Source: Gemmatimonadales bacterium
GTDB lineage: Bacteria > Gemmatimonadota > Gemmatimonadetes > Gemmatimonadales > GWC2-71-9
Assembly: GCA_036500345.1 (NCBI GenBank)
Contig: DASYCE010000015.1
Location: 62,001-126,000, forward strand
DNA length: 64,000 nt
Direction: 5' to 3'
The notes under the pieces were generated by a model. That model searched no databases and was not told where the DNA came from. It saw only the letters and a list, made by a program, of their open reading frames with translations. The stretch's first letter is position 1. The number at the start of each line of letters is the position of its first letter. This document shows positions 1 through 64,000 of this stretch, in pieces. The position numbers and the translations under genes were made by a program.

Positions 1-246
<246 letters not shown>

Positions 247-298
247 CAGCGTCTCCCGCGTTGGCACCAGCAGTGCAGTCTCGTCCCAAGGAGTAGTG

Positions 299-1252
299 AT
301 GGCTCGGCTCACGGAAACGGAATGGATCTGGCGCGACGGCGAATTCATTCGATGGAAGGACGCGCAGGTGCACGTCCTGTCGCATTCGATGCAATTCGGT
401 TCGTCGGTCTTCGAGGGGATTCGCTGCTACAAGACACCGCAAGGGCCGGCAATCTTCCGCCTGCAGGACCATCTGCAGCGGATGATGACGTCGTGCCGTG
501 TCTACCGGATCGACCTGCAGTATGCCGTCGACGATCTCGTGACGGCGTGCTGCCAGGTCGTGGAGCGGAATCAGCTCGACTCATGCTACATCAGGCCGAT
601 GGTGGTGCGAGGCTACGGCGCTGCGGGGATGGTGCCGTTCGACTCGCCGGTCGAGATGTACGTTCCGTGCTGGCCGTGGGGTGCGTACCTGGGCGAAGGC
701 GCGCTGGAGAACGGGATCGACGCGTGCGTCTCGAGCTGGCATCGGGTCGCACCCAATACGATTCCCGCCGCCGCGAAGATCGCGGGCAACTATCTCGGTG
801 GACAGTTGATCAAGATGGAAGCGCTGGCCAACGGCTTTAGCGAAGCGATCGCCCTGGGGCCAGGCGGCATGTTGAGCGAAGGCTCCGGACAGAACGTCTT
901 CATCGTGCACGGCGGCACGGTCTACACGCCGCCGATCGACGGGACGTTGCTGACCGGCGTCACGCGGTCAACCATCCTCACCCTCGCCAGTGAAGCCGGC
1001 ATTCCGGTGCGGGAACAGCCGCTGGCGCGCGAGATGCTCTATGCCGCGGACGAAGTCTTCCTCACCGGGACGGCGTCGGAGGTGACGCCGGTGCGGAGCG
1101 TCGATCACATCGCGGTTGGATCGGGGAAGCGCGGGCCGGTCACCAAGCAGCTGCAGCGAGAATACCTCGATATCGCATCGGGAGCGCGCGAAGACCGGCA
1201 CGGGTGGCTCACCAACGTGGGTGCAGAGGTGGCGGCGATCGCGAACAAGTAG
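299..1252 (+). CDS. ilvE: Branched-chain amino acid aminotransferase (class IV PLP)
   Basis: This is a fold-type IV PLP aminotransferase catalysing the last reversible step of Leu/Ile/Val synthesis with glutamate as amino donor; it is cytoplasmic. The 317-residue length fits IlvE. Recognisable segments are the N-terminal HSMQFGSSVFEGIRCY, the YIRPMVVRGYG strand, the PLP lysine in AAAKIAGNY (about residue 160), and the C-terminal cofactor region LLTGVTRSTIL followed by DEVFLTGTASEVTPV. A GTG lies 3 nt upstream at 296. The ATG at 299 is preferred because AAGGAG at 288-293 then sits 5 nt before it. The gene ends 24 bp from a convergent OmpA-family gene, with a GC-rich inverted repeat between them. 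Confidence 0.93.
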   Translation: MARLTETEWIWRDGEFIRWKDAQVHVLSHSMQFGSSVFEGIRCYKTPQGPAIFRLQDHLQRMMTSCRVYRIDLQYAVDDLVTACCQVVERNQLDSCYIRPMVVRGYGAAGMVPFDSPVEMYVPCWPWGAYLGEGALENGIDACVSSWHRVAPNTIPAAAKIAGNYLGGQLIKMEALANGFSEAIALGPGGMLSEGSGQNVFIVHGGTVYTPPIDGTLLTGVTRSTILTLASEAGIPVREQPLAREMLYAADEVFLTGTASEVTPVRSVDHIAVGSGKRGPVTKQLQREYLDIASGAREDRHGWLTNVGAEVAAIANK

Positions 1253-1260
1253 TTCACGAT

Positions 1261-1276
1261 CGCCGCCGGCGCGGCG
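1261..1276. terminator. GC-rich inverted repeat between convergent genes
   Basis: CGCCGC, a 4-nt CGGC loop and GCGGCG form a perfect 6-bp hairpin. It fills most of the 24-bp gap between the ilvE stop and the stop of the convergent OmpA-family gene. It could act as a bidirectional terminator or 3'-end stabiliser. No U-tract follows on either side, so intrinsic termination is uncertain. Confidence 0.4.
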
Positions 1277-2536
1277 TCAGTTCTTGACCAGCTCCACGCG
1301 GCGATTGTTCTGCCGCCCCTCGGGCGTGTCGTTCGACGCAATCGGCTTGCTCGCGCCGAACCCCGCCGACTTGAGCCGGCTCCCATCGATCTTGTAGTTG
1401 TCGACCAGGTATTGCCGCACCGACGCCGCCCGCTTTTCGGAGAGGGTCTGGTTGGTGGCGGCGGTACCGGTGTTATCGGTGTGTCCCTCGATAGTCAGCT
1501 TGAGATCGGCGTGCTGCGTCAGCATGTCACCGATAGCCTTGAGCGTCGGTGTTGATTCCCCGCGAATCCGGTCGGAACTGACGTCGAAGAGAATCCCCTG
1601 CGTGACGATCCGCCCGCTGGCGTTCAGCCCATCGTAGAGATCGCGGCCGCCGGCGGCGACGCGAAGCCCCGTAAGGAGGGCGCCGTTGTCGTCGGCGTTG
1701 GGAAGGGAGATGTGGATCTTGTCCTCGCGCGGGAAGACCAGACCATTGAGCTGGCCGACGCGGGTCGAATTGACGTACCCCTTGGCGTAGCCGCCGTCGA
1801 CCATGAGGCGGCAGACCTCGAGGTCGTTCTCGCCGACCGGCACGTCCTGACCGGCTTCCTTCGGGCCATTCGGGCCGCGGCCCATGATCCGGCCATTCCC
1901 CTGGTCACATCGAAAGGTCAGCTCGCCGTCGTCGCCAAGCCGGAGATCGAGGCCGCTGCCGTTTCCGCCCGTCCGATGGAAGGTGAACTCGACCGTGAAC
2001 CGCTGCGGCAGCACTTCCGGGAGCGAGACAGTCATGTCCCCTCCGGTCGTGGTGTGGAGATATTTCGTTCCCTTGATGTCGACCACCGTCACGTTCCCGC
2101 CAGTGATGTCTTCGTGGGTCGGCAGATCACCGACCTTGTCGGTCGAGAAATCGTCGAAGAAGAGAACGGTGTCGCCGGGAACGAAGTCGTAGTTGAGCCA
2201 GGCGCCCTTGCCCGGGGGATCGCTGCTCGCAGTGGCGTCGCCGGCGGTCACCGTCGCGCTGGCGGACTGGTCGGCGCTGGTCTTGTTGGCGGCCGATTGA
2301 TCCTTGAGCGGTTTCCCCTTGGCATCGACGACGGTCACCTTCTTGCCGTCGGCGTGGGCCTTGTCGATGCAGTCCTGATCATTGACGGCGCAGTTGACCA
2401 TGCTGTTGATCTTGGTCTGCGCGGCGTCGTTGACCGCGCCGCGGATCATGCCGCCGATCTGCGCCGACGCGGGAGCTGGTGCGGCAAGGAGCGCGAGGAG
2501 TGCCCCGGCAGAAAGAGCTGACAGTGCGAGCTTCAT
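1277..2536 (-). CDS. OmpA-family outer-membrane/peptidoglycan-associated protein
   Basis: This is a 419-residue exported protein. An N-terminal signal peptide (MKLALSALSAGALLALLAAPAPASA) is followed by a low-complexity Ala/Ser/Thr/Asp stretch, then a beta-rich middle region resembling a LamG/concanavalin-type sandwich (about residues 110-310). A C-terminal OmpA domain covers the last 110 residues: ILFDVSSDRIRGES, then IEGHTDNTG, LSEKRAASVRQYL and NNRRVELVKN. The OmpA domain is known to bind the diaminopimelate stem of peptidoglycan. The start has GGAGG 6 nt upstream and overlaps the stop of the upstream sortilin-like gene as ATGA, so the two are probably translationally coupled. The role of the middle domain is unknown. 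Confidence 0.85.
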   Translation of the reverse strand: MKLALSALSAGALLALLAAPAPASAQIGGMIRGAVNDAAQTKINSMVNCAVNDQDCIDKAHADGKKVTVVDAKGKPLKDQSAANKTSADQSASATVTAGDATASSDPPGKGAWLNYDFVPGDTVLFFDDFSTDKVGDLPTHEDITGGNVTVVDIKGTKYLHTTTGGDMTVSLPEVLPQRFTVEFTFHRTGGNGSGLDLRLGDDGELTFRCDQGNGRIMGRGPNGPKEAGQDVPVGENDLEVCRLMVDGGYAKGYVNSTRVGQLNGLVFPREDKIHISLPNADDNGALLTGLRVAAGGRDLYDGLNASGRIVTQGILFDVSSDRIRGESTPTLKAIGDMLTQHADLKLTIEGHTDNTGTAATNQTLSEKRAASVRQYLVDNYKIDGSRLKSAGFGASKPIASNDTPEGRQNNRRVELVKN

Positions 2537-5500
2537 CGTGCGCCTCCGGATCGGTTGGTCGATGGATGTAAGCTAGCGGCGGCCGCGGAGTCGTCAACAA
2601 ACACCGCAATCGGCGGCAAGCCGGCGCGGGCAGCCCGGGCGTTGAACGCCGGCACCTGCGTCGAGACAATTCGGTGCAGCTGGTCGAGCTGTACCTTGAG
2701 CTGGGCTGAGAGATCGGTAAAGATCGGGCCGATGTTGTTGGTCGGCCGGCCGCCACCGGATTCGACCGAGCCGAGAAGTGATGCGAGACGATTATTGAGC
2801 TTGATCGGGTAGTTCAGCGGGTCCTGCCCGCTCTGGTTCTTCACCTGGTAGATCGCTTCCTCAACATCGCTCAGTGAACGGGTCAGCGAGTCGGCCGCGG
2901 CCTTGACGGCGGGATCGGAAATCTTCGCCATCCGCTCGGCGATCTGTGACTTGAGTGCGCGGATCTGAACCACGGCGCCGTTTGCCTCGGAGACCTTGTC
3001 GCGAATCCGGATCGCCATCGCGAATTGCGCGGCGAGATCGGCGTCGGTTGCGTCGCGATGGAGCGGGTGCCGGAGGATCGTCAGCGGTTGCGTCTGGGAC
3101 TTGCCATCGACCGTCAGGTGGACGGTGTAGCGGCCCGGCAGCGCCAGCGGTCCGCTGGTCGTCGCGCCCCAGAGAATCATTGCGGGGAAGGTGGCGGCCT
3201 CGGGATACCGGAGATCCCAATTGACCGCGTTGATCCCTTCGGTCACCGGAGCGCCCGCGGCGCGGCCCCGTCCGCGCCCACCTCCACCGCCACCACCGCC
3301 ACCGCCAGCTGCGTCGCCGCGCCCGCCACCAAGCTCACCACCGCTCTTGCTGGTGAAGATCGTGTCGCCTTTCGCATCGGTGACCTGCACCGTCACCTGC
3401 TGGGCCCGTGCCGGAAGCCAGTACGCGATCCGCGCATTGCCGCCGCCGCGGATCGCCACGGCCGGACGCAGGAGGAGCGGCGACGATGGTGACTCACCGG
3501 GCGTGACCTGCCGCAGCGCTTCGATGTTGTCGAGGATGTAGAAGCCGCGCCCGTGGGTCGAGATCGCCAGCGAGTTCCCCTGCACGATCAGGTCCGACAC
3601 GGGTGCGTCGGGGAGATTGAGCGACAGCGATTGCCAGTTGTCGCCGTCATCGTAGGAGAGGTAGACGCCGTGTTGTGTCGCGGCATAGAGCAGTCCGCGC
3701 CGGGTCGAGTCTTCTCGCACCGAATGCACGTAGGCGTCGGGGGCGATGCCGGTGACGATCTTCGTCCACGTGTGGCCGAAATCATGGGTGCGGAAGATGT
3801 ACGGCGCGTCGTCGTTGAGCAGCGGCCGCTTGACGGCAGCGTACGCCGTGCCCGCGTCGAACGCCGACGCGTCGATGATGCTGACGCGGCCAAAGTCTGG
3901 CATCCCGCTTGGCGTCACATTCGCCCACGTCTTGCCGCCGTTGCGGGTCACGTGAATCAGCCCGTCGTCCGACCCCGCCCAGAGCACATTCACGTCGCGC
4001 TTCGATGGTCCGAGCGCAAAGACCACGGCGTACACCTCGGGGCCGTTCATGTCGCCGGTGATGGGACCGCCGGAGTGCCCCATCGTCGACGGGTCATGAC
4101 GGGTGAGATCGGGAGAGATCTTCTCCCAGGTATTGCCACCATCTGCCGTTCGCCAGACGTGCTGCGACCCGGCGTAGAGCACCTTCGGGTCGACCGGCGA
4201 GAAGACGATTGGATAGGTCCATTGCCACCGTTCGACCAGCGCGCTCGACGGTTCACCCGAAAACATCAGCGGATACGGACCGACTTCCCGCTCTTCGCCG
4301 CTGCGGCGATCGAGCCGGGTGAGGAATGAGCCGTTGTTGCCGCCGGCGTAGAAGACATCCGGGTCTTCCGGGTCGGGCGCGATGTACCCCGGCTCCGCGC
4401 CGCCGACAGAATAGGTGTTGGTCGTGCCGCCACGCCCGCCGCCGCCACCGCGTCCTCCACGCCCCTCGCCAGCATCACTCGGCACGCAGATGGTGCTGGC
4501 ATCCTGCTGTGCGCCGCAGACGTGGTACGGCACGTGAGTCGTGGCAACGATGTGATAGAGCTGCGCGGTCGAATAGGTCCGCGCCGAGAACGTGTGCGCG
4601 CCGAGAGCATCGAAGGTGATCGCGGCGCCGCCGTCATTGGCGTACATCAGGTGCTGCGAATCGTCGGGGTCGATCCACATGTCGTGCGAATCGCTGCCGG
4701 CGTAGTTCGTCATCGTCTTGCCGCCGTCGGTCGAGCGAAGGGTGCCGACGTTCTCGACGTACACCAGGTCCTTGTCGTGGGGATCGGCGGTGACGTGTGT
4801 GTAATAGAAGGCGCGCTGCCGGATATTGTGGCCGCTGTTCACCAGCGACCATGTCGCGCCGGCGTCGTCGGATCGAAAGAGGCCGCCGTTGTCACTCTCG
4901 ATCTCGGCATACACGCGGTTGGGATCGGCGCCTGAGACCGAGACGCCGATCTTGCCGTCGATTCCGGCGGGAAGGCCGGGATTGCGGGTGATCTCCTGCC
5001 AGTGCTCGCCGCCGTCGGTCGACTTGTAGAGACCGCTCCCCGGGCCGCCGCTCGACATCGTCCACTCATTGCGCATCGCTTCCCAGAGCGCAGCGTAGAT
5101 CACATCGGGGTTGTGCCGGTCGATCGAAATATCGATCGCTGCCGTCTTGTTGTCGTGATAGAGCACCTTGCGCCACGTCTTCCCGCCGTCGGTCGTCTTG
5201 TAGACGCCACGCTCCTCGTTCGGCGTGCTGTAATTCCCGAATGCGGCGACGTACACGACATCGGGATTGCGCGGATCGATGCGGATCTTCGAAATCGTCT
5301 GATCCCGGCCGAACCCGACGTGGGTCCAGGTCTTCCCGGCATCAGTCGACTTGTAGACGCCGTCGCCGGCCATGATATCGCCGCGGATGCACGCCTCACC
5401 CATCCCGATGTACACGATGCTGGGATCCGATTCGGAGACAGCCACGGCGCCGACCGAAGCGGAATGCACCTGGCCATCGGTGATCGGCGCCCAGCTGGTA

Positions 5501-5751
5501 CCCCCATCGGTCGTTTTCCAGAGTCCGCCGCCCGCGGCACCGGCGTAGGCGACCTTCGGCTCCCCTTTCACGCCGCTGATGGCAATCGACCGACCCGCAC
5601 GTTCGGGGCCGATGTTGCGCCAGCGGAGGCTCTTGAGGATCGCCGAATCGATCGGCGCCGTGGGTCCCGCCGGGTGGTGAGACCCGACGACGGTCGTACT
5701 GACGGTCGAAGCCAGGCCGAGGGCGGCGATCGCTGCTGCAAGCCGAAGCAT
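2533..5751 (-). CDS. Sortilin/VPS10-like multi-BNR beta-propeller secreted protein (copy 1)
   Basis: This 1072-residue protein has a signal peptide (MLRLAAAIAALGLASTV) and a long run of BNR/Asp-box repeats such as YKSTDAGKTW, YKTTDGGKTW and LYKSTDGGEHW. They fit the two stacked beta-propellers of the sortilin-type glycosyl-hydrolase-like superfamily. After the propellers come a beta-sandwich region, a Gly/Arg tract (GGGRGDAAGGGGGGGGGGRG) and a mostly helical C-terminus. A second Gly/Arg stretch interrupts the propeller near residue 425-440. No sialidase catalytic set was identified, so hydrolase activity is not supported; protein or peptide binding is equally possible. It is one of three paralogues in the window and the most divergent. 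It lies 72 bp downstream of the GH31 gene on the same strand and overlaps the OmpA-family gene. Confidence 0.85.
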   Translation of the reverse strand: MLRLAAAIAALGLASTVSTTVVGSHHPAGPTAPIDSAILKSLRWRNIGPERAGRSIAISGVKGEPKVAYAGAAGGGLWKTTDGGTSWAPITDGQVHSASVGAVAVSESDPSIVYIGMGEACIRGDIMAGDGVYKSTDAGKTWTHVGFGRDQTISKIRIDPRNPDVVYVAAFGNYSTPNEERGVYKTTDGGKTWRKVLYHDNKTAAIDISIDRHNPDVIYAALWEAMRNEWTMSSGGPGSGLYKSTDGGEHWQEITRNPGLPAGIDGKIGVSVSGADPNRVYAEIESDNGGLFRSDDAGATWSLVNSGHNIRQRAFYYTHVTADPHDKDLVYVENVGTLRSTDGGKTMTNYAGSDSHDMWIDPDDSQHLMYANDGGAAITFDALGAHTFSARTYSTAQLYHIVATTHVPYHVCGAQQDASTICVPSDAGEGRGGRGGGGGRGGTTNTYSVGGAEPGYIAPDPEDPDVFYAGGNNGSFLTRLDRRSGEEREVGPYPLMFSGEPSSALVERWQWTYPIVFSPVDPKVLYAGSQHVWRTADGGNTWEKISPDLTRHDPSTMGHSGGPITGDMNGPEVYAVVFALGPSKRDVNVLWAGSDDGLIHVTRNGGKTWANVTPSGMPDFGRVSIIDASAFDAGTAYAAVKRPLLNDDAPYIFRTHDFGHTWTKIVTGIAPDAYVHSVREDSTRRGLLYAATQHGVYLSYDDGDNWQSLSLNLPDAPVSDLIVQGNSLAISTHGRGFYILDNIEALRQVTPGESPSSPLLLRPAVAIRGGGNARIAYWLPARAQQVTVQVTDAKGDTIFTSKSGGELGGGRGDAAGGGGGGGGGGRGRGRAAGAPVTEGINAVNWDLRYPEAATFPAMILWGATTSGPLALPGRYTVHLTVDGKSQTQPLTILRHPLHRDATDADLAAQFAMAIRIRDKVSEANGAVVQIRALKSQIAERMAKISDPAVKAAADSLTRSLSDVEEAIYQVKNQSGQDPLNYPIKLNNRLASLLGSVESGGGRPTNNIGPIFTDLSAQLKVQLDQLHRIVSTQVPAFNARAARAGLPPIAVFVDDSAAAASLHPSTNRSGGAR

Positions 5752-5823
5752 GAATGAACCCGGTATGAGGATGTCGGAGTGTAGCGAAGGCGGCTCTTGT
5801 ACGCGAGCTACCGTTCGTTCAGA

Positions 5824-8067
5824 TCACACCTTGATCTCGATCGGATGCCCCGAAAAGGTTACGGGAACGCTGCTGTTCGAGCCGATGACCCGGACGTCGA
5901 GGCGCCGCGGCACTGTCCCTCGCGGCCAGGAGCCGGCGGCGAGACTGACCGAGAGTATGCGGGCGGCGTCGTTCCACTTTAAGCGGAGTGTTGTCGACTC
6001 GCCGCGACGGTAGTCAAAGGTATGACCATCGTCGTCGTACCACTGCGCATCGCCGTCAGTCCCGGGGTAGATCGCGATCGTCGTGGCGGAGTCAACCGGC
6101 TCGTCGACGTACTGGCGGACCGGCCCGAACGGAACGATGGCGCCGGCCCGCAGATACAGCGGTATCGTCGCCAGGTCGACCGGACGCTGAAGTTCGCGAC
6201 CGCCCGCAACACGCTGGCCGGTCCAGAAATCGAACCAGTCGCCGCGCGGCAGGTAGACGCTGCGCGACGTTGCGCCCTTCTCGACCACCGGTGCCACCAG
6301 CAGGTCGCGGCCCCAGAGATAGCAGTCGGCGCGTGCCACAGCGACCGGATCGTTGGGATAGTGGAGCCACAGCGCGCGCATGATCGGCATCCCCGTCTCG
6401 TGGCACTCGCGGACGGCGGTGTACAGGTACGGCATCAATCGCGATCGGAGTTCGAGATACTGGCGGCAGATCGGTTCGACCGCAGCGTTGTGCAGCTCGG
6501 CGGGATCGACGTGGAATCTCCCTGACTCCGGCGGGCCCCCGTCTCCACCGTCCCATCCCCACGGCAACCGCAAGTGCCAGTTGCGCCCATGCGCGCGAAA
6601 GAGCGGACAGAAGGCGCCGAACTGGAACCATCGTACGTGCAGCTCGCCGGTGTATTCGGCCGTCGGCGAGAAGCCGCCGATATCGGTCCCCCAGAACGGC
6701 AACCCGGAGAGCCCCGCGTTGAGTGCGACAGGGATGTGGGTCTTCAGCGTTTCCCAGCGACTCTGCACGTCACCCGACCAGATGAACGATCCGTACCGCT
6801 GCACACCGGCGGCTGCGTTGCGGTGCAAGGCGAACGGACGCTCGTTCGGCCGGTACTGCTGGCTTCCTTCCCAGTACATCCGGTGCCGGTTGATCTCCGA
6901 CGGCACGTCGTAGTCGTCTCCCTGATCGGGCCACCATCCGTCGGCACCGTCGTCCATCGGCCCCTTGTGATACGGCCAGTAGCAGGCGACGTGACGGTCA
7001 TCGGGCCAGTGATTGTCGGCGGTCCGCCCACTCGGCTCGGGCGCCGTGCACCGATTGTGGATGTTGCCGATCAGATGATGACCTTCGATGACGCTGTGGA
7101 GCACCACCTTGAAATGCCTGTCGTGGAGGGTCGACAGCATCTGTCGCGGATTGGGGAAGTTGACTGGATGCCAGGTGAACTCCCCGTTACGCGTATTCCA
7201 ACCGGACGGAGCGAACTCGGTACCGAGATAGATCAGCGCGTCGCAGGGGAGGCGCTTCTGCCGGAAGGTCTCGGCGATGCCGAAAATCTCGGTGGGACCA
7301 GCGAGCGTGCGATGCGACTGCAGGTAACCGAATCCCCAGCGCGGCGGCATGTCGGCGAATCCAGTGATCCGCGCGTATTCGCGCATCACGACGGCGGGAT
7401 CGGCGGAGGCGACCACGAAGCAGTCGAACGGCGCTGGCGTGTCGTGATGTGGTGCGAATGTCGCGTCTGCTCCGGTGAAATCGAATGCACCAGAAGGCGC
7501 ATGAATGAAGAGTGCGGACGTGCCAGTGGAAATCACCCATTGAATCGGCGCGCGGATTCCGTTGGTGGAAAGTCGGTAGCCGTCGGATCCATTGATCATC
7601 CGTTCGACCGTGCCACGCCGGTCAAACTGCGGCCCGCCTTCGCCGAGACCGAGGAGCGGACCCGGTCCGACCTGAAACGAGACGCCAGCGTGGACCGGAT
7701 CGAAGGTCAGCTGCTGCACCGGATTTCCGTCGGCGTTCGTGACCCGAATCGACGGCGGCGCGGCGGTCACGTCGACAACCAGCGTGCCCGCCCGTTCGCG
7801 ATGCACGGTTCTCGTGCGTCCGGCGACCCGTCCGATCTTCGATTGCGCCAGCTCTCCTGTGTCGGGGAGCGGGACAATCTTGCCATTGATGAGCGGCTGC
7901 ATCGTCAGGCGAACTGTCACCGGCGAGACAACCGCAATCGACAGCTCGACCGGAGTGCCTCCGACGATGAGATCCGGCGCGAGGGAGTGCCGCACCGGAA
8001 CGGCGAGTGCTGCGCTGACGGCTCCGAGTCGCTGGACTGCTTCGCGACGGGTGAGGTGGTCGGCCAT
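5824..8067 (-). CDS. Glycoside hydrolase family 31 (alpha-glucosidase/alpha-xylosidase type)
   Basis: This 747-residue exported glycosidase probably hydrolyses terminal alpha-glucosidic or alpha-xylosidic bonds. A Tat-like leader, RREAVQRLGAVSAALAVPV, starts at residue 7. The GH31 barrel shows WGFGYLQSH, the candidate nucleophile Asp381 in WWPDQGD, the candidate acid/base Asp433 in WSGDVQSRW, and LPFWGTDIGGF. C-terminal beta domains follow (DLLVAPV, RAGAIVPF). The start at 8067 has CAGGAA a few nt upstream; an in-frame ATG at 8121 has no ribosome site and would bury the leader. A TATTCT box at 8097-8102 could be its -10. It is divergent from the second sortilin-like gene, and its neighbours suggest secreted glycan breakdown. 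Confidence 0.88.
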   Translation of the reverse strand: MADHLTRREAVQRLGAVSAALAVPVRHSLAPDLIVGGTPVELSIAVVSPVTVRLTMQPLINGKIVPLPDTGELAQSKIGRVAGRTRTVHRERAGTLVVDVTAAPPSIRVTNADGNPVQQLTFDPVHAGVSFQVGPGPLLGLGEGGPQFDRRGTVERMINGSDGYRLSTNGIRAPIQWVISTGTSALFIHAPSGAFDFTGADATFAPHHDTPAPFDCFVVASADPAVVMREYARITGFADMPPRWGFGYLQSHRTLAGPTEIFGIAETFRQKRLPCDALIYLGTEFAPSGWNTRNGEFTWHPVNFPNPRQMLSTLHDRHFKVVLHSVIEGHHLIGNIHNRCTAPEPSGRTADNHWPDDRHVACYWPYHKGPMDDGADGWWPDQGDDYDVPSEINRHRMYWEGSQQYRPNERPFALHRNAAAGVQRYGSFIWSGDVQSRWETLKTHIPVALNAGLSGLPFWGTDIGGFSPTAEYTGELHVRWFQFGAFCPLFRAHGRNWHLRLPWGWDGGDGGPPESGRFHVDPAELHNAAVEPICRQYLELRSRLMPYLYTAVRECHETGMPIMRALWLHYPNDPVAVARADCYLWGRDLLVAPVVEKGATSRSVYLPRGDWFDFWTGQRVAGGRELQRPVDLATIPLYLRAGAIVPFGPVRQYVDEPVDSATTIAIYPGTDGDAQWYDDDGHTFDYRRGESTTLRLKWNDAARILSVSLAAGSWPRGTVPRRLDVRVIGSNSSVPVTFSGHPIEIKV

Positions 8068-8133
8068 TGGATTCCTGGCTGCAGGCGGGGGATCGAAGAA
8101 TACTGCGGCGCCGCGGCTCATACCGCTGGTGAG

Positions 8134-8139
8134 TATCTT
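8134..8139 (+). promoter_or_regulatory. Possible -10 box (TATCTT) for the second sortilin-like gene
   Basis: TATCTT lies 34 nt upstream of the ATG at 8174, in the 106-bp divergent gap with the GH31 gene. The same hexamer precedes the tRNA-Ser(GGA) gene on the other strand. No convincing -35 is visible at 17-18 bp. Confidence 0.3.
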
Positions 8140-8173
8140 TCGGCGACCTCCAACTACCCAACCAGGTGTTCCA

Positions 8174-11100
8174 ATGCGACAGCTTCGCTCCTGCCTGCTG
8201 GTCCTCGTTGCGGCCGCCCCGCTCGGCGCTCAGGGACTCGATTCGGCGGCGCTCGCCGGTCTTCGGTGGCGCAATGTCGGCCCCGCGAACTTCATGGGGC
8301 GCGTCTCCGACGTGGCGGGAATACCGGGGCCTTCCAAGACCCTCTTTGTCGCCGCGGCTGGGGGCGGGATCTGGAAATCGACCAACAACGGCCAGACGTG
8401 GCGACCAGTCTTCGACGACAAGCGCGTCATTTCGATGGGGATGCTCGCGATCGCGCCGTCGGATACCATGCAGGTGTGGGCCGGAACGGGCGAGCCGAAT
8501 TCGCGCAACACGATCGAGCCCGGTGCCGGGATCTACAAGTCGACTGATGGCGGCGTCACCTGGAACTTCATGGGGTTGAAGGAGACACAGCACATCGGGC
8601 GGATCGTTGTCGACCCGCGCGACCCCAACACGGTGTACGTCGCCGCCCTCGGCGCGGCGTGGAAGGCGAATCCGGAGCGCGGGCTCTACAAGACGATCGA
8701 CGGCGGGAAGACCTGGAAGCTGGTCAAGTTCATCAGCGACAAGGCCGGTTTCGTCGATGTGACGCTCGATCCGCGCAACCCTGACGTGATCTACGCCGCA
8801 GCGTGGGAGCGGCTCCGGACGCCGTACTCGCTCAAGAGCGGCGGCCCGGGGTCGGGACTCTGGAAGTCGACTGACGCCGGCGCGACGTGGTCGGAGATCA
8901 AGGGGAATGGCTTTCCTGATGGGGTCAAGGGGCGGATCGGGCTGGCGCTCGCGCCGTCGAACCCCGACATCGTCTACGCATTGACGGAAGCCGCCGATAC
9001 CCAGAAGGGTGGCGGGTACACCCCCGCTCGTGCGCCTCGCGCGACCGGACTCTATCGCTCGACCGACGCCGGCAAGACGTGGACCCAGATGAATCACACC
9101 GACACGCGGCCGTTCTACTACTCGCAGGTCCGCGTCGATCCGAAGAACCCCGATCGCGTCTACTTCTCGTCGACCGAGCTGCAGGTGTCGGACGACGGCG
9201 GCAAGACCGCGCGCAACGCGGCGCAGCAGGTGCACGTCGACGACCATGCCCTCTGGATCGATCCGCATGACCCGGAGCGGTGGGTCGTAGGGAACGACGG
9301 TGGCGTCGCCATCACCTTTGATCGCGGCGGCAACTTCTCGCAGGGCCAGAATCTGCCGATCGGACAATTCTACGAAGTGAGCTACGACTACGCGGTGCCG
9401 TACAACATCTGCGGCGGCGCGCAGGACAACGGCGCCTGGTGCGGGCCGAGCCGGCGCCGCACTGGCGGTGTCAGCAACGCCTACTGGTTCACGATTCACG
9501 GCGGCGACGGATTCTATACCGCACAGGATCCGACCGACCCCGATGTGGTCTATGGCGAATCGCAGGGCGGCAGTGCCAGCCGAGTCAACCTCAAGACCGG
9601 CGAGCAGCTCGGCTTCCGCAAGCCGACCTGGACCGATCAGTACCGCAAGTGGGAGGATTCGATCGCGGTGGTGCGCGGCGATCCACTCAAGGCGGCATCG
9701 AAAGAGACCAACGCCGCCATCGCGAAGCTTCGTGCCCAGCAGCGGCAGGATTCGGTCGACCTGGCACTGCGGTTCAACTGGAACTCGCCGTTCATTCTGT
9801 CACCGCACAATCCGTCGGTGATCTACTTCGGTGGCAACCGCGTGCTCAAGTCGACGCAACGCGGTGAGAACTTCCAGTTGATCTCGCCCGACCTGTCGAA
9901 GAAGGAACAGGCGAAGATCGATACGTCCACCACGTGGACCGGTGGCGTGACACTCGATGCCACCGGAGCGGAAACGTACGGCACGGTGGTGACGCTGGCG
10001 GAATCGTATCTCAAGCCGGGGATGCTCTTCGCGGGGACTGACGACGGCAACGTCTGGATGTCGCACAACGACGGCGCAGCGTGGGAGAATCTCACCGGAC
10101 GGTTTCCCGGACTTCCCGACAACCAGGTCTACGTCAACCGGATCGAACCATCGCACTTCGACACGTTGACCTTCTGGGTGGCATTCGACAACCATCGTCG
10201 CAACGATTTCACGCCGTACCTCTATGTCACGAATGACGGCGGCCACAGCTTCAAGTCGATCGTCAACAACCTGCCGCACGACGGTGTTGGCGATTTCGTC
10301 CACGTGATCCGTGAGGATCCCCGCAATCAGAACCTCCTCTTCGTCGGGACGTCGATCAGCGCGTACGTGTCGCTCGATCGCGGCGCCACGTGGAATCGCT
10401 TTGCCAGCAGCCTGCCGTCGGTTCCGGTCTTCGACCTGAAGATTCATCCGCGTGATCACGAGTTGATCGCCGCCACGCATGGCCGCGGTTTCTGGATCGT
10501 CGACGTCGCACCGCTCGAGCAGATGACGTCTGCAACACTCGCTGCCGGGACGTACCTCTTCGAACCGAAGACGGGCTATCAGTGGGGCGAAGGGCCAGCG
10601 CTGATGCAATCGGGCAACGGGAACGGACAGGCGTTCTTTGCGATTCCGAGTCCGGCGTACGGCGCCGACCTGTCGTACCGCCTGACGGGAACCGAGACGG
10701 GACCGGTGCGATTCGTGGTCACCAACGTCGCTGGAGACACGCTCGCCTCGATGAACGGCCCCAGTGGAGCCGGCATTCACGACGTGACCTGGAACTATCA
10801 AGGGCGCGTCCCGCCCGCGGCACCGGCACCGCTGACGCCCTCCGAGCGGCGCGACAGCATCCTTCGGGCAGTGCGCGCGCCGATCGTCCTCGACTCGTTG
10901 CAGCGCGCCAGGTTCGACACCGCGGCGATCGCGCGGGCGCGCACGTTGCTGCGCCCCGCCGGCGACTCCGCGGACGCTGCTGGCCGCGGCGGGCGTGGAG
11001 GCCGGGGTGGCGGCCCTGCTGCAGGCGGTGGGCGCGGGAACGGCGCATGCGAGCGGCCGCTGACGATGTGGGATTCGTTCTGCGCCAGGCCGGCTGAGGT

Positions 11101-11416
11101 CGCCCCGCGCGGCGGCGTTCCCAACGGTGAAGGCGCCGGCGGTGGGCCCGGAGGACCGGAATCCGCCAACGTCATCAAGATCTTCGACATCATCGGCATC
11201 AAGCCGCCGGCAGGTGGTCGCGGCGGGCGGGGCGGCGGCGGTGGCGGTCGCGGGGGCGCCGGCTCACTGGTCGGCACCGGGGATTATCTCGTCACGATGA
11301 CGGTCGGCGGCCACAGCTACCGCCAGACGCTGCACGTCGAGCGGATCAACGGCGGAAGCGATGTCCAGCAGGGAATCGGCGGCAAGGAGGACAAGGGGGA
11401 CCCGCACCTCCAGTGA
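8174..11416 (+). CDS. Sortilin/VPS10-like multi-BNR beta-propeller secreted protein (copy 2)
   Basis: The protein has 1080 residues. The ATG at 8174 opens directly into a signal peptide (MRQLRSCLLVLVAAAPLGAQG), and AGGTG precedes it. The frame is open further upstream but that part has no protein-like character. Many BNR/Asp-box repeats (YKSTDGGVTW, LYKTIDGGKTW, LWKSTDAGATW) form the predicted double propeller. A conserved cysteine pair occurs in ICGGAQDNGAWCGPSRR. The C-terminal third carries a beta-sandwich and two Gly/Arg-rich tracts (GRGGRGGRGGGPAAGGGRG; GGRGGRGGGGGGRGGAG). It is clearly closer to the copy at 37574 than to copy 1. Its stop overlaps the next gene as GTGA. Catalytic activity is unproven; a binding or scaffold role is possible. 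Confidence 0.88.
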   Translation: MRQLRSCLLVLVAAAPLGAQGLDSAALAGLRWRNVGPANFMGRVSDVAGIPGPSKTLFVAAAGGGIWKSTNNGQTWRPVFDDKRVISMGMLAIAPSDTMQVWAGTGEPNSRNTIEPGAGIYKSTDGGVTWNFMGLKETQHIGRIVVDPRDPNTVYVAALGAAWKANPERGLYKTIDGGKTWKLVKFISDKAGFVDVTLDPRNPDVIYAAAWERLRTPYSLKSGGPGSGLWKSTDAGATWSEIKGNGFPDGVKGRIGLALAPSNPDIVYALTEAADTQKGGGYTPARAPRATGLYRSTDAGKTWTQMNHTDTRPFYYSQVRVDPKNPDRVYFSSTELQVSDDGGKTARNAAQQVHVDDHALWIDPHDPERWVVGNDGGVAITFDRGGNFSQGQNLPIGQFYEVSYDYAVPYNICGGAQDNGAWCGPSRRRTGGVSNAYWFTIHGGDGFYTAQDPTDPDVVYGESQGGSASRVNLKTGEQLGFRKPTWTDQYRKWEDSIAVVRGDPLKAASKETNAAIAKLRAQQRQDSVDLALRFNWNSPFILSPHNPSVIYFGGNRVLKSTQRGENFQLISPDLSKKEQAKIDTSTTWTGGVTLDATGAETYGTVVTLAESYLKPGMLFAGTDDGNVWMSHNDGAAWENLTGRFPGLPDNQVYVNRIEPSHFDTLTFWVAFDNHRRNDFTPYLYVTNDGGHSFKSIVNNLPHDGVGDFVHVIREDPRNQNLLFVGTSISAYVSLDRGATWNRFASSLPSVPVFDLKIHPRDHELIAATHGRGFWIVDVAPLEQMTSATLAAGTYLFEPKTGYQWGEGPALMQSGNGNGQAFFAIPSPAYGADLSYRLTGTETGPVRFVVTNVAGDTLASMNGPSGAGIHDVTWNYQGRVPPAAPAPLTPSERRDSILRAVRAPIVLDSLQRARFDTAAIARARTLLRPAGDSADAAGRGGRGGRGGGPAAGGGRGNGACERPLTMWDSFCARPAEVAPRGGVPNGEGAGGGPGGPESANVIKIFDIIGIKPPAGGRGGRGGGGGGRGGAGSLVGTGDYLVTMTVGGHSYRQTLHVERINGGSDVQQGIGGKEDKGDPHLQ

Positions 11417-12426
11417 CCGAAGCCGATCTCGAGGAGATTCTTTCCGATCCGACACCGGACCTGGTGTCGGATCTGCGCCAGGTCGACGGTGACATCATCG
11501 TCCTCGGCGCTGGCGGCAAGATGGGGCCGTCGCTGGTGCGACTGGCGCGCCGAGCGACACAAGACGCCGCAACGCCGCGGCGGGTCGTTGCAGTCTCCCG
11601 ATTTTCCGATCCTTCGACGCGCGCCGCACTCGACGCGTCGGGGGCGGAGACGATCAGCTGCGATCTATTCGACGCTGATGCCGTCGCTGCACTTCCCGAC
11701 GCGCCGAACGTCGTGTACATGGCCGGCAGGAAGTTCGGCACCCGCGACAACGCTGCCGCGACGTGGGCAACCAATGCGTACCTCCCCGGAGTCATTGCCG
11801 ACCGGTATCGCCAATCTCGCATCGTGGCCTTCTCGACCGGCAACGTCTATCCGCTCCATCCCGCGCCCGGGCCGGGGCCAACCGAGCGCGATCCGGTGGC
11901 CCCGGTCGGAGACTACGCGGTCGCCGCCCTTGCCCGCGAACGGGTGTTCGAATTCTTCAGCGAGCGCCACCGCACACCGATGGCGATTGCGCGACTCAAC
12001 TACGCCATCGAACCGCGATACGGTGTGCTCCGCGACATCGCCGACGCGGTCCGCGGCCGCCGGCCGATCGACCTGGCGATGGGATATGTGAACCTGATCT
12101 GGCAGCGCGATGCCAACGCCGTCGCGCTCCGGCTTCTCCGGCAGTGTGCTGTCCCGCCGTTGATGCTGAACGTCACTGGCGCCGTCGTGCTGTCGGTTCG
12201 CGAGCTGGCCGAAGCGTTCGGGCGCCGATTTGATGTCGCGCCGCGATTCACCGGAGATGAGGCGGCGACAGCGTTGCTCAGCGACGCGTCGGAGTCCGTA
12301 CGACTCTTCGGCGCGCCGCCGGTCGGCATCTCCGAGATGATCGAGCATGTCGCTGAGTGGATGGCTGCGGGTGGTCGATCGCTCGGCCGTCCGACGCATT
12401 TCACCGAGCGCGAAGGGACCTTTTGA
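11413..12426 (+). CDS. NAD-dependent epimerase/dehydratase-like protein (extended SDR), atypical catalytic motif
   Basis: This is a 337-residue Rossmann protein. The dinucleotide motif LGAGGKMG is at residues 31-38 and the strand VVYMAGRKFG near 100. A catalytic-type Ser141 lies in FSTGNVYP. The usual YxxxK is represented by Tyr168 in DYAVAALAR, where the Lys position is Ala172, so proton relay by the normal extended-SDR mechanism is doubtful. The GTG start overlaps the stop of the sortilin-like gene (GTGA), and its own stop overlaps the TTG start of the DHDPS-family gene. The context of lyase, kinase, amidohydrolases and aminotransferase suggests sugar or sugar-acid chemistry. The exact reaction cannot be assigned. 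Confidence 0.75.
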   Translation: MTEADLEEILSDPTPDLVSDLRQVDGDIIVLGAGGKMGPSLVRLARRATQDAATPRRVVAVSRFSDPSTRAALDASGAETISCDLFDADAVAALPDAPNVVYMAGRKFGTRDNAAATWATNAYLPGVIADRYRQSRIVAFSTGNVYPLHPAPGPGPTERDPVAPVGDYAVAALARERVFEFFSERHRTPMAIARLNYAIEPRYGVLRDIADAVRGRRPIDLAMGYVNLIWQRDANAVALRLLRQCAVPPLMLNVTGAVVLSVRELAEAFGRRFDVAPRFTGDEAATALLSDASESVRLFGAPPVGISEMIEHVAEWMAAGGRSLGRPTHFTEREGTF

Positions 12427-13466
12427 CCAGCGTTCGAGCGCGGCTTGCCGACGGACTGGTGATCCCGGCGCATCCGCTTGCGCTCACCGCGCGGCGCACG
12501 CTCGATGAGCGCCGGCAGCGCGCGCTGACGCGCTACTACATCGACGCCGGTGCTGGCGGCGTTGCCGTCGGCGTGCATACAACGCAATTCGCAATGCACG
12601 AGCCGCGTCGCGGGCTTCTCCGGCCGGTCCTGGAGCTGGCCCGCGATACCGTCCGCGACCATCCGTCACGTCGCGCTGCGCCACTCCTGATCGCGGGTGT
12701 CATCGGTGGCCGCGCCCAGGCACGCCACGAAGCGACGCTCGCCCGGACTCTCGGCTACGATGCGGTGCTGCTCGGTTTCAATGGTCTAGGCGCGACAACG
12801 GACGACGCGCTCGTCATTCATGCGCGCGCGATCGCCGAGATCCTTCCGGTGATCGGCTTCTATCTCCAACCGTCGGTCGGCGGCCGAGTCCTCGGCTATC
12901 GCTTCTGGCGCGATTTTGCGGAGATACCTGGTGTGGTTGCGATCAAGATTGCGCCATTCAATCGATACGCAACGCAGGTGGTCATCCGCGCCGTCGCCGA
13001 TTCGGGACGAGAGCGCGAGATCGCATTGTACACCGGAAACGATGATCATATCGTCGTCGACCTCCTGACCCGATTTCCTGCGGGCGCTGGTCGCTCGATT
13101 CAAGTCGTCGGCGGCCTTCTCGGCCACTGGGCGTTCTGGACGCGCCGAGCAGTGGAACTGCATCGACGCTGTCACCGGATTGTCACGGACCGGCGGGCGA
13201 TCCCCGCGCAACTGCTGCAACTCGCGGCGGCGACGACCGACGCGAATGGTGCGGTGTTCGACGCGGCGCACGATTTCCGCGGCTGCATCCCGGGGATTCA
13301 CGAAATCCTGCGGCGGCAGGGACTGCTGGCCGGGACGTGGTGTCTTGATCCGGCGGAGGGCTTTTCACCAGGGCAGATGGCCGAGATCGATCGGGTCTGC
13401 GCGGCGTATCCCGGTCTTACCGACGATGCGTTCGTTGCCGAGCGCATCGATCGCTGGATGAGGTGA
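12423..13466 (+). CDS. DHDPS/N-acetylneuraminate lyase family aldolase or dehydratase
   Basis: This is a 347-residue class I (Schiff-base) aldolase-family TIM barrel. The Schiff-base lysine is Lys175 in GVVAIKIAPFN and the paired tyrosine is Tyr147 in VIGFYLQPS. The usual GGTTGE loop is replaced by GGVAVGVHTTQF (residues 45-56), which points away from true DapA and towards the broad family that includes 2-keto-3-deoxy sugar-acid aldolases and dehydratases. I place the start at TTG 12423, forming TTGA with the preceding stop and with AAGGGA a few nt upstream. An ATG at 12357 would create a 70-bp overlap and add an arginine-rich stretch unlike the family. It ends 9 bp from the convergent amidohydrolase gene. 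Confidence 0.8.
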   Translation: MTSVRARLADGLVIPAHPLALTARRTLDERRQRALTRYYIDAGAGGVAVGVHTTQFAMHEPRRGLLRPVLELARDTVRDHPSRRAAPLLIAGVIGGRAQARHEATLARTLGYDAVLLGFNGLGATTDDALVIHARAIAEILPVIGFYLQPSVGGRVLGYRFWRDFAEIPGVVAIKIAPFNRYATQVVIRAVADSGREREIALYTGNDDHIVVDLLTRFPAGAGRSIQVVGGLLGHWAFWTRRAVELHRRCHRIVTDRRAIPAQLLQLAAATTDANGAVFDAAHDFRGCIPGIHEILRRQGLLAGTWCLDPAEGFSPGQMAEIDRVCAAYPGLTDDAFVAERIDRWMR

Positions 13467-13475
13467 TCCGGTTCC

Positions 13476-14252
13476 TCAGCGGTTGCAGAACGCTCCAAGA
13501 TTCGATGAGAGCAGCCGCTCCCGATCGACGGGCGCAAGCTGCAGCAGATCGATTTTCGCCATCGCTGTCTCCGCCAACCGCAGCGGCACACCGGTCCCGT
13601 AGGTGAAGCGCGAGGTGCCGACGGTGCGCAGCAGCAGTTCGAGGTGATCCTCCGGCGGTCCCCAGATGCAGGAGATATCCCAGAGAATCCGCTCCGCCTC
13701 CTCCGGCGTCGATCCGAAGTGCACCTGCTCGATGAAATCGCGGTCGGCATGGGTGATGATGAAGCGCGTATCGCGAGCAGCGCGGATGAGGGTGCGCACC
13801 GCCCACGTGGGAAGGTCCTGCGCCGCGTCGTTCGGGTGCCGTTGGCGAATGTCTTCCAGGCGCATGCACATCATCACCGGGATTCCGCGCGTCCCCGCGG
13901 CGTCGGCAAGTCGCTGTACCTCGGTCCCCGCTGGAGGAAGCCCGTACCACGTCGGATCGCAGCGCACGGCGGGTACCCCGCGCCGCTGCGCCTCGTCGAG
14001 CACCGACTCCCATCCCGGACGCCCCGGATGAACCGCGGGGATCGGTCGCAACATCGAGTGCGCATCAGCGGCGTGATAGAGGGCGGCGTTGCCGCTCGCG
14101 GGATCGGTCCAGTAGGCGGCGCCTAGATGCGACACCCATGCCGACGTCGCGCCGGCCGCGGCGCAGGTGGCGACGAGCGTTGCGGCGTCCCACGCTCCGA
14201 TGTCGCGGAACGGGTACGTTCCGATAAACGTGTTGACATCGATCTGGCTCAT
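13476..14252 (-). CDS. Amidohydrolase-2-like TIM barrel lacking the metal-binding HxH
   Basis: This 258-residue protein has the amidohydrolase-2 fold: strands leading into ITHADRDF and TYGTGVPLR, plus SCIWGPPEDHLELLL. The N-terminal metal motif, normally HxH after strand 1, reads IDVNTFIG here. The late strand that usually carries a metal-binding Asp reads YGTG. A normal metal-dependent hydrolase mechanism is therefore unlikely; a metal-free lactonase-type or a non-catalytic partner role are options. Its start overlaps the stop of the adjacent amidohydrolase as ATGA, so the two are made in a coupled way and may act together. It is the last gene of the minus-strand operon that begins at 21359. 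Confidence 0.72.
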   Translation of the reverse strand: MSQIDVNTFIGTYPFRDIGAWDAATLVATCAAAGATSAWVSHLGAAYWTDPASGNAALYHAADAHSMLRPIPAVHPGRPGWESVLDEAQRRGVPAVRCDPTWYGLPPAGTEVQRLADAAGTRGIPVMMCMRLEDIRQRHPNDAAQDLPTWAVRTLIRAARDTRFIITHADRDFIEQVHFGSTPEEAERILWDISCIWGPPEDHLELLLRTVGTSRFTYGTGVPLRLAETAMAKIDLLQLAPVDRERLLSSNLGAFCNR

Positions 14253-15046
14253 GCGGTGAAAGCACCCCGGGGAAAGATCGCTGCGGCGTTGCGCCAGCAG
14301 ACGCGCTCGTAGTCCGCCGTGGAAAGGATGCGCTCGAGGTGGCGGAGCTTTGCCCATCCGGTGCACATCGTGATGTCGCACCCCCAGAGAAGTCGTCCCG
14401 CGCCAACCATTGCGATACACGCCTCGAGCATTCCGCCGTCCACGCCGCTTCCCGACAGGTCGATGTAGATGTTGTCGTCGGCGCGGGTTGCGGCCAGTGT
14501 ATGGGCCCATTCGCCACCGCCGCCGATGTGCGCGAGAATGAACGCCACGTCGGGATGGCGGCGCGCCAGGCGGGCGAGTTCGAGACCGTCGGACGCTTCC
14601 TGGGCAGGCCACTCGCGTCGGCGATGCTGCCAGATGTGATGCAGGATCGGTACGCCATGTCGTGATGCTGCCGCGGCGATCTCGTCGACCAGCGGGTCGT
14701 CGGCGCGGCGGCTGGCGGCGAGCTTGATGCCGATCATCCCCGCGGCAAGGCATCGCGCGATCTCATCGAGGGCATGGCGGGTGTAGTTCGGATTGACGCA
14801 CGCGTAGCCGCTGATGACGCCGGGGTGCGCGCCGATCAACTCCAGGAGCGCATCGTTTCCGGTGCGCACATCGTCCGGGGATGGGAAATACGTCGGTGAG
14901 GTCCGTCCCCAGGTGCCGAGTATCGATGCAACATGCCGGGTGATGCCGATCGTGGCGCCGGCCTTCAGCCGAGACGCGTTGCGCTCCTGCCAATCGGCCC
15001 GCCCTCCGGCGGCCTGGTAGAAATGCGCGTGCACGTCGATCAGCAT
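14249..15046 (-). CDS. Amidohydrolase-2 family metal-dependent hydrolase
   Basis: This is a 265-residue TIM-barrel hydrolase. Metal ligands are visible at MLIDVHAHFY (His6, His8), in PILHHIWQH and FILAHIGGGG, and at the terminal Asp in LLWGCDITMC. This matches the amidohydrolase-2 family, which includes sugar-lactonases and ACMSD-like decarboxylases. It is predicted cytoplasmic, with no signal peptide. The start overlaps the aminotransferase stop by 7 nt and its stop overlaps the next amidohydrolase by 4 nt. In this context a lactone- or ring-opening step on a sugar acid is a reasonable guess; the substrate is unknown. Confidence 0.8.
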   Translation of the reverse strand: MLIDVHAHFYQAAGGRADWQERNASRLKAGATIGITRHVASILGTWGRTSPTYFPSPDDVRTGNDALLELIGAHPGVISGYACVNPNYTRHALDEIARCLAAGMIGIKLAASRRADDPLVDEIAAAASRHGVPILHHIWQHRRREWPAQEASDGLELARLARRHPDVAFILAHIGGGGEWAHTLAATRADDNIYIDLSGSGVDGGMLEACIAMVGAGRLLWGCDITMCTGWAKLRHLERILSTADYERVCWRNAAAIFPRGAFTA

Positions 15047-16182
15047 TGCCGGAGAATCTCGTCGAGGGTAGCCATGGCACGGTCAATCTCGTCGTCGCCG
15101 TGTGCCAGCGACACGAAGTTGTAGGCGCTGCGCTTGAACAGGAGTCCTCTCCCTGCGGCGGCGACGGCCATCCGGCGTCCGCATTCGTCGTCGTCAAACC
15201 GGAGGTAGCACATCTCGGGAATGCCGCTGGCGACGACCCCGTCGTGGCGTTCCGCCAGCACCGTGAGTCCGCGCCAGAGCCGGTCACCGCGGGCTGCCAG
15301 GTGCTCGGTGACCCGTTCACGCTGAAAGACGCCAAGGACGGCGGTCGCGGCGGCGAGCGCGACGAACTCCGTTGCAGCGGTCGAGGAAATCCAGGTCTGT
15401 GCGATTGCCCGCATCACCTCGCGCGATCCTCCCACAGCCGCGAGCGGAAACCCGTTGGCAAGCGCCTTTCCGATCACCATGAGATCCGGGACCACTCCCC
15501 AGCGCTCCGCCGCACCACCAATCGCAAGGCGGAACGCCGTCTTGATCTCATCAAAGACGAGCAACGCGCCGCAGCGTGCGCTCTCCTGGCGGAGTGTCTG
15601 CAGCCATTCGAGAGTGGGAGGGGCTTCGATGACCGGTTCGACGACGACGCACGCAAGCGAGTCGCCTGCCGCGCGGATGGCATGAATCGCCGCGTCGCAG
15701 TCGTTGAACGGGACACTACCGTACGACGCGCGCACCGACTGCGGTACGCCCTGCGCGTCGCTGCACCAGTCGAGCCAGCCGTGGTAGCCGCATCCCAGCA
15801 CGCGATCGCGACCGGTTCGCACCCGGGCGAGGCGGACGGCAGCCGCAACCGCCTCGGCGCCGGTCTTGAGAAACCGGATCTCCTGCATCCAGGGAATCGC
15901 GGTACCGAGGAGCGCCGCAAGCTCTTCTTCGTCGACCGGCGAGAGCGCCCCGGTGACGCCGCGATCGATGGCGTCGAGCGCCGCCGCAGTGACGGCCGGA
16001 TGACCGTATCCGAGCGCCACGGAGCCCAACCCCATGATGAAGTCGAGGTACTCGCGCCCGTCCCGGTCGCGAACGGTGCACCCATGACTCGATTGCATCC
16101 GCAACGGGATCCGGGTCGCGTCAGCTGCGAACAGGACGTCCGGTCGTTTGCTGCCGGTCGACGTGAACCCCGCGACGCCCAT
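15040..16182 (-). CDS. Class III aminotransferase (glutamate-1-semialdehyde aminomutase-like)
   Basis: This 380-residue PLP enzyme belongs to fold type I, subgroup II. Landmarks are YHGW at 133-136, the cofactor-binding Asp211 in LVFDEIKTAFR, and the Schiff-base Lys239 in VIGKALANGFPLAAVGG. The closest recognisable type is HemL-like, but it lies in a glycan-catabolic operon rather than with tetrapyrrole genes. It may therefore transaminate or isomerise a sugar-derived ketone or aldehyde. The start at 16182 makes a TGATG overlap with the heparinase-like gene; a more upstream ATG would sit far inside that gene. No export signal is seen. Confidence 0.8.
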   Translation of the reverse strand: MGVAGFTSTGSKRPDVLFAADATRIPLRMQSSHGCTVRDRDGREYLDFIMGLGSVALGYGHPAVTAAALDAIDRGVTGALSPVDEEELAALLGTAIPWMQEIRFLKTGAEAVAAAVRLARVRTGRDRVLGCGYHGWLDWCSDAQGVPQSVRASYGSVPFNDCDAAIHAIRAAGDSLACVVVEPVIEAPPTLEWLQTLRQESARCGALLVFDEIKTAFRLAIGGAAERWGVVPDLMVIGKALANGFPLAAVGGSREVMRAIAQTWISSTAATEFVALAAATAVLGVFQRERVTEHLAARGDRLWRGLTVLAERHDGVVASGIPEMCYLRFDDDECGRRMAVAAAGRGLLFKRSAYNFVSLAHGDDEIDRAMATLDEILRQC

Positions 16183-18902
16183 CAGGCGAGCTCGATCTCG
16201 CCGAGGTGCGCGGGGTCGTGCCGATCGCCGCGCAGATAGGCCCACCCCGGTCCGCCGCTCCAGATCAGCTGCCCCGAACGCCGCACGCGATCGGGCCGCA
16301 TCTCGTTGACGATCAGGTCAAAGCCCGGCCGATCGTTGCGCAGCAGATCGACAAGCCCGGCCGCAGGGATCCGCAGCGTGACACAGTAGCCGTTGTCGGT
16401 TCGAGTCCAACGACCCGACGGCGCTTCGCGAACGGTCGTACCAATGGAGCGAGTCACGACGGCGCCGCCCTCCGCGAGGCGAACCAGCCAGCCGTCGGTG
16501 TGCTTCCCGGGCAAGTTGGAATAGATCTGCAGCCCGTCGGCGTTGATGTCGTCCGGTTCGTTGTCGAGCAGCAAAGGTGCGGCACCTTCGGGACGGAGGA
16601 TCATCTCGTCCTTGACGACGTTCACGGCGAGATACAGTTCGTGATCCGACCAATTGAGGTACGCCGTCGCGGAGAACGACTCGGGGCCAGCGTAGGCGAC
16701 TTCCGTCCGGTAATACTGATGCTCGTCGTCGAGGGCCAGCGGCATCCGGCGATTGAATCCGGCAAGTGTCCCGTCGAGCGACGGCGGCGCGTCGATCCAT
16801 ATCGCGGTTGCCCTGGTCGGCACCGGTCGGTCGAGGACATACGTCGCGCGACCGAGCGGCGCAGCACGACCTCCGCCGAGGGTGACACGTCGCGCGCCGT
16901 GCGCGATGGTCACGCTCGACGGTCCGGGTTCGATCGTAGTCGTGAGGTCACCTTGCTGAACGTGAACCGTCGACGCTGAGACGTCGAGAGCGGTCACCGT
17001 ACCGCCGAAGTCGATCACCGCCGCCATCACGGCATGATCGGCGTTCTGACGACGAATCAGAAACCGACGCGGCGAGCGATCACCGGGCAGCCCGGGGCCG
17101 TGGGCTCGCAGCAGATCACCGTCGCCGGCGAACCACGCGCGTAGAGCCTTCGAACCCTCCATCGCAGTGATGAGCGTATGTGCACCAGGGTCGCCGTCCC
17201 CCTCGCATCGCTCGACATCGTAGAGAAAGTCGTTGGTGCTCGGCTCGGCGATCCAGCGCCCGGATGGTTCCAGTGCAATGTCGCCGTGCAAGTGCCATGG
17301 AAGCTCGAACCGGTGCGACACGCTCGACTCGAACGTGACCAGGTCGACGAGCCAGTCGGGTCCGATCACGATGCGGCGCCGTGCGTCGCCCCACGATGCG
17401 GCACACCACGCCCAGTCATCCTCCGTCGCGAATGCTTCGCACCGCGCAGCTTCGACCCGCCGTTGATCGTGGCCATCCTCGAGCGGCGCATTGTGCGCCA
17501 TCGTCGACCGGTACCAGAAGAGATCCTGCATCACGTACGATCCGGCGCCCGGATCGGCAAGCCAGTGGACGCCATCCGCGTGCACGGTGAGATGCAGGCG
17601 ATCCGGATGGCCGTGCCCTCCGCCCGTGGTACCGCCACATTCGAGCGACACGTAGCGGTCGCCGCGCCGGAAGACCGCCAGTCCCTGGTCTTCGAGGAGA
17701 CGGGTATGTCCGCTCCACGGTTCCGCAGGAGCGGGGAGTTCCGGTGGAATCGTCAGCAGCGCCCACCACGAGAGCTCCGACCGACTCCGCGCGGCGGGAA
17801 GCGGCAGGCCGGCGTCGTGGAGGTACGAGTCGTACGTCGCCTCCTCGCGCGGAGGTGAGGCGTAGAGGGCCGCAAGCCACTCGGTAACGTGGCCCGGTGC
17901 GCGATCGCCGAGGGCAGCGCGCCCCGCTTCCCACGTTTCGACATACGCAGGGTGCGCCAGCGAGACGCCGTACCGGGAATCCTTCCGCGCCGGAAATGTC
18001 AGATCGGGGAGTGAGGTGTCGGCGGGAGCCATGAGGGCCTCGGCGAGGTGCGATGCCACTGCGTCGTCATCAAGCAGTGGTGCACCAGCCGCCGCGGCCC
18101 ATTGCAGCCCGACCATCAGTCCGCGCATCGCGAAGAGGTGGTAGTTCTCCCCTTCGAACCACATTCCGTCGCGCAGGAATCCGGTGCCGAGGAGGCCGAG
18201 GAGCCCGGTGCGCCCCTCGATCGCGGTGAGCGCGAGTTCTTCGTCACCAAACCAGACGGCGACCGCGGTCAGCGCTGCACTGTTCCACGCCTGGCGGTTG
18301 GACAACCCCTCGTTGAATTCACCAATGAGGGTCGCGGCTTCGTCCGCGATGGCGCTGATCCGCTCGATATCGTCCTCATCGAGGAGATCAAGCTCGCGAA
18401 GGATGAATGCGGCGGAGAGATAGTCGAGCAACCAGATCGACTCGAGATAGGTCGAGAAGAAGAGGTGCGTCGGCCCGAGAACGTTGTCCTGGTTGGGGAG
18501 CTCGAAATAGAGCGTGTAGTACGCCGCCAGGATGTCGCGCGCGCGTACACCGGCATCCTCTCGCCCGGTCATCGCGCACACCGTTGCCAGATGTGCCGCG
18601 CGCTCGGCGACCCAGAGGTGCTGCGCGCGGGCCCAGTGGGCATGATGGCGAGGACCGCTGAACGAGGTGTCGCAGACCGGGCAGCGATGACGCTCCGGGC
18701 TCCACGGATCGAAGGCGAGCGGGGCGCCATCGTCGGGGCAGACGCCGCCATCCCGCGAAAGGAGCGCCTTGGCCTGCGGGACGATCGGCATCCGGTCCAG
18801 CACGGGAGTCGCCCGCTCCACCAGCCGGTCGCGGAGGAGCGACAGATCCGCGGACCTATCGATCAGCTGGCGGCGTTCGGTCAGGGCGTCGAGATCTAGC
18901 AT
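16182..18902 (-). CDS. Heparinase II/III-like protein with N-terminal zinc ribbon and C-terminal CBM9-like domain
   Basis: This is a 906-residue predicted polysaccharide lyase-type protein. A zinc-ribbon-like segment comes first (GGVCPDDGAPLAF, then HRCPVCDTSF). An all-helical toroid follows (about residues 70-380), with LPNQDNVLGPTHLFFSTYL and FEGENYHLFAMRG. The heparinase II/III beta-sandwich has LECGGTTGGGHGHPDRLHL and YVMQDLFWYRSTMAHN. The last 200 residues resemble a CBM9/DOMON-like sandwich (SLDGTLAGFNRRMPLALDD, DGLQIYSNLPG). No signal peptide is visible, so cleavage of an imported oligosaccharide in the cytoplasm is inferred. The start is uncertain: ATG 18902 is used, and an ATG at 18962 would overlap the kinase gene by 20 bp. 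Substrate could be a uronate-containing oligomer. Confidence 0.8.
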   Translation of the reverse strand: MLDLDALTERRQLIDRSADLSLLRDRLVERATPVLDRMPIVPQAKALLSRDGGVCPDDGAPLAFDPWSPERHRCPVCDTSFSGPRHHAHWARAQHLWVAERAAHLATVCAMTGREDAGVRARDILAAYYTLYFELPNQDNVLGPTHLFFSTYLESIWLLDYLSAAFILRELDLLDEDDIERISAIADEAATLIGEFNEGLSNRQAWNSAALTAVAVWFGDEELALTAIEGRTGLLGLLGTGFLRDGMWFEGENYHLFAMRGLMVGLQWAAAAGAPLLDDDAVASHLAEALMAPADTSLPDLTFPARKDSRYGVSLAHPAYVETWEAGRAALGDRAPGHVTEWLAALYASPPREEATYDSYLHDAGLPLPAARSRSELSWWALLTIPPELPAPAEPWSGHTRLLEDQGLAVFRRGDRYVSLECGGTTGGGHGHPDRLHLTVHADGVHWLADPGAGSYVMQDLFWYRSTMAHNAPLEDGHDQRRVEAARCEAFATEDDWAWCAASWGDARRRIVIGPDWLVDLVTFESSVSHRFELPWHLHGDIALEPSGRWIAEPSTNDFLYDVERCEGDGDPGAHTLITAMEGSKALRAWFAGDGDLLRAHGPGLPGDRSPRRFLIRRQNADHAVMAAVIDFGGTVTALDVSASTVHVQQGDLTTTIEPGPSSVTIAHGARRVTLGGGRAAPLGRATYVLDRPVPTRATAIWIDAPPSLDGTLAGFNRRMPLALDDEHQYYRTEVAYAGPESFSATAYLNWSDHELYLAVNVVKDEMILRPEGAAPLLLDNEPDDINADGLQIYSNLPGKHTDGWLVRLAEGGAVVTRSIGTTVREAPSGRWTRTDNGYCVTLRIPAAGLVDLLRNDRPGFDLIVNEMRPDRVRRSGQLIWSGGPGWAYLRGDRHDPAHLGEIELA

Positions 18903-18942
18903 TGCAGGAATGTTAGCGGGATCGATCGGCGTGGATGGCAGG

Positions 18943-19950
18943 TCATTCGGCCCGGACGCCATCCCGCGCCCAGACAACGGGAAGGACGCGGGCGCCGGCG
19001 GCCTGTGCGGCGGCGATCGCCGGGGCAGGGTTGTCGGGGACGATGAAGAACATGGAACCACCGGCTCCGGAGCCAGCGGCCTTTCCGCCCACGGCGCCGA
19101 CACGCTCCATCGTCTTCTCGAGCGCCGCCATCGCGGGGGTCCGCATTGCAGCGTCGAGTTGCAGCTGATGCAGCCAGTTGGCCTGCAGCACGCGCCCGAC
19201 GCCGATGAGATCGCGCGCCAGGAGCGCCTCCGCCATCGCCGTCGCACACTCAGCCATGCCGCGCAACGCACCGGCGACGGCGCGGTCACCGGCCGCATAT
19301 GCGGCCATGACACGAGTGATCGTCTGGCCGGAAAAGCGTGATTGGCCGGTGTAGCAGAGCACGGTGTGTCGGGCGAGCGTCGCTGCGAAGTCCGGATCCA
19401 GTGCCAACGCGGTCGCTTGGGTGCCGTCGCGATCAAAGGCGAGGAAGTTGAAACCACCGAGAGCCGCGGCGAACTGATCCTGCTTTCCTCCCGCGACCGC
19501 AGCGTCGATCGTTTCGAGCGTCCACGCTGATTCCGCGGTCTCGATCGGCGACGCAACGGAATCGGTCGCCGCATTGCACGCGTGTACCAGCGCGACGCTG
19601 AGTGCTCCCGAGCTGCCGAGCCCCGAACCAGCCGGAGCCGTGGCGGATGTCCGGAGCATGCATGGCCCGAGGCGTGCGCGGCCGATCGCCGCTTTCGGCA
19701 ACGTGAAGACGCCGTCACTGGAGAGAGCCGTGACATCGGATCCGGTACAACGACTGCCCACATCGCCGGCGACCAGTTCGTAGCGATCATGGTCGCACCG
19801 CAATTCGACGCGTGTGCGCAGGTCGATCGCGGCGTTCACGACCCGGCCGCGCTCGGTGGTCGCAAACGGCGCGACATCGGTCCATCCGCCGGCGAAATCG
19901 AGACGCACCGGTGCGGACACGACGATCGATTGCTTGTCGCGCATCGTCAT
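18943..19950 (-). CDS. GHMP-family sugar kinase (fucokinase/heptose-kinase-like)
   Basis: This is a 335-residue GHMP kinase that phosphorylates a small hydroxylated substrate with ATP. The N-terminal strand SAPVRLDFAGGWTD (residues 12-25) resembles L-fucokinase and D-glycero-D-manno-heptose 7-phosphate kinase. The ATP loop is PAGSGLGSSGA (106-116) and the C-terminal glycine motif is GSGAGGSMFF. No nucleotidyltransferase domain is fused, unlike bifunctional Fkp. The start at 19950 overlaps the stop of the transporter lipoprotein (ATGA); an ATG at 19965 is less likely. It sits between an importer component and a lyase, so it probably activates a sugar released from the imported glycan. Fucose is plausible because a GH29 fucosidase is encoded about 10 kb away. 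Confidence 0.82.
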   Translation of the reverse strand: MTMRDKQSIVVSAPVRLDFAGGWTDVAPFATTERGRVVNAAIDLRTRVELRCDHDRYELVAGDVGSRCTGSDVTALSSDGVFTLPKAAIGRARLGPCMLRTSATAPAGSGLGSSGALSVALVHACNAATDSVASPIETAESAWTLETIDAAVAGGKQDQFAAALGGFNFLAFDRDGTQATALALDPDFAATLARHTVLCYTGQSRFSGQTITRVMAAYAAGDRAVAGALRGMAECATAMAEALLARDLIGVGRVLQANWLHQLQLDAAMRTPAMAALEKTMERVGAVGGKAAGSGAGGSMFFIVPDNPAPAIAAAQAAGARVLPVVWARDGVRAE

Positions 19951-21359
19951 TGCGCCACGTGCCATTGTGTAATGGTGGGGAGTTCGCCGCGAAGATCCAT
20001 TTGCACGCCGAGGATCCGCCGGTTCATCCCCTGCACGCCACGCGCATCGTAGAGAAACGCCGCGGGGACACTGTCGGCGAAGAACTGGAGCTGCTGCGCG
20101 ATCGTCGCCGGCGGCGTGATCCCGGTGGCGGTGAGCAGCGGCGCGAGCTGACCCAGTCCGGGATCGCCGGTGATCCCCATGACCGCGGCGTCAAAGTCAT
20201 GCGTCACGCCCTGCACGCGATCGAGGAACGATGTCAGTTCGAGTTGTCTGATGGTCATCGTGACACCGGCAGCCGCGAGCTGCGCCTGCACCATCTGTTC
20301 GAGGGCGGCTTCGCCGCTGCCGACCGTGAGCAGTTCGAACTGGATCCTCCGATCGCGCAGCGTGCGCCGGGCAACGCCGTCGGCGCCGGTATCGGCGGTA
20401 GAGGTTGCCGTCGGGCCGAACGCTGGCGTCCCGAAACCGTAGAGATAGCCGTTCACGATGGTGCGGCGATCGAGCACCTGCGAGATGGCGCGACGCATCG
20501 CCACGTTATCGAACGGCGCTCTGCGAGTGTTGAAGACGACGGCGTAACTGAGCAGGAGCGGATATTCGATCACGGCAAGGCGTGGGTCGCGCCGCACGAA
20601 TGCCGCGTGCGCCGGCTGAATGCCGGCGAAGTCGAGTTCGCCGGAGGTGAGTGCTGCGAGCTTCGTGGTTGGTTCGTCGACGACGGCGATTACCAGGCGG
20701 TCGATCCGCGGCGGCCCACCGAGCTCTGCGGGGAAGTGGGGATTGGCGGCGAACACCCAGCGTCGATTCGGCTGGTGCGATACGAACGAAAACGGACCGT
20801 TCCCGACCGGCGTCACGTTCCAGGCGGCACGCCGCAACTGGCCGTGCGGTATCGTGTCGAGCAGATGGGCCGGGAGCATGGCGAGGTCGGTCAACACGTC
20901 GCCGATGCCGTGCTGCGGCCGGGTATATGAGATCCGGAGCGTGGAGTCGTCGAGTGCAACGGCCGTGTCGAGCGCCGCGAGTTCGCTCTGGCGAGGATAT
21001 CCGGTCGCAGGATCCCGGGCGGCCAGTAGCGTCCAGGCAGCGTCTCGTGCAGTGGTCGGCGCGCCGTCGTCCCACCGCACCGCCGAGGTAAGGTGCAGCG
21101 TCAGCGCGGTCGAGTCCGGCGACCACTCCCAGTGGCGCGCGAGGTATGGGGTGACCTGCATCGCGGAATCGTACCGGACCAGCGTGGTAAGGAGCACGTA
21201 GCGCTGCACCTGCTTCGCCAACGGGTGCGCCGTGAGGAGCGGGTCGATGCTCTGCAGATCGGCGCCGGAGGCAAAGACCACGGTGGCGCCGCGGCGTGTC
21301 GCGAGGCCGGAACAGCCGGCGATGAGCACGGAGATGGCGAGGAGGCAGCGGCGGCGCAC
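19947..21359 (-). CDS. ABC importer substrate-binding lipoprotein, family 5 (DppA/OppA type)
   Basis: This 470-residue lipoprotein has a positively charged start (VRRRC), a hydrophobic segment and the lipobox LIAGC with Cys16 as the lipidation site. The body has the SBP family 5 layout: SIDPLLTAHPLAKQV, YLARHWEWSPDSTALTLHL, VRWDDGAPTTARDA, PVGNGPFSFV and DNVAMRRAISQVLDR. It captures oligopeptides or oligosaccharides for the permeases encoded divergently at 21381. I place the start at GTG 21359 because it opens the lipoprotein signal directly; upstream in-frame sequence is antisense to the permease gene. No ribosome site at a proper distance is visible, and TAGACT at 21365-21370 suggests leaderless transcription. 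It is the first gene of a six-gene minus-strand operon. Confidence 0.85.
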   Translation of the reverse strand: MRRRCLLAISVLIAGCSGLATRRGATVVFASGADLQSIDPLLTAHPLAKQVQRYVLLTTLVRYDSAMQVTPYLARHWEWSPDSTALTLHLTSAVRWDDGAPTTARDAAWTLLAARDPATGYPRQSELAALDTAVALDDSTLRISYTRPQHGIGDVLTDLAMLPAHLLDTIPHGQLRRAAWNVTPVGNGPFSFVSHQPNRRWVFAANPHFPAELGGPPRIDRLVIAVVDEPTTKLAALTSGELDFAGIQPAHAAFVRRDPRLAVIEYPLLLSYAVVFNTRRAPFDNVAMRRAISQVLDRRTIVNGYLYGFGTPAFGPTATSTADTGADGVARRTLRDRRIQFELLTVGSGEAALEQMVQAQLAAAGVTMTIRQLELTSFLDRVQGVTHDFDAAVMGITGDPGLGQLAPLLTATGITPPATIAQQLQFFADSVPAAFLYDARGVQGMNRRILGVQMDLRGELPTITQWHVAQ

Positions 21360-21380
21360 CCTCAAGTCTACATTCTTCGC
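21360..21380. promoter_or_regulatory. 21-bp divergent promoter with overlapping -10 boxes
   Basis: On the plus strand TACATT (21369-21374) lies 6 nt before the permease ATG. On the minus strand TAGACT (21370-21365) lies 5 nt before the lipoprotein GTG. The two hexamers overlap by 2 bp. Both distances fit leaderless transcription starting at the start codon. No clear -35 is seen, since that region lies inside the opposing gene. Confidence 0.45.
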
Positions 21381-22361
21381 ATGTCGAGAGGCCCGGCCGT
21401 CGCGCTGATTCGTGCAGCCGCCGTCATCCTCGGCGTGGTCTCGCTCACCTTTGTCCTCCTTCATGTCGCTCCTGGCGACCCGGTCACGCGACTCCTCGGG
21501 CCGGCGGCAACGACCGCGCAGGTCGCGGCCGTTCGCCACGCGATGGGCCTGGACCGGCCGCTCATCGTCCAGTACGTCGCCTGGATCGGTCGCGCGCTCC
21601 ACGGCGATTTCGGCACGAGCATCTCCACCGGTCGGCGAGTCGCCTCGCTCCTTGCCGACGCGTGGCCGGCAACCGCGGCGCTCGTCGCCCTCTCGCTCAC
21701 GCTGACCTGGCTGATCGGCATCGCCGTCGGCGCCTGGCAGGCCAACGCGCGACGGCGCAATCTCGAGGGCGTCGTCACGGCGGTTGCGGTCGCGTTCAAT
21801 GCCATGCCGGCGTACTGGCTCGCGCTCGTCCTCGTCATGATCTTCACCTACTGGCTCCGGGTGCTTCCGTCGTTCGGAGCGAGCGGGCTCGATGCCGATT
21901 ATCTCGGAGTCGGCGGGCAGATCAGCGACCGGTTGCGGCATCTGGCACTGCCGCTTCTGACGTTGACGCTGATCGGCTTTGGCGGCGCAGCCCGGTTCGT
22001 GCGCGCATCAATGCGCGACCTGCGCGATGCCCCGTTTCTCGTCGTGGCGCGCGCGAAGGGCGTCGGTTCGCTGCGCACGGTTGTCCGGCATCAGCTTCGC
22101 AACGCCCTGGTCCCCGTCGTCACCCTCCTCGGCCTCTCGCTACCGGCGTTCTTCTCCGGCACGGTGTTCGTGGAGTCGGTGTTCGCGTGGCCCGGCGTCG
22201 GGCAGCTGATGGTGCACGGGGTCCAGGCGCGCGACTACCCCGTCGTGATGGCGGCGGCGACGGTGAGCGCGGTGCTGGTGGTCGCCGGCAACCTTGCGGC
22301 TGACGCGCTCGGCGAAGTCGTCGACCCGCGGACGCGCCGCGACGGTGACACCGTTGGCTGA
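21381..22361 (+). CDS. ABC importer permease, DppB type
   Basis: This 326-residue inner-membrane permease has about six predicted membrane segments. Family signatures are the N-terminal VAPGDPVTRLLGP and MGLDRPLIVQYVAWI, and the ATPase-contacting EAA-type loop FLVVARAKGVGSLRTVVRHQLRNALVP. The extracytoplasmic ending VESVFAWPGVGQLM is typical of DppB/OppB. It pairs with the second permease, which it overlaps, and with the divergent binding lipoprotein. No ATP-binding subunit gene is linked in this window. A TACATT box 6 nt before the ATG and the lack of a Shine-Dalgarno suggest leaderless expression. Confidence 0.9.
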   Translation: MSRGPAVALIRAAAVILGVVSLTFVLLHVAPGDPVTRLLGPAATTAQVAAVRHAMGLDRPLIVQYVAWIGRALHGDFGTSISTGRRVASLLADAWPATAALVALSLTLTWLIGIAVGAWQANARRRNLEGVVTAVAVAFNAMPAYWLALVLVMIFTYWLRVLPSFGASGLDADYLGVGGQISDRLRHLALPLLTLTLIGFGGAARFVRASMRDLRDAPFLVVARAKGVGSLRTVVRHQLRNALVPVVTLLGLSLPAFFSGTVFVESVFAWPGVGQLMVHGVQARDYPVVMAAATVSAVLVVAGNLAADALGEVVDPRTRRDGDTVG

Positions 22362-23190
22362 ATCACGGCGGCTGCGCGGCGACATCCCGACGATCGTCGG
22401 CGCGACCATTCTCGCCGCCTGCGCCGTCGCCGCGATCATCGTGCCGATCGTCGCGCCATCGTCGATGCCGGCGAACGTCGTCGCGAGCCGCTTCCTGCCG
22501 CCGCTGGCGCGCGACGCCGGACACGCGATGCACCTCCTCGGGACCGATCGTCTCGGTCGCGATGTCTGGTCGCGTCTCTGGGAAGGGGCACGGATTTCCC
22601 TGAGCGTCGGCCTGCTCACGATGGCGATCTCGCTGCTGATCGGTGTGGCCGTCGGCGCGGTGGCAGCCTTCGTGGGTGGCGCGGTTGCAACGGCCCTTCT
22701 CGCGGTCACCGATTTCGCCCTCGGCGTGCCGCGCGTCGTCCTCCTCCTCCTTCTCGCCGCGTTGTGGCCGCCGAGCGCGCTGCAGGTCATCGCCGTTCTT
22801 GGCGTCACCGGCTGGATGCCGATTGCGCGGCTGGTGTACGCCGATGTACGCGCCCAGCTCGGTCGGCCGTATGTCTCAGGTGCCGAAGCCCTCGGTGCGG
22901 GAAGGTTCCGGCTCCTCGCGGAGCACATCGTGCCGCACATCGCACCGCCGGTCCTCGCCGCCGTCACGCTCGGTATCGGCAACGCCATTACCCTTGAGGC
23001 GGGGCTATCGTTTCTCGGACTTGGAGTGCAGCCTCCGGCGGCCTCATGGGGGTCGTTGATCGCATCGGGCAGAGATACCGTCGTCAATGCGCCGTGGGTC
23101 GGACTGGCGCCCGGGATTGCCCTGGTCGTCGTGGTGGTGAGCTGTACCCTGATCGCCGACGGACTGCAGGAACGCTCGCAGTCCGCGTGA
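22345..23190 (+). CDS. ABC importer permease, DppC type
   Basis: This 281-residue permease has about six membrane helices. It shows the DppC-type HLLGTDRLGRDVWSRLWEGAR segment split by the first loop, the EAA-type loop YVSGAEALGAGRFRLLAEHIVPH, and the closing EAGLSFLGLGVQPPAASWG. The partner of DppB-type permeases usually carries exactly these motifs. The start is not certain: GTG 22345 (17-bp overlap with the preceding gene) is used, and TTG 22354 would also work. Neither has a clear ribosome site. The stop is followed by a 73-bp gap before the UPF0182 gene. Confidence 0.87.
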   Translation: MTPLAESRRLRGDIPTIVGATILAACAVAAIIVPIVAPSSMPANVVASRFLPPLARDAGHAMHLLGTDRLGRDVWSRLWEGARISLSVGLLTMAISLLIGVAVGAVAAFVGGAVATALLAVTDFALGVPRVVLLLLLAALWPPSALQVIAVLGVTGWMPIARLVYADVRAQLGRPYVSGAEALGAGRFRLLAEHIVPHIAPPVLAAVTLGIGNAITLEAGLSFLGLGVQPPAASWGSLIASGRDTVVNAPWVGLAPGIALVVVVVSCTLIADGLQERSQSA

Positions 23191-23263
23191 ATCGCATCGC
23201 ACCGTGCCGGCATGTTGTTGCGGAAGCCGTGCCCCGCAGCAAAACCTGGTCTGAGGAGCCTCT

Positions 23264-25990
23264 GTGACACGTCGCAGGATCGTGGTACTGGTGTTGTGTC
23301 TGCTGCTCCTCTTCTGTTTCTGGCTGATTCCGACTGCTGCATCGGCGTTGACCGACCTCTGGTTCTTCCGCGAGATCGGATATCAGGGCGTCTTCACCAC
23401 GCAACTGGTGACGCAGCTCCTCCTCTTCGTGATCGTCTGCGGCCTCTCGGTCGCGTTCCTCTGGTTCAATCTCATGCTCGCCCAACAAGGGATCGCGCCG
23501 GTGCCGTTTGTCGTCCCGGTGGGCGGCAAGGCCGCAGGGATGATCAACGTGACCGCGCTGGTGCGTCGCGTCACGCCAATCGCCGCGATCGTGATCGGCG
23601 TCATGATTGCGTCGGGCACGATCGGATCATGGGCGATGGTGCTGCAGGCACTCCACCCGACGCCATTCGGCATCACCGACCCGGTGTTCGGACGCGACAT
23701 CGGATTCTACATCTTCACCCTCCCCGCTCTCGACTCCACCCTGGCGCTCGTGCGCGGTGTGGTTCTTCTTGCGCTGATCCTCCTCGTCCCGATCTACCGG
23801 CTCCGCCGCGACATCCTTCTCGTGCCGCCGCGCCGGTTGCGGGTCGAGCCGGGAGCGGCGCGTCATCTCGCGATCCTGCTCGCGGCGTTCTTTGTGCTGG
23901 GGGCGGTGCAGATCTGGTTCGTCGATCTCTCGAACCTCCTGTACTCCGACACCGGTCCGCTGGTCGGTGCGAGCTTCACCGATCTGCATGCCACGATGCC
24001 GATGCTGCGGTTGTCGGCGTTCCTGGCACTCGGCGTGGCAGTCGCGATCCTGGCAGGAAACGCCCGGGGAACACTGGGGCGATGGACGGCATGGAGCGTG
24101 GGGGTCTACGCGGCAGTCGTACTGGTCGGGCGCGGGCTTTTCCCTGCGGTCATGCAGAAGCTCGTGGTAGCGCCGACGGAACTGACCCGCGAGCGGCCGT
24201 ACCTGCGGAATCACATCGTCGCCACGCGCGCAGCCTGGGGACTCGACAGCGTGCAGGTGAAGGACCTCGATGACGTCGGGACGCTGACGCAGGCAAGCAT
24301 CGCCGCCAACGCGGCGACGATCGACAATGTTCGGCTCTGGGATCGCGATCCGCTCCTTCAGACCTTCAGCCAGCTGCAGGAGATCCGGACCTACTACAAC
24401 TTCGCGTCGATCGACGACGACCGGTACTGGATCGACGGCAAGTACCGGCAGGTGCTCCTCTCGCCGCGCGAACTGAACGCCGCGGCGCTACCGACCCGCA
24501 CCTTCATCAACGAGCACCTGACGTTCACGCACGGCATGGGATTGACGATGGCGCCGGTCAATCAGGTGACCGACGAAGGGCTGCCGGTACTGTTCATCAA
24601 GGATCTTCCGCCGGTCTCCACCGTGTCACTCAAGATCACCCGGCCGCAGGTCTACTACGGCGAAGCAGAGTACGACTACGCCGTCGTGGGGACGAAGGAA
24701 AAGGAGTTTGATCATCCGGTCGGCGACCAGAATGTCTTCGACAGCTATCAGGGAACCGGCGGCGTCGGCGTCGGCAACGTGGTGCGCCGCCTGATCTTCT
24801 CGGTCGCGCTCGGCACGTCGAAGATCTTCTTCTCCGGTGATATCACCGACCGGAGTCGCATTCTCTACTATCGGAACATTCGTGATCGGGTGACGCGCGC
24901 ACTTCCGTTCCTGGCATTCGATCACGATCCGTACCTCGTGATTGCTGCCGACGGGACGCTCAAATGGCTGCTCGACGGCTACACCAGTACCGACCGCTAC
25001 CCATACGCCGCGCGGGCCGGTGACGGCACGACGTACATGCGCAACAGCGTCAAGGTCGTCCTCGACGCCTACAACGGTTCGCTGACGGCGTACGTGAGCG
25101 CACCGCACGATCCATTGATCGAGACCTGGTCACGGATCTTCCCCGGGATCTTCCATTCGATCGACAGCATGCCGCCGGATCTGCGGGCGCATCTGCGGGT
25201 GCCGGATGAACTCTACCGGCAGCAGACCCGGCTCTATACCACCTACCACATGGATGCGCCGGATGATTTCTATCAGCGCAACGACCAGTGGCAGATCCCC
25301 GCGGTCGACGAAGCGACCGGTGCGGTGCCGTTCATGCGCCACATCGTCATGCGGCTCCCCGGCGAACAGCAGGCCGAGTACATCTACATGGTGCCGTTCA
25401 CGCAACGCGGGAAGGACAATCTCTCGGCGTGGATGGTAGCGCGGAACGACGGCGCCGAGTATGGCAAGCTGGTTGCGTACCGCCTCCCGCGGCAGAGCCT
25501 CGTCTACGGACCGAGCCAGGTGGAAGCGCGCATCAATCAGGATACCGACATCTCGCGGCAGCTCTCGCTCTGGGATCAGCGCGGTTCGAAGGTGGTTCGC
25601 GGCGACCTCCTGGTGATTCCGATCGAGCAGTCACTGCTGTACGTCCAGCCGCTCTATCTGCAGGCCGACAAGGGACGAATCCCCGAGCTCAAGCGGGTCG
25701 TCGTGGTCTACGGCGACAGAGTAGTAATGGATGAGACCCTCGACGCGGCGCTCGCCACCCTCTTTGGGGGTACCGCGGCCGGTACAAAGGCTCCGGTGGC
25801 AGCGGAGACGTTGGGACAGTCCGCACCGCAGGCCACCGGGGTCAGTGCCACGATGCAGGCCCAGTTCACGGAGGCACGGCGGCACTTCCAGGCTGCACTC
25901 GACGCGCAGCGGAACGGCGACTGGGCCCGTTACGGCGCGGAGATCAAGGCGCTCGGCGCGATTCTCGACCGGGTGCCGCCCGCTCCCTGA
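23264..25990 (+). CDS. UPF0182 family integral membrane protein
   Basis: This is a 908-residue protein of the UPF0182 (COG1615) family, whose function is not established. The first ~290 residues hold about seven hydrophobic segments, including the N-terminal VVLVLCLLLLFCFWLIPTAA. A long extracytoplasmic part follows, with the family hallmarks PYLRNHIVATRAAWGLD, NVRLWDRDPLLQTFSQLQ, RTYYNFASIDDDRYW and GVGNVVRRLIFSVALG. The last ~70 residues are a short charged helical tail. A GTG start is preceded by GAGGAG at 6 nt. Its 3' end overlaps the convergent PfpI-like gene by 47 bp. There is no functional link to either neighbouring gene set that I can see. Confidence 0.88.
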   Translation: MTRRRIVVLVLCLLLLFCFWLIPTAASALTDLWFFREIGYQGVFTTQLVTQLLLFVIVCGLSVAFLWFNLMLAQQGIAPVPFVVPVGGKAAGMINVTALVRRVTPIAAIVIGVMIASGTIGSWAMVLQALHPTPFGITDPVFGRDIGFYIFTLPALDSTLALVRGVVLLALILLVPIYRLRRDILLVPPRRLRVEPGAARHLAILLAAFFVLGAVQIWFVDLSNLLYSDTGPLVGASFTDLHATMPMLRLSAFLALGVAVAILAGNARGTLGRWTAWSVGVYAAVVLVGRGLFPAVMQKLVVAPTELTRERPYLRNHIVATRAAWGLDSVQVKDLDDVGTLTQASIAANAATIDNVRLWDRDPLLQTFSQLQEIRTYYNFASIDDDRYWIDGKYRQVLLSPRELNAAALPTRTFINEHLTFTHGMGLTMAPVNQVTDEGLPVLFIKDLPPVSTVSLKITRPQVYYGEAEYDYAVVGTKEKEFDHPVGDQNVFDSYQGTGGVGVGNVVRRLIFSVALGTSKIFFSGDITDRSRILYYRNIRDRVTRALPFLAFDHDPYLVIAADGTLKWLLDGYTSTDRYPYAARAGDGTTYMRNSVKVVLDAYNGSLTAYVSAPHDPLIETWSRIFPGIFHSIDSMPPDLRAHLRVPDELYRQQTRLYTTYHMDAPDDFYQRNDQWQIPAVDEATGAVPFMRHIVMRLPGEQQAEYIYMVPFTQRGKDNLSAWMVARNDGAEYGKLVAYRLPRQSLVYGPSQVEARINQDTDISRQLSLWDQRGSKVVRGDLLVIPIEQSLLYVQPLYLQADKGRIPELKRVVVVYGDRVVMDETLDAALATLFGGTAAGTKAPVAAETLGQSAPQATGVSATMQAQFTEARRHFQAALDAQRNGDWARYGAEIKALGAILDRVPPAP

Positions 25991-26504
25991 GGAGTGCCAC
26001 CAGCTCCCGGCAGAACGCCGGAATGTCCGCCACGACCCGGCCCCACACCAGATGCCCGTCGCGGAACGCCGGGACGTCGACCCACGTCGCGCCGGCGTTG
26101 ACGAGATCGTCCTTGATCCCGAGCGAACCGGTGGCGCGCCGCCCGCTGACGATCTCCGCCGAAATCGCCACGAGCCCACCGTGACAGATGATCCCGATCG
26201 GACGTTCAAGCCGATGCAGCTCCACCACCAGCGACCGCACCGCGGCGGAACGGCGGAGCTTGTCGGGCGCCCACCCGCCGGGAATCACCAGCCCCGCGAG
26301 CTCGGCTGGATCAAGGGTGTCGACGGTCACGTCCGGGCGGATCTCGAGACCGTGTTTGCCACGCACCGTGTCGGGCGTGACCGCTGCACCGACGACATCG
26401 GCACCCTCCTCCTGCAGCCGCATGTACGGGACGTGGAATTCGAGATCTTCCACGCCCTCGGCGATCAGAACCGCAATGCGCTTTCCGTCGAGTGGCAATG
26501 TCAT
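25944..26504 (-). CDS. DJ-1/PfpI family protein (type 1 glutamine amidotransferase-like)
   Basis: This 186-residue single-domain protein matches PfpI/YhbO-like members. Glu16 in AEGVEDLEFHVP, GLVIPGGWAPDKLR and the nucleophile-elbow Cys107 in IGIICHGG are present. The family includes stress-linked deglycase/hydratase-type enzymes and proteases of debated activity. The start at 26504 has TGAGG 5 nt upstream and lies 7 nt after the stop of the GH38 gene, so it is the last gene of that minus-strand operon. Its 3' end lies inside the end of the UPF0182 gene (47-bp tail-to-tail overlap). Confidence 0.85.
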   Translation of the reverse strand: MTLPLDGKRIAVLIAEGVEDLEFHVPYMRLQEEGADVVGAAVTPDTVRGKHGLEIRPDVTVDTLDPAELAGLVIPGGWAPDKLRRSAAVRSLVVELHRLERPIGIICHGGLVAISAEIVSGRRATGSLGIKDDLVNAGATWVDVPAFRDGHLVWGRVVADIPAFCRELVALLRERAAPGRESRRAP

Positions 26505-26511
26505 GCGAACC

Positions 26512-29160
26512 TCAGGATGCGGTGAAGCGGATCAGCACTGAAATGATCGCACGCGGCTCGGCGATGAATGGGACGCCCGCGGCGCCAAATGGCAGCGACG
26601 ACACGATGGATTCGTCGGCGCGAATCCGGGCGGCGCCGGCAACTGCGGACGTCAGAACCCAGCGGCCGCGAACAGGAGCCGACGTCGTATTGTAGCAGCG
26701 GAGCACGATCCCCTCCTCGGACTCCGCCACCTTGCAGCTGGTGAACACCAGTCCCGGCCCGTCGAGCGTCACGCCAATCGGCTGCTCGGTCGAACTGCCG
26801 CCGCTGCAGTTTCGGATGAATTCCGGTTGGAGCGGCAGGAAGAGGTCTTCCCACAGCTCCTCCAATGCGTCGACCCGGCGTGCATCATCATGAGCGATCG
26901 GTGCGACCGCGAATTCCAGGAGGTGCGGACCGAGCTCCTGCGCATCGGGTGTTGCGATCGGCCATCCCGCGTGGCCGGGGCGTGCGCGAAGAGTGTTCTT
27001 CGAGAGCTCGCCGACCGATCGGATCAGCGTGAGCCACACCGTCTCGTCGCGCCATTCGTATTCGAAGAAGCCGGGCGCGAACAGCGCGATGCCGCGATTG
27101 CCGGCGCTCACGGCGGCGAATCGCTGCGCCGGTGCCGTCGGCAGCGGATGCTCATCGGGGAAGTCGTTCACGTCGACTTCCACTGATTCCCGTTCCTCGA
27201 CTCCGAATGCGCTGCCGCTGACGACGGTCGTCCGTGCATTCACCGGAATGCTGGTGCGGAGTCGATGATCAGTCGCGTCATTGTCGAGTTCGAATCGAAC
27301 CCGCAGTGCGGGAGCATCGGCGTGAAGGATGAGAATGCGACGCGCGCGGATGCGGCCACTCGGGCGAGTGATGGTCAGGGTCGATTCGATCGCGCCGACG
27401 AGGGGGCCCGCGCCGATCACTCGCGCCACGGTTGACGAGGCGCGAATCGCCGTCCCGGCGATGATCTCAGGCGTGTAGCTGTCGCCGGCGTCGGTTTCGC
27501 TGACGAGCCCCAGCAGATCCCGATAGCGCTCACCGCTTCGCCGATCGATCAGGTCGACGCGCCCATCGCGCCCGCAATGCACTTCAACAAAGCGATTCGC
27601 GAGTCGCCCGGAGTTGACTTCGAGATCGGTCGGTTCCGGCACTGCGGTGCTCCTGCGGAGCGTAAGCGCGCTGAGGCCGAGTCCCGGCGTTGCCGGGGCT
27701 TCGAACGCGATCGTCGACCGGTCGACCTCGTCGAGATCGGGATAGTGGCGCGACGACTCGATCCGCTCAAGCGCTGGTGCGACATTGAGCAATTGCACCG
27801 GAATCGCACTGCCATCCGGCGCGACCAGTTCGATCGGCGTGAATCCGCCGTCGCCGCCGGCGATTCTTCCTCCCGGTGGGCCAACCAGGATGTCACGGCG
27901 GAACGCCGTCGCCGTCGCCGTCACAATCCCGCCTCTGCGCCGCGCCGCGGGGTTCCAGAGGAGCATGACCGGCCGCGTCCTTGTCGGCGTCGTCCGCGCC
28001 TGGTCGGCATCGTGGTGCGCCATCTTGTGGAGCGCGCGGCGCGAGATCTCGCTGGCGATCGCCGCAACTGCGGTCAATCGGGTCGCCTGCTCCTGCGCGA
28101 CGGCATCGCTGCTGCACCCGCAGAGCGTGTCGTGGAACTGGCACTCGAGCAATGCGCGCCGCGCCGATCGAGCGAGCTCGTGCACGTCGACGCGATTGAC
28201 GCCGAACGCCAATGCCGCCAGCGGCTCGGCCTTGCGGAGCAGCAGAAGCTCCGCAGCGCCGAAGCGGCGCAGCGCCCGCGTGCGAATCGCGCGGGCACCC
28301 GGGAGAGTCCAGGTGTGACCGAACGACCATCGTCGCTCTCCGGCTATCGTTGGAATCGCTGCACCGGACACCGCGCCGCGCACTGCCGCGAAATACTCGG
28401 TGAGGGAGCTCAGCCGGAAGGTTGCGCCGGGATCCGCTTGTTCGAGCGCCTCGCGAATGGCGCGGGCGCTGATGGGCGGGGCGTGATGATCAGCGCCCAC
28501 GAAGACCGCAACGTCCGAGGTTGCCGAGCGACGCATGAGTGCCGGTCCGATCCGCGCCCACTCATCTGCGATTGTGGCCGGCGATTCAAGCAGCCCCGAA
28601 CCGATTTCATATCCGGCGGGCGGGAGGTGGTAGACGAGCGTGCGCGATCCATCGGCGCCGGACCACCAGTAGAGGTCGGTGTCGCTTCCGGTCGGAGACA
28701 CCGCCCCGCGCCAGATGACAGCGTTCTCGATCCCGAATTCCCTGGCAAGCGACGGAAAGACTGACGGATGGCCGAAGGCATCGGGGGAATAGAGCACGTC
28801 CATCCGGTGACCAGCACCGGCAGCATCACGCCGCCCTTCGATCAGGTTCCGCACCAGCGATTCACCGGACGGGATCAGTTCGTCGGCGAGGATGTACCAG
28901 GGGCCGATCTCGAGTTGGCCCGATCGCACCAGCGATTCCGATCGCGGTTGCCATTGCGGCACCGTAGCGTGGACGTCGTCAAGGATGACGGTCTGCCCAT
29001 CGAGTAGAAAGCGGGCGTCGCGTTCGCGTTCGAGAAGAGGGATCAGATCGGCGAAAGCGGCGACCAGGCGGGCACGGAACGCGGCCGCCGGGAGATACCA
29101 CTCGCGATCCCAGTGCGTGTGGCAGATGATGTGGAAGGTGAAGCTGCCGCCGTCGCTCAC
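26512..29160 (-). CDS. Glycoside hydrolase family 38 alpha-mannosidase
   Basis: This 882-residue retaining alpha-mannosidase begins HIICHTHWDREWY (residues 10-22), the GH38 zinc-binding His/Asp motif. The candidate nucleophile Asp127 lies in LYSPDAFGHPSVFP. The three-helix-bundle middle domain (ECQFHDTLCGCSSDA) and large C-terminal beta domains follow. There is no signal peptide, as is common in GH38 enzymes that act on imported or recycled mannosides. The GTG start at 29160 overlaps the stop of the aldo/keto reductase gene as GTGA. It belongs to a set with a fucosidase and a reductase, suggesting processing of a fucose- and mannose-containing glycan. Confidence 0.9.
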   Translation of the reverse strand: MSDGGSFTFHIICHTHWDREWYLPAAAFRARLVAAFADLIPLLERERDARFLLDGQTVILDDVHATVPQWQPRSESLVRSGQLEIGPWYILADELIPSGESLVRNLIEGRRDAAGAGHRMDVLYSPDAFGHPSVFPSLAREFGIENAVIWRGAVSPTGSDTDLYWWSGADGSRTLVYHLPPAGYEIGSGLLESPATIADEWARIGPALMRRSATSDVAVFVGADHHAPPISARAIREALEQADPGATFRLSSLTEYFAAVRGAVSGAAIPTIAGERRWSFGHTWTLPGARAIRTRALRRFGAAELLLLRKAEPLAALAFGVNRVDVHELARSARRALLECQFHDTLCGCSSDAVAQEQATRLTAVAAIASEISRRALHKMAHHDADQARTTPTRTRPVMLLWNPAARRRGGIVTATATAFRRDILVGPPGGRIAGGDGGFTPIELVAPDGSAIPVQLLNVAPALERIESSRHYPDLDEVDRSTIAFEAPATPGLGLSALTLRRSTAVPEPTDLEVNSGRLANRFVEVHCGRDGRVDLIDRRSGERYRDLLGLVSETDAGDSYTPEIIAGTAIRASSTVARVIGAGPLVGAIESTLTITRPSGRIRARRILILHADAPALRVRFELDNDATDHRLRTSIPVNARTTVVSGSAFGVEERESVEVDVNDFPDEHPLPTAPAQRFAAVSAGNRGIALFAPGFFEYEWRDETVWLTLIRSVGELSKNTLRARPGHAGWPIATPDAQELGPHLLEFAVAPIAHDDARRVDALEELWEDLFLPLQPEFIRNCSGGSSTEQPIGVTLDGPGLVFTSCKVAESEEGIVLRCYNTTSAPVRGRWVLTSAVAGAARIRADESIVSSLPFGAAGVPFIAEPRAIISVLIRFTAS

Positions 29161-30167
29161 GCTGGTCGGCTCGGCCCGCCGCCGGCGCCGCTCGCGTCGA
29201 TCGCGGCGGCGATCTCCTGCAGATCCGCCGGAGTGAGCACCAGCGATGCCGCACCGATCCATCCGTCGATCTGTTCGGGGCTGCGCGCGCCGACGATCGC
29301 ACCGGTGACGCCGCGCCACGCCAGCGTCCAGGCGATCGCGACGGCCCCTACCGTCGTACCGTGCCGCTCGGCGATCGGCCGGACGCGGTCGACAAGGGCG
29401 AGCGCCCGGTCGAGGTTCTCGCCGGCGAACCGTTCGGAGCGCGAGCGCCAGTCGTTCGACGGGAGCGATCTGACGCGGTCCGCGCTGAACGATCCGGTCA
29501 GCAGTCCCGACTGCATCGGTGAGTATGGCAGCACGCCCGTGCCGCGTTCGGCGCAACGGGGAATCTGCACCTCCGCGAGTTGGCGGCGGATCATCGAGAA
29601 CGGTGATTGCAACGTGTCGACGTGGCCGAGCGCCTCAGCACGCTGCACCTGCTCGGCGTCGTGGTTGCACAAGCCGACTGTGCGTACGATCCCTTCGCGG
29701 CGCAAGTCGAGCATCGCACCCCAGTACTCGTCGATCGGCGTCTGGTCGGCGGGGGGCCAATGAACCTGGTAGAGATCGATCTGCTCGACGCCAAGCCGCT
29801 TGAGCGAATCCTGGACTTCGCGACGAACGCTGGCTGCCGTCGCAACGCGGCGCGGTTCCACCGCGGGGTCGCCGCCCCATTCCATCCCGCACTTGGTGAA
29901 GACCAGCGGTCGATCCGCGCGCGGATAGTCACGCAACGCCATCCCAACGACTTGCTCCGAATGCCCGAGACCGTACACCGCGGCGGCGTCGATCCAGTTG
30001 ATCCCGCGTTCGATTGCGTGACGGATTGTGGCGATGGAGTCCTGGTCATCCTGCGCGCCCCACCCGAAACGCCAGTCGCCGCCGCCGATAGCCCAGGCGC
30101 CGAGACCGACACGCGTGATCGTCATGCCGGTGGTGCCGAGGGGAGCGGTCGGGAGGGATGTGTGCAT
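29157..30167 (-). CDS. Aldo/keto reductase
   Basis: This 336-residue NADPH-dependent (by family) aldo/keto reductase barrel has the full catalytic tetrad: Asp60 and Tyr65 in NWIDAAAVYGLGHSE, Lys92 in VFTKCG and His136 in LYQVHWPP. The C-terminal cofactor segment ends in AIVGARSPEQIDGW. It resembles sugar- or aldose-dehydrogenase-type AKRs found in glycan loci. The ATG at 30167 lies 11 nt after the stop of the fucosidase gene; a longer frame upstream runs antisense-like into that gene and is rejected. The stop overlaps the GH38 start. An aldose or inosose substrate is inferred from context only. Confidence 0.87.
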   Translation of the reverse strand: MHTSLPTAPLGTTGMTITRVGLGAWAIGGGDWRFGWGAQDDQDSIATIRHAIERGINWIDAAAVYGLGHSEQVVGMALRDYPRADRPLVFTKCGMEWGGDPAVEPRRVATAASVRREVQDSLKRLGVEQIDLYQVHWPPADQTPIDEYWGAMLDLRREGIVRTVGLCNHDAEQVQRAEALGHVDTLQSPFSMIRRQLAEVQIPRCAERGTGVLPYSPMQSGLLTGSFSADRVRSLPSNDWRSRSERFAGENLDRALALVDRVRPIAERHGTTVGAVAIAWTLAWRGVTGAIVGARSPEQIDGWIGAASLVLTPADLQEIAAAIDASGAGGGPSRPA

Positions 30168-30178
30168 GTGAGGCTCGA

Positions 30179-31540
30179 TTACGATGGCGAATAGGCGGCG
30201 AGGCGAACCGGCCGCGCCTTGGGTGTGAGCGACTGAATGGTGAGTCGAAGCTGGGTGCACGTCGTGGGATCGCACCGATCCAGCTTCCGATATCCGATCG
30301 TGATGCCGTGCGACAGCGGCTGCCACACGTCACCGCTCCAGCCATCGACCTGGTAGCTCGACACCGACTGGCCGTACTCGATCTGTTCACCGAGATCGAT
30401 CAGCGAGATCGTGACCGGGTGAGGGAACGCCGCCGTCGCAACAGCTTGATTGCCTGAACTCTTCCAGCGGAGATGCGCACCTCGAACCAGATCGTTGCGC
30501 ATCAGCGCATCGAGCCGGTCGCGCATCCCGGTGAGCGACGCGACGTCGTTTTGATGCAGCACGCCTTCGCGGGTCGGCGGGACGTTGAGGAGGAGCTTCG
30601 AATTCCGCCCGACCGACGAGAGATACAGGTCAACCAGACGGTCCGGCGTCTTCACCGATCCATCTTCGTTCGGATGGTAGAACCATCCTGGCCTGATCGA
30701 CACGTCGGTCTCTCCCGGCCGCCACACGACGCCATTCGGATCGCCGTGCTGCAGCATCCTGATGACGCCATCGCCGCTGGCACCTGGATAGGGAACTACC
30801 GACGGGTCGACAGTCGACCAGTCAGGATCGCCGGCCGAGCCGTTCTCGTTGCCGATCCATCGAACGTCGGGGCCCGCGTCGGAGAAGATCACCGCGTTCG
30901 GTTGCAGCTTCCGGACGATCCCCCAGACTCGCGGCCAATCGTACGTCTGCTTCCTGCCGTTGGGTCCCTCGCCGTTTGCACCGTCGAACCAGACTTCGTG
31001 GATCGGTCCGTAACCGGTGAGCAGTTCAGTGAGCTGTGCCGCGTACATGTCGTTGTAGCGTGGCGAATCGCCGTACGCGGGCGCATTTCGATCCCACGGC
31101 GAGAGATACAACCCGGCGTCGAGACCCTCACCGCGGCAGGCCTCGACGAACTCTCTTACCACATCGCCGTGTCCCTCGCGCCAATGACTCGATGCGACCG
31201 AGTGGGAGGTCGTCTTCGTCGGCCAGAGGCAGAAGCCGTCGTGATGCTTTGCCGTGAGGATCGCCGTGCGAAACCCGGCCTGCTTCGCGGTTCGAGCCCA
31301 CTGCCTGGTGTCGAGTCCGCTCGGCGCGAAGATCGCCGGATCCTCGGTGCCGTCTCCCCACTCGCGGTTGGTGAACGTGTTGACGCCGAAATGATGGAAG
31401 AGCGCCAGTTCCTTCCGCTGCCAGTCGAGTTGGGGCCGGCTCGGGACCGGCCGGACGAGGCCGCCGGTCAGGCGCAGCGCGGTATGCCGATGCACCGCCG
31501 CGGCGGCGCTTGCGACGAGGAATTCCCGGCGGCTGGTCAC
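30179..31540 (-). CDS. Alpha-L-fucosidase, glycoside hydrolase family 29
   Basis: This 453-residue exported GH29 enzyme has a Tat-like leader with TSRREFLVASAAAAV right after the start. GH29 features are FHHFGVNTFTNREWG, ILTAKHHDGFCLWPT, LYLSPWDRNAPAYGDSP and the candidate nucleophile Asp186 in HEVWFDGANGEG. The C-terminal ~110 residues are a beta-sandwich. The GTG at 31540 is chosen because it opens the leader; no in-frame ATG lies nearby and no ribosome site is obvious. It is first in an operon with an aldo/keto reductase, GH38 mannosidase and PfpI-like protein. Release of terminal L-fucose in the periplasm is the expected role. Confidence 0.88.
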   Translation of the reverse strand: MTSRREFLVASAAAAVHRHTALRLTGGLVRPVPSRPQLDWQRKELALFHHFGVNTFTNREWGDGTEDPAIFAPSGLDTRQWARTAKQAGFRTAILTAKHHDGFCLWPTKTTSHSVASSHWREGHGDVVREFVEACRGEGLDAGLYLSPWDRNAPAYGDSPRYNDMYAAQLTELLTGYGPIHEVWFDGANGEGPNGRKQTYDWPRVWGIVRKLQPNAVIFSDAGPDVRWIGNENGSAGDPDWSTVDPSVVPYPGASGDGVIRMLQHGDPNGVVWRPGETDVSIRPGWFYHPNEDGSVKTPDRLVDLYLSSVGRNSKLLLNVPPTREGVLHQNDVASLTGMRDRLDALMRNDLVRGAHLRWKSSGNQAVATAAFPHPVTISLIDLGEQIEYGQSVSSYQVDGWSGDVWQPLSHGITIGYRKLDRCDPTTCTQLRLTIQSLTPKARPVRLAAYSPS

Positions 31541-31648
31541 GGCGTGGCCATCAGGTCGAGACGGAACATGCTCGATGATAACCGCGCCGTGCCGCAGCCT
31601 TGATCGCGGGGGCTCAACGGTCCAAGTTTGCACCCCGCAGCAGATCTG

Positions 31649-31735
31649 GGACAGGTGTCCGAGTGGCTGAAGGAGCCGGTCTCGAAAACCGGTATACCGG
31701 CAACGGTATCGAGGGTTCGAATCCCTCCCTGTCCG
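31649..31735 (+). tRNA. tRNA-Ser (anticodon CGA)
   Basis: An 87-nt class II tRNA folds with acceptor stem GGACAGG/CCTGTCC, an anticodon arm CCGGT-CTCGAAA-ACCGG placing CGA at positions 34-36, and a long variable arm built on ATACCGGCAACGGTAT. The T-arm is GAGGGTTCGAATCCCTC. The discriminator is G and no CCA is encoded. It reads UCG. The acceptor stem and T-arm are identical to those of the tRNA-Ser(GGA) 4.8 kb away. An ABC exporter operon follows on the same strand. Confidence 0.95.
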
Positions 31736-31829
31736 TCGAGTTCCAATCCGTGAGCACCGGTTGCGACGCGGCCCACGCCGGCGCGTTGGGCGGTTCGCCA
31801 CAACCGGACCCCCGAACCAGTCGCCGCCG

Positions 31830-32771
31830 ATGCCCGCTGCCGTCCAGTTGCACGAGGTGCGGAAGGTCTACGACGGCCCACCGCCGGTGACGGCGCTCGA
31901 TGGGATCACGCTCGACGTGCCCGCCGGTACCATCTTCGGGCTGCTCGGCCCCAACGGCGCAGGGAAAACGACGGCGATCGGGATCTGCACCACCAAGGTG
32001 CGCGCGACTGCCGGGGCCGCGATGGTCGCCGGCCTGGATGTCTCGCGCGACGCGGTCGCGGTGCGACGTCAGATCGGCGTCGCCGCCCAGGCGATCACGC
32101 TCGATCGCTCCTGCACCGTCGCGGAAAACCTCTACTACCATTGCCGCTACTTCGGACTCCATCGCGACGACGCACGGCGCCGGATGAAGGAACTGCTCGA
32201 ACGGTTCCTGATCGCGGACAAGCATGCGTCGATGCCGAACCAGCTCTCCGGCGGCCTCGCGCAGCGGGTCCAGCTCGCCCGCGCAATTGCCCATCGCCCC
32301 GCGGTGCTCTTCCTTGACGAACCAACCGCGGGTCTCGATCCGCAGAGCCGCTTGGCGCTCTGGGACCTGGTGGCCGCGCTCCGCAGCGAAGGATTGACCG
32401 TTGTCCTCACCACGCACTACATGGAAGAGGCCGATCGCCTCTGCGAGCGTGTGGCGATCGTCGACCACGGCAGAATCCTCGCGCAGGGAACGCCCGATCA
32501 ACTCAAGCAGGAGAGCGGCGGCTTCGCCGTGCTCGACATGTCGCTTGCCGGCGAGCGCGGCGCAGCCCGCGCTGCACTCGACGGCATTCCGGGGATCAGC
32601 GAGGTGCAGGACACCGACCGTGGGCTGCGAATCCTCGCGTCGCCCGACGGCGCCACGGTGCCACGCGTCGTGAGCCGGATCGCCGAGCACGGGCTCACCG
32701 ATCTCAAGGTGGCTGAGCCGTCGCTCGAGACGGTGTTCGTCCGGTTGACCGGGAGAGACCTCCGTGAGTAA
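31830..32771 (+). CDS. ABC transporter ATP-binding protein (ABC-2 exporter type, DrrA-like)
   Basis: This 313-residue cytoplasmic ATPase shows Walker A GLLGPNGAGKTT, the signature LSGGLAQRVQLARAI, Walker B AVLFLDEPTAGLDP and the switch His in VVLTTHYMEEADR. The ~80-residue C-terminal extension is typical of DrrA/CcmA-like exporters. The ATG at 31830 directly precedes AAVQLHEVRKVYDG; a longer upstream frame is arginine-rich and not protein-like. It overlaps the permease start by 8 nt. Substrate is unknown: drugs, polysaccharides and lipids are all handled by this group. No Shine-Dalgarno is visible. Confidence 0.9.
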   Translation: MPAAVQLHEVRKVYDGPPPVTALDGITLDVPAGTIFGLLGPNGAGKTTAIGICTTKVRATAGAAMVAGLDVSRDAVAVRRQIGVAAQAITLDRSCTVAENLYYHCRYFGLHRDDARRRMKELLERFLIADKHASMPNQLSGGLAQRVQLARAIAHRPAVLFLDEPTAGLDPQSRLALWDLVAALRSEGLTVVLTTHYMEEADRLCERVAIVDHGRILAQGTPDQLKQESGGFAVLDMSLAGERGAARAALDGIPGISEVQDTDRGLRILASPDGATVPRVVSRIAEHGLTDLKVAEPSLETVFVRLTGRDLRE

Positions 32772-33567
32772 CCGGCGATCGCTGATTGCCTCGGTGCTCG
32801 GATTGTGGGCGCGCGATCTGCGCGTGCTCCGGCGCGAGTGGCTCCCATTCACGCTTCGCACCATCATGAATCCCTTTCTCACCGTGTTCGTGTTCACCTT
32901 CGTCCTGCCGCGCACCGGCCAGCAGATGCCGGTTGCGTCGGGCGCGATGACCTTTGCGACGGTGCTGGTGCCGGGGCTCGTTGCAGTGGCGATGGTCTTC
33001 ACGTCGATCGCGGCGGTGGCGCTACCGCTGTCGATCGAACTCGGCGCCACCCGCGAGATCGAGGACCGCGTGCTCGCGCCGATTCCACTCGCGACGGTGC
33101 CGCTGGCCAAGGTCGCATTCGGCGCCTTCCAGGGAGCGCTTGCCGGCGCGGTCATCTTCCCGATCATCACGGCGCTTCCGGCCACGGCGGTGCACATCCG
33201 CGTCGCCAGCTGGGCGATGCTGCTGCTGATGCTCTTCCTCTCGAGCTGGACCGCCGCGTCACTCGGACTCTTCCTCGGCACGGCGGTGCGTCCGCAGCAC
33301 ATCGGCCTGATGTTCGCCGTGGTCCTCACGCCGATCATGTTTCTCGGCTGCGTCTACTATCCGTGGGCGTCGCTCTCGCCGCTGCCATGGCTGCAGGACT
33401 TCGTACTGATCAACCCGCTGGTGTACATGAGCGAAGGCCTCCGCATCGCGCTGACACCGGACGTACCGCACCTCGGCGCGGGGGTCGCGGCCGGGATGCT
33501 CACCGTGCTGGCAACGTTGCTCACCGCGGCAGGCGTCCGCGGCTTCGTGCGACGGGTCATCGCGTAG
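32764..33567 (+). CDS. ABC-2 type exporter permease
   Basis: This 267-residue permease has about six membrane segments and the ABC-2 arrangement: an N-terminal amphipathic region LRREWLPFTLRTIMNP and the conserved late segment VLTPIMFLGCVYYPW. The C-terminal NPLVYMSEGLRIAL is typical of DrrB-like partners. GTG start inside the end of the ATPase gene. Together they would form a two-gene exporter; the transported compound cannot be inferred. Confidence 0.88.
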   Translation: MSNRRSLIASVLGLWARDLRVLRREWLPFTLRTIMNPFLTVFVFTFVLPRTGQQMPVASGAMTFATVLVPGLVAVAMVFTSIAAVALPLSIELGATREIEDRVLAPIPLATVPLAKVAFGAFQGALAGAVIFPIITALPATAVHIRVASWAMLLLMLFLSSWTAASLGLFLGTAVRPQHIGLMFAVVLTPIMFLGCVYYPWASLSPLPWLQDFVLINPLVYMSEGLRIALTPDVPHLGAGVAAGMLTVLATLLTAAGVRGFVRRVIA

Positions 33568-33612
33568 TTCGATGATCACGACCTGCGGCGACGCGAGCGA
33601 AGGAGACACGAG

Positions 33613-34203
33613 ATGAATCGGATGGTCATGCGAAGCGCCAGCGGGTTCGCCACGATCGTTGCAGCTGCCGCACCGTCGCTCGCAGCCCAGGGGACGTGTC
33701 CGGGTGGCCAGGTTGCGGTGGTTCAGGTCCAGCTGATCCTCGGCGGCATTCCACGGTACGCCCAGAAGGATTCGGACCTGACCGTCGTTGCATCGGACTA
33801 CCGCACCCAGCTGGCAAAGCAGGAGGCGGTCCTCGATTCGGCGACTGACGCCTATCAGGCCAAGGCGGCGGGCCTCGGCGGGTCAGCGCGGGGGATCGAA
33901 CTCGCGAAGTTGCGAGGCCAGGATTCGGCGGTCAAGGCGCAGTCGCAGCGGCTGCAGGACCAGCTCGCGCACGAACGGCAGCTTCGTCTGCAGCCGATCG
34001 AACTCGGTGTCCAGGCGGAGCTCGACTCGGTGCGCTCCGATCTCCATTGTGCGATGGTCTTCGATGCGGGGTCGACCCCGGGGCTGGCATCGTTGAACCG
34101 GAAGATCGATCTGACACAACTGGTCCTCGACCGCATCAACGCCCACGGCGACACGGCCCTGTTCGGCCCGCACTCCGCGTTGCCCGGCGCGCGCAAACCG
34201 TAG
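33613..34203 (+). CDS. OmpH/Skp-like periplasmic chaperone
   Basis: This is a 196-residue exported protein: a signal peptide ending near SLAAQG, a beta strand VAVVQVQLILGGIP, then a long predicted coiled-coil of heptad-like Gln/Leu/Ala/Arg residues (about 60-140). It returns to a strand with IDLTQLVLDRIN, the Skp/OmpH "jellyfish" layout. Skp normally carries unfolded outer-membrane proteins to the Bam complex. Two cysteines (about residues 29 and 149) in the predicted head could pair. AAGGAG sits 7 nt before the ATG. It is unusual that no bamA, lpxD or fabZ gene is adjacent. The gene ends in a hairpin shared with the convergent peptidase gene. Confidence 0.72.
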   Translation: MNRMVMRSASGFATIVAAAAPSLAAQGTCPGGQVAVVQVQLILGGIPRYAQKDSDLTVVASDYRTQLAKQEAVLDSATDAYQAKAAGLGGSARGIELAKLRGQDSAVKAQSQRLQDQLAHERQLRLQPIELGVQAELDSVRSDLHCAMVFDAGSTPGLASLNRKIDLTQLVLDRINAHGDTALFGPHSALPGARKP

Positions 34204-34227
34204 CGGTCGTCGACCGTCGCGCTACGG
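34198..34227. terminator. Hairpin spanning two convergent stop codons
   Basis: CCGTAGCG (34198-34205) pairs perfectly with CGCTACGG (34220-34227), with a smaller GTC/GAC stem inside. The TAG stops of the Skp-like gene and of the convergent M28 peptidase lie in opposite arms. It is likely a bidirectional 3'-end structure; no U-tract is present. Confidence 0.5.
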
Positions 34228-35187
34228 CCTGGTCGGCGGCGCCGCGTCGAACCGACGAATGAAATCTGCGACGTCGCGGACCGCGCCCGCGTAGAATGCC
34301 GGCATGATCCGGTCGGCGTGATCGGTCGCGCGATGATAGTCCGGGTGATCTTCCTCACCGAAATAGACGAACGGGATGCTGTGGTCGTTGAAGGCGCCCT
34401 GGTCGGACTGGTTGGTCCAGTCATCGCCGCCCGGCGCTCCGGGGCCATCGTGACCGATCGTCAGCTTGATCGCCGAGCAACCGATCGTCCGCTCCACCAG
34501 CGGCCGCAGCTGCGGATACCGCGTCGGGCCGGCGGCGTACAACTCGTTGTGCACGTTGCGACCGACCATGTCCATGTTCACGTCGATCAGCACCTTGTCG
34601 AGCGGGATCGGTGCCGCCGCAACCCACGCATGACTTCCCACATCGCCGGATTCTTCGGCGTCGAAGGCGACAAAGACCAGCGAGTGCCGCGGCCGCTCCT
34701 GTGAAAAGAGCCGGGCGAGCGCCAGCAGGCCGCTGGTTCCCGAGGCGTTGTCGTCGGCACCATTGCAGATCGAGTCCGCACCGCTGGGACGGCATTGCGC
34801 CCCTGGTTCGACCCGGCCGATGTGATCGAAATGCGCCGAGACCACGATGTACTCGTCGGGAGTCACCGAGCCGCGAATCACGCCGACGACATTGGAGCCA
34901 GTGATCCCGCCGCGCCGGCTCTGCGCCGTGAACGGCTGGATCCGCCCCGGAGGGATGCGGTCGAGTCCGATGGCGTCGAAACGGGCGGCGATGAAATCGC
35001 GCGCCTTGAAATTCCCGGTGGTGCCGACGCGGCGCCCCTGCATCGAGTCGTCCGCCAGCCGGAAGAGATCGTGCAGCATCCCGGCCGAATCGATCGCTTC
35101 CCCAGGACACGACGGTGCCTGCGCTGCGGCCGGCGGAACCGCGGCAATCACGAGAAGGAGTGGAAGGACTGCAGCGCGTCGAGGCAT
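34222..35187 (-). CDS. M28 family metallopeptidase, exported
   Basis: This is a 321-residue zinc aminopeptidase-type hydrolase. Signal peptide: MPRRAAVLPLLLVIAAVPPAAAQ. The M28 residues are in order: VVSAHFDHIG (first His), NGADDNASGTSGLL (bridging Asp), VFVAFDAEESGDVGSHAW (general-base and ligand Glu), VNMDMVGRNVH and the final His in YHRATDHADRI. Substrate would be peptides or N-acylated amino compounds in the periplasm. The ATG at 35187 has GGAG 5 nt upstream; an ATG at 35214 would displace the signal peptide. Cysteines in SCPGEA, QCRPSG, ICNGAD and GCSAIK suggest disulfides, consistent with export. Confidence 0.9.
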   Translation of the reverse strand: MPRRAAVLPLLLVIAAVPPAAAQAPSCPGEAIDSAGMLHDLFRLADDSMQGRRVGTTGNFKARDFIAARFDAIGLDRIPPGRIQPFTAQSRRGGITGSNVVGVIRGSVTPDEYIVVSAHFDHIGRVEPGAQCRPSGADSICNGADDNASGTSGLLALARLFSQERPRHSLVFVAFDAEESGDVGSHAWVAAAPIPLDKVLIDVNMDMVGRNVHNELYAAGPTRYPQLRPLVERTIGCSAIKLTIGHDGPGAPGGDDWTNQSDQGAFNDHSIPFVYFGEEDHPDYHRATDHADRIMPAFYAGAVRDVADFIRRFDAAPPTRP

Positions 35188-35220
35188 GATTACTCCGAAG
35201 GAGACTTTATTCAACGGCTA

Positions 35221-36483
35221 TCACAACCATTGGGATAGCGCGTAGATCACCAGCCCGGCGAGGCCGCCGACCAGCGTGCCGTTGAGCCGGATGAATTGCA
35301 GGTCGCGCCCGACGGCGAGTTCGATGCGCTGCGAGGCGACCTGCGGGTCCCAGTCGCGGACCGTCGCCGCAATGAGGTCGGCGACTTCGTGCCGATGCTG
35401 TTCGAGCAACGAGGCGGCCAGGTCGATCACGAAGCGATCGACTTCGTTGCGGAGTTCCGCGTTCGCGGCGAGCGACTCGGCGATGGCGGCGAGGACGGTC
35501 TCGATCGGCTCGAGCGAGGCGTGTTCGGGGTCGGTGCGGTAGCGGGTTGCCGCGTCGCGGATCCGGTCCCACATCGAGGAGACGAGATCGAGGACGACCG
35601 GATGGCCTAGAAGGTCGTGCTTCAGGCGCTCAGCGCGAGCGATCATTTCCGGCGACGTCTTCAGGCGCTGGATGAAATCCCGGACCACACTGTCGAAGCG
35701 GGCGCGCAGCGGGTGCGCCGGATCGGCCGAGACCTCGGCGAGCAATCGCTGCATTCCGCCGATCATCCGGTCGGCGATGGCATCGCGCACGCCGAGCGGC
35801 AGCCAGCGCGGACTCTCCTGGCGTACCTTGGCCCGGATGACGTCGCGACCGTCGTCCACCGCGCCGCCGATCAGTCGTGTCGCTTCGTCGAGCAGCTCCT
35901 GCGGCCGGCCGTCGGCGGTGGCGATCGTGAGCACGTCACCCACCAGCGGCGCGAGCTGCATCGCTTCGAGGCGCGACACGGCGCTGCGCTGCATGAAGTC
36001 GCGGATGTCGTCGTCGGGGAGCGCTTCGACCGCGCGGGCGAGGCCGCCGGCGAGGTTGCGGGCGAGTTCAGTCCGGTGTGCGGGATCGTTCAACCAGTCC
36101 GCGGCGCGCGACGCCGGACGGATTCCTGCAAGTCGCGCGTCGAGGACGGCGCGCGAGAGGAAATGGTTCTGTACGAAGTTGCCGAGGATCCGCCCGACGC
36201 GATCCTTCTGGGTCTGCATGATGGCGGTGTGCGGAATGCGCAGGCCGAGCGGGTGTCGGAAGAGCGCAGTCACTGCGAACCAGTCGGCGATCCCGCCCAC
36301 CAGCGATGCTTCGGCGGTGGCGCGGACGTAGCCGAGCCATGGGTGCAGCGGTTCGAGGATGCGGGCGATGATGAAGATGGCGAGCGCCACGACCAGCATC
36401 CCCGACGCGACCAGTTTCATCCGGCGGAGGGCGCGCCGCCGGGATGCTTCGTCAAGAGGCTGCGGGGCGTCGAATGCTGCCAT
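35221..36483 (-). CDS. DUF445 family membrane protein
   Basis: This 420-residue protein has an N-terminal membrane helix (MKLVASGMLVVALAIFIIARIL). The DUF445 signature follows: LVGGIADWFAVTALFRHPLGLRIPHTAIMQTQKDRVGRILG. A long amphipathic helical region and a C-terminal membrane segment (LVGGLAGLVIYALSQWL) complete it. Function of the family (YjiN and relatives) is unknown. The ATG at 36483 lies 5 nt downstream of the 3' end of tRNA-Ser(GGA) on the same strand, with no room for a promoter or a ribosome site outside the tRNA. The message is thus probably released by tRNA 3' processing as an almost leaderless mRNA. Confidence 0.87.
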   Translation of the reverse strand: MAAFDAPQPLDEASRRRALRRMKLVASGMLVVALAIFIIARILEPLHPWLGYVRATAEASLVGGIADWFAVTALFRHPLGLRIPHTAIMQTQKDRVGRILGNFVQNHFLSRAVLDARLAGIRPASRAADWLNDPAHRTELARNLAGGLARAVEALPDDDIRDFMQRSAVSRLEAMQLAPLVGDVLTIATADGRPQELLDEATRLIGGAVDDGRDVIRAKVRQESPRWLPLGVRDAIADRMIGGMQRLLAEVSADPAHPLRARFDSVVRDFIQRLKTSPEMIARAERLKHDLLGHPVVLDLVSSMWDRIRDAATRYRTDPEHASLEPIETVLAAIAESLAANAELRNEVDRFVIDLAASLLEQHRHEVADLIAATVRDWDPQVASQRIELAVGRDLQFIRLNGTLVGGLAGLVIYALSQWL

Positions 36484-36488
36484 GGCTA

Positions 36489-36577
36489 CGGACAGGGAGG
36501 GATTCGAACCCTCGAGACGGCTTGCACCGCCTACACGCGTTCCAGGCGTGCCTCTTAAACCACTCGAGCACCTGTCC
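36489..36577 (-). tRNA. tRNA-Ser (anticodon GGA)
   Basis: This 89-nt class II tRNA has acceptor stem GGACAGG/CCTGTCC and an anticodon arm CACGC-CTGGAAC-GCGTG giving anticodon GGA. The variable arm is long (TAGGCGGTGCAAGCCGTCTC) and the T-arm is GAGGGTTCGAATCCCTC. The discriminator is G and no CCA is encoded. It reads UCC/UCU. A TATCTT box lies 11 nt upstream. The DUF445 start codon follows its 3' end by 5 nt. Confidence 0.95.
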
Positions 36578-36588
36578 CCGGGCGCGGG

Positions 36589-36594
36589 AAGATA
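36589..36594 (-). promoter_or_regulatory. Probable -10 box (TATCTT) for tRNA-Ser(GGA) and DUF445
   Basis: TATCTT ends 11 nt before the mature tRNA 5' end, in the 39-bp gap after msrB. The -35 is poor (a CTGACC-like hexamer about 20 bp upstream, inside msrB). If active, this promoter would also drive the DUF445 gene. Confidence 0.4.
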
Positions 36595-36616
36595 ATTGCG
36601 GTGTCGAGCCTGCCGG

Positions 36617-37192
36617 TCAGGGCTTCGTCTTGAACCCGGCGCGCTGGAAGAGCTGCAGGTACTTGCCGTAGCCGTCGGCGCTGAGTGAGTCGACCGGGAC
36701 GAAGCGCATCGACGCCGAGTTCATGCAGTAGCGCAGGCCGGTCGGCTTGGGGCCGTCGTCGAAGACATGGCCAAGATGGGAGTTCGCGTGTGCCGAACGG
36801 ACCTCGGTCCGATCCATTCCGAGCGTCTGATCGTCGTCGGTCTTGATGTTGCCGGGTTCGAGGGGCTTGGTGAACGATGGCCAGCCGGTCCCCGATTCGA
36901 ACTTGTCGAGCGAACTGAAGAGCGGTTCCCCGGAAACGATGTCGACGTAAATCCCCTGCTTGTGATTGTTCCAGTACTCGTTGTGGAATGGCGCCTCGGT
37001 CGCGGCATGCTGGGTCACTTCGTATTGCTCGGCCGTGAGCTTCTTGCGGAGCACCGCATCGCTCGGCTTGGTGTACTGGGTCGTTGCCGGTGCGGCGACG
37101 TGATTCGCCTGGGCACTCAGCGGCGCAATGACCCCGGCGGCGAGAGCGATCGCCGGAGCGATACGGATGAACAAGCTGACAGTGCGGTGCAT
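36617..37192 (-). CDS. msrB: Peptide-methionine (R)-S-oxide reductase MsrB, exported
   Basis: This 191-residue enzyme reduces methionine-R-sulfoxide in proteins. A signal peptide ([29 protein letters not shown]) places it in the periplasm. The MsrB core contains [44 protein letters not shown] and the catalytic Cys in [11 protein letters not shown]. That is the only cysteine in the protein. Both zinc CxxC pairs and the usual resolving-cysteine position (Thr in SGTGWPSF) lack cysteine, so recycling must use an external reductant directly on the sulfenic acid. The ATG at 37192 follows AGAAGGAA by 9 nt and opens the signal peptide. It is upstream of tRNA-Ser(GGA) on the same strand. Confidence 0.9.
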
Positions 37193-37266
37193 GACCTGGT
37201 TCCTTCTGCGACGGTGCGCGCCAGAGAACTGATACAAAATACTCGACCTGGAAAAGGAGCCGTTCA

Positions 37267-37284
37267 GCTGAGAAACGACTCAGC
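37267..37284. promoter_or_regulatory. Perfect inverted repeat, possible operator or hairpin
   Basis: GCTGAG, a 6-nt AAACGA spacer and CTCAGC form an 18-bp dyad, 75 bp upstream of the msrB start. It could be an operator for msrB or the 3' side of an unseen transcript; no U-tract is present. Confidence 0.35.
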
Positions 37285-37344
37285 GCCGGTCCGAAGTTCC
37301 ACGGGCAGGGTATCCGGAAATCCTCTCCCGGCGGGCTGCCGCGC

Positions 37345-37458
37345 GAGGCAGATCGTCTGTCGGGTCGCACGGACGGGTTGCGGGACGAGGCAGACGGGAT
37401 GGCGGGTTACCCCGACCCCCGGGGGAAGAGGCCGACGGCTTGTCGGGGTACCCGGACG
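37345..37458. repeat. Three degenerate 31-nt direct repeats, period 41-42 bp
   Basis: Units start at 37345, 37387 and 37428, each beginning GAGGC(A/C)GA. Units 2 and 3 both carry GGGTTACCCCGAC- or GGGGTACCCGGAC-like centres. By eye units 1 and 3 match at 22 of 31 positions and units 2 and 3 at 24 of 31. A related GGGTATCCGGA block lies at 37308-37318. It is noncoding as far as I can tell, and the role is unknown. Confidence 0.45.
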
Positions 37459-37573
37459 CCCTGTTGATCGAGACTGACGCCCCGACGACGTCGACTGACG
37501 GCGCTCCCTCTTCCGTGACACGCCCGAATCGCGCATCTTGCAGCGGCTTCCCCCTGCTTCCGCGAGACCATTG

Positions 37574-40806
<3,233 letters not shown>

Positions 40807-40810
<4 letters not shown>

Positions 40811-41397
40811 TCAAGCGATACGATCGGGCCTACTTCGATCGATGGTACCGCGCGCGCCGGATCGGCTCTCCAGCCGACCTGGCGCGTTCGGTTTCTCTCG
40901 CCATCGCGATGACCGAGCAGGTCGTTGGGCGGCCCCTTCGCTCGGTGCTCGACGTCGGCGCCGGCGAGGGTCGCTGGCAGCCGGTATTGCATCGGCTGCG
41001 ACCCAGGGCGCGATATGCCGGCGTTGATTCGAGCCGCTGGGCGATCGCACGCTGGGGCCGCCGGCGCAACCTCCGGCTCGGCGCGATTGACGCCCTCGAT
41101 CAACTCGGTCTCGATGGCCCATTCGACCTGATCGTCGTCTCCGACGTTCTCCACTACTTGCCGACGCCGATCCTTCGCCGCGGGATGGAGCAGGTGGCGG
41201 CACTCCTCGACGGAGTGGCATTCCTTCCGGCGTTCACCGCCGCCGACGAGATCGAGGGCGACCGGGCGCATTTCCAGCGCCGTAGCGCGGCAACGTATCG
41301 ACGGATCCTGCGCGAAACCGGGCTCGTCCCGGTGGGGCTGTTCGGCTGGACCACCAGCGAGCGTGCGGCGGATTTGGCGGAACTGGAACGCCCCTAG
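40807..41397 (+). CDS. Class I SAM-dependent methyltransferase, probable CTG start
   Basis: This is a 196-residue protein if started at CTG 40807. The SAM motif VLDVGAGEG is at residues 47-55, a motif II-like FDLIVVSDVLHYLP follows, and post-motif helices continue to the end. The nearest ATG (40909, residue 35) would remove IKRYDRAYFDRWYRARRIG, a strongly protein-like and family-typical N-terminus. No ATG, GTG or TTG occurs in frame between 40771 (stop) and 40909. CTG 40807 forms CTGA with the sortilin-like stop, mirroring the ATGA/GTGA/TTGA overlaps elsewhere, with GGTGAGG just upstream. Substrate is unknown. It precedes pyrR by 15 nt. Confidence 0.75.
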
Positions 41398-41403
41398 TAC
41401 CTT
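41374..41403 (+). promoter_or_regulatory. Possible pyrR promoter (TTGGCG - 18 bp - TACCTT)
   Basis: TTGGCG at 41374-41379 and TACCTT at 41398-41403 are spaced 18 bp, inside the end of the methyltransferase gene. Transcription would begin about 3 nt before the pyrR ATG at 41413, giving a nearly leaderless message. No Shine-Dalgarno is visible in the 15-nt gap. Confidence 0.4.
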
Positions 41404-41412
41404 CCTGCTTCG

Positions 41413-41958
41413 ATGCCATCATCGACCCGCCTTCTCGACGCCCCAGCAATGGGGCGTGTTCTTGTGCGGATGGCGTCTGAACTGGTGGAACGAACGGCGG
41501 CGGCGCCGAGCGTGGTGCTCGTGGGTATCCAGCGCCGCGGTGTCCAGCTCGCTGATCGTCTCGCCAGGCTGACGGAGCCGCACCTCGACCGGCCCCTCCT
41601 GCGGGGCACCCTCGACATCACCCTCTATCGCGACGACCTCCAGGCGATCGGCCCCCGGCCGGTAGTCCACGAGACGTCGCTCCCCGGCAATCTTGACGGG
41701 GCCACCGTCGTGATCGTCGACGACGTGCTGTACACCGGGCGAACGGTGCGCGCGGCCCTCGACGAACTCGCCGACTTCGGACGACCGAGCCGGATCCTCC
41801 TTGCGGTACTCGTCGATCGCGGCGGCCGAGAACTTCCGATCGCTGCCGACGTGACCGGCATCGTCGCGACAGCCGGACGGGACGATCTCGTTGCGGTGCA
41901 CGTCGCCGAACTCGACGGCAACGACGGCGTCGAACTCGTCAGGCGAGGCGACGGATGA
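41413..41958 (+). CDS. pyrR: Bifunctional pyr operon regulator / uracil phosphoribosyltransferase
   Basis: This 181-residue PRTase-fold protein has a PRPP loop [14 protein letters not shown] (99-112) and the PyrR-typical start [26 protein letters not shown] and [10 protein letters not shown]. PyrR senses UMP and controls pyrimidine genes by RNA attenuation in several phyla, and can also make UMP from uracil. It heads pyrR-pyrB-pyrC with ATGA overlaps, so it should regulate them. The leader is too short here for a classical attenuator, so any control would differ or act on another transcript start. Confidence 0.92.
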
Positions 41959-42911
41959 GCGGCGTCAATCTCGGCAAGGATCTGGTCGGGCTCGAGAAGC
42001 TCACCGCCGCGCAGATCACCGGCATCCTCGACGCAGCCGAACCGTTCAAGGAAGTCTCCGAACGCGCCATCAAGAAGGTGCCGGCGCTGCGCGGCAAGAC
42101 GATCGTCAACCTCTTCTTCGAAGCGTCGACCCGCACCAGGATTTCATTCGAGTTCGCCGAAAAGCGGCTCAGCGCCGACACCGTCAACGTGCAGGCGGCA
42201 GGTTCGTCAGTCTCGAAGGGAGAGACGCTGGTCGACACGGCGCGCAACCTCGAAGCGATGCGGATCGACATGGTGGTGATCCGTCACAGCGCGTCGGGTG
42301 CGGCAGAGTTCCTCGGCCGCCGAATCCGCTCCAACGTGATCAATGCCGGCGACGGCACGCACGAACACCCCACGCAGGGATTGCTCGACCTGCTCACGCT
42401 GCGCGACCGCTTCGGCGTGATCGCGGGGAAGAAGATCTGCATCGTTGGCGACGTGCTGCACTCGCGCGTGGCGCGGAGCAACATCTGGGGACTCACCAAG
42501 CTCGGCGCCGAGGTCGCGGTGTGCGGACCGCAGACACTGTTGCCGCGCGGCGTCACCGAGCTTGGCGTCAGCGTCTTTCGCCGAATCGAGGAGGCGATCG
42601 AGTGGGCCGACGCGCTCAACGTCCTCCGCCTGCAACTCGAGCGGATGACGGCCGGGTTCATCCCGTCGCTGCGCGAATACAATCGCGTGTTCGGCGTGAC
42701 GAGCGAACGGCTCGGCCGGGCGCCGCGCGATCTGGTCATCCTGCATCCGGGGCCGATGAACCGGGGAGTGGAGATCGACTCCGACGTCGCGGACGGACCG
42801 CACTCGGTGATCCTTCCGCAGGTCACCAACGGCGTCGCCATCCGGATGGCGGTGCTTTATCTCCTGGCGGGCGGATTTCCCGACTGGTCTGGCAGTGGAG
42901 GCGAAGGATGA
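41955..42911 (+). CDS. pyrB: Aspartate carbamoyltransferase catalytic subunit
   Basis: This 318-residue enzyme forms carbamoyl-aspartate in pyrimidine synthesis. Carbamoyl-phosphate site [19 protein letters not shown], then [31 protein letters not shown] and the aspartate loop RLQLERM with [12 protein letters not shown]. All expected catalytic segments are present. It overlaps pyrR (ATGA) and pyrC (ATGA). No pyrI regulatory subunit gene is present, so it probably works with dihydroorotase as in the class A-type complexes or as a free trimer. Confidence 0.96.
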
Positions 42912-44212
42912 GGCCGGTGCTTCTCGTCAACGGTCGCGTGATCGACCCGTCGCAGCAGCTCGACGACGTCACGACACTTCTCGTGCAGGATGGTCGCGTT
43001 GCGGCGATCGGGCGCGACGTCGGCCGGCCGGACGACGCGGAGGTGATCGATGCACAGGGGCTGGTCGTCGCGCCGGGATTGATCGATGTGCATGTGCATC
43101 TCCGCGAGCCGGGCCAGGAGGAACGCGAGACGATCGCGACCGGGGCAATGTCGGCGGTGGCCGGGGGATTCACCGGCATTTGCGCCATGCCGAACACCGA
43201 TCCGGTGATCGACAATCAGGGGGCGGTCGGATTCGTGCGCGCCAAGGGGAAGGCCGCTGGTCTTGCGCGGGTCTATCCGATCGGCTGTGTCTCGCTCGGG
43301 CAGAAGGGCGCGCAGCTGGCGGAGTTCGGCGAGATGGTCGGAGCGGGCGCGGTCGCGGTGAGCGACGATGGGCATCCGGTGATGTCGAGCCAGCTCATGC
43401 GCACGGCGATCGAGTACGCCCGCACCTTCGGCATCCCGGTCGCGGATCATTGCGAAGACATGCCGCTCGCCGCGGGTGGCGTGATGCACGAGGGAATCGT
43501 CGCAACGCGGCTCGGGCTCAAGGGGATTCCGGCGGCGGCGGAAGAGATTCACGTGGCGCGCGACGCGATTCTCGCGCGACTCACCGGCGGCCATGTCCAT
43601 CTCTGCCACATGAGCACCCGGGGATCGGTGGAATTGATCCGCCGCGCGAAGCACGACGGCATCGGCATCACCGCCGAAGCGGCGCCGCACCATTTTTCGC
43701 TGACACACGAGCGGTGCGAAGGGTACGACACCAACGCCAAGATGAATCCGCCGTTGCGGGAAGCCGAGGACCGCGACGCGATCCGCGCGGCACTCGCCGA
43801 CGGGACCCTTGACTGCATCGCCACTGATCACGCGCCGCACCACTACGATGCCAAGGAACGGGAATTCGACGAGGCGCCGAACGGGATCATCGGTCTCGAA
43901 ACGGCCCTCTCGCTCGCGATCCGGGAGCTGGTCCGCAGCGGGCTCCTCTCGCTCTCGACGCTGATCGAACGGATGAGCTGCGCCCCCGCCCGCCTCTGGC
44001 ACCTTGAGGGCGGGACACTGCGTCGAGACAGCGTGGCGGACGTCGTGCTGTTCGATCCTGAAGGGGAGTGGACGGTCGACCCGGCGCGGCTGCGTTCCCG
44101 GTCGCGGAACACTCCGTGGGGAGGGGAGACCCTTCCCGGCGTGGTCCAGGCCACCATGGTCGGCGGGCGCGTCGTCTACCGCCGGGAACCAGGGGCCGGC
44201 ACCGGCCGTTGA
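42908..44212 (+). CDS. pyrC: Dihydroorotase
   Basis: This 434-residue class I-type dihydroorotase belongs to the amidohydrolase superfamily. Zinc ligands are in [17 protein letters not shown], the His positions in [12 protein letters not shown] and the final Asp in [17 protein letters not shown]. It interconverts carbamoyl-aspartate and dihydroorotate. The ATG at 42908 has GGAGG 6 nt upstream and overlaps the pyrB stop (ATGA); the longer in-frame extension is out-of-frame pyrB sequence and is rejected. All active-site motifs look intact, so activity is expected. Confidence 0.95.
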
Positions 44213-44293
44213 GTCCCGGTTGGCGAGCCTCTGTTCCGCCGCCCACCGCTGTAAATTTCGCCGATTGCCGTCCGTCGAGCTGCGACGGCGGTC

Positions 44294-44299
44294 TACCTT
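44294..44299 (+). promoter_or_regulatory. Possible -10 box (TACCTT)
   Basis: TACCTT lies 18 nt before the ATG at 44318, in the 105-bp gap after pyrC. The same hexamer precedes pyrR. There is no good -35. Confidence 0.3.
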
Positions 44300-44317
44300 C
44301 TGTGCCGGACTCCAGCA

Positions 44318-45343
44318 ATGACCGAGTCACCCGAGGATCTCGCCGCTGTTGAGCAATTGCTCGCGGAGAGTGATGCGTTGCAGGGATGGATCCACCGGAT
44401 CGATCAGGCGCCGGTCACGGTTCCCGAGGCAGTCCGCGAGCGCGTCCGCCACGACTATCAGCAGCGTCTCGATCAACTGGCCGCGGGACTCCGGTCGCAC
44501 GCCGACCTGATTGCGGCACGTCTCGAGGCCGATCGCAAGGATCACGACGAGATGCAGGATCGCGCGCGGGCGTCGCGCGAGGCGCTCGCGGAGGCAGAAC
44601 TCCGGTTCGCCGTCGGCGAATACGACGGCGATCGTTTTGACGCCGAGCGGACCCGCCATGCCAGCGATATCGAGACGTTCGACGTGGCAATCGCCGCCGC
44701 GATCGAGCGGATCGGCCGGCTGGAAGAGGTTCAGTCGATGATGACGCGCGGATCGAGGGCGCGGCCCGTGGCGCCGGCGTTCGAACCGGCGGCGCAGCCT
44801 GAACCCGAGCCCGAGCCTGAGCCCGCGCCCGCTCCGCAAGCGGACATCGTCGAAGAGACTGCCGTCATCGCCGAAGTGGGGATCGTCGACCTGGCCCCCG
44901 ACGAATCGGTGGACGTCCTCGCGGTTTTCGACGAGGTCACCACACCGACCGACGCGGCGCAGCAGTCGTCGAGCCCGGAGTTCGGGCCACTCTCGTTCCG
45001 CCCGACCGGTGAGGCGCCGCCATCGAATGGCGCGCCACATCGCGGCAAGGGATTCGACACCGCGGCACCGCTCGGCATTCCGGCCGCCGACGTTCCGCCG
45101 CGCTTCGTGCGCCCCGGCGAACGGATCAACGGGCCGTCGCCGGTGACGGTGCCACCGGTCATGGAGGCGACGCCGAACGGCGCGAGCGAATTGTTTGCCG
45201 AAGAGATCGTGGTCAGCGGTCCCGCCCCGGAGCCGACGACCGTCCCGGTCGGCCGGACGTTGCGCTGCGGCGAGTGCGGCGCGATGAATCGGCCGCTGGA
45301 GTGGTACTGCGAGAAGTGCGGAGCAGAACTGGCGGCAGTGTAA
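44318..45343 (+). CDS. Coiled-coil protein with C-terminal zinc ribbon
   Basis: This is a 341-residue protein with no enzymatic motif. Residues ~5-145 are a predicted coiled-coil (VRHDYQQRLDQLAAGLRSH, AEAELRFAVGEYDGDRF). A Pro/Glu-rich linker (QPEPEPEPEPAPAPQ) and a long disordered part follow. The C-terminus is a four-cysteine zinc ribbon CGEC-x10-CEKC. No signal peptide or membrane segment is present, so it is cytoplasmic. The layout suggests an adaptor or scaffold; function is unknown. It abuts the next gene with no spacer. Confidence 0.75.
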   Translation: MTESPEDLAAVEQLLAESDALQGWIHRIDQAPVTVPEAVRERVRHDYQQRLDQLAAGLRSHADLIAARLEADRKDHDEMQDRARASREALAEAELRFAVGEYDGDRFDAERTRHASDIETFDVAIAAAIERIGRLEEVQSMMTRGSRARPVAPAFEPAAQPEPEPEPEPAPAPQADIVEETAVIAEVGIVDLAPDESVDVLAVFDEVTTPTDAAQQSSSPEFGPLSFRPTGEAPPSNGAPHRGKGFDTAAPLGIPAADVPPRFVRPGERINGPSPVTVPPVMEATPNGASELFAEEIVVSGPAPEPTTVPVGRTLRCGECGAMNRPLEWYCEKCGAELAAV

Positions 45344-46420
45344 GTGAAATGGCTGGCGCGGTCGGTGTTGTTTGGAATCCTGGCCGGCGGCGCCCCGGCG
45401 GCGTTGCGGGGGCAGGCGATTCACGGTCGCGTCGTCGATGCTGCTCGGCGACCGCTGATCGGAGCGCTCCTCGAGCTGCGTGACAGCACTGGACATTCCG
45501 CCGGGATCGTCCTCACGTCGCCGTCCGGTGTCTTTGTCCTCACGGCACCGCGGCCGGGGAACTACCAGTTCCGGGTCGCGGCGATCGGATTCCAGCCCCA
45601 CCCGTTTGCACCGGTTCACGTCCCCGCGGAGGGGGTCACGCTTCCCGATCTCGTGCTGCAGACGATGTCGATGCGCCTCCCCGATCTTGTCGCCGTCGGC
45701 CGGGGGAAGTTCTGCGGCAAGAGCGGGATTTCCGACGACGTCTTCTCGCGCATCCTCGAAAGCGCCCACACCGCGCTGCAGATCATCGAGGCGACGATCA
45801 ATCAGCGCGCCGTCGGATTCCAGGTCGCGCGCATCCACACGCGCACCATCTTCGGCACCTACAACAATTACGAGATCGCCGACACCGCGCTGGTCCCGAT
45901 GGCGGTCTGGCCGGTGCAGAGCATCAATCCGGATACGTTGCGCGTCGTCGGCTTTGGCCGGCTCCTCGAGCCGGGGAACGAGAACTCCCGGGAGTACTAC
46001 GGCCCCGATGCTCGGGTCCTCTTCTCCGACTGGTTCCTGGACGGGCACTGCTTCACGGTCGACAAGCCGAAGAAGCACCGGCCGGCCGATACACTGCACG
46101 TGCGATTCAAGCCGGCGCACAAGACCCGCCTGATCGACGCCGCCGGCGATCTGGTCCTCGATGCGCACAACCTCGCATTGCTCGAGTTCTCGTTCACGCT
46201 GACGAACCTTCCCAGGTGGATGCCGGACGAAGCGGCCGGCGGCGAGATGCAGTTCTCCCGGCTCAGTTCCGGACTGTGGGTGACGAAGAGCTGGGCGATC
46301 TGGGCGCCGATCGGCGGGATCGCGGCGAACCGAGGTATCAGCGTTGCCGGCGAGGTCGAGACATATGGCTGGGTCGCACGCGTGTATGCTGGAAATGACA
46401 CGATCCAGGTGATGCCATGA
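45344..46420 (+). CDS. Secreted protein with carboxypeptidase-regulatory-like domain
   Basis: This is a 358-residue protein. After a signal peptide (MKWLARSVLFGILAGGAPAALRGQ) comes a carboxypeptidase-D regulatory-like beta-sandwich (IHGRVVDAARRPLIGALLEL through GNYQFRVAAIGFQP). A ~250-residue domain with many aromatic residues follows, containing FCGKSG, GTYNNYEIADTALVPM and GHCFTVDKPKKHRP. No catalytic motif was recognised. GTG is the first codon after the previous TAA, without a Shine-Dalgarno. Its stop overlaps the metzincin lipoprotein start (ATGA), so the two are probably coexpressed. Confidence 0.72.
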   Translation: MKWLARSVLFGILAGGAPAALRGQAIHGRVVDAARRPLIGALLELRDSTGHSAGIVLTSPSGVFVLTAPRPGNYQFRVAAIGFQPHPFAPVHVPAEGVTLPDLVLQTMSMRLPDLVAVGRGKFCGKSGISDDVFSRILESAHTALQIIEATINQRAVGFQVARIHTRTIFGTYNNYEIADTALVPMAVWPVQSINPDTLRVVGFGRLLEPGNENSREYYGPDARVLFSDWFLDGHCFTVDKPKKHRPADTLHVRFKPAHKTRLIDAAGDLVLDAHNLALLEFSFTLTNLPRWMPDEAAGGEMQFSRLSSGLWVTKSWAIWAPIGGIAANRGISVAGEVETYGWVARVYAGNDTIQVMP

Positions 46421-48591
46421 TGCGGAGTGGCCCGCTCGCGATGGTGGCCGCTGCCGCGCTCGCCGCTGCCGGGTGCTCATCGTCGTCTGGGAGCGGTGGT
46501 GCGCTGCGGGTCAGCGTCGGCGGCCTGCCGTCCGGCGTCGCGGCGAACATCGCGATCGACGGCCCGGCGGGATTTCACACCACGCTCAATTCTGCCACGA
46601 CACTCAACGGGCTCGCCGCGGGAACGTACACTGCGACCGCCGCCTCGATCGTGGTGGGGTCCGACGCGTATCAGGCCGCGCAGGCGACGCAGCAAGTCGC
46701 CGTCGCGTCGGGGAGCACCACGTCGATCATGGAGCAGTTCGCGGTCGTTCCGGCCACACTGCAGGTGAACATCTCCGGCTTGCCGCTGGGTACGGCCGGG
46801 GCGGTGACGATTACCGGCCCCAGTGGGTACGATGTCGGGGCAACGACCTCGACCACATTGAGTGGGCTCGCGCCGGGCGATTACACCGTGACGGCGGCCG
46901 CTGTTTCTCCCGGCGGTGTGCTCTACGCACCGGTGCCCGCGACTCAATCGGCGCGGGTGTCGCCCGGTGCGCAGCTAGTGGCCGGGATCCAGTACTCGCA
47001 TCCCGAGTCGTCGCTCGCGATCACGATCGGTGCGGTGTACATCAATCAGGCGGCGCAATCGACCGGCGGTGCCGTCCCGCTGATCCCGGACCGGCCCGGC
47101 ATCCTGCGAGTCTTCCTGGTTGGGAGCGAGGCCAACAGCGCCACTCCCGACGTACGGGTACGCCTCTACTACTCGGGCGCACTGTCGAACACCTACATCA
47201 TTCACGCTCCCCGGATCGGCGTTCCGCTCGGCATCGACGAAAGCGATTCCACGGGGTCATGGAACCTGATCCTTGCCGAACATCAGATCGAACCCGGGCT
47301 CCAGATCCTGGTCGATGTCGACCCCAACGGTGTCGTGCCGCTGGCCACGCGTGCCACTCTGGTTTATCCGGCGAACGGCGTACCGCTGACGATGAATCTG
47401 CATTCCGGCCCGATCTATCAGCTCGAGTTCGTCCCGATCGTCAATTCATCCGACGGCACCACCGGAATGATCGGCGACACTGCCGCGCTCACCCAGGGGC
47501 TCCGGCTACTGCATCCGATGTGGCACTACACCGCCGGGATTCATGCGCCGTTCACCGCGTCCGGCGGTCCATTCGAGCCGTCGGACGCCAACGACGCCTG
47601 GCAGTTGACGCTGCAGCAGCTTGAAATGCTCCGCCAGACCGAAGGCAGCTCGTCCTATTACTACGGCGTCGTTCATCTGAACTACAGCTCGGGGACCGTC
47701 GGCCTCGGGTACATCGGCGTGTCGACAGTACCCAACTACCGTGCTGCGATCGGCTGGGACGCGTTGGGGAGCTATCCGCCTTTTGCCGAGGTCGCCGCCG
47801 AAACGTACGCGCACGAACTCGGGCACAATCTCGGCCTGCAGCACGCACCATGCGGCGGCGCGAGCAACCCTGATCCGGCCTTTCCCTATCCGAATGGCAA
47901 GGCTGGCGGCTCGGGTTTCAACGTGCTCACCGGCCAGATCGTCACGGCGCCGTCGTATGATCTCATGAGCTATTGTTCGCCGGTCTGGATCAGTGACTAC
48001 AGCTACCGGAAGTTGCTGACGTATACCCAGGCATCGATCGCGGCGCCGCCGGCCGCAACGCGCAGTGTCCTGGTTTCCGGTGTCATCCGCCGGTCGGGCG
48101 GCACCCTCAATCCGGTGCTCGCAGTCACGGCGCCGCCCGTGATGCCCAGCGCACCGGGCGCCTATCGGCTGGTGGGGACGGGCACCGACGGATCGCAGCT
48201 GTTCGAGTTCACCTTCGACCCACCGCAGGTTGGCGACGCCGCGACGGCCGCGGTTCGCCCCTTTGTCTTCACGGTGCCGCTGACCGTTTCGTCAGCGCTG
48301 GCGTCGCTGCGACTCACCGGCCCGGGGGTCGACACCAGTCTCTCCGGCGCGCCGCGTGGATCGCTCCTCGGCGACACGACGTCAGTGACCGCCACACGGA
48401 TCGCCGCCGACGAAGTGCGATTCGTCTGGAGTGCTGTGCGCTATCCGATGGTGATGATCCGCGATGCGGCGACGGGCTCGGTGCTGGCGATTGCCAGAGG
48501 AGGAACGATCACGCTGCGGGGGAAGACGGGCACCTTTGTCGTCTCCGCCTCCGACGGCGTCGCGTCGACCGACCTGCGACTGACGCCGTAG
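46417..48591 (+). CDS. Lipoprotein with tandem beta domains and metzincin protease motif
   Basis: This is a 724-residue lipoprotein with a lipobox AAAGC near residue 20. Two tandem ~85-residue beta-sandwich repeats follow, each with a LxVxxxGLPxGxxxxxxIxGPxG opening and a GLAxGxYTxTA turn. A metzincin-type zinc motif HELGHNLGLQH has His466, Glu467, His470 and His476, and a Met-turn DLMSYC is near residue 515. C-terminal beta domains complete it. It is probably a cell-surface or periplasmic zinc endopeptidase, distantly like reprolysin/M66-type proteins. It is coupled to the preceding gene by ATGA and convergent with rpsT 8 bp away. Confidence 0.82.
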   Translation: MMRSGPLAMVAAAALAAAGCSSSSGSGGALRVSVGGLPSGVAANIAIDGPAGFHTTLNSATTLNGLAAGTYTATAASIVVGSDAYQAAQATQQVAVASGSTTSIMEQFAVVPATLQVNISGLPLGTAGAVTITGPSGYDVGATTSTTLSGLAPGDYTVTAAAVSPGGVLYAPVPATQSARVSPGAQLVAGIQYSHPESSLAITIGAVYINQAAQSTGGAVPLIPDRPGILRVFLVGSEANSATPDVRVRLYYSGALSNTYIIHAPRIGVPLGIDESDSTGSWNLILAEHQIEPGLQILVDVDPNGVVPLATRATLVYPANGVPLTMNLHSGPIYQLEFVPIVNSSDGTTGMIGDTAALTQGLRLLHPMWHYTAGIHAPFTASGGPFEPSDANDAWQLTLQQLEMLRQTEGSSSYYYGVVHLNYSSGTVGLGYIGVSTVPNYRAAIGWDALGSYPPFAEVAAETYAHELGHNLGLQHAPCGGASNPDPAFPYPNGKAGGSGFNVLTGQIVTAPSYDLMSYCSPVWISDYSYRKLLTYTQASIAAPPAATRSVLVSGVIRRSGGTLNPVLAVTAPPVMPSAPGAYRLVGTGTDGSQLFEFTFDPPQVGDAATAAVRPFVFTVPLTVSSALASLRLTGPGVDTSLSGAPRGSLLGDTTSVTATRIAADEVRFVWSAVRYPMVMIRDAATGSVLAIARGGTITLRGKTGTFVVSASDGVASTDLRLTP

Positions 48592-48599
48592 TGCCGAGG

Positions 48600-48848
48600 C
48601 TACTTCTTGGCGCTCTTCGCGAGGCGACTCTTGGTGCGGGCGGCGGTGTTGCGATGAATGATGTTCTTCCGGCCGGCACGATCGATCATCTGCTCCGCTT
48701 CCTTGAGCGCGCTGGCAGCCTCTGCCGGGGACGACGCCGTACGGACCTTCTTGATCGCCGTGCGCAGTTCGCTGCGAGTGGCCTTGTTCCGGGCGGTACG
48801 CGTCTTGGTCTGACGCATGCGCTTCTTGGCGGACTTGATGCGGGGCAA
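48600..48848 (-). CDS. rpsT: 30S ribosomal protein S20, TTG start
   Basis: This 82-residue basic protein is S20: PRIKSAKKRMRQTKTRTARN at the start and HRNTAARTKSRLAKSAKK at the end. The TTG at 48848 gives the expected PRIKSAKKR N-terminus and has GAGG 5 nt upstream. A distal in-frame ATG at 48914 would place coding sequence over the promoter. E. coli rpsT is also known to start at UUG, which matters for its autoregulation. The canonical promoter lies at 48886-48914. Its stop is 8 bp from the convergent metzincin gene. Confidence 0.93.
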   Translation of the reverse strand: MPRIKSAKKRMRQTKTRTARNKATRSELRTAIKKVRTASSPAEAASALKEAEQMIDRAGRKNIIHRNTAARTKSRLAKSAKK

Positions 48849-48885
48849 CGGAGCCTCAACATGAAAAGGTGGATCAACCGCGGTC

Positions 48886-48914
48886 AGAATAGTCGGCCCA
48901 GCGGTCAGGTTCAA
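48886..48914 (-). promoter_or_regulatory. rpsT promoter (TTGAAC - 17 bp - TATTCT)
   Basis: On the minus strand TTGAAC (48914-48909) and TATTCT (48891-48886) are 17 bp apart, a textbook sigma-70-type layout. The start of transcription would be near 48879, leaving a leader of about 30 nt before the TTG start. Confidence 0.7.
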
Positions 48915-48978
48915 GAGAGCGGCACATCCGGGGCATCGGGATGGTCGCCCGGTCCGGGCGCAGAACCAGCTCCCGCAC

Positions 48979-48984
48979 TACTTT
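48979..48984 (+). promoter_or_regulatory. Possible -10 box (TACTTT) for the site-2 protease gene
   Basis: TACTTT ends 8 nt before the GTG at 48993, predicting an almost leaderless transcript. No clear -35 is seen. Confidence 0.35.
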
Positions 48985-48992
48985 AGCGCACC

Positions 48993-49688
48993 GTGCTCAA
49001 CGACTTTCTGCTCGCCCTGCCGATGCTCCTCTTTGCGCTCGTTGCCCACGAGTTTGCGCATGGATGGGCTGCCTATCAGCAGGGGGACGACACCGCCTAC
49101 AAGCTCGGCCGCCTCACCCTCAACCCGATCCCCCACATCGACCCGATCTACACGATTGCGATGCCGGTGGCGTTGTGGTTTCTCAGTCACGGCCAGTTCA
49201 CCTTCGGCGGCGCGCGCCCGGTCCCGGTCATCACCCGGAACTTTCGCAACTACAAGCGGGGCGACCTGATCGTGTCGAGCGCGGGGGTCGTCACGAATTT
49301 CGTCCTGGCGCTGGCGTGCACCGCATTATTCGGGTTGCTGGGCATGCTGTACCACGCAGCGGGAGGGTCCGGGACGTCGACGGTGGAAACCGCGCAGCGG
49401 ATGCTGTTTTGGGGGATCCACCTCAACCTGATTCTCGGCGTCTTCAACCTGATTCCCATCCCACCGCTCGATGGCTCGCGGATCCTCTACCATTTCCTCC
49501 CCACGGCATGGGCGGTGCGCTACCGGTCGCTCGACCGGTTCGGGTTCATCCCCCTTGTCATCCTCCTCTATGTGGCCCAGCCGGTCCTCGGGTGGGTGAT
49601 GACGCCGGCCTGGATGGCTGAGTCGGGGTTGATCCACGCCGTCGCCCCCTTCGCGGTGGGCCAGGGCTGGAACATCTTTCAGGCATGA
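48993..49688 (+). CDS. Site-2 protease family (M50) membrane metalloprotease
   Basis: This 231-residue membrane protein has the S2P zinc motif HEFAHGW in the first helix (ALVAHEFAHGWAAY) and the second ligand segment NLIPIPPLDGSR, flanked by 5-6 hydrophobic helices. The short form without a PDZ domain resembles the YwhC/FtsH-linked group rather than RseP. Likely intramembrane proteolysis of an unknown substrate. GTG start; a TACTTT box precedes it. It overlaps scpA by ATGA, an arrangement common in many bacteria. Confidence 0.92.
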   Translation: MLNDFLLALPMLLFALVAHEFAHGWAAYQQGDDTAYKLGRLTLNPIPHIDPIYTIAMPVALWFLSHGQFTFGGARPVPVITRNFRNYKRGDLIVSSAGVVTNFVLALACTALFGLLGMLYHAAGGSGTSTVETAQRMLFWGIHLNLILGVFNLIPIPPLDGSRILYHFLPTAWAVRYRSLDRFGFIPLVILLYVAQPVLGWVMTPAWMAESGLIHAVAPFAVGQGWNIFQA

Positions 49689-50440
49689 CAGCGGCGATCG
49701 AGTCAGAAAGAGGCGACGTCGCCACCACCGGCTTCGTCGTGGCGCTCGACGGCTTTACCGGGCCGCTCGATCTCCTCCTGCATCTGGTGCGGGAGGAGCA
49801 GATCGATATCGCCGATATTCCGGTCGCGCGGATCGCCGATCAGTTCCTGCGGGCAATCCATGCCCTGGGGCTCAACCAGGCGGCGGACTACCTCGAAATG
49901 GCCGGCCGCCTGATCCGGCTCAAGGTGCAGCTCCTGCTCCCCCGCCAGGGCGACGACGGTGAATGGGTCGACCCACGTGCCGAACTGGTCCGCCGCCTCC
50001 TGGAGTACCAGCAGATCAAGGAGATCGCCCGCGAGCTGGCGCGGCTGGCGGAGCGTCGTGCGCTCCGTCACGGACGCGGCTATCTCCCGCCGCCGCCCGA
50101 TCTTCCACCGATCCCGCTCTCGGTCGACCTGCTCGAGCTCCTCACTGCGGTGGAGCGGGTGATCCTCGCCATTCCGCAGCCGGTGCTCCATCGCGTGATC
50201 ACCCGGCCGCTCGACGTCGAAGGCGCGGTCTGGCGGATTCAGGCGCTCCTTGCCGAACAGAACGAGTTCGACTGGCGCGCGGCGTTCGGACCGAAACCGA
50301 CGATGGTCGAAGTGCTCTCCACCTTGCTGGCGCTCCTCGAACTCGCGCGTCGCGGTGTCTGCCGCCTTCGCCAATCCACTCCCTTTGCGCCATTGGTGAT
50401 CGCCCGTGAGCAAGCTCTCCCCACTCTCGCAACTGCTTGA
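49685..50440 (+). CDS. scpA: Segregation and condensation protein A (kleisin)
   Basis: This is the 251-residue kleisin subunit of the SMC-ScpAB condensin. It shows the ScpA start ALDGFTGPLDLLLHLVREEQIDIADIPVARIADQF, followed by YLEMAGRLIRLKVQLLLPR, and the C-terminal winged-helix segment FLLALLELARRG-like (LSTLLALLELARRGVCRLRQ). It bridges the SMC head domains and ScpB. It overlaps the site-2 protease gene by 4 nt and scpB by 35 nt. Confidence 0.95.
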   Translation: MTAAIESERGDVATTGFVVALDGFTGPLDLLLHLVREEQIDIADIPVARIADQFLRAIHALGLNQAADYLEMAGRLIRLKVQLLLPRQGDDGEWVDPRAELVRRLLEYQQIKEIARELARLAERRALRHGRGYLPPPPDLPPIPLSVDLLELLTAVERVILAIPQPVLHRVITRPLDVEGAVWRIQALLAEQNEFDWRAAFGPKPTMVEVLSTLLALLELARRGVCRLRQSTPFAPLVIAREQALPTLATA

Positions 50441-50999
50441 GGCTGCGCTGTTCGCGGCCAATCGTCCGCTCACCCTCGACGAACTCGAGGGGCTCGAGCC
50501 GGACGCCGCCGCGGCCGAGGTGCGCACCGCGCTCGACGAATTGCGCGAGCACTATGACTTCGACGGCCACGCCGTGGAGATCGCCGAACTCGCGGGCGGT
50601 TACCAGATTCTGACTCGCGCCGTCTTTGCCGCAGCGGTGGAACGCGCCCAGGCTTTGCAGCGGCAACCGCGGCTCTCCGCGGCGACGCTGGAAACGCTTT
50701 CGACCATCGCGTACCGGCAACCGGTGGGGCGCGCCGAGATCGAGGAGATCCGGGGAGTCAACTCCGGCGGCGTGCTCCGCACCCTGCAGGAACGCGGATT
50801 GATCGAAGTGGTGGGACGCGGCGAAGCGCTGGGACGACCGCTTCTCTACGGCACGACGGCGCTCTTCCTCGAGACCCTGGGCCTCAACGACCTGACCGAC
50901 CTGCCGCGCGCGGAGGAACTCACCATCGCCTTGCAGCCGCACCGTCCCGAAGCAGACGAGGGCGACGACAGCGCGCTGGCGTCGGTCGAAGAGGGCTGA
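50406..50999 (+). CDS. scpB: Segregation and condensation protein B
   Basis: This 197-residue protein has paired winged-helix domains. ScpB features are LSQLLEAALFAANRPLTLDEL, LRTLQERGLIEVVGRGEALGRPLLYGTT and FLETLGLNDLTDLP. It is the dimeric partner of ScpA in the SMC complex. The GTG start lies inside scpA (35-nt overlap), implying coupled synthesis. Its stop forms TGATG with the pseudouridine synthase start. Confidence 0.94.
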   Translation: MSKLSPLSQLLEAALFAANRPLTLDELEGLEPDAAAAEVRTALDELREHYDFDGHAVEIAELAGGYQILTRAVFAAAVERAQALQRQPRLSAATLETLSTIAYRQPVGRAEIEEIRGVNSGGVLRTLQERGLIEVVGRGEALGRPLLYGTTALFLETLGLNDLTDLPRAEELTIALQPHRPEADEGDDSALASVEEG

Positions 51000-51733
51000 T
51001 GGCATTGATGCGATTGCAGCGCTTCCTCGCGCGCGCCGGCGTGGCGTCGCGACGCCAGGCGGAAACGCTGATCACTGACGGCAAGGTCAAGGTCGACGGC
51101 CGGGTTGCGGAACTCGGCATGTCGGTCGATCCGGCGAAGTCCAAGGTGACCGTGGGCCGGAAGACGATCCGCCTCGCCACGCGCCGCTGGCTCGCGTTCC
51201 ACAAGCCGCTTGGCGTGGTGACCACGGCGAGCGACGAGGCGGGGCGCCGGACCGTCTTTGATTTCATCCCCGATGCGTTGGGGCTGACCTACGTTGGCCG
51301 CCTCGATGTTGCGACGACCGGCTTGCTGTTGCTCACCACCGATGGCGAGGCGGTGCACCGGCTCACTCATCCGCGCTACAGGATTCCGCGGCAGTACATC
51401 GCGCTGGTTCACGGTGCGACCACCGCGGAACTCACCGCGCGGTCTGCAACGCAGGTGAAGGTCGATGAACGTCCTGTCGTCCCGAGCCGGGTCAACGTGA
51501 AGCCGGGGCGTAACGGACGGAGCATTCTGGAAGTCACGCTTGAAGAGGGACGGAATCGCATCGTCCGGCGGTGGGTCGAAGCGATGGGCGCCAAGGTGGA
51601 ACGGCTGGCGCGGGTGTCGTACGGTCCGGTGCGGCTCGATGATCTCGAGCCAGGGAAATGGCGCCCATTGACGCCAGCCGAGGAACGCGGCATCTACCAC
51701 GCGATCGGCTTGAAATCCGGAGGCAGCGAGTGA
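50999..51733 (+). CDS. RsuA/RluB-family pseudouridine synthase
   Basis: This 244-residue enzyme isomerises uridine in rRNA. An N-terminal S4 RNA-binding domain (RLQRFLARAGVASRRQAETLI) comes first. The catalytic domain has HKPLGVVTTASDEAGRRTVFD and the catalytic Asp in YVGRLDVATTGLLLLTTDG. LEEGRNRIVRRWVEAMGAKVERLARVSYG closes the fold. RluB/RluE/RsuA cannot be separated by eye; the position next to scpB is typical of RluB. TGATG overlap upstream, GTGA overlap with moxR downstream. Confidence 0.92.
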   Translation: MALMRLQRFLARAGVASRRQAETLITDGKVKVDGRVAELGMSVDPAKSKVTVGRKTIRLATRRWLAFHKPLGVVTTASDEAGRRTVFDFIPDALGLTYVGRLDVATTGLLLLTTDGEAVHRLTHPRYRIPRQYIALVHGATTAELTARSATQVKVDERPVVPSRVNVKPGRNGRSILEVTLEEGRNRIVRRWVEAMGAKVERLARVSYGPVRLDDLEPGKWRPLTPAEERGIYHAIGLKSGGSE

Positions 51734-52680
51734 CGTTCCCGGTCCAGGATGTTGTCGCAGAGATCCGCAAACGCGTCGTCGGGCAGGATGTCATGGTCGA
51801 GCGCCTGCTGATCGGCCTGCTCACCGGCGGGCATATCCTCCTCGAAGGCGTGCCGGGGCTTGCCAAGACCCTCACGGTGCGCACGCTCGCCGACGTGCTG
51901 CACGCATCGTTCTCGCGGATCCAGTTCACCCCCGATCTTCTCCCCGCCGACGTGGTCGGGACGATGATCTTCGAGTCACAGCAGCAGCGGTTCACGGTGC
52001 GGCACGGACCGATCTTCGCGCAGATCGTTCTCGCGGATGAAGTCAATCGCGCGCCGGCCAAGGTGCAGTCGGCGCTTCTGGAAGCGATGCAGGAGCGGCA
52101 GGTCACCATCGGCGGGACGACGTACCAGCTTCCTTCGCCGTTCCTCGTCCTCGCGACCCAGAATCCGATCGAGAGCGAAGGAACGTATCCGCTGCCGGAA
52201 GCGCAGCTCGACCGCTTCCTCCTCAAGGTCAAGGTGAGTTATCCCGCCCGCACGGAAGAGCGCGAGGTGCTGCTGCGAATGAGTGGCGCCGACGATTCCA
52301 TTCCTGTGAGGCGTCTCGCCGAACCGGCGCAGGTCCTTGCCGCGCGCGAACAGATCGCCGCGGTCCATCTCGACCAGCGCCTCGCCGATTACATCGTCGA
52401 CCTGGTCCGCGGGACGCGCGAACCTGGAGCGATCGGTCTCGGTCCGCTCGATGCGATGATCGCGTACGGTGCGTCGCCGCGGGCGTCGATCGCACTGGCG
52501 CAGACGTCGCGTGCGCACGCCTTCCTCCGCGGCCGTGATTACGTGACACCGGAAGATGTCCAGGAACTGGCGCCGGATGTGATGCGCCACCGGATCGTGC
52601 TGACGTTCGACGCCGAGGCCGAGGGGCTCGATTCCGACGCGGTGGTGAAGCAGGTGCTCGGCGCGGTTCGGGTGCCGTGA
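51730..52680 (+). CDS. MoxR-family AAA+ ATPase
   Basis: This 316-residue AAA+ protein has Walker A GVPGLAKT, Walker B LADEVNRAP, sensor LATQNPIESEGTYPLPEAQLDRF and a C-terminal lid. MoxR proteins act as chaperones for VWA-domain partners, which are encoded just downstream. The GTG at 51730 overlaps the pseudouridine synthase stop (GTGA); a longer start at 51658 reads out-of-frame sequence of that gene. It heads the Bat operon. Confidence 0.93.
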   Translation: MTFPVQDVVAEIRKRVVGQDVMVERLLIGLLTGGHILLEGVPGLAKTLTVRTLADVLHASFSRIQFTPDLLPADVVGTMIFESQQQRFTVRHGPIFAQIVLADEVNRAPAKVQSALLEAMQERQVTIGGTTYQLPSPFLVLATQNPIESEGTYPLPEAQLDRFLLKVKVSYPARTEEREVLLRMSGADDSIPVRRLAEPAQVLAAREQIAAVHLDQRLADYIVDLVRGTREPGAIGLGPLDAMIAYGASPRASIALAQTSRAHAFLRGRDYVTPEDVQELAPDVMRHRIVLTFDAEAEGLDSDAVVKQVLGAVRVP

Positions 52681-52681
52681 C

Positions 52682-53566
52682 GTGCCGAGTCGTCTCCCGC
52701 CGGCACTGCTGAAGCAGGTCCGCACCCTCGCACTGCGCGGGCGGCGGGCCACGGACACGCTGCTTGGCGGAGAGATCCGGTCGGTGTTCCGCGGCACCGG
52801 CATGGAGTTCACAGATATCCGGCCGTACACCGAGGGCGACGACCTTCGGCACCTCGACTGGAATCTCCTCGCCCGGACCGGGCACCCGTACATCAAGCTG
52901 TATACCGAAGCACGCGAACTCACGCTGCTGCTGATCGTCGATCACTCGCGATCGACTGCGATCGGCGATCCCGAACCGAAGTCGGCGCGGGCCATCGAGA
53001 TCGCGGCGCTCCTCGCGCTGGTCGCGGCGCAGCAGCAGGATCGCGTCGGCCTCCTCGGATTTGCGGATACGATCGGTCCGGTGATTCCTCCGGGGCGCGG
53101 CCATCGGCACGTCTTCGGCGTGGTGCAGACGCTCTTCTCGCTCGAGGCGACCGGCAGGGGAACCGATCTCGCCGGTGCGCTCCGGAGCGCAGGGTCACTT
53201 CTCCGGCGTCGGGCGTTGATCGTGGTGATCTCCGATTTTCTGGCGAAGGATTGGGCGACACCGCTCAAGGGACTTGCTGCACGCCACGAAGTGACGGCGA
53301 TCGCGCTCGAGGATCGGCGCGATACGGCACTTCCGACCGGCGGGTGGGTGAACCTTGCGGGAGCGGAGCAGGGCAGCAGCACTGTGCTCTTTGACAGCAG
53401 TGATCCCGTTGCCCGCCGCCGCGCGGAAGCCGCGGCCAAGCGCACCCGGTTGAACCGCGCCAACGCGTTTGCGTCGGCGGGGGTCCGTGAAGTCGTGGTG
53501 CGCACCGAAGGCGACTACATGAGCGCGCTGCGGAGCGCCTTCGGCAAGTCGGGCGGGCGGCGATGA
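52682..53566 (+). CDS. DUF58 domain protein
   Basis: This 294-residue cytoplasmic protein has the DUF58 signature VFRGTGMEFTDIRPYTEGDD followed by LRHLDWNLLARTG. A VWA-like fold follows, with DHSRSTAIGD in place of a full MIDAS and ALIVVISDFLAKDW. DUF58 proteins are encoded between MoxR and VWA proteins in Bat-type operons and are thought to be recruited to a membrane complex. GTG start 1 nt after the MoxR stop; ATGA overlap with the next gene. Confidence 0.92.
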   Translation: MPSRLPPALLKQVRTLALRGRRATDTLLGGEIRSVFRGTGMEFTDIRPYTEGDDLRHLDWNLLARTGHPYIKLYTEARELTLLLIVDHSRSTAIGDPEPKSARAIEIAALLALVAAQQQDRVGLLGFADTIGPVIPPGRGHRHVFGVVQTLFSLEATGRGTDLAGALRSAGSLLRRRALIVVISDFLAKDWATPLKGLAARHEVTAIALEDRRDTALPTGGWVNLAGAEQGSSTVLFDSSDPVARRRAEAAAKRTRLNRANAFASAGVREVVVRTEGDYMSALRSAFGKSGGRR

Positions 53567-54258
53567 CGCAGCAGCAGGTGCCGACGGTGGGCGACACGAT
53601 CACCATCGTCCGGCATATCGCCGCGCCACCCGGTGCGGTGGTGACCGCGCCGTCGCCGACGGACTCGACCGTGGCGACACTGGTGGCGCCGCCGGTGATC
53701 ACGCGCGACGGCGATTCGGTCCGCATTGCGTATACCGTTGCCGTGTGGGCGTCGGGACACAACGACCTCGCCCTTCCCGGTGTCATCGTCGTCGATATGC
53801 GTGGCCACGTCGACACCCTCGCCGACACGCATGTGAGCGTCGACGTCGCGTCGGTGCTCCCGGCGGCGAAGACCGCCGCGAACATTGCGCCGCATCCGGG
53901 GCGGCCGTGGCTGGCGAGTGCGGAGCGTTCGTACCTGCCATTTGCCGTTCTCGTTCCCCTCGCCGTGCTGCTCTCCGCCGCGGGGCTCTGGTGGTGGCGC
54001 CGACCCGGTCCACCAGTTCCGGTCACGCCTCCGCCGATGGCGCCGCCGCTCACGCGGGGGCGGATCGACCTGTGGCTTGGTGCCGGCGAGCCGCGACTCG
54101 CGCTCGAGCATGTCGAGGCGATGACCCGTTCGCGCGCCGACTTCGCCGAATGGAGAGCGCGCGCCGATCAGCTGCGCTTTGCGCCGACCGCCGACGACCA
54201 GCTCGCCGCGCTCGTGATCGAAGGATGGTCCCGCATTTCCGAGGAGCCGGCGCCGTGA
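53563..54258 (+). CDS. Single-pass membrane protein of the Bat operon (DUF4381 position)
   Basis: This is a 231-residue protein: a beta-rich N-terminal part (about 1-120) with repeated valine-rich strands, one membrane helix (YLPFAVLVPLAVLLSAAGLWWWRR), a proline linker and a charged helical tail. No signal peptide is apparent at the N-terminus. It occupies the place where DUF4381 proteins occur between DUF58 and the first VWA protein in Bat-type operons, but I cannot confirm family membership by eye. ATGA and GTGA overlaps on either side show that it belongs to the operon. Confidence 0.65.
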   Translation: MTQQQVPTVGDTITIVRHIAAPPGAVVTAPSPTDSTVATLVAPPVITRDGDSVRIAYTVAVWASGHNDLALPGVIVVDMRGHVDTLADTHVSVDVASVLPAAKTAANIAPHPGRPWLASAERSYLPFAVLVPLAVLLSAAGLWWWRRPGPPVPVTPPPMAPPLTRGRIDLWLGAGEPRLALEHVEAMTRSRADFAEWRARADQLRFAPTADDQLAALVIEGWSRISEEPAP

Positions 54259-55235
54259 TCTACTTCGCCCGGCCGTGGCTCCTCCCGCTGCTGCTCGCGC
54301 TGCCGGTCTGGTGGTGGCTGCGCCGCCGCCAACATCCCGTGGCCGCAACCGTCAGCGATACCAGGCCGTTCGACGCGGCAACCCGCGGACGGTGGAAGCT
54401 GCTGCTCCCGCCGACCCTTCGTTCGCTGGCGCTCATCGGCTTGATCCTCGCGGCGGCCGGGCCATATCGCGCCGGTGACCGCCTGGTCGTGTCGGCCAAC
54501 GGAGTGGCGATCGTGATCGCGATCGACGTATCGAGCTCGATGCTGGCGGAGGACTTCGCGCCATCCAACCGGATCGAAGTGGCGAAGCAGCGTGCCATCG
54601 ATTTCGTGCGGGGGCGTAACGCCGACCGGATCGGCCTCGTCGTTTTTGCCGGCGAAGCACTGACCCAGGTTCCGGTGACGCTCGACTATCCGGCGCTGAT
54701 CGACGCGATCCGGAATGTCGAGATCGGCGCGCTCGACGACGGTACCGCGATCGGATCGGGGTTGGCGATCGCGGTGGCGCGCCTCCGCAAGGTCCCGGGC
54801 GCCAGCAAGGTGGTGCTCCTCCTCACTGACGGCGTCAACAATCGCGGTGTCATCGATCCGCGTACCGCTGCGGAAACCGCCGCGGCGTTCGGGATCAAGG
54901 TGTACACCGTCGGGATCGGGTCGGAAGGCGAGGCGCGGGTGCCGACGCAACGTGATGCGCAGGGGAACTACCGGTATGAGAACATGCCGGTCGAAATCGA
55001 CGAAGACCTGCTGCGCGACATCGCGCAGCGCACCGGCGGCGAGTACTTCCGGGCCAAGGATTCGCAGGCGCTGACCAGCATCTTCCAGCAGGTCGACAAG
55101 CTCGCTCGCGCGCCGGTCGACGCGGTGCGGTACACCCGCCAGCAGGAACGGACGCTGCCATTTCTCGCCGGCACGCTGGCAGCGCTCCTCGCCGAACTGA
55201 TCATCAGCGGCACGATGGTGATCCGGATCCCATGA
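54255..55235 (+). CDS. batA: BatA-like VWA-domain membrane protein
   Basis: This 326-residue protein has two N-terminal membrane helices (WLLPLLLALPVWWWL; LALIGLILAAAGPYRAG), a VWA domain and a C-terminal helix. The MIDAS is complete: DVSSSM, the Thr in DDGTAIGSGL and LLTDGVNN. This corresponds to BatA of aerotolerance operons, displayed on the inner membrane. GTG start overlaps the preceding gene (GTGA), and the stop overlaps the next as ATGA. Confidence 0.92.
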   Translation: MIYFARPWLLPLLLALPVWWWLRRRQHPVAATVSDTRPFDAATRGRWKLLLPPTLRSLALIGLILAAAGPYRAGDRLVVSANGVAIVIAIDVSSSMLAEDFAPSNRIEVAKQRAIDFVRGRNADRIGLVVFAGEALTQVPVTLDYPALIDAIRNVEIGALDDGTAIGSGLAIAVARLRKVPGASKVVLLLTDGVNNRGVIDPRTAAETAAAFGIKVYTVGIGSEGEARVPTQRDAQGNYRYENMPVEIDEDLLRDIAQRTGGEYFRAKDSQALTSIFQQVDKLARAPVDAVRYTRQQERTLPFLAGTLAALLAELIISGTMVIRIP

Positions 55236-56839
55236 TCTTCGAGCGACCGATCCTCCTCTACGTGGTGCCGGTGATCATTGCGATCATCGCGCTGGCGGCG
55301 TTCAGGTCGCGCCGGGCGCGGGAGCGGGCCGCCGATGTCTGGTCTCGCGCGCTCGGTGTCCGTGCCCGAGCACTGGGCCGGTATTCGGTGTGGATCGTTT
55401 CGCTGGTCGCGCTCTGCATCGCAGTCGGGATCGCCGGTCCGCGATGGGGGTCGGCGACGACGAGCACCGAATCGCAGGCGCTCAACGTGGTCGTGGTGAT
55501 GGACATCTCCCGGTCGATGCTGGCGCAGGATGTGGCGCCCAGCCGCCTCGGCCGGGCCGTGTCGCTCTCCCGGCGGCTGGTCCAGGATCTCGATGGCGAT
55601 CGTTTTGCGCTCGTCGCGTTCGCGGGTCACCCGTACGTCCTGTCGCCGCTGACCCTCGACGCCAGTTCGATCACGCTGCAACTCGACGCGCTCGATCCCG
55701 AGATGGCCAGCGTCGGCGGATCGGGGCTCGGCCCGGCGCTCGAGCTCGCGCGGAAGGTGCTGACGGCGTCGCCACAAGGTGGCGACCGCGCCATCGTGGT
55801 CTTCACCGACGGGGAGACCTTTGATGGGCCGCATCCACTCGAGACGGCGGGGGCCGGCCTGCGCCGCGCGGGAATCACCCTCATCGCCGTGCCGGTCGGC
55901 GACATCCGCGGCGCACGCATCCCCGATCCCGACGGAAGCTGGCACCGCGACCAGATTGGACGGGAAGTGGTCACCGTCCGGCGCGACGACCTGCTGCAGG
56001 CGGCGGTGCAATCGGCCAACGGCGTGATGATCGCCGCCAACGCCCCGGACCCTGTCGGCGACGTGCGACGCGTTCTGGCGCACCTGCACCGGATCCGCAC
56101 CAGCGATCGTTCCGCCGCCGATCTGGTGCCGCGCGCATGGATCTTCGCACTGGTTGCCGCACTCGTGCTCCTGGCGCATACGCTCACCCGGCGGAGTGCG
56201 GCACTGATCGGAATCATGCTGGCAATCGGTGTGGCGCGGGCCGGAGCGCAACGGCCGTCGACGGGAAGCCGACTCCTCCTGCGCGGGGACACGATGCGTG
56301 CGCGTCAGGCGTTCACAGCGGAGATCAAGCGCCGCCAGACCGATTCGGCGTGGTTCAACGCCGGCACCTCCGCGCTGATGGCCAGGGACCTGCCGACCGC
56401 GATCGCCGAACTGCAGCGGGCGACGATGAGCGTCGATCCCGCGTTGCGGCAACGGGCACTCTACAACCTAGGCACCGCCTACCTCCTCTCGGCGCGACGC
56501 GACTCGACGCAGCGCGATTCGCTCTTGAATGCGGCGTCGACTCAATTGCAGCAGGCACTCCTGCTGGCTCCCAACGACAGAAATGCGAAGTTCAATTTCG
56601 AACTGGCACGGCGGATGAAGCCGCCGCCGAAGCCGTCGTCGAGCAGCAAGGGGAAATCCGGCGGTACAGGGAACCGACCGCCACCTCCTCCACCGCCGAG
56701 TGGTGGCGGCCGCAGCGGAATGACGCCGGCCGAGGCCGATCAGGTCCTCAATGCGATGGAGCGCGCCGAGCGCGATACGCGGCAGAATCAGAACCAGCGA
56801 ATGCGGCGCGGTGAGCCGCAACTCGGGCCGGACTGGTGA
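55232..56839 (+). CDS. BatB-like VWA protein fused to a BatC-like TPR region
   Basis: This 535-residue fusion begins with N-terminal membrane helices and a VWA domain with a full MIDAS (MDISRSM, SVGGSGLGPAL, FTDGETFD), as in BatB. A further membrane helix at about residue 300-325 follows, then TPR-like repeats (AWFNAGTSALMARDLPTAI, LYNLGTAYLLSARRD) and a Pro/Gly linker. BatB and BatC are separate proteins in Bacteroides; here they are continuous. The N-terminus of the TPR part retains a signal-like hydrophobic run ending AGAQ, as if a BatC gene had fused in frame. Confidence 0.85.
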   Translation: MIFERPILLYVVPVIIAIIALAAFRSRRARERAADVWSRALGVRARALGRYSVWIVSLVALCIAVGIAGPRWGSATTSTESQALNVVVVMDISRSMLAQDVAPSRLGRAVSLSRRLVQDLDGDRFALVAFAGHPYVLSPLTLDASSITLQLDALDPEMASVGGSGLGPALELARKVLTASPQGGDRAIVVFTDGETFDGPHPLETAGAGLRRAGITLIAVPVGDIRGARIPDPDGSWHRDQIGREVVTVRRDDLLQAAVQSANGVMIAANAPDPVGDVRRVLAHLHRIRTSDRSAADLVPRAWIFALVAALVLLAHTLTRRSAALIGIMLAIGVARAGAQRPSTGSRLLLRGDTMRARQAFTAEIKRRQTDSAWFNAGTSALMARDLPTAIAELQRATMSVDPALRQRALYNLGTAYLLSARRDSTQRDSLLNAASTQLQQALLLAPNDRNAKFNFELARRMKPPPKPSSSSKGKSGGTGNRPPPPPPPSGGGRSGMTPAEADQVLNAMERAERDTRQNQNQRMRRGEPQLGPDW

Positions 56840-58818
56840 TTGCGCTCGCTCTGGTGGCCGCGCTGGCGTTCCAGGACACCAACACGACCCTGACGCCGCA
56901 GATCCGCGCGATGGTGGACAGGATGCCGCTCCCCCGCCCGGGGGAACCGTCGATCAGCGTCAAGTTTTCGCGCGATACGGTGTGGGTCGGCGAGCAGGTC
57001 GAATTGATCACTGCAGCGTGGTTTCCGCGCCAGCTTCGCGACCGGCTCAATCATGCGCCATCGATCCGATCACCGCTCCTCGGCGGTGTCTGGATCGCGC
57101 GGAACCAGCAGAATCCGGTGCCGGCGGGGACGCGATACATCGGCCACCAAGTCTACGATCTCTTCGTGTCGTACCAGGTGCTTTTCCCGCTCGGGCCCGG
57201 ACGGATCGATGCGCCGCCTGCGACACTCAACTTCCGGGTGCCGACGTCTGCGTCGTACTTCGCCAAGGAGGTACCGCGAAGTTACGCCTCGGCGGCGGAA
57301 CATCTGATTGTTCGTGCCGTTCCCGCTGCAGCCAGCGCTTCGCTGGGCGGCGGCCCCACCGCTCTCGCGATGCGCATCACCTGGCGCGCTCCGGTGAGCA
57401 GCATACGCGCGGGCGCGCCGACAGTGGTCCAGCTGGTCCTGAGCGGCGCCGGCAATCTGACGCTGTGGCCCGCGCCACAGGTGAAATGGCCGCCCGGCCT
57501 GCACATCTATCCCGAAGCGACGACCGAAAGCCGGACGCCCGATCGTGGCACCATCGCCGGGGAAAAGCAGTTCCGGTACACCGTCGTCGCCGACAGCGCC
57601 GGTGTGCTGACGCTCCCTGCAGTGAGCTATCAGTATTTCGATCCCGGTGCCGTCGAAACGCGATCAATCGCGGCGTCGCCGCTCACCTTGCCCGTCGTCC
57701 CCGCGGCATCGGCAACGTCCGACCGGCAACCGCCGCTGCTGGGCAGCGATTCCGACCGCCCGGTCGCCACCGTGGTGGTGCGATCGTTCTGGCCGGTACT
57801 GCTATTCGTGGCAGTGGCGCCCTGGCTCGTTGTGCTGATCCGGCGCAGGCGTCGGGTACTGCCAACGATCGCGAGCGCGCCTGCTGGTGGCGACCCCGAA
57901 GCGACGCTCCGCGCTGTACTCGGTACGCCACTCGATGCCGGGCCGGAACATGTTGCGGCAGCACTGCGCTCGCGCGGGGTCGGACGAGATGACGCCGAGC
58001 AGGTGCGCCGATGGTTGTCGTCCGCAGCACGGAACCGCTACGGTCCGGTGCCGGGGCCGTCGCCAGATCCACCGGCGATCGTGCCGACAATCGTCGCGAG
58101 GTTGCGCCGGCGAGCCGTCGCGGTGACGGTCCTGCTGATCGCGCTGGTGGCGGCGAGGCTCCCCGCGCAGGTTGGCGACGGCGTGGCCCGGTATGCCGGT
58201 GGCGACTATGCCGGTGCGGCGCGGATCTTCGAGAACGACGTCCGCGCGCACCCCACCGCCGTCGGTGCATGGCGCAATCTCGGTGAAGCGCGCTGGATGG
58301 CCGGCGACGATCCCGGTGCGGCAGCGGCCCTCATCGAGGCCCTTCGGCTGGCACCTCGCGACGGCGCGGTGCGGACGGCATGGCAACGCGATACCGCCAT
58401 TCCCGGCGACGTCCGCGCCCTCGCACCGTCGGTGCCGCTGTCGCGCGACGAGCTGCTGCTGGTGGGTCTGGCGGCTTGGCTCGTCGCGAGCACGGCGATG
58501 ATTGCCGGGTGGCGGCGCAGCGCCCTTGGCGTCGGACTGATCGGCGTGGCGGCGTTGCTCGTCGCGGCGACCCGAATCCAGGATGAGCATGCCGACCGCG
58601 CCCTCGTCCTTGCAACCACCACGATTCACATCTCGCCCCACCCGGCAACCAATGCGCTCGCCGATGTCGCCACCTGGTCGGTGGTCGAGGTGCATCGCCG
58701 GGTTCCCAACTGGGTGCTGATCGACACGCAACTGCGAGCGACCGTGGGTCCCGGTGATCGCACCATCGAAGGATGGGTCCCCGCATCCGCGGTCGCCGGA
58801 ATCGGGCCACTACATTGA
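56836..58818 (+). CDS. BatD-like protein fused to a BatE-like TPR and SH3-like region
   Basis: This is a 660-residue protein. Signal-like start (IALALVAALAFQ), BatD-type beta-sandwich domains (ISVKFSRDTVWVGEQVEL, ISWRAP-like ITWRAPVSSIRAGAP), and a membrane helix near residue 320. A second hydrophobic run ends AARLPAQ near 445. TPR-like repeats follow (GVARYAGGDYAGAARIFEN, WRNLGEARWMAGDDPGAAAALI), then two membrane helices and a C-terminal SH3-like domain (WVLIDTQL, IEGWVPASAVAGI). This equals BatD plus BatE in one chain. The residual internal signal-like segment suggests an in-frame gene fusion. GTGA overlap with the preceding gene. Confidence 0.8.
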   Translation: MIALALVAALAFQDTNTTLTPQIRAMVDRMPLPRPGEPSISVKFSRDTVWVGEQVELITAAWFPRQLRDRLNHAPSIRSPLLGGVWIARNQQNPVPAGTRYIGHQVYDLFVSYQVLFPLGPGRIDAPPATLNFRVPTSASYFAKEVPRSYASAAEHLIVRAVPAAASASLGGGPTALAMRITWRAPVSSIRAGAPTVVQLVLSGAGNLTLWPAPQVKWPPGLHIYPEATTESRTPDRGTIAGEKQFRYTVVADSAGVLTLPAVSYQYFDPGAVETRSIAASPLTLPVVPAASATSDRQPPLLGSDSDRPVATVVVRSFWPVLLFVAVAPWLVVLIRRRRRVLPTIASAPAGGDPEATLRAVLGTPLDAGPEHVAAALRSRGVGRDDAEQVRRWLSSAARNRYGPVPGPSPDPPAIVPTIVARLRRRAVAVTVLLIALVAARLPAQVGDGVARYAGGDYAGAARIFENDVRAHPTAVGAWRNLGEARWMAGDDPGAAAALIEALRLAPRDGAVRTAWQRDTAIPGDVRALAPSVPLSRDELLLVGLAAWLVASTAMIAGWRRSALGVGLIGVAALLVAATRIQDEHADRALVLATTTIHISPHPATNALADVATWSVVEVHRRVPNWVLIDTQLRATVGPGDRTIEGWVPASAVAGIGPLH

Positions 58819-58822
58819 AGTC

Positions 58823-60547
58823 ATGCCTGCCGGTACCGCACGCCGCATCGCCATCCTCCCCGACGCCGTCGCGAACCAGATCGCGGCCGGCGAAGTGGTC
58901 GAGCGCCCGGCGTCCGCCGCCAAGGAGCTGATCGAGAACGCCCTCGATGCCGGCGCAACGAAGGTCCGGGTCGCGGTCGAAAACGGCGGCAAGACGTTGA
59001 TCGAAGTTGCCGATGATGGCTGCGGCATGACGCGTGACGAAGCGATTCTCGCGCTCGATCGGCACGCCACCAGCAAGATCCATCAGATCGGCGACCTGGT
59101 CGGGATCAGTACCTTCGGCTTTCGCGGCGAGGCCCTTCCGGCCATCGCATCGGTGTCGCGTTGCACCATCGTCTCGTCGACGTCGGACGGCGACGGCACC
59201 GAACTGACTGTCTCCGGCGCCCGTCTCGACCAGGTCCGCGACGCTTCGCGCCAGCGCGGTACCACGGTCACGGTGAGGACCCTCTTCTTCAACACACCGG
59301 CGCGCCGCAAGTTTCTCCGATCGGCATCGAGCGAATCGCGCGCGATCTGGGATACGGTGTCCACGCTGGCACTGGCGCACCCCGAGGTCGGATTCGACCT
59401 CACCCTCGACGGACGAACCCGTCTCGCCGTTCCCGCCGAGCAGACGCCGGACGAGCGGCTCGCCGCGATCTGGGGAGCGGAGCTCGTCGGCACGTTGATC
59501 GCGGTCGACTTCGCGGTCGGCAGCGTGCGGGTGCACGGTTTCGCGCAGCGCCCCGCCGACGCGCAACCGACCGGGCGGCGCACACAGCTCTTCGTCAACG
59601 GCCGGCCGTTTCGCGATCCATTTCTTGTGCGCGCCGCCGAAGCGGGGTACCGATCAGCGATTCATCCGGGTGACCGCCCGTCGCTCCTTCTCGCGATCGA
59701 TGTCGATCCCGGTGATGTCGACGTCAACGTGCATCCCGCCAAGCTCGAAGTGCGGTTTCGTGATCGTCTCGGCGTGGAGCGGGCCGCGGAAGAGGCGATC
59801 CGCGCCGCGCTCGCTCGGCTCGATGCCTCGGCCGTCCTTGGCGAGACGTCGCTCTCCGCGCCGCGGCCGCTGTGGTATCCGGCCGGACTTGCTGACCGAT
59901 CGGCGGCGCCAGGCGATCTCTTTGCACCGCTCGACGAGGCGGTCACCCATGCCGCACACCAGCCGGCCGTCATTCCGATGCTGCCGCACCTGCTGCAGCT
60001 TGCCGACACCTACATCTGTTACGAGGCGGCCGACGGTCTCGTGATCGTCGACCAGCATTCGGCGCACGAGCGCGTTCTCTACGAGGATGTGCTGCGACGC
60101 CTGCAGGGCGACGGGTTGCCCGCGCAGCGGCTCCTCCTGCCGATCACCATCGAGTTGAATGACGAGGAACTCGACGCGGTGTCGGCGCACGCAGAGCTCT
60201 TGCGCCGCACCGGATTTGAGATCGAGCCGTTCGGCGGCCGGGCCGTGGCAATCCACGGCGTTCCGAATCCGCATCCTCGCTTCGATGCCGAGAGTTGCTT
60301 CCGGGAGCTGATTGCCGATCTCGCGCGCGGCCGCTTCGGAGGATGGGCCAACCGGCTGGAGCGGTTTGCGGCGACGTGGGCGTGCCGCGCCGCGGTCAAG
60401 GCGGGGCAGTCGCTCGACGAGCGCAGCATGCGCGAACTGCTCACCGCGCTCTTCACCTGCGATCTGCCGCCGCACGACGTCCATGGCCGGTCGACGATCG
60501 TGCAGCTTCCGCTCGACGAACTGGAGCGCCGGTTTGGCCGACGCTGA
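58823..60547 (+). CDS. mutL: DNA mismatch repair protein MutL
   Basis: This is the 574-residue GHKL ATPase of mismatch repair. The N-terminal motifs are intact: QIAAGEVVERPASAAKELIE, ALDAGATK, DDGCGM, FGFRGEALPAIASVS and RGTTVTVRTLFFNTPAR. The C-terminal domain keeps the endonuclease motif as DQHSAHERVLYE (DQHx2-x2-E-x4-E, with Ser for Ala), ACR in WACRAAVKAG and FGR near the end. The zinc segment CPHGRP reads DVHGRS, so a metal-ligand cysteine is lost. The ATG at 58823 is used; an ATG at 58754 lies inside the preceding gene. It overlaps miaA by 14 bp. Confidence 0.94.
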   Translation: MPAGTARRIAILPDAVANQIAAGEVVERPASAAKELIENALDAGATKVRVAVENGGKTLIEVADDGCGMTRDEAILALDRHATSKIHQIGDLVGISTFGFRGEALPAIASVSRCTIVSSTSDGDGTELTVSGARLDQVRDASRQRGTTVTVRTLFFNTPARRKFLRSASSESRAIWDTVSTLALAHPEVGFDLTLDGRTRLAVPAEQTPDERLAAIWGAELVGTLIAVDFAVGSVRVHGFAQRPADAQPTGRRTQLFVNGRPFRDPFLVRAAEAGYRSAIHPGDRPSLLLAIDVDPGDVDVNVHPAKLEVRFRDRLGVERAAEEAIRAALARLDASAVLGETSLSAPRPLWYPAGLADRSAAPGDLFAPLDEAVTHAAHQPAVIPMLPHLLQLADTYICYEAADGLVIVDQHSAHERVLYEDVLRRLQGDGLPAQRLLLPITIELNDEELDAVSAHAELLRRTGFEIEPFGGRAVAIHGVPNPHPRFDAESCFRELIADLARGRFGGWANRLERFAATWACRAAVKAGQSLDERSMRELLTALFTCDLPPHDVHGRSTIVQLPLDELERRFGRR

Positions 60548-61457
60548 TACGCCGGTCATCGTCGGGCCCACGGGAATCGGAAAGACTGCGGTCGCGCTGG
60601 CGCTCGCCGCGTACTGGCCGCTCGAAGTGATCTCGGCCGACTCCCGTCAGGTGTACCGGACGCTCGACGTCGTCACCGCCAAGCCGACGCCCCGCGAGCG
60701 GCAACGGGTGCCACACCACCTCATCGACCTGATCCGCCCCGGCGAACGATTCAGTGCGGGACGGTTTGCGGTCGAAGCGGCGGAGGCGATTGGCGACGTT
60801 CGCGCCCGGGGACATCTTCCAGTCGTCGTCGGCGGATCGGGGTTGTACGTCAAGGCGCTGGTCGACGGTCTCTTTGCTGAGCCGCCACTCGATCGCCCAC
60901 GCCGCGACGCGGTGGCAGCGGTCACCAACGCAATGGACCATGCGACGCTGGTGCGCTGGGCGGCGAGGCTCGACCCGGGGCGCGAAATCAGCGGAGGGCG
61001 GCACCGCGCCGCGCGAACCATCGAGATCGCGTTGCTCACCGGGCATCCGCTCTCATGGTGGCAGCGAACCGCCGCCGTTGGCGGACAGCTGCGCCCGTGG
61101 ATCGTTCGCCTCACCGCACCGCGGGCCGTGTTGCATCACCGGATTCAGTCGAGGGCACAGGAAATGATTCGGCGCGGGATGGTGGAGGAGGTCGCAGCAG
61201 CACTGGCCGACGGTGCGCCGGTGGGCGGCCCGGGGATGGACGGCGTCGGTGTCCGCGAAGCGGTCGCCGTGCTGCATGGGACGCTCGCGCGCGATCAACT
61301 GGCGGACGCGATCGCCACGGCGACTCGTCAGTACGCCAAGCGCCAGGAAACCTGGTTTCGCCACCAGCTCGGCCCCAACGTCCTGACACTTGATGCGGTG
61401 CGCCCCCCGGAAGAGGTCGCCGCCGACATCGCCGAAGCATGGAAGGCGGCGGCATGA
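60534..61457 (+). CDS. miaA: tRNA dimethylallyltransferase
   Basis: This 307-residue enzyme adds a dimethylallyl group to A37 of tRNAs reading UNN codons. P-loop GPTGIGKT, EVISADSRQVYRTLDVVTAKPTPRER, HHLIDLIRPGERFSAGRF and VVVGGSGLYVKAL are all typical. The C-terminal substrate tunnel region ends with TRQYAKRQETWFR. The TTG at 60534 is taken as start: GGAG lies 8 nt upstream and it gives two residues plus the expected ADTPVIVGPTG. No ATG or GTG fits. mutL-miaA adjacency is widespread in bacteria. Confidence 0.93.
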   Translation: MADADTPVIVGPTGIGKTAVALALAAYWPLEVISADSRQVYRTLDVVTAKPTPRERQRVPHHLIDLIRPGERFSAGRFAVEAAEAIGDVRARGHLPVVVGGSGLYVKALVDGLFAEPPLDRPRRDAVAAVTNAMDHATLVRWAARLDPGREISGGRHRAARTIEIALLTGHPLSWWQRTAAVGGQLRPWIVRLTAPRAVLHHRIQSRAQEMIRRGMVEEVAAALADGAPVGGPGMDGVGVREAVAVLHGTLARDQLADAIATATRQYAKRQETWFRHQLGPNVLTLDAVRPPEEVAADIAEAWKAAA

Positions 61458-62584
61458 AGATCGGCATCACCTGCTATCCGACCTACGGCGGATCCGGCGC
61501 CGTCGCGACCGAACTCGGTCTCGACCTGGCGCGGCGCGGTCACGAGGTCCATTTCATCACTTACCAGTCGCCGTTCCGGCTCCGAGGCTACACCAAGCAC
61601 GTCTACTTTCACGAGGTCGATACCTCGATGTCGAGGTATCCGCTCTTCGAGCACTACCCGTACGAGCTGGCGCTTGCGTCGCGGCAGTACGAGATCGCCG
61701 TCCAGGAAGAACTCGATCTGCTGCACGTCCATTACGCTATTCCGCACGCGACCACGGCGTTCCTGGCGCGCGAGATGCTCCGGGCCTCGCATCCGATCAA
61801 GGTGATCACCACGCTTCACGGCACCGACATCACGCTCGTCGGCCAGGAGGCGTCGTTCTACGCGATCTCGAAGTTCTCCATCGAGAAATCCGACGGCGTG
61901 ACCGCGGTGTCGCGGTTCCTGCGCGACGAGACCTACCGCGCCTTCGGCTGCGTGCAATGCGAACTCGCCGTGATCCCGAACTTCGTCAACCTGAGCGAAT
62001 ACCGCCCCGACATCGCCACGGCGCGCGAGTCGCTGGTGCCCAACGGGAACCGGCTGCTGGTGCACGTCTCGAATTTCCGGGAAGTGAAGCGTGTCAAGGA
62101 CGTGGTGCGGATCTTCGCCCGGCTTCGCCGCGCCATGCCGGCGACGTTGATGCTCGTCGGCGACGGTCCCGATCGCAACGATGCCGAGCAGGAGGCGCGC
62201 GACCTCGGCGTGAGCGATGACGTCCTCTTTCTCGGCAGGCTCGACAGTGTCGCACCGCTGCTCGCGGCCGCTGATCTCTTCATCCTGCCGTCGCAGACCG
62301 AGTCGTTCGGTCTCGCGGCGCTCGAATCGATGGCGTGCGGTACACCGGTGCTCGCGTCGCGCGTGGGAGGAATTCCCGAGGTGATTACCGACGACGTGGA
62401 AGGATTGCTCGAGCCGGTCGGCTCGGTCGAAGCGATGGCCCGCCGTGCGATCGATCTCCTCCGTGACACGCCGCGTTATGCGCGGATGCGCGACGCAGCG
62501 CTTGCACGCGCCCGCGAATTCGGGACCGACGCCGTGGTGCCGCAGTACGAAGCGTACTATCAGCAGATCCTCAACCGCCGATGA
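61454..62584 (+). CDS. bshA: N-acetyl-alpha-D-glucosaminyl L-malate synthase BshA
   Basis: This 376-residue GT4 (GT-B fold) enzyme starts MKIGITCYPTYGGSGAVATELG, the hallmark of BshA, the first step of bacillithiol synthesis (UDP-GlcNAc + L-malate). HVHYAIPHATTAFLAR, TTLHGTDITLVG and the nucleotide-binding ESFGLAALESMACGTPV with GGIPEVI follow. BshB and BshC are not in the window. The ATG at 61454 has GGAAGG upstream and overlaps the miaA stop (ATGA). A related glycosyltransferase of other function cannot be excluded, but the N-terminal match is strong. Confidence 0.9.
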   Translation: MKIGITCYPTYGGSGAVATELGLDLARRGHEVHFITYQSPFRLRGYTKHVYFHEVDTSMSRYPLFEHYPYELALASRQYEIAVQEELDLLHVHYAIPHATTAFLAREMLRASHPIKVITTLHGTDITLVGQEASFYAISKFSIEKSDGVTAVSRFLRDETYRAFGCVQCELAVIPNFVNLSEYRPDIATARESLVPNGNRLLVHVSNFREVKRVKDVVRIFARLRRAMPATLMLVGDGPDRNDAEQEARDLGVSDDVLFLGRLDSVAPLLAAADLFILPSQTESFGLAALESMACGTPVLASRVGGIPEVITDDVEGLLEPVGSVEAMARRAIDLLRDTPRYARMRDAALARAREFGTDAVVPQYEAYYQQILNRR

Positions 62585-63405
62585 TTCTTCCCGCACTCGT
62601 TGTCGCGGCGATCCTCGGACTGGTCGAGGGGATCACCGAGTTCCTGCCGGTGTCGTCGACGGGGCACCTCATCGTCGCGGGCTCGCTCCTGTCGTTCACC
62701 GGCGAACGCGCGGCCACGTTCGAGATCGTGATCCAGGTCGGCGCGATCTTCGCCGTGATCTGGCATTACCGCGCGCTTCTCGGCGAGCTGTTGATGCGAT
62801 GGTTCCAGTCGCCGGCAGAGCGACGCCTCGGTGGCAGCATTGTCGTGGCGTTTCTTCCGGCGGCGCTGGTCGGCCTCGGGATGCATCGCTGGATCAAGTT
62901 GCACCTCTTCACCCCGGTCACCGTTGCCGGCGCATTCATCGTCGGCGGCATCGTGATCCTCATCCTCGAGTGGCGCCGGCCGGCGGTCTCGACCGATCAG
63001 GTGCACGGGATCTCCACCAAGCAGGCGCTGGGGATCGGCTGCGCCCAGGTGCTGGCGCTCTTTCCGGGGACGTCGCGCTCCGCGGCGACGATTCTCGGCG
63101 GATACGCGCTCGGTCTCTCCCGCGCCGCGGCGACGGAGTTCTCCTTCCTTCTCGCCATCCCGACGCTGATCGCCGCCGCCGGCTACGACATCTTCAAGAG
63201 CCGACACCTCTTCACCGCAGCAGATATTCCGATGTTCGCTGTCGGCATCGGCGTGTCGTTCGTCGCCGCGCTCTTCGTCATTCGCGGCTTCCTTCGCTAC
63301 GTCCAGCGTCATTCGTTCACCGTCTTTGCCTGGTATCGCATCGCGTTCGGTGTACTGATCCTGGGACTTGCCGCGCTGCATCTCCTCCGGATGGATGCCA
63401 CCTGA
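62581..63405 (+). CDS. uppP: Undecaprenyl-diphosphatase
   Basis: This 274-residue integral membrane phosphatase (BacA type) recycles undecaprenyl diphosphate to the monophosphate lipid carrier. The two signature loops are present: GLVEGITEFLPVSSTGHL and the second ALFPGTSRSAATILGGYALG. About eight hydrophobic helices are predicted. It overlaps bshA (ATGA) and the biotin ligase gene by 11 bp. It also underlies bacitracin tolerance in other bacteria. Confidence 0.95.
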   Translation: MILPALVVAAILGLVEGITEFLPVSSTGHLIVAGSLLSFTGERAATFEIVIQVGAIFAVIWHYRALLGELLMRWFQSPAERRLGGSIVVAFLPAALVGLGMHRWIKLHLFTPVTVAGAFIVGGIVILILEWRRPAVSTDQVHGISTKQALGIGCAQVLALFPGTSRSAATILGGYALGLSRAAATEFSFLLAIPTLIAAAGYDIFKSRHLFTAADIPMFAVGIGVSFVAALFVIRGFLRYVQRHSFTVFAWYRIAFGVLILGLAALHLLRMDAT

Positions 63406-64000
63406 GCTGATCCGGGCAGCGGAGCTGCCGAGCACAATGGAGGCGGCTCACAGCCTGGCGCAGGAGGGCGCGGCGCATGGTACGGCCGTCGTGGCGGCGC
63501 GCCAGACTGCCGGGCGTGGCACTCGCGGCCGGAACTGGTCGTCAGAACCCGGTGGCCTCTGGCTTTCGGTCGTGGCGCGCCCCGCGCGCGCCGATGCGCT
63601 CGAGGCACTGTCGCTTCGCATCGGTCTCGCGCTCGCGCTCGCCCTCGAGGCTGCGTCGCCGGCGCTCCCTCGGCTCGATCTCAAGTGGCCGAATGACATC
63701 GTCGTCGACCGTCGCAAGCTGGCCGGCATACTCTGCGAAGCACGCTGGGCAGCGGGGAAGTGCCAGTGGGTCGTGGTCGGCTTCGGCCTCAACGTCCGCA
63801 ACCCTATTCCCGATGACTTGAAGGAAATGGCGGTCTCGCTGTCGACCTGGGATCCTCGCGCCGATCCGGCCGAGCTCGCCGCTCCGGTCGCCGGCGCGAT
63901 TGCGCTGGCGGCGCGCGAAGCGGGACCACTCACGCCAGCCGAACTGGCGGCGTTCGCGCTGCGTGATGCACTGGCCGGCGCGCGGGTCACCGAGCCGGTG
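63395..64000 (+). CDS. birA: Biotin--[acetyl-CoA-carboxylase] ligase (3' end outside window)
   Basis: The first 202 codons of a biotin protein ligase are present and open to the right edge. The start at ATG 63395 lies inside uppP (11-bp overlap) and gives MPPELIRAAELPSTMEAAHSLA, the ligase opening. Biotinyl-AMP binding residues are in AARQTAGRGTRGRNWSSEPGGLWLSV, then LDLKWPNDIVVDRRKLAGILCEA and GFGLNVRN. There is no N-terminal winged-helix domain, so it is a monofunctional ligase without the DNA-binding repressor part of E. coli BirA. The C-terminal domain is cut off. Confidence 0.93.
   Translation, partial: MPPELIRAAELPSTMEAAHSLAQEGAAHGTAVVAARQTAGRGTRGRNWSSEPGGLWLSVVARPARADALEALSLRIGLALALALEAASPALPRLDLKWPNDIVVDRRKLAGILCEARWAAGKCQWVVVGFGLNVRNPIPDDLKEMAVSLSTWDPRADPAELAAPVAGAIALAAREAGPLTPAELAAFALRDALAGARVTEPV

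Follow-up and report, generated by a model that had tools for sequence, protein, structure and literature searches.

A locus in a Gemmatimonadales bacterium appears to encode a hitherto undescribed chromosomal system that imports and breaks down a uronic-acid and/or amino-sugar glycoside, a reading to which we give somewhat better than an even chance. The window, that is, the whole stretch of DNA analyzed, comprises 64,000 nucleotides. Gene content, synteny, near all-or-none inheritance, catalytic residues and a haloarchaeal double-length protein were computed. Soil and water commonly harbor Gemmatimonadota, and the presence of the catabolic block in 110 of 172 sampled genomes of the order would point to a widespread, unnamed carbon or nitrogen source. 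As the original prediction had held, no described pathway with exactly this enzyme set was found among the open-licence PMC papers listed.

The operon consists of six minus-strand genes (13476-21365), flanked on one side by the divergently transcribed DppB and DppC permeases and on the other by an epimerase/DHDPS pair that converges on it, an arrangement read earlier and confirmed by the frames and Pfam/NCBIfam matches. The interval first proposed, 11413-23190, contains a real gene set but left out a recurrent GH38 gene (27 of 39 loci opened). The features are as follows.

11413-12426, plus strand: EPI, extended-SDR (epimerase-like) protein, optional (Pfam, alignment)
12423-13466, plus strand: DHDPS, class I aldolase/dehydratase-like protein, optional (sub-cut-off Pfam match, alignment)
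13476-14252, minus strand: AMH2, amidohydrolase-fold protein without HxH (alignment, predicted fold)
14249-15046, minus strand: AMH1, Amidohydro_2 family (Pfam, alignment)
15040-16182, minus strand: AT3, short class III PLP enzyme (Pfam, profile matches)
16182-18902, minus strand: HEP, heparinase II/III (PL17-like) fold, 906 aa, CBM9-like C-terminal domain
18943-19965, minus strand: GHMP kinase (Pfam, profile matches)
19947-21365, minus strand: SBP, family-5 solute-binding lipoprotein, first gene of the operon, TTG or GTG start
21381-22361, plus strand: DPPB permease, divergent from SBP (NCBIfam)
22345-23190, plus strand: DPPC permease (Pfam, NCBIfam)
26512-29556, minus strand: GH38 alpha-mannosidase-like enzyme, with UPF0182 between it and the rest of the cluster

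With the start codons chosen here, AMH1 and AMH2 overlap by 4 nt, AT3 and AMH1 by 7 nt, and GHMP and SBP by 19 nt; HEP and AT3 have one base in common, and a 40-nt gap separates HEP from GHMP. Codon-position gene calling overlooked several real genes, and frames checked against Pfam were used in its place. All-against-all ORF clustering picked up antisense frames too, which is usual for a GC content of 67%. A candidate novel protein, U554, was rejected: seen by eye, it joins an out-of-frame reading of AMH2 to a second DHDPS-like protein, with no Pfam match and one weak KDG-aldolase match.

GH38 also lies behind UPF0182 in two congeneric genomes (G012 and G141); it scored 309 bits, below the NCBIfam mannosylglycerate hydrolase equivalog cut-off of 1138. 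Other neighbors were set aside: GH31 and two Vps10-type genes, which lie to the left of the cluster in the window (0/39, 1/39 and 0/39 of the stretches opened), and a TrmJ-like SpoU gene between AT3 and HEP, treated as a passenger. An MR_MLE gene adjacent to some family loci clears a menC cut-off and was therefore not counted in the pathway. Synteny in many loci also extends to TrmJ and a molybdopterin/cytochrome/NrfD set.

Co-occurrence outside this genome, on which the original prediction depended, was borne out for HEP, AMH1, AMH2, AT3 and the importer; EPI/DHDPS proved optional, and GHMP belonged to the operon in the window's family but not in a second one. Within the order the four core genes (HEP, AMH1, AMH2 and AT3) are syntenic and inherited nearly all or none, since besides the genomes with all four, 52 had none and 10 had some. 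Fisher p values, which ignore phylogeny, ranged from ~1e-34 to 1e-42 for the order as a whole, from 2e-7 to 6e-14 for the window's own family and from 1e-26 to 1e-28 for the two other families. In six genomes the AT3 matches (E 3e-89 to 5e-97) were judged to be other aminotransferases and left out of the counts, as were second AT3 matches in two more genomes; genomes with AT3 went from 118 to 112. UPF0182, found in 171 of 172 genomes, is a weak control because it is near-universal, fragments and other copies were counted, and order membership came from the same listing. Four of the 10 partial genomes were opened: two carried remnants like deletion stumps, one was cut at a contig edge, and one (G106) held an intact lone HEP, full length at 45% identity, with the other cluster genes absent from the 20-kb stretch. 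AMH1, AMH2 and a strong AT3 match were not found anywhere in the G106 genome, and its lone HEP counts against the import-and-breakdown reading. G090, G130 and G296 were HEP-only in the presence search as well.

Synteny was sampled by opening 39 of 117 genomes with HEP. AT3 was present in 38 loci, SBP in 37, DPPB and DPPC in 36 each, AMH1 in 32, AMH2 in 31 and GH38 in 27, and in five of the loci without AMH in the stretch the AMH genes lay ~12 kb off on the same contig. DppB was divergent from SBP in all 35 loci with both delimited, and gene order was kept at 33-40% HEP identity. Of the 117 genomes with HEP in the phylum sample, 112 had AMH2. Named genomes, some of them already counted above, were scanned as well; 80 of 91 loci were kept, nearly all from metagenome-assembled genomes and many on short contigs. 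AMH2 accompanied AMH1 in 79/80 and AT3 in 75/80, and of the 36 loci 18 kb or longer, 26 had HEP and 26 had SBP. The scan used one short peptide pattern, so absence elsewhere cannot be read from it.

SBP matched Pfam SBP_bac_5 (2e-58) and has a lipobox-like LIAGC, read by eye. The DppC-like protein matched BPD_transp_1 (5e-26), the DppB-like protein was scanned with NCBIfam only, and both permeases matched NCBIfam Opp/Dpp/Nik permease models below equivalog cut-offs. In the window's genome the oligo_HPY domain, a mark of Dpp-type ATPases, was found in just two genes, which adjoin each other.

HEP matched Pfam Hepar_II_III_C (1e-9), its CBM9-like C-terminus fell slightly below the Pfam cut-off (22.4 vs 23.4 bits), and no signal peptide was seen by eye. 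Its nearest solved relatives by sequence (E 1e-23) and by fold are PL17 oligo-alginate lyases; the predicted structure has the (alpha/alpha) toroid plus beta-sandwich fold (Foldseek against PL17, E 7.5e-22, TM 0.56 on the query and 0.68 on the target). N202, Y254, H430, H432, D450 and H470 were kept in 23/23 aligned proteins, as were the residues aligned with what we take to be zinc ligands. Y254, H430 and N202 correspond, in 23/23, to Tyr258, His413 and Asn201 of Alg17c, given as the catalytic base/acid and Asn neutralizer in Table 4 of PMC12088678. HEP is thus predicted, from sequence and modeled fold, to be a PL17-like uronate lyase, with beta-elimination a putative part of the wider locus reading. 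Two findings count against the import-and-breakdown reading: dermatan sulfate epimerase has the same fold (Foldseek rank 13), and the window's genome lacks GH88, with which intracellular uronate lyases are usually paired.

GHMP matched both Pfam GHMP domains (N and C, 4e-11 and 3e-9), and its nearest solved relatives were HddA/WcbL-type heptose-7-phosphate kinases, then L-fucokinase. Of the 39 loci, 23 carried it on the same strand as HEP, comprising 23 of 24 operons of the window's family and none of 15 of a second family. This does not bear out the kinase step in the form proposed earlier, and the lack of GHMP from the second-family operons counts against the import-and-breakdown reading. 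AT3 matched Pfam Aminotran_3 (2e-46), with K239 and D211 kept in 20/20, and scored 195 bits, below the HemL (TIGR00713) cut-off of 527.

AMH1 matched Pfam Amidohydro_2 (3e-27). Its metal residues H137, H173 and D224 were kept in 18/18 and H6/H8 in 17/18, the exception (L048) having a frame that seems broken into two pieces, and AMH1 is expected from these residues to be a metal enzyme. AMH2 had no Pfam match within the 425-aa frame (13476-14753) that contains it whole; it is considered kin to AMH1 because of its predicted fold and a profile match to AMH1. The HxH metal motif was absent from all 19 AMH2 rows, which places it outside the metal-dependent Amidohydro_2 type. An amidohydrolase fold that is conserved yet lacks the metal motif, as AMH2 would be, is to our knowledge unusual.

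AMH1 was matched in nine plasmid records, and the five haloarchaeal ones were inspected. All five encode a double-length AMH1-AMH2-like protein, whose C-half AMH2 matches, together with an AT3 relative. Taken together, these stretches carry sulfatase, Gfo/Idh, SIS, BadF and GatZ genes, M14 peptidase-like and carbon-nitrogen hydrolase genes, DegT sugar aminotransferases in three and a flippase in one. A close HEP was not found: four records gave no match and the fifth gave weak matches hundreds of kb off. HEP may therefore have a different target molecule from AMH and AT3. The plasmid search returned only weak HEP matches, mostly enterobacterial.

The EPI/DHDPS pair is an optional add-on, widespread elsewhere. 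EPI matched Pfam Epimerase (2e-12) and kept Tyr168, but the Lys of YxxxK, the extended-SDR motif, was absent in 11/11 aligned proteins, so that EPI departs from the canonical form. DHDPS fell slightly below the Pfam cut-off (21.8 vs 22.1 bits) and has an invariant K175 (11/11), the Schiff-base Lys expected of a DHDPS-family class I aldolase. EPI occurred in 6 of 39 loci, one a stump, while 5 of the 39 had DHDPS on the divergent strand, so the aldol cleavage first proposed cannot be the general last step. Such pairs occur on plasmids of Actinomycetota, Bacillota, Planctomycetota and Alphaproteobacteria, and the DHDPS relatives among the matches listed (15 of 20) were 54-59% identical to the window's. 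In all seven stretches opened an EPI relative (44-53%) was beside DHDPS or one gene off; several adjoin other importers, Gfo/Idh or sugar isomerases, and none had a HEP, AT3 or AMH annotation nearby.

We infer every reaction, its order and its substrate as follows. An oligosaccharide would be imported by SBP/DppB/DppC, with energy from the DppD/DppF-like ATPase pair, whose genes lie outside the locus. GH38 would trim alpha-mannosyl-type residues, HEP would cut at a uronate by beta-elimination, GHMP, where the kinase exists, would phosphorylate the released sugar, and AT3 would move or remove an amino group on the monomer. AMH1 (metal) and AMH2 (metal-free) may form one two-part amidohydrolase with a hydrolytic or decarboxylating step, and entry to central metabolism would use branch-specific tails, EPI plus DHDPS here and, in certain relatives, a different DHDPS-like protein. 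The steps first read (lactonase, kinase, transaminase and aldolase) and their order are guesses; the original prediction is supported in part and missed GH38, the loss of the AMH2 metal motif and the haloarchaeal double-length protein.

More tentatively, and on balance doubtfully, the locus could be a new pathway for glycans of 2-amino(-acetamido)-uronates or related amino sugars. Elimination of the HEP type would yield an open-chain alpha-amino aldehyde, the GSAM-like AT3 would shift or remove the amino group, as with glutamate-1-semialdehyde, and a composite amidohydrolase of metal-bearing AMH1 and metal-free AMH2 TIM barrels would complete breakdown. The AMH1-AMH2 plus AT3 core would be common to Gemmatimonadota and haloarchaea, with other glycan enzymes replacing HEP in the latter. 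This core is a small testable enzyme set.

Alternatively, the locus may make or remodel a cell-surface glycan, with HEP as a uronyl C5-epimerase or editing lyase, AT3 adding an amino group and GHMP activating a heptose-like sugar. The HddA/WcbL-type relatives of GHMP, the closeness of AT3 to C-6' aminotransferases and the epimerase fold of HEP favor synthesis, which the haloarchaeal flippase and DegT genes would also suit. We consider it unlikely, as 20 recurring frames of the Gemmatimonadota loci scanned gave no glycosyltransferase or nucleotidyltransferase match, an importer and the GH38 hydrolase recur instead, and sulfatases and sugar-catabolic families are present in the archaeal stretches as well.

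Uptake and catabolism of a peptide or other nitrogenous small molecule, with AT3 and AMH1-AMH2 as the pathway and HEP/GH38 as separate neighbors, is quite unlikely: the Dpp-type importer, the archaeal AMH and AT3 genes near peptidase-like and hydrolase genes with no close HEP, and the one intact lone HEP are set against the near-constant presence of AMH2 in HEP genomes and the sugar enzymes of the archaeal stretches, and SBP_5 importers also serve oligosaccharides. That ancestral gene order was kept by chance, with no joint function, is very improbable. TrmJ and the NrfD set are likewise syntenic, but all four core genes or none were present in 162 of 172 genomes, two partial genomes resemble block deletions, the AMH pair stays within ~12 kb despite intervening genes, and AMH1 and AMH2 parts are fused in one haloarchaeal protein.

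Each of the closest known systems differs from the locus in some feature. GHMP matched HddA/WcbL D-glycero-D-manno-heptose-7-phosphate 1-kinases over the full length (E 2e-64), but at 110 bits it stays below the HddA NCBIfam equivalog cut-off of 600. AT3 matched glutamate-1-semialdehyde aminomutase (GSAM; E 4e-74) and also aminoglycoside C-6' aminotransferases (E 8e-67), the two matches covering almost equal numbers of residues, with at most 206 bits against GSAM NCBIfam cut-offs of 398 or more. AMH1 profile matches and the AMH2 predicted fold point to ACMSD/Amidohydro_2 decarboxylases and lactonases, from which AMH2 differs by its own invariant motif, EDxRQRH. Compared with PL17 alginate lyases, HEP has an additional CBM9-like domain, Arg203 in place of Alg17c His202, and Ser201 (23/23) in place of His200, the second neutralizer, which PMC12088678 describes as common to alginate lyases. 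The haloarchaeal AMH/AT3 stretches are of the same kind, plasmid-borne and haloarchaeal, as the glycosaminoglycan loci for uronate and amino-sugar polymers in the accessible portion of PMC13260240. The main text of that paper has no occurrence of "amidohydrolase", and no description of the AMH1-AMH2 plus AT3 stretches was found in that portion. The loci described there center on a PL8 lyase with KduI/KdgK, unlike the stretches with AMH1-AMH2 plus AT3.

Searches against Pfam and NCBIfam confirmed the gene list of the original prediction, which had placed a heparinase-like protein in a candidate eight-family pathway of glycan or sugar-acid catabolism.

Genes of the cluster and its surroundings (coordinates in the window)
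19947-21365, minus strand: SBP, family-5 solute-binding lipoprotein; first in order of transcription (Pfam/NCBIfam)
18943-19965, minus strand: GHMP kinase; second (Pfam/NCBIfam)
16182-18902, minus strand: HEP, heparinase II/III (PL17-like) protein; third (Pfam/NCBIfam)
15040-16182, minus strand: AT3, class III PLP enzyme; fourth (Pfam/NCBIfam)
14249-15046, minus strand: AMH1, amidohydrolase-family protein; fifth (Pfam/NCBIfam)
13476-14252, minus strand: AMH2, amidohydrolase-fold protein; sixth
21381-22361, divergent from SBP: DppB permease
22345-23190, divergent from SBP: DppC permease
11413-12426, convergent with AMH2: EPI, epimerase-like extended-SDR protein
12423-13466, convergent with AMH2: DHDPS, class I aldolase/dehydratase-like protein
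23264-25990: UPF0182 gene, between DppC and GH38
26512-29556, minus strand: GH38, alpha-mannosidase-like gene, behind UPF0182 and downstream of DppC

With the start codons that we chose, adjacent pairs among the six minus-strand genes share one base or overlap by at most 19 bases, except HEP and GHMP, which are separated by 40 nt. The UPF0182 gene and GH38 are placed in the same way in the congeners G012 and G141. Next to the cluster, at 2533-11416, lie a GH31 gene, a Vps10/BNR-type protein and a second large frame, labelled Vps10-type with no family search behind the name; all are scarcely present at the relatives' loci.

For synteny, 40 stretches were taken; one (L051) continued another and had no match, so the set came to 39 HEP loci, each from a different genome. 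AT3 was present at 38 of the 39 loci, SBP at 37, DppB and DppC at 36 each, AMH1 at 32, AMH2 at 31 and GH38 at 27. SBP and DppB were divergent at all 35 of 35 loci, with a gap below 80 nt in 33. Five of the seven HEP loci without AMH1 carried AMH2 about 12 kb off on the same contig; the others were the G132 deletion and G106. GHMP lay on the HEP strand at 23/39 loci (23/24 in the window's family, 0/15 in a second family), EPI occurred at 6/39 and DHDPS on the divergent strand at 5/39. These counts define a core of SBP-HEP-AT3-AMH1-AMH2 with divergent DppB-DppC, to which GH38 is a usual addition, GHMP one typical of a single family, and EPI with DHDPS an optional extra. A scan of named genomes with AMH1, overlapping in part with the genomes of the synteny set, kept 80 loci, all under Gemmatimonad- names bar two Halovivax and one labelled bacterium, which places the window in Gemmatimonadota; AMH2 was present at 79/80 and AT3 at 75/80, and of the 36 loci that span 18 kb or more, 26 included HEP, 26 SBP and 16 GH38. 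In many relatives AT3 and HEP are separated by a TrmJ-like RNA methyltransferase (L042:7713-8612 and relatives), which is absent there in the window and the three congeners opened.

Across a single set of 298 Gemmatimonadota genomes, HEP was found in 117, AMH2 in 115, AMH1 in 113 and AT3 in 118 (E<=1e-85; 112 strong). All HEP- and AMH2-bearing genomes fell within one order of 172 sampled genomes (membership taken from the listing of UPF0182 matches), in which HEP, AMH1, AMH2 and AT3 occurred together in 110, none in 52 and only some in 10, counts that are uncorrected for phylogeny. For HEP versus AMH2, the window's family gave both in 51, HEP only in 4, AMH2 only in 1 and neither in 9; two other families gave 61, 1, 2 and 43, respectively. 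UPF0182, a weak control as a near-universal gene whose fragments and further copies were counted, was found in 171/172 genomes, with or without the block. Four of the 10 partial genomes were opened. G132 (L170) retained a full-length HEP and an AT3 stump fused into an EPI stump, an apparent deletion scar, while G027 kept AMH1 and AMH2 with AT3 reduced to a stump; both look like block deletions. G215 carried AMH and AT3 without HEP, but its contig stops shortly past AT3, and the lack of HEP may be an assembly gap. G106 (L050) carried a full-length HEP and no other cluster gene within the 20 kb taken, which speaks against an obligatory link among the cluster genes.

AMH1 keeps its metal set (HxH, H137, H173, D224). 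The HxH motif was found in 0/19 aligned AMH2 sequences, which share an invariant stretch, E133-D134-x-R136-Q137-R138-H139; the predicted AMH2 model (pLDDT 92) is an ACMSD-type TIM barrel. Nine plasmid records matched AMH1, and in the five haloarchaeal ones the relative is about 560 aa long.

Haloarchaeal double-length proteins
L079:8001-9677
L080:12001-13689
L081:12001-13683
L082:12001-13698
L083:12001-13695

Profile comparison of one of the five, L079, placed AMH2 on its C-terminal half (probability 99.7%); the other four align with it over the whole length (57-71% identity), and all five retain E-D-x-R-x-x-H. In L080 the double-length protein adjoins a second, 26% identical protein without this motif, and a Halovivax stretch (L084) is similar to L080. 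An AT3 relative was present in all five records (E 1e-88 to 6e-97), separated from the double-length gene by <1 kb to about 28 kb. Taken together, these stretches also hold sulfatases, Gfo/Idh, MR_MLE, SIS, BadF, GatZ and beta-helix proteins, as well as a flippase and DegT aminotransferases. No close HEP was found in four of the five records, and the fifth gave weak, far-off matches only; the AMH and AT3 parts therefore seem to be a core in their own right.

EPI and DHDPS are a portable module. Among the best 15 of 20 plasmid records, the window's DHDPS was 54-59% identical to proteins of Actinomycetota, Bacillota, Planctomycetota and Alphaproteobacteria, and in the seven plasmid stretches opened an EPI relative (44-53% identity) was adjacent to DHDPS or one gene off. 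DHDPS retains K175 in the alignment; EPI keeps the Tyr of YxxxK, and the Lys is missing in 11/11 aligned proteins from five phyla. In some of the window's relatives AMH2 is followed by another DHDPS-like gene, identified chiefly by eye. In some family loci, AMH2 and a DHDPS-like gene adjoin a 385-aa protein (L048:16424-17578) with zero Pfam or NCBIfam matches, which on inspection by eye resembles a barrel of the dihydroorotate-dehydrogenase type.

AT3 was nearest to glutamate-1-semialdehyde aminomutases and also matched aminoglycoside C-6' aminotransferases over nearly equal lengths; GHMP was nearest to HddA-type kinases, then L-fucokinase. Neither reached the curated NCBIfam equivalog cut-offs, so no name finer than the superfamily is justified.

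Against solved structures, the HEP profile ranked PL17 alginate lyases top (9irq, E 1e-23; 4nei, 7e-20), and its predicted model (pLDDT 87) has the PL17 fold (E 7.5e-22) and ends in a CBM9-like part (1i82, E 3.5e-7). H432, D450 and H470 align with residues that we take to be zinc ligands. In Alg17c, Tyr258/His413 act as base/acid and Asn201 and His200 as neutralisers (PMC12088678); HEP Y254, H430, N202 and S201 align with these, each in 23/23 sequences. At the second neutraliser position HEP thus has Ser, whereas in that paper His is common to alginate lyases and Asn to most glycosaminoglycan lyases studied there (PMC12088678), a hint that favours neither class. Dermatan sulfate epimerase has the same fold as the HEP model, so HEP may instead epimerise its substrate.

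The computation shows which genes are present, how they are linked, which residues are conserved and that archaea have a double-length protein; in the scheme that is most likely, every reaction step is a proposal. SBP/DppBC would import the substrate with the oligo_HPY-type ATPases, of which the window's genome has one gene pair, presumably shared with this importer. GH38 would trim the imported compound, HEP would then cleave it, AT3 would carry out amino-group chemistry and AMH1-AMH2 would complete the breakdown, with the kinase and aldolase as optional tails. GH88 gave no match in the window's genome, which therefore lacks this usual route for processing unsaturated uronates.

The claim that no described pathway has this enzyme set held in the open-licence PMC literature, among the matches listed. 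The haloarchaeal glycosaminoglycan loci of a 2026 paper differ in being PL8-based, and the word 'amidohydrolase' has zero occurrences in its main text (PMC13260240). We rate the present locus a candidate for glycan catabolism whose combination of enzymes is unusual.

Follow-up and report, generated by a model that had tools for sequence, protein, structure and literature searches.

Excision of a tRNA is, taken as a whole, the best explanation of how the mRNA of a DUF445 membrane protein gene would obtain its 5' end in the Gemmatimonadales genome studied here, and we give this reading a probability of about 0.6. The gene lies in the window (the whole 64,000-nucleotide stretch that was analyzed), and its start codon stands almost directly behind tRNA-Ser(GGA) on the same strand (Table 1). 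A sequence-only reading of the window had proposed that the mRNA is made by tRNA processing, and this is still the most likely mechanism, if an unproven one. Comparison with relatives indicates that the junction is young, and similar junctions recur elsewhere in the family.

The junction and the inverted tRNA

On the minus strand the junction reads ...CCCTGTCCG-TAGCC-ATGGCAGC..., and both ARAGORN and the sequence itself confirm the earlier placement of the tRNA end at 36489 and of the ATG at 36483, 5 nt apart. The ATG (36483-36481) opens a frame of 420 aa running to 35221, and the predicted protein matches PF04286 over residues 57-419 with 357.7 bits (cut-off 33.8), covering profile positions 1-367 of 368, which places it in that family. 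As the sequence-only reading had argued, 5 nt leave no room for a promoter or a Shine-Dalgarno (SD) sequence. No SD was found before the ATG, the 3' half of the tRNA included, and a site hidden in that half of the tRNA was rejected at this junction. TAnnnT was likewise absent, both 3-11 nt ahead of the ATG and 5-8 nt ahead of the in-frame starts that follow at codons 21-31, and the interval 34100-37600 gave no match to a consensus sigma-70 promoter. The gene does not have the leaderless-promoter arrangement (TAnnnT 5-8 nt before the start), and since it lacks a -10 of its own, the promoter of the tRNA is the nearest candidate left. The same TTATCTTC element occurs upstream of this tRNA in G001 and G008 (TATCTT in G009), and many other tRNAs of the window genome have TAnnTT boxes at similar upstream positions.

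Table 1. Positions of the features discussed, in window coordinates, with the tRNA-gltX loci of the family given by locus
Feature	Position	Strand	Basis and remarks
Peptidase M28 gene	34222..35187	-	PF04389; own GGAG at 35193-35196
DUF445 membrane protein gene, 420 aa	35221..36483	-	PF04286 E 1.6e-106; orthologue starts; dN/dS
Spacer TAGCC, 5 nt	36484..36488	-	sequence; 5' leader predicted to remain once RNase Z has cut
tRNA-Ser(GGA)	36489..36577	-	ARAGORN; CCA not encoded; T after discriminator G
Putative inverted block, tRNA + its -10 region	36489..36597, approximate		synteny in G001, G008, G009, G005, G004 + flanks
-10-like box TATCTT, candidate promoter of the tRNA, 11 nt before tRNA 5' end	36589..36594	-	same TTATCTTC element in relatives
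msrB (SelR domain)	36617..37237	-	PF01641 E 5.1e-49; upstream, co-directional
tRNA-Ser(GCT)-gltX loci	L237 (G069), L232 (G033), L291 (G094), L321 (G110), L088 (G000:C31:161000-166500)		

DUF445 orthologues begin within about 4 codons of the window start (MTAAPLDE, VTAPAPLDE and MTGPAAPLDE vs. MAAFDAPQPLDE), so the start does not appear to be obviously misplaced. A later conserved start codon, one of the findings that the sequence-only reading had named as fatal to it, was sought among the orthologues; neither their comparison nor the SD search gave it support. The window genome (G000) comprises 3.32 Mb in 32 contigs, and its statistics are drawn from sampled stretches. Only one of its 48 tRNAs, the junction tRNA-Ser(GGA), has a credible start codon within 10 nt of its 3' end; behind tRNA-Arg(TCT) a GTG lies in frame at +5, yet an SD-preceded ATG occurs further on in the same gene. 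No second GGA serine tRNA was found in the genome (the other match is a CGA serine tRNA), and the junction copy, we infer, must be transcribed. The M28 gene comes next after DUF445 in the same direction, as it also adjoins DUF445 in G001, G008, and G009, and is likely the last gene of the transcription unit, while read-through from msrB could reach the tRNA and DUF445.

In all five relatives of the genus with readable context (G001, G004, G005, G008, and G009), the tRNA lies on the strand opposite to that in the window, which points to an inversion of ~110 bp in the window. By this comparison the inversion would be lineage specific and would include the tRNA with its own -10 box (TATCTT), the exact breakpoints being approximate. 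The -10 region TTATCTTCCCGC moved together with the tRNA, so the rearranged unit is probably the tRNA plus its promoter. The ancestral order, in the orientation of the window, would be M28(-) DUF445(-) tRNA(+), after which come msrB or a different gene and, next, the large gene at 37538-40810. DUF445 is kept with an opposite-strand tRNA in G001, in G008 (two contigs), and in G009, where an extra 592-aa gene stands between the two; G004 and G005 have no DUF445 at the locus, and their tRNA is oriented relative to M28 as in the other relatives. The exact tRNA-DUF445 junction occurs in the window genome only among 102 family genomes. Conservation of the junction in relatives, proposed earlier as a check, therefore failed, with the tRNA flipped in five of them, and a conserved tRNA-DUF445 unit was ruled out. 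Because the tRNA points the other way in the genus, the junction is best read as the product of a lineage-specific inversion and not as a long-evolved regulatory device. Judging from G001 and G008, the TAGCC spacer is possibly a remnant of an ancestral TAGCTT -10. Upstream of DUF445 in G009 (L002/L034), GAGACGAGAGACGAGAGACGAG and an inverted copy of it flank a short spacer just before the start, and no TAnnnT -10 is left there either.

Probable leaderless initiation and the proposed processing route

Among DUF445 orthologues, TAnnnT precedes an early start by 6-8 nt in 15 of 26, as in TAGCTT-CATACC-ATG (G008) and TAGCTT-GAAGGG-GTG (G001). We read this placement as the signature of a leaderless promoter, by which DUF445 would be ancestrally leaderless. 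In a 464-kb sample of the window genome, the motif was observed 5-8 nt before an early ATG or GTG 30 times, compared with ~3 expected from internal codons, and an SD was also present in only two of these 30 genes; thus a start codon close to the 5' end of an RNA probably serves as a normal signal for initiation in this genome and its clade. The ribosome site that the sequence-only reading had placed inside the tRNA is consequently not needed. About 1/10 of the genes in a whole-genome sample (L094-L113 plus the window) have TAnnnT 5-8 nt before the start. This pattern suggests frequent leaderless transcription in this lineage of Gemmatimonadota.

Leaders of <10 nt are counted as leaderless in Propionibacterium acnes (PMC3848588) and Streptomyces (PMC4681348), and TAnnnT is a common -10 in P. 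acnes (PMC3848588). The DUF445 promoters of the relatives resemble those of such actinobacterial mRNAs, whose 5' ends (in mycobacteria as well; PMC4633059) are transcription start sites, whereas the 5' end in the window would come from tRNA 3' processing and carry a monophosphate. In mycobacteria, initiation at a start codon lying a few nucleotides from the 5' end is believed to be weaker than at a codon placed at +1 (PMC4633059), which counts against our reading. We found no paper joining leaderless, Gemmatimonas, and promoter in the open-access literature.

The window genome encodes an RNase Z (330.5 bits, above the curated cut-off), and nearly all of its tRNA genes are without an encoded CCA, tRNA-Thr(TGT) looking like an exception; a T adjoins the discriminator in 45 of 49 tRNAs as called. 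The junction has several of the features expected of tRNA punctuation: a start 5 nt from the 3' end of a same-strand tRNA, no separate promoter between them (the gap is too short, and neither TAnnnT nor a sigma-70-like site is present), and a 3' cutting enzyme together with a tRNA that lacks an encoded CCA. By predicted folding, the 5' region of the cut mRNA is weakly structured compared with shuffles (z +1.2) and the tRNA is very stable (z -3.3).

We propose that the inversion reversed tRNA-Ser(GGA) together with its -10 box, so that both read into DUF445, and displaced the leaderless promoter of that gene. A tRNA-DUF445-M28 precursor would then be transcribed from the promoter of the tRNA, and perhaps also by read-through out of msrB; from this precursor RNase P and RNase Z would excise the tRNA, as expected from established tRNA processing and from the RNase Z gene found. 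The RNase Z cut after the discriminator would leave a 5'-phosphorylated mRNA, UAGCC-AUG, with a 5-nt leader, which would be translated by leaderless-type initiation, apparently in use for many genes of this clade and the apparent ancestral mode for DUF445 itself; M28, with its own GGAG, would be translated conventionally. The geometry, the RNase Z gene, the missing CCA, the T after the discriminator, the lack of a promoter of its own, the probable leaderless initiation in the genome, and comparable junctions at genes whose expression is required all favor the processing origin that was first suggested for this mRNA, and the failure of the junction to be conserved counts against it. That DUF445 expression is coupled to tRNA maturation, also suggested then, is plausible, the geometry being its sole support.

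Bacterial tRNA-mRNA operons, such as those of the tRNA-tufB type and secG-leuU in E. coli, are co-transcribed and separated by processing, and the window would resemble them in both respects. The window genome itself has a tRNA-Thr(GGT)-EF-Tu arrangement, in which the tuf start lies 120 nt after the tRNA and leaves room for an ordinary ribosome site, unlike the 5-nt spacer of the window. A closer likeness is found in mitochondria, where excision of an adjacent tRNA sets the mRNA 5' end, the start codon lies at or a few nucleotides from that end, and there is no SD. The window shares the near-end start and the missing SD and, as proposed, the 5' end made by tRNA excision, but it is part of a bacterial chromosome, its upstream tRNA appears to have its own promoter, and a single gene rather than a whole genome is involved. 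The tRNA punctuation model of mitochondrial transcripts is cited in PMC4633059. Cleavage by E. coli MazF makes mRNAs leaderless, as described in PMC3848588; there too an endonuclease makes the leaderless end, but MazF is a stress toxin that leaves a 5'-hydroxyl, whereas the process proposed here would be constitutive tRNA maturation. Searches of open-access text turned up no account of a bacterial mRNA that becomes leaderless through processing of a tRNA 3' end.

Constraint on DUF445 and alternative explanations

Pairwise dN/dS (NG86) between the window DUF445 and its relatives is 0.11-0.17, and roughly half of the relatives that were searched lack the gene. Lineage-specific residue changes in DUF445 number 27 in the window genome vs. 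8, 19, and 21 in the others; the corresponding counts for M28 are 11 vs. 14, 14, and 23. The excess in DUF445 relative to M28 (Fisher p 0.02, in a test chosen after seeing the counts) is modest and would be compatible with weaker constraint or with weaker expression. It bears on one explanation that we consider unlikely, namely that the inversion severed DUF445 from its promoter and left a gene that is barely or accidentally expressed and maybe being lost, its RNA exposed to decay by the 5' monophosphate. The dispensability of DUF445 in the clade, the modest excess of changes, and the restriction of the junction to one genome would all fit; against this, the 420-aa frame is intact, the dN/dS values are low (although most of the divergence may predate the inversion), and comparable junctions persist at genes under constraint. 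It is improbable that DUF445 is driven by a weak promoter lying within the tRNA or at the gene start, giving a primary transcript to which the position of the tRNA is incidental. Promoters of this organism are AT-poor and TAnnnT was the sole pattern tested, so that non-consensus boxes are conceivable, but neither the stretch before the ATG nor those before codons 21-31 hold that pattern, and the region has no sigma-70-like site.

Three further explanations seem to us very improbable. Were Met22 (36420) the start of translation, with more 5' sequence ahead of it, the ATG conserved there (the RMK motif) in most orthologues would be accounted for, but the preceding stretch PLDE..SRR.AL.R is conserved in the genus from the annotated starts onward, several of these starts are directly preceded by a leaderless -10, and no SD stands before Met22. 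Ribosomes might also bind next to the folded tRNA while the precursor is still uncut, so that expression would need no cleavage; standby binding to unstructured RNA is possible and folding is weak downstream of the ATG, but the missing SD and the gap of only 5 nt between acceptor stem and AUG would argue against such loading. Finally, the inversion could be an assembly error, being seen in one assembly only, but a typical read is longer than the flipped segment, which takes in flank beyond the 7-bp acceptor-stem repeat and lies within a 200-kb contig.

Similar junctions across the family

For a wider comparison, tRNA 3' ends followed 3-7 nt later by an ATG were collected from the 102 family genomes, with a few hits added from an earlier 14-genome scan; genes and starts were called not from annotation but with a simple score of codon context, for which the window genome had served as training set. 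Of 62 tRNA-confirmed junctions, 13 (~9 independent) have a coding frame from that ATG. Enrichment of starts at this distance was rejected: coding starts are equally frequent at 13-17 nt (12/63; p 0.83), so short gaps between tRNA and start are tolerated rather than favored. In two species uppP (BacA family) begins 5 nt after tRNA-Ala(TGC), and other coding junctions involve a bacterial PH-domain protein, a response regulator, and an AMP-binding enzyme. In G069, gltX begins 6 nt after tRNA-Ser(GCT); it is the sole match to the gltX model in this genome (about 93% complete), has neither an SD nor a -10, and encodes an N-terminus, MTVRVRFAPSPTG, without a later start before codon 17. Five genera have tRNA-Ser(GCT) directly upstream of and co-directional with gltX, at gaps of 6 to about 100 nt, a conserved tRNA-synthetase pairing.

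In five species of genus g28, a membrane ORF begins 3-10 nt behind tRNA-Ser(CGA). It is conserved from the first residues onward (pairwise dN/dS 0.12-0.29) and matches no Pfam family above cut-off; if the junction is ancestral to the five, these ORFs would have diverged under it. In this genus (L176, L177, L180, L183, and L185) a tRNA-Ser(GGA)-tRNA-Ser(CGA) pair precedes the ORF, which is about 250 aa long, with an HhH-GPD-like gene in between in G028 and G019. An HhH-GPD glycosylase gene of G028 has its GTG start 5 nt after tRNA-Ser(GGA). At L179 (G067) the junction and the first eight codons are kept, the rest of the membrane ORF is gone, and the following repeat-protein gene is fused in frame. 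In G009 (L196, G009:C13:61012), tRNA-Gln(TTG) lies 5 nt before the start of a MacB-like permease, with an alternative ATG 12 nt further on; here and in a tRNA-Asn case (L256) the 3' half of the tRNA contains a sequence resembling GGAG or GAGG, and both are weaker examples. A tRNA-Met followed by an ORF of only 60 aa (L077) was not counted, and the initial search, which missed the G009 tRNA-Gln case, found no tight junction among 30 tRNAs of G043.

Given the junctions at gltX, the g28 ORF, the G028 glycosylase, and other genes, expression across such junctions likely works in the family, and we regard this recurrence as more interesting than the single DUF445 case. Whether the family routinely makes near-leaderless mRNA 5' ends by tRNA 3' processing, even for the essential gltX, we would put slightly short of an even chance; leaderless initiation would make starts behind tRNAs usable, and small inversions or deletions would create new junctions, DUF445 being an example. 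Start codons of this kind could be misassigned by gene finders that look for an SD or for some spacing behind a tRNA. If processing does set the 5' end, a bacterium would be making translatable mRNAs by tRNA excision, without a promoter or ribosome site of their own, which would explain how genes survive rearrangements beside tRNAs in leaderless-rich genomes and would provide a bacterial parallel to the processing of organelle transcripts.
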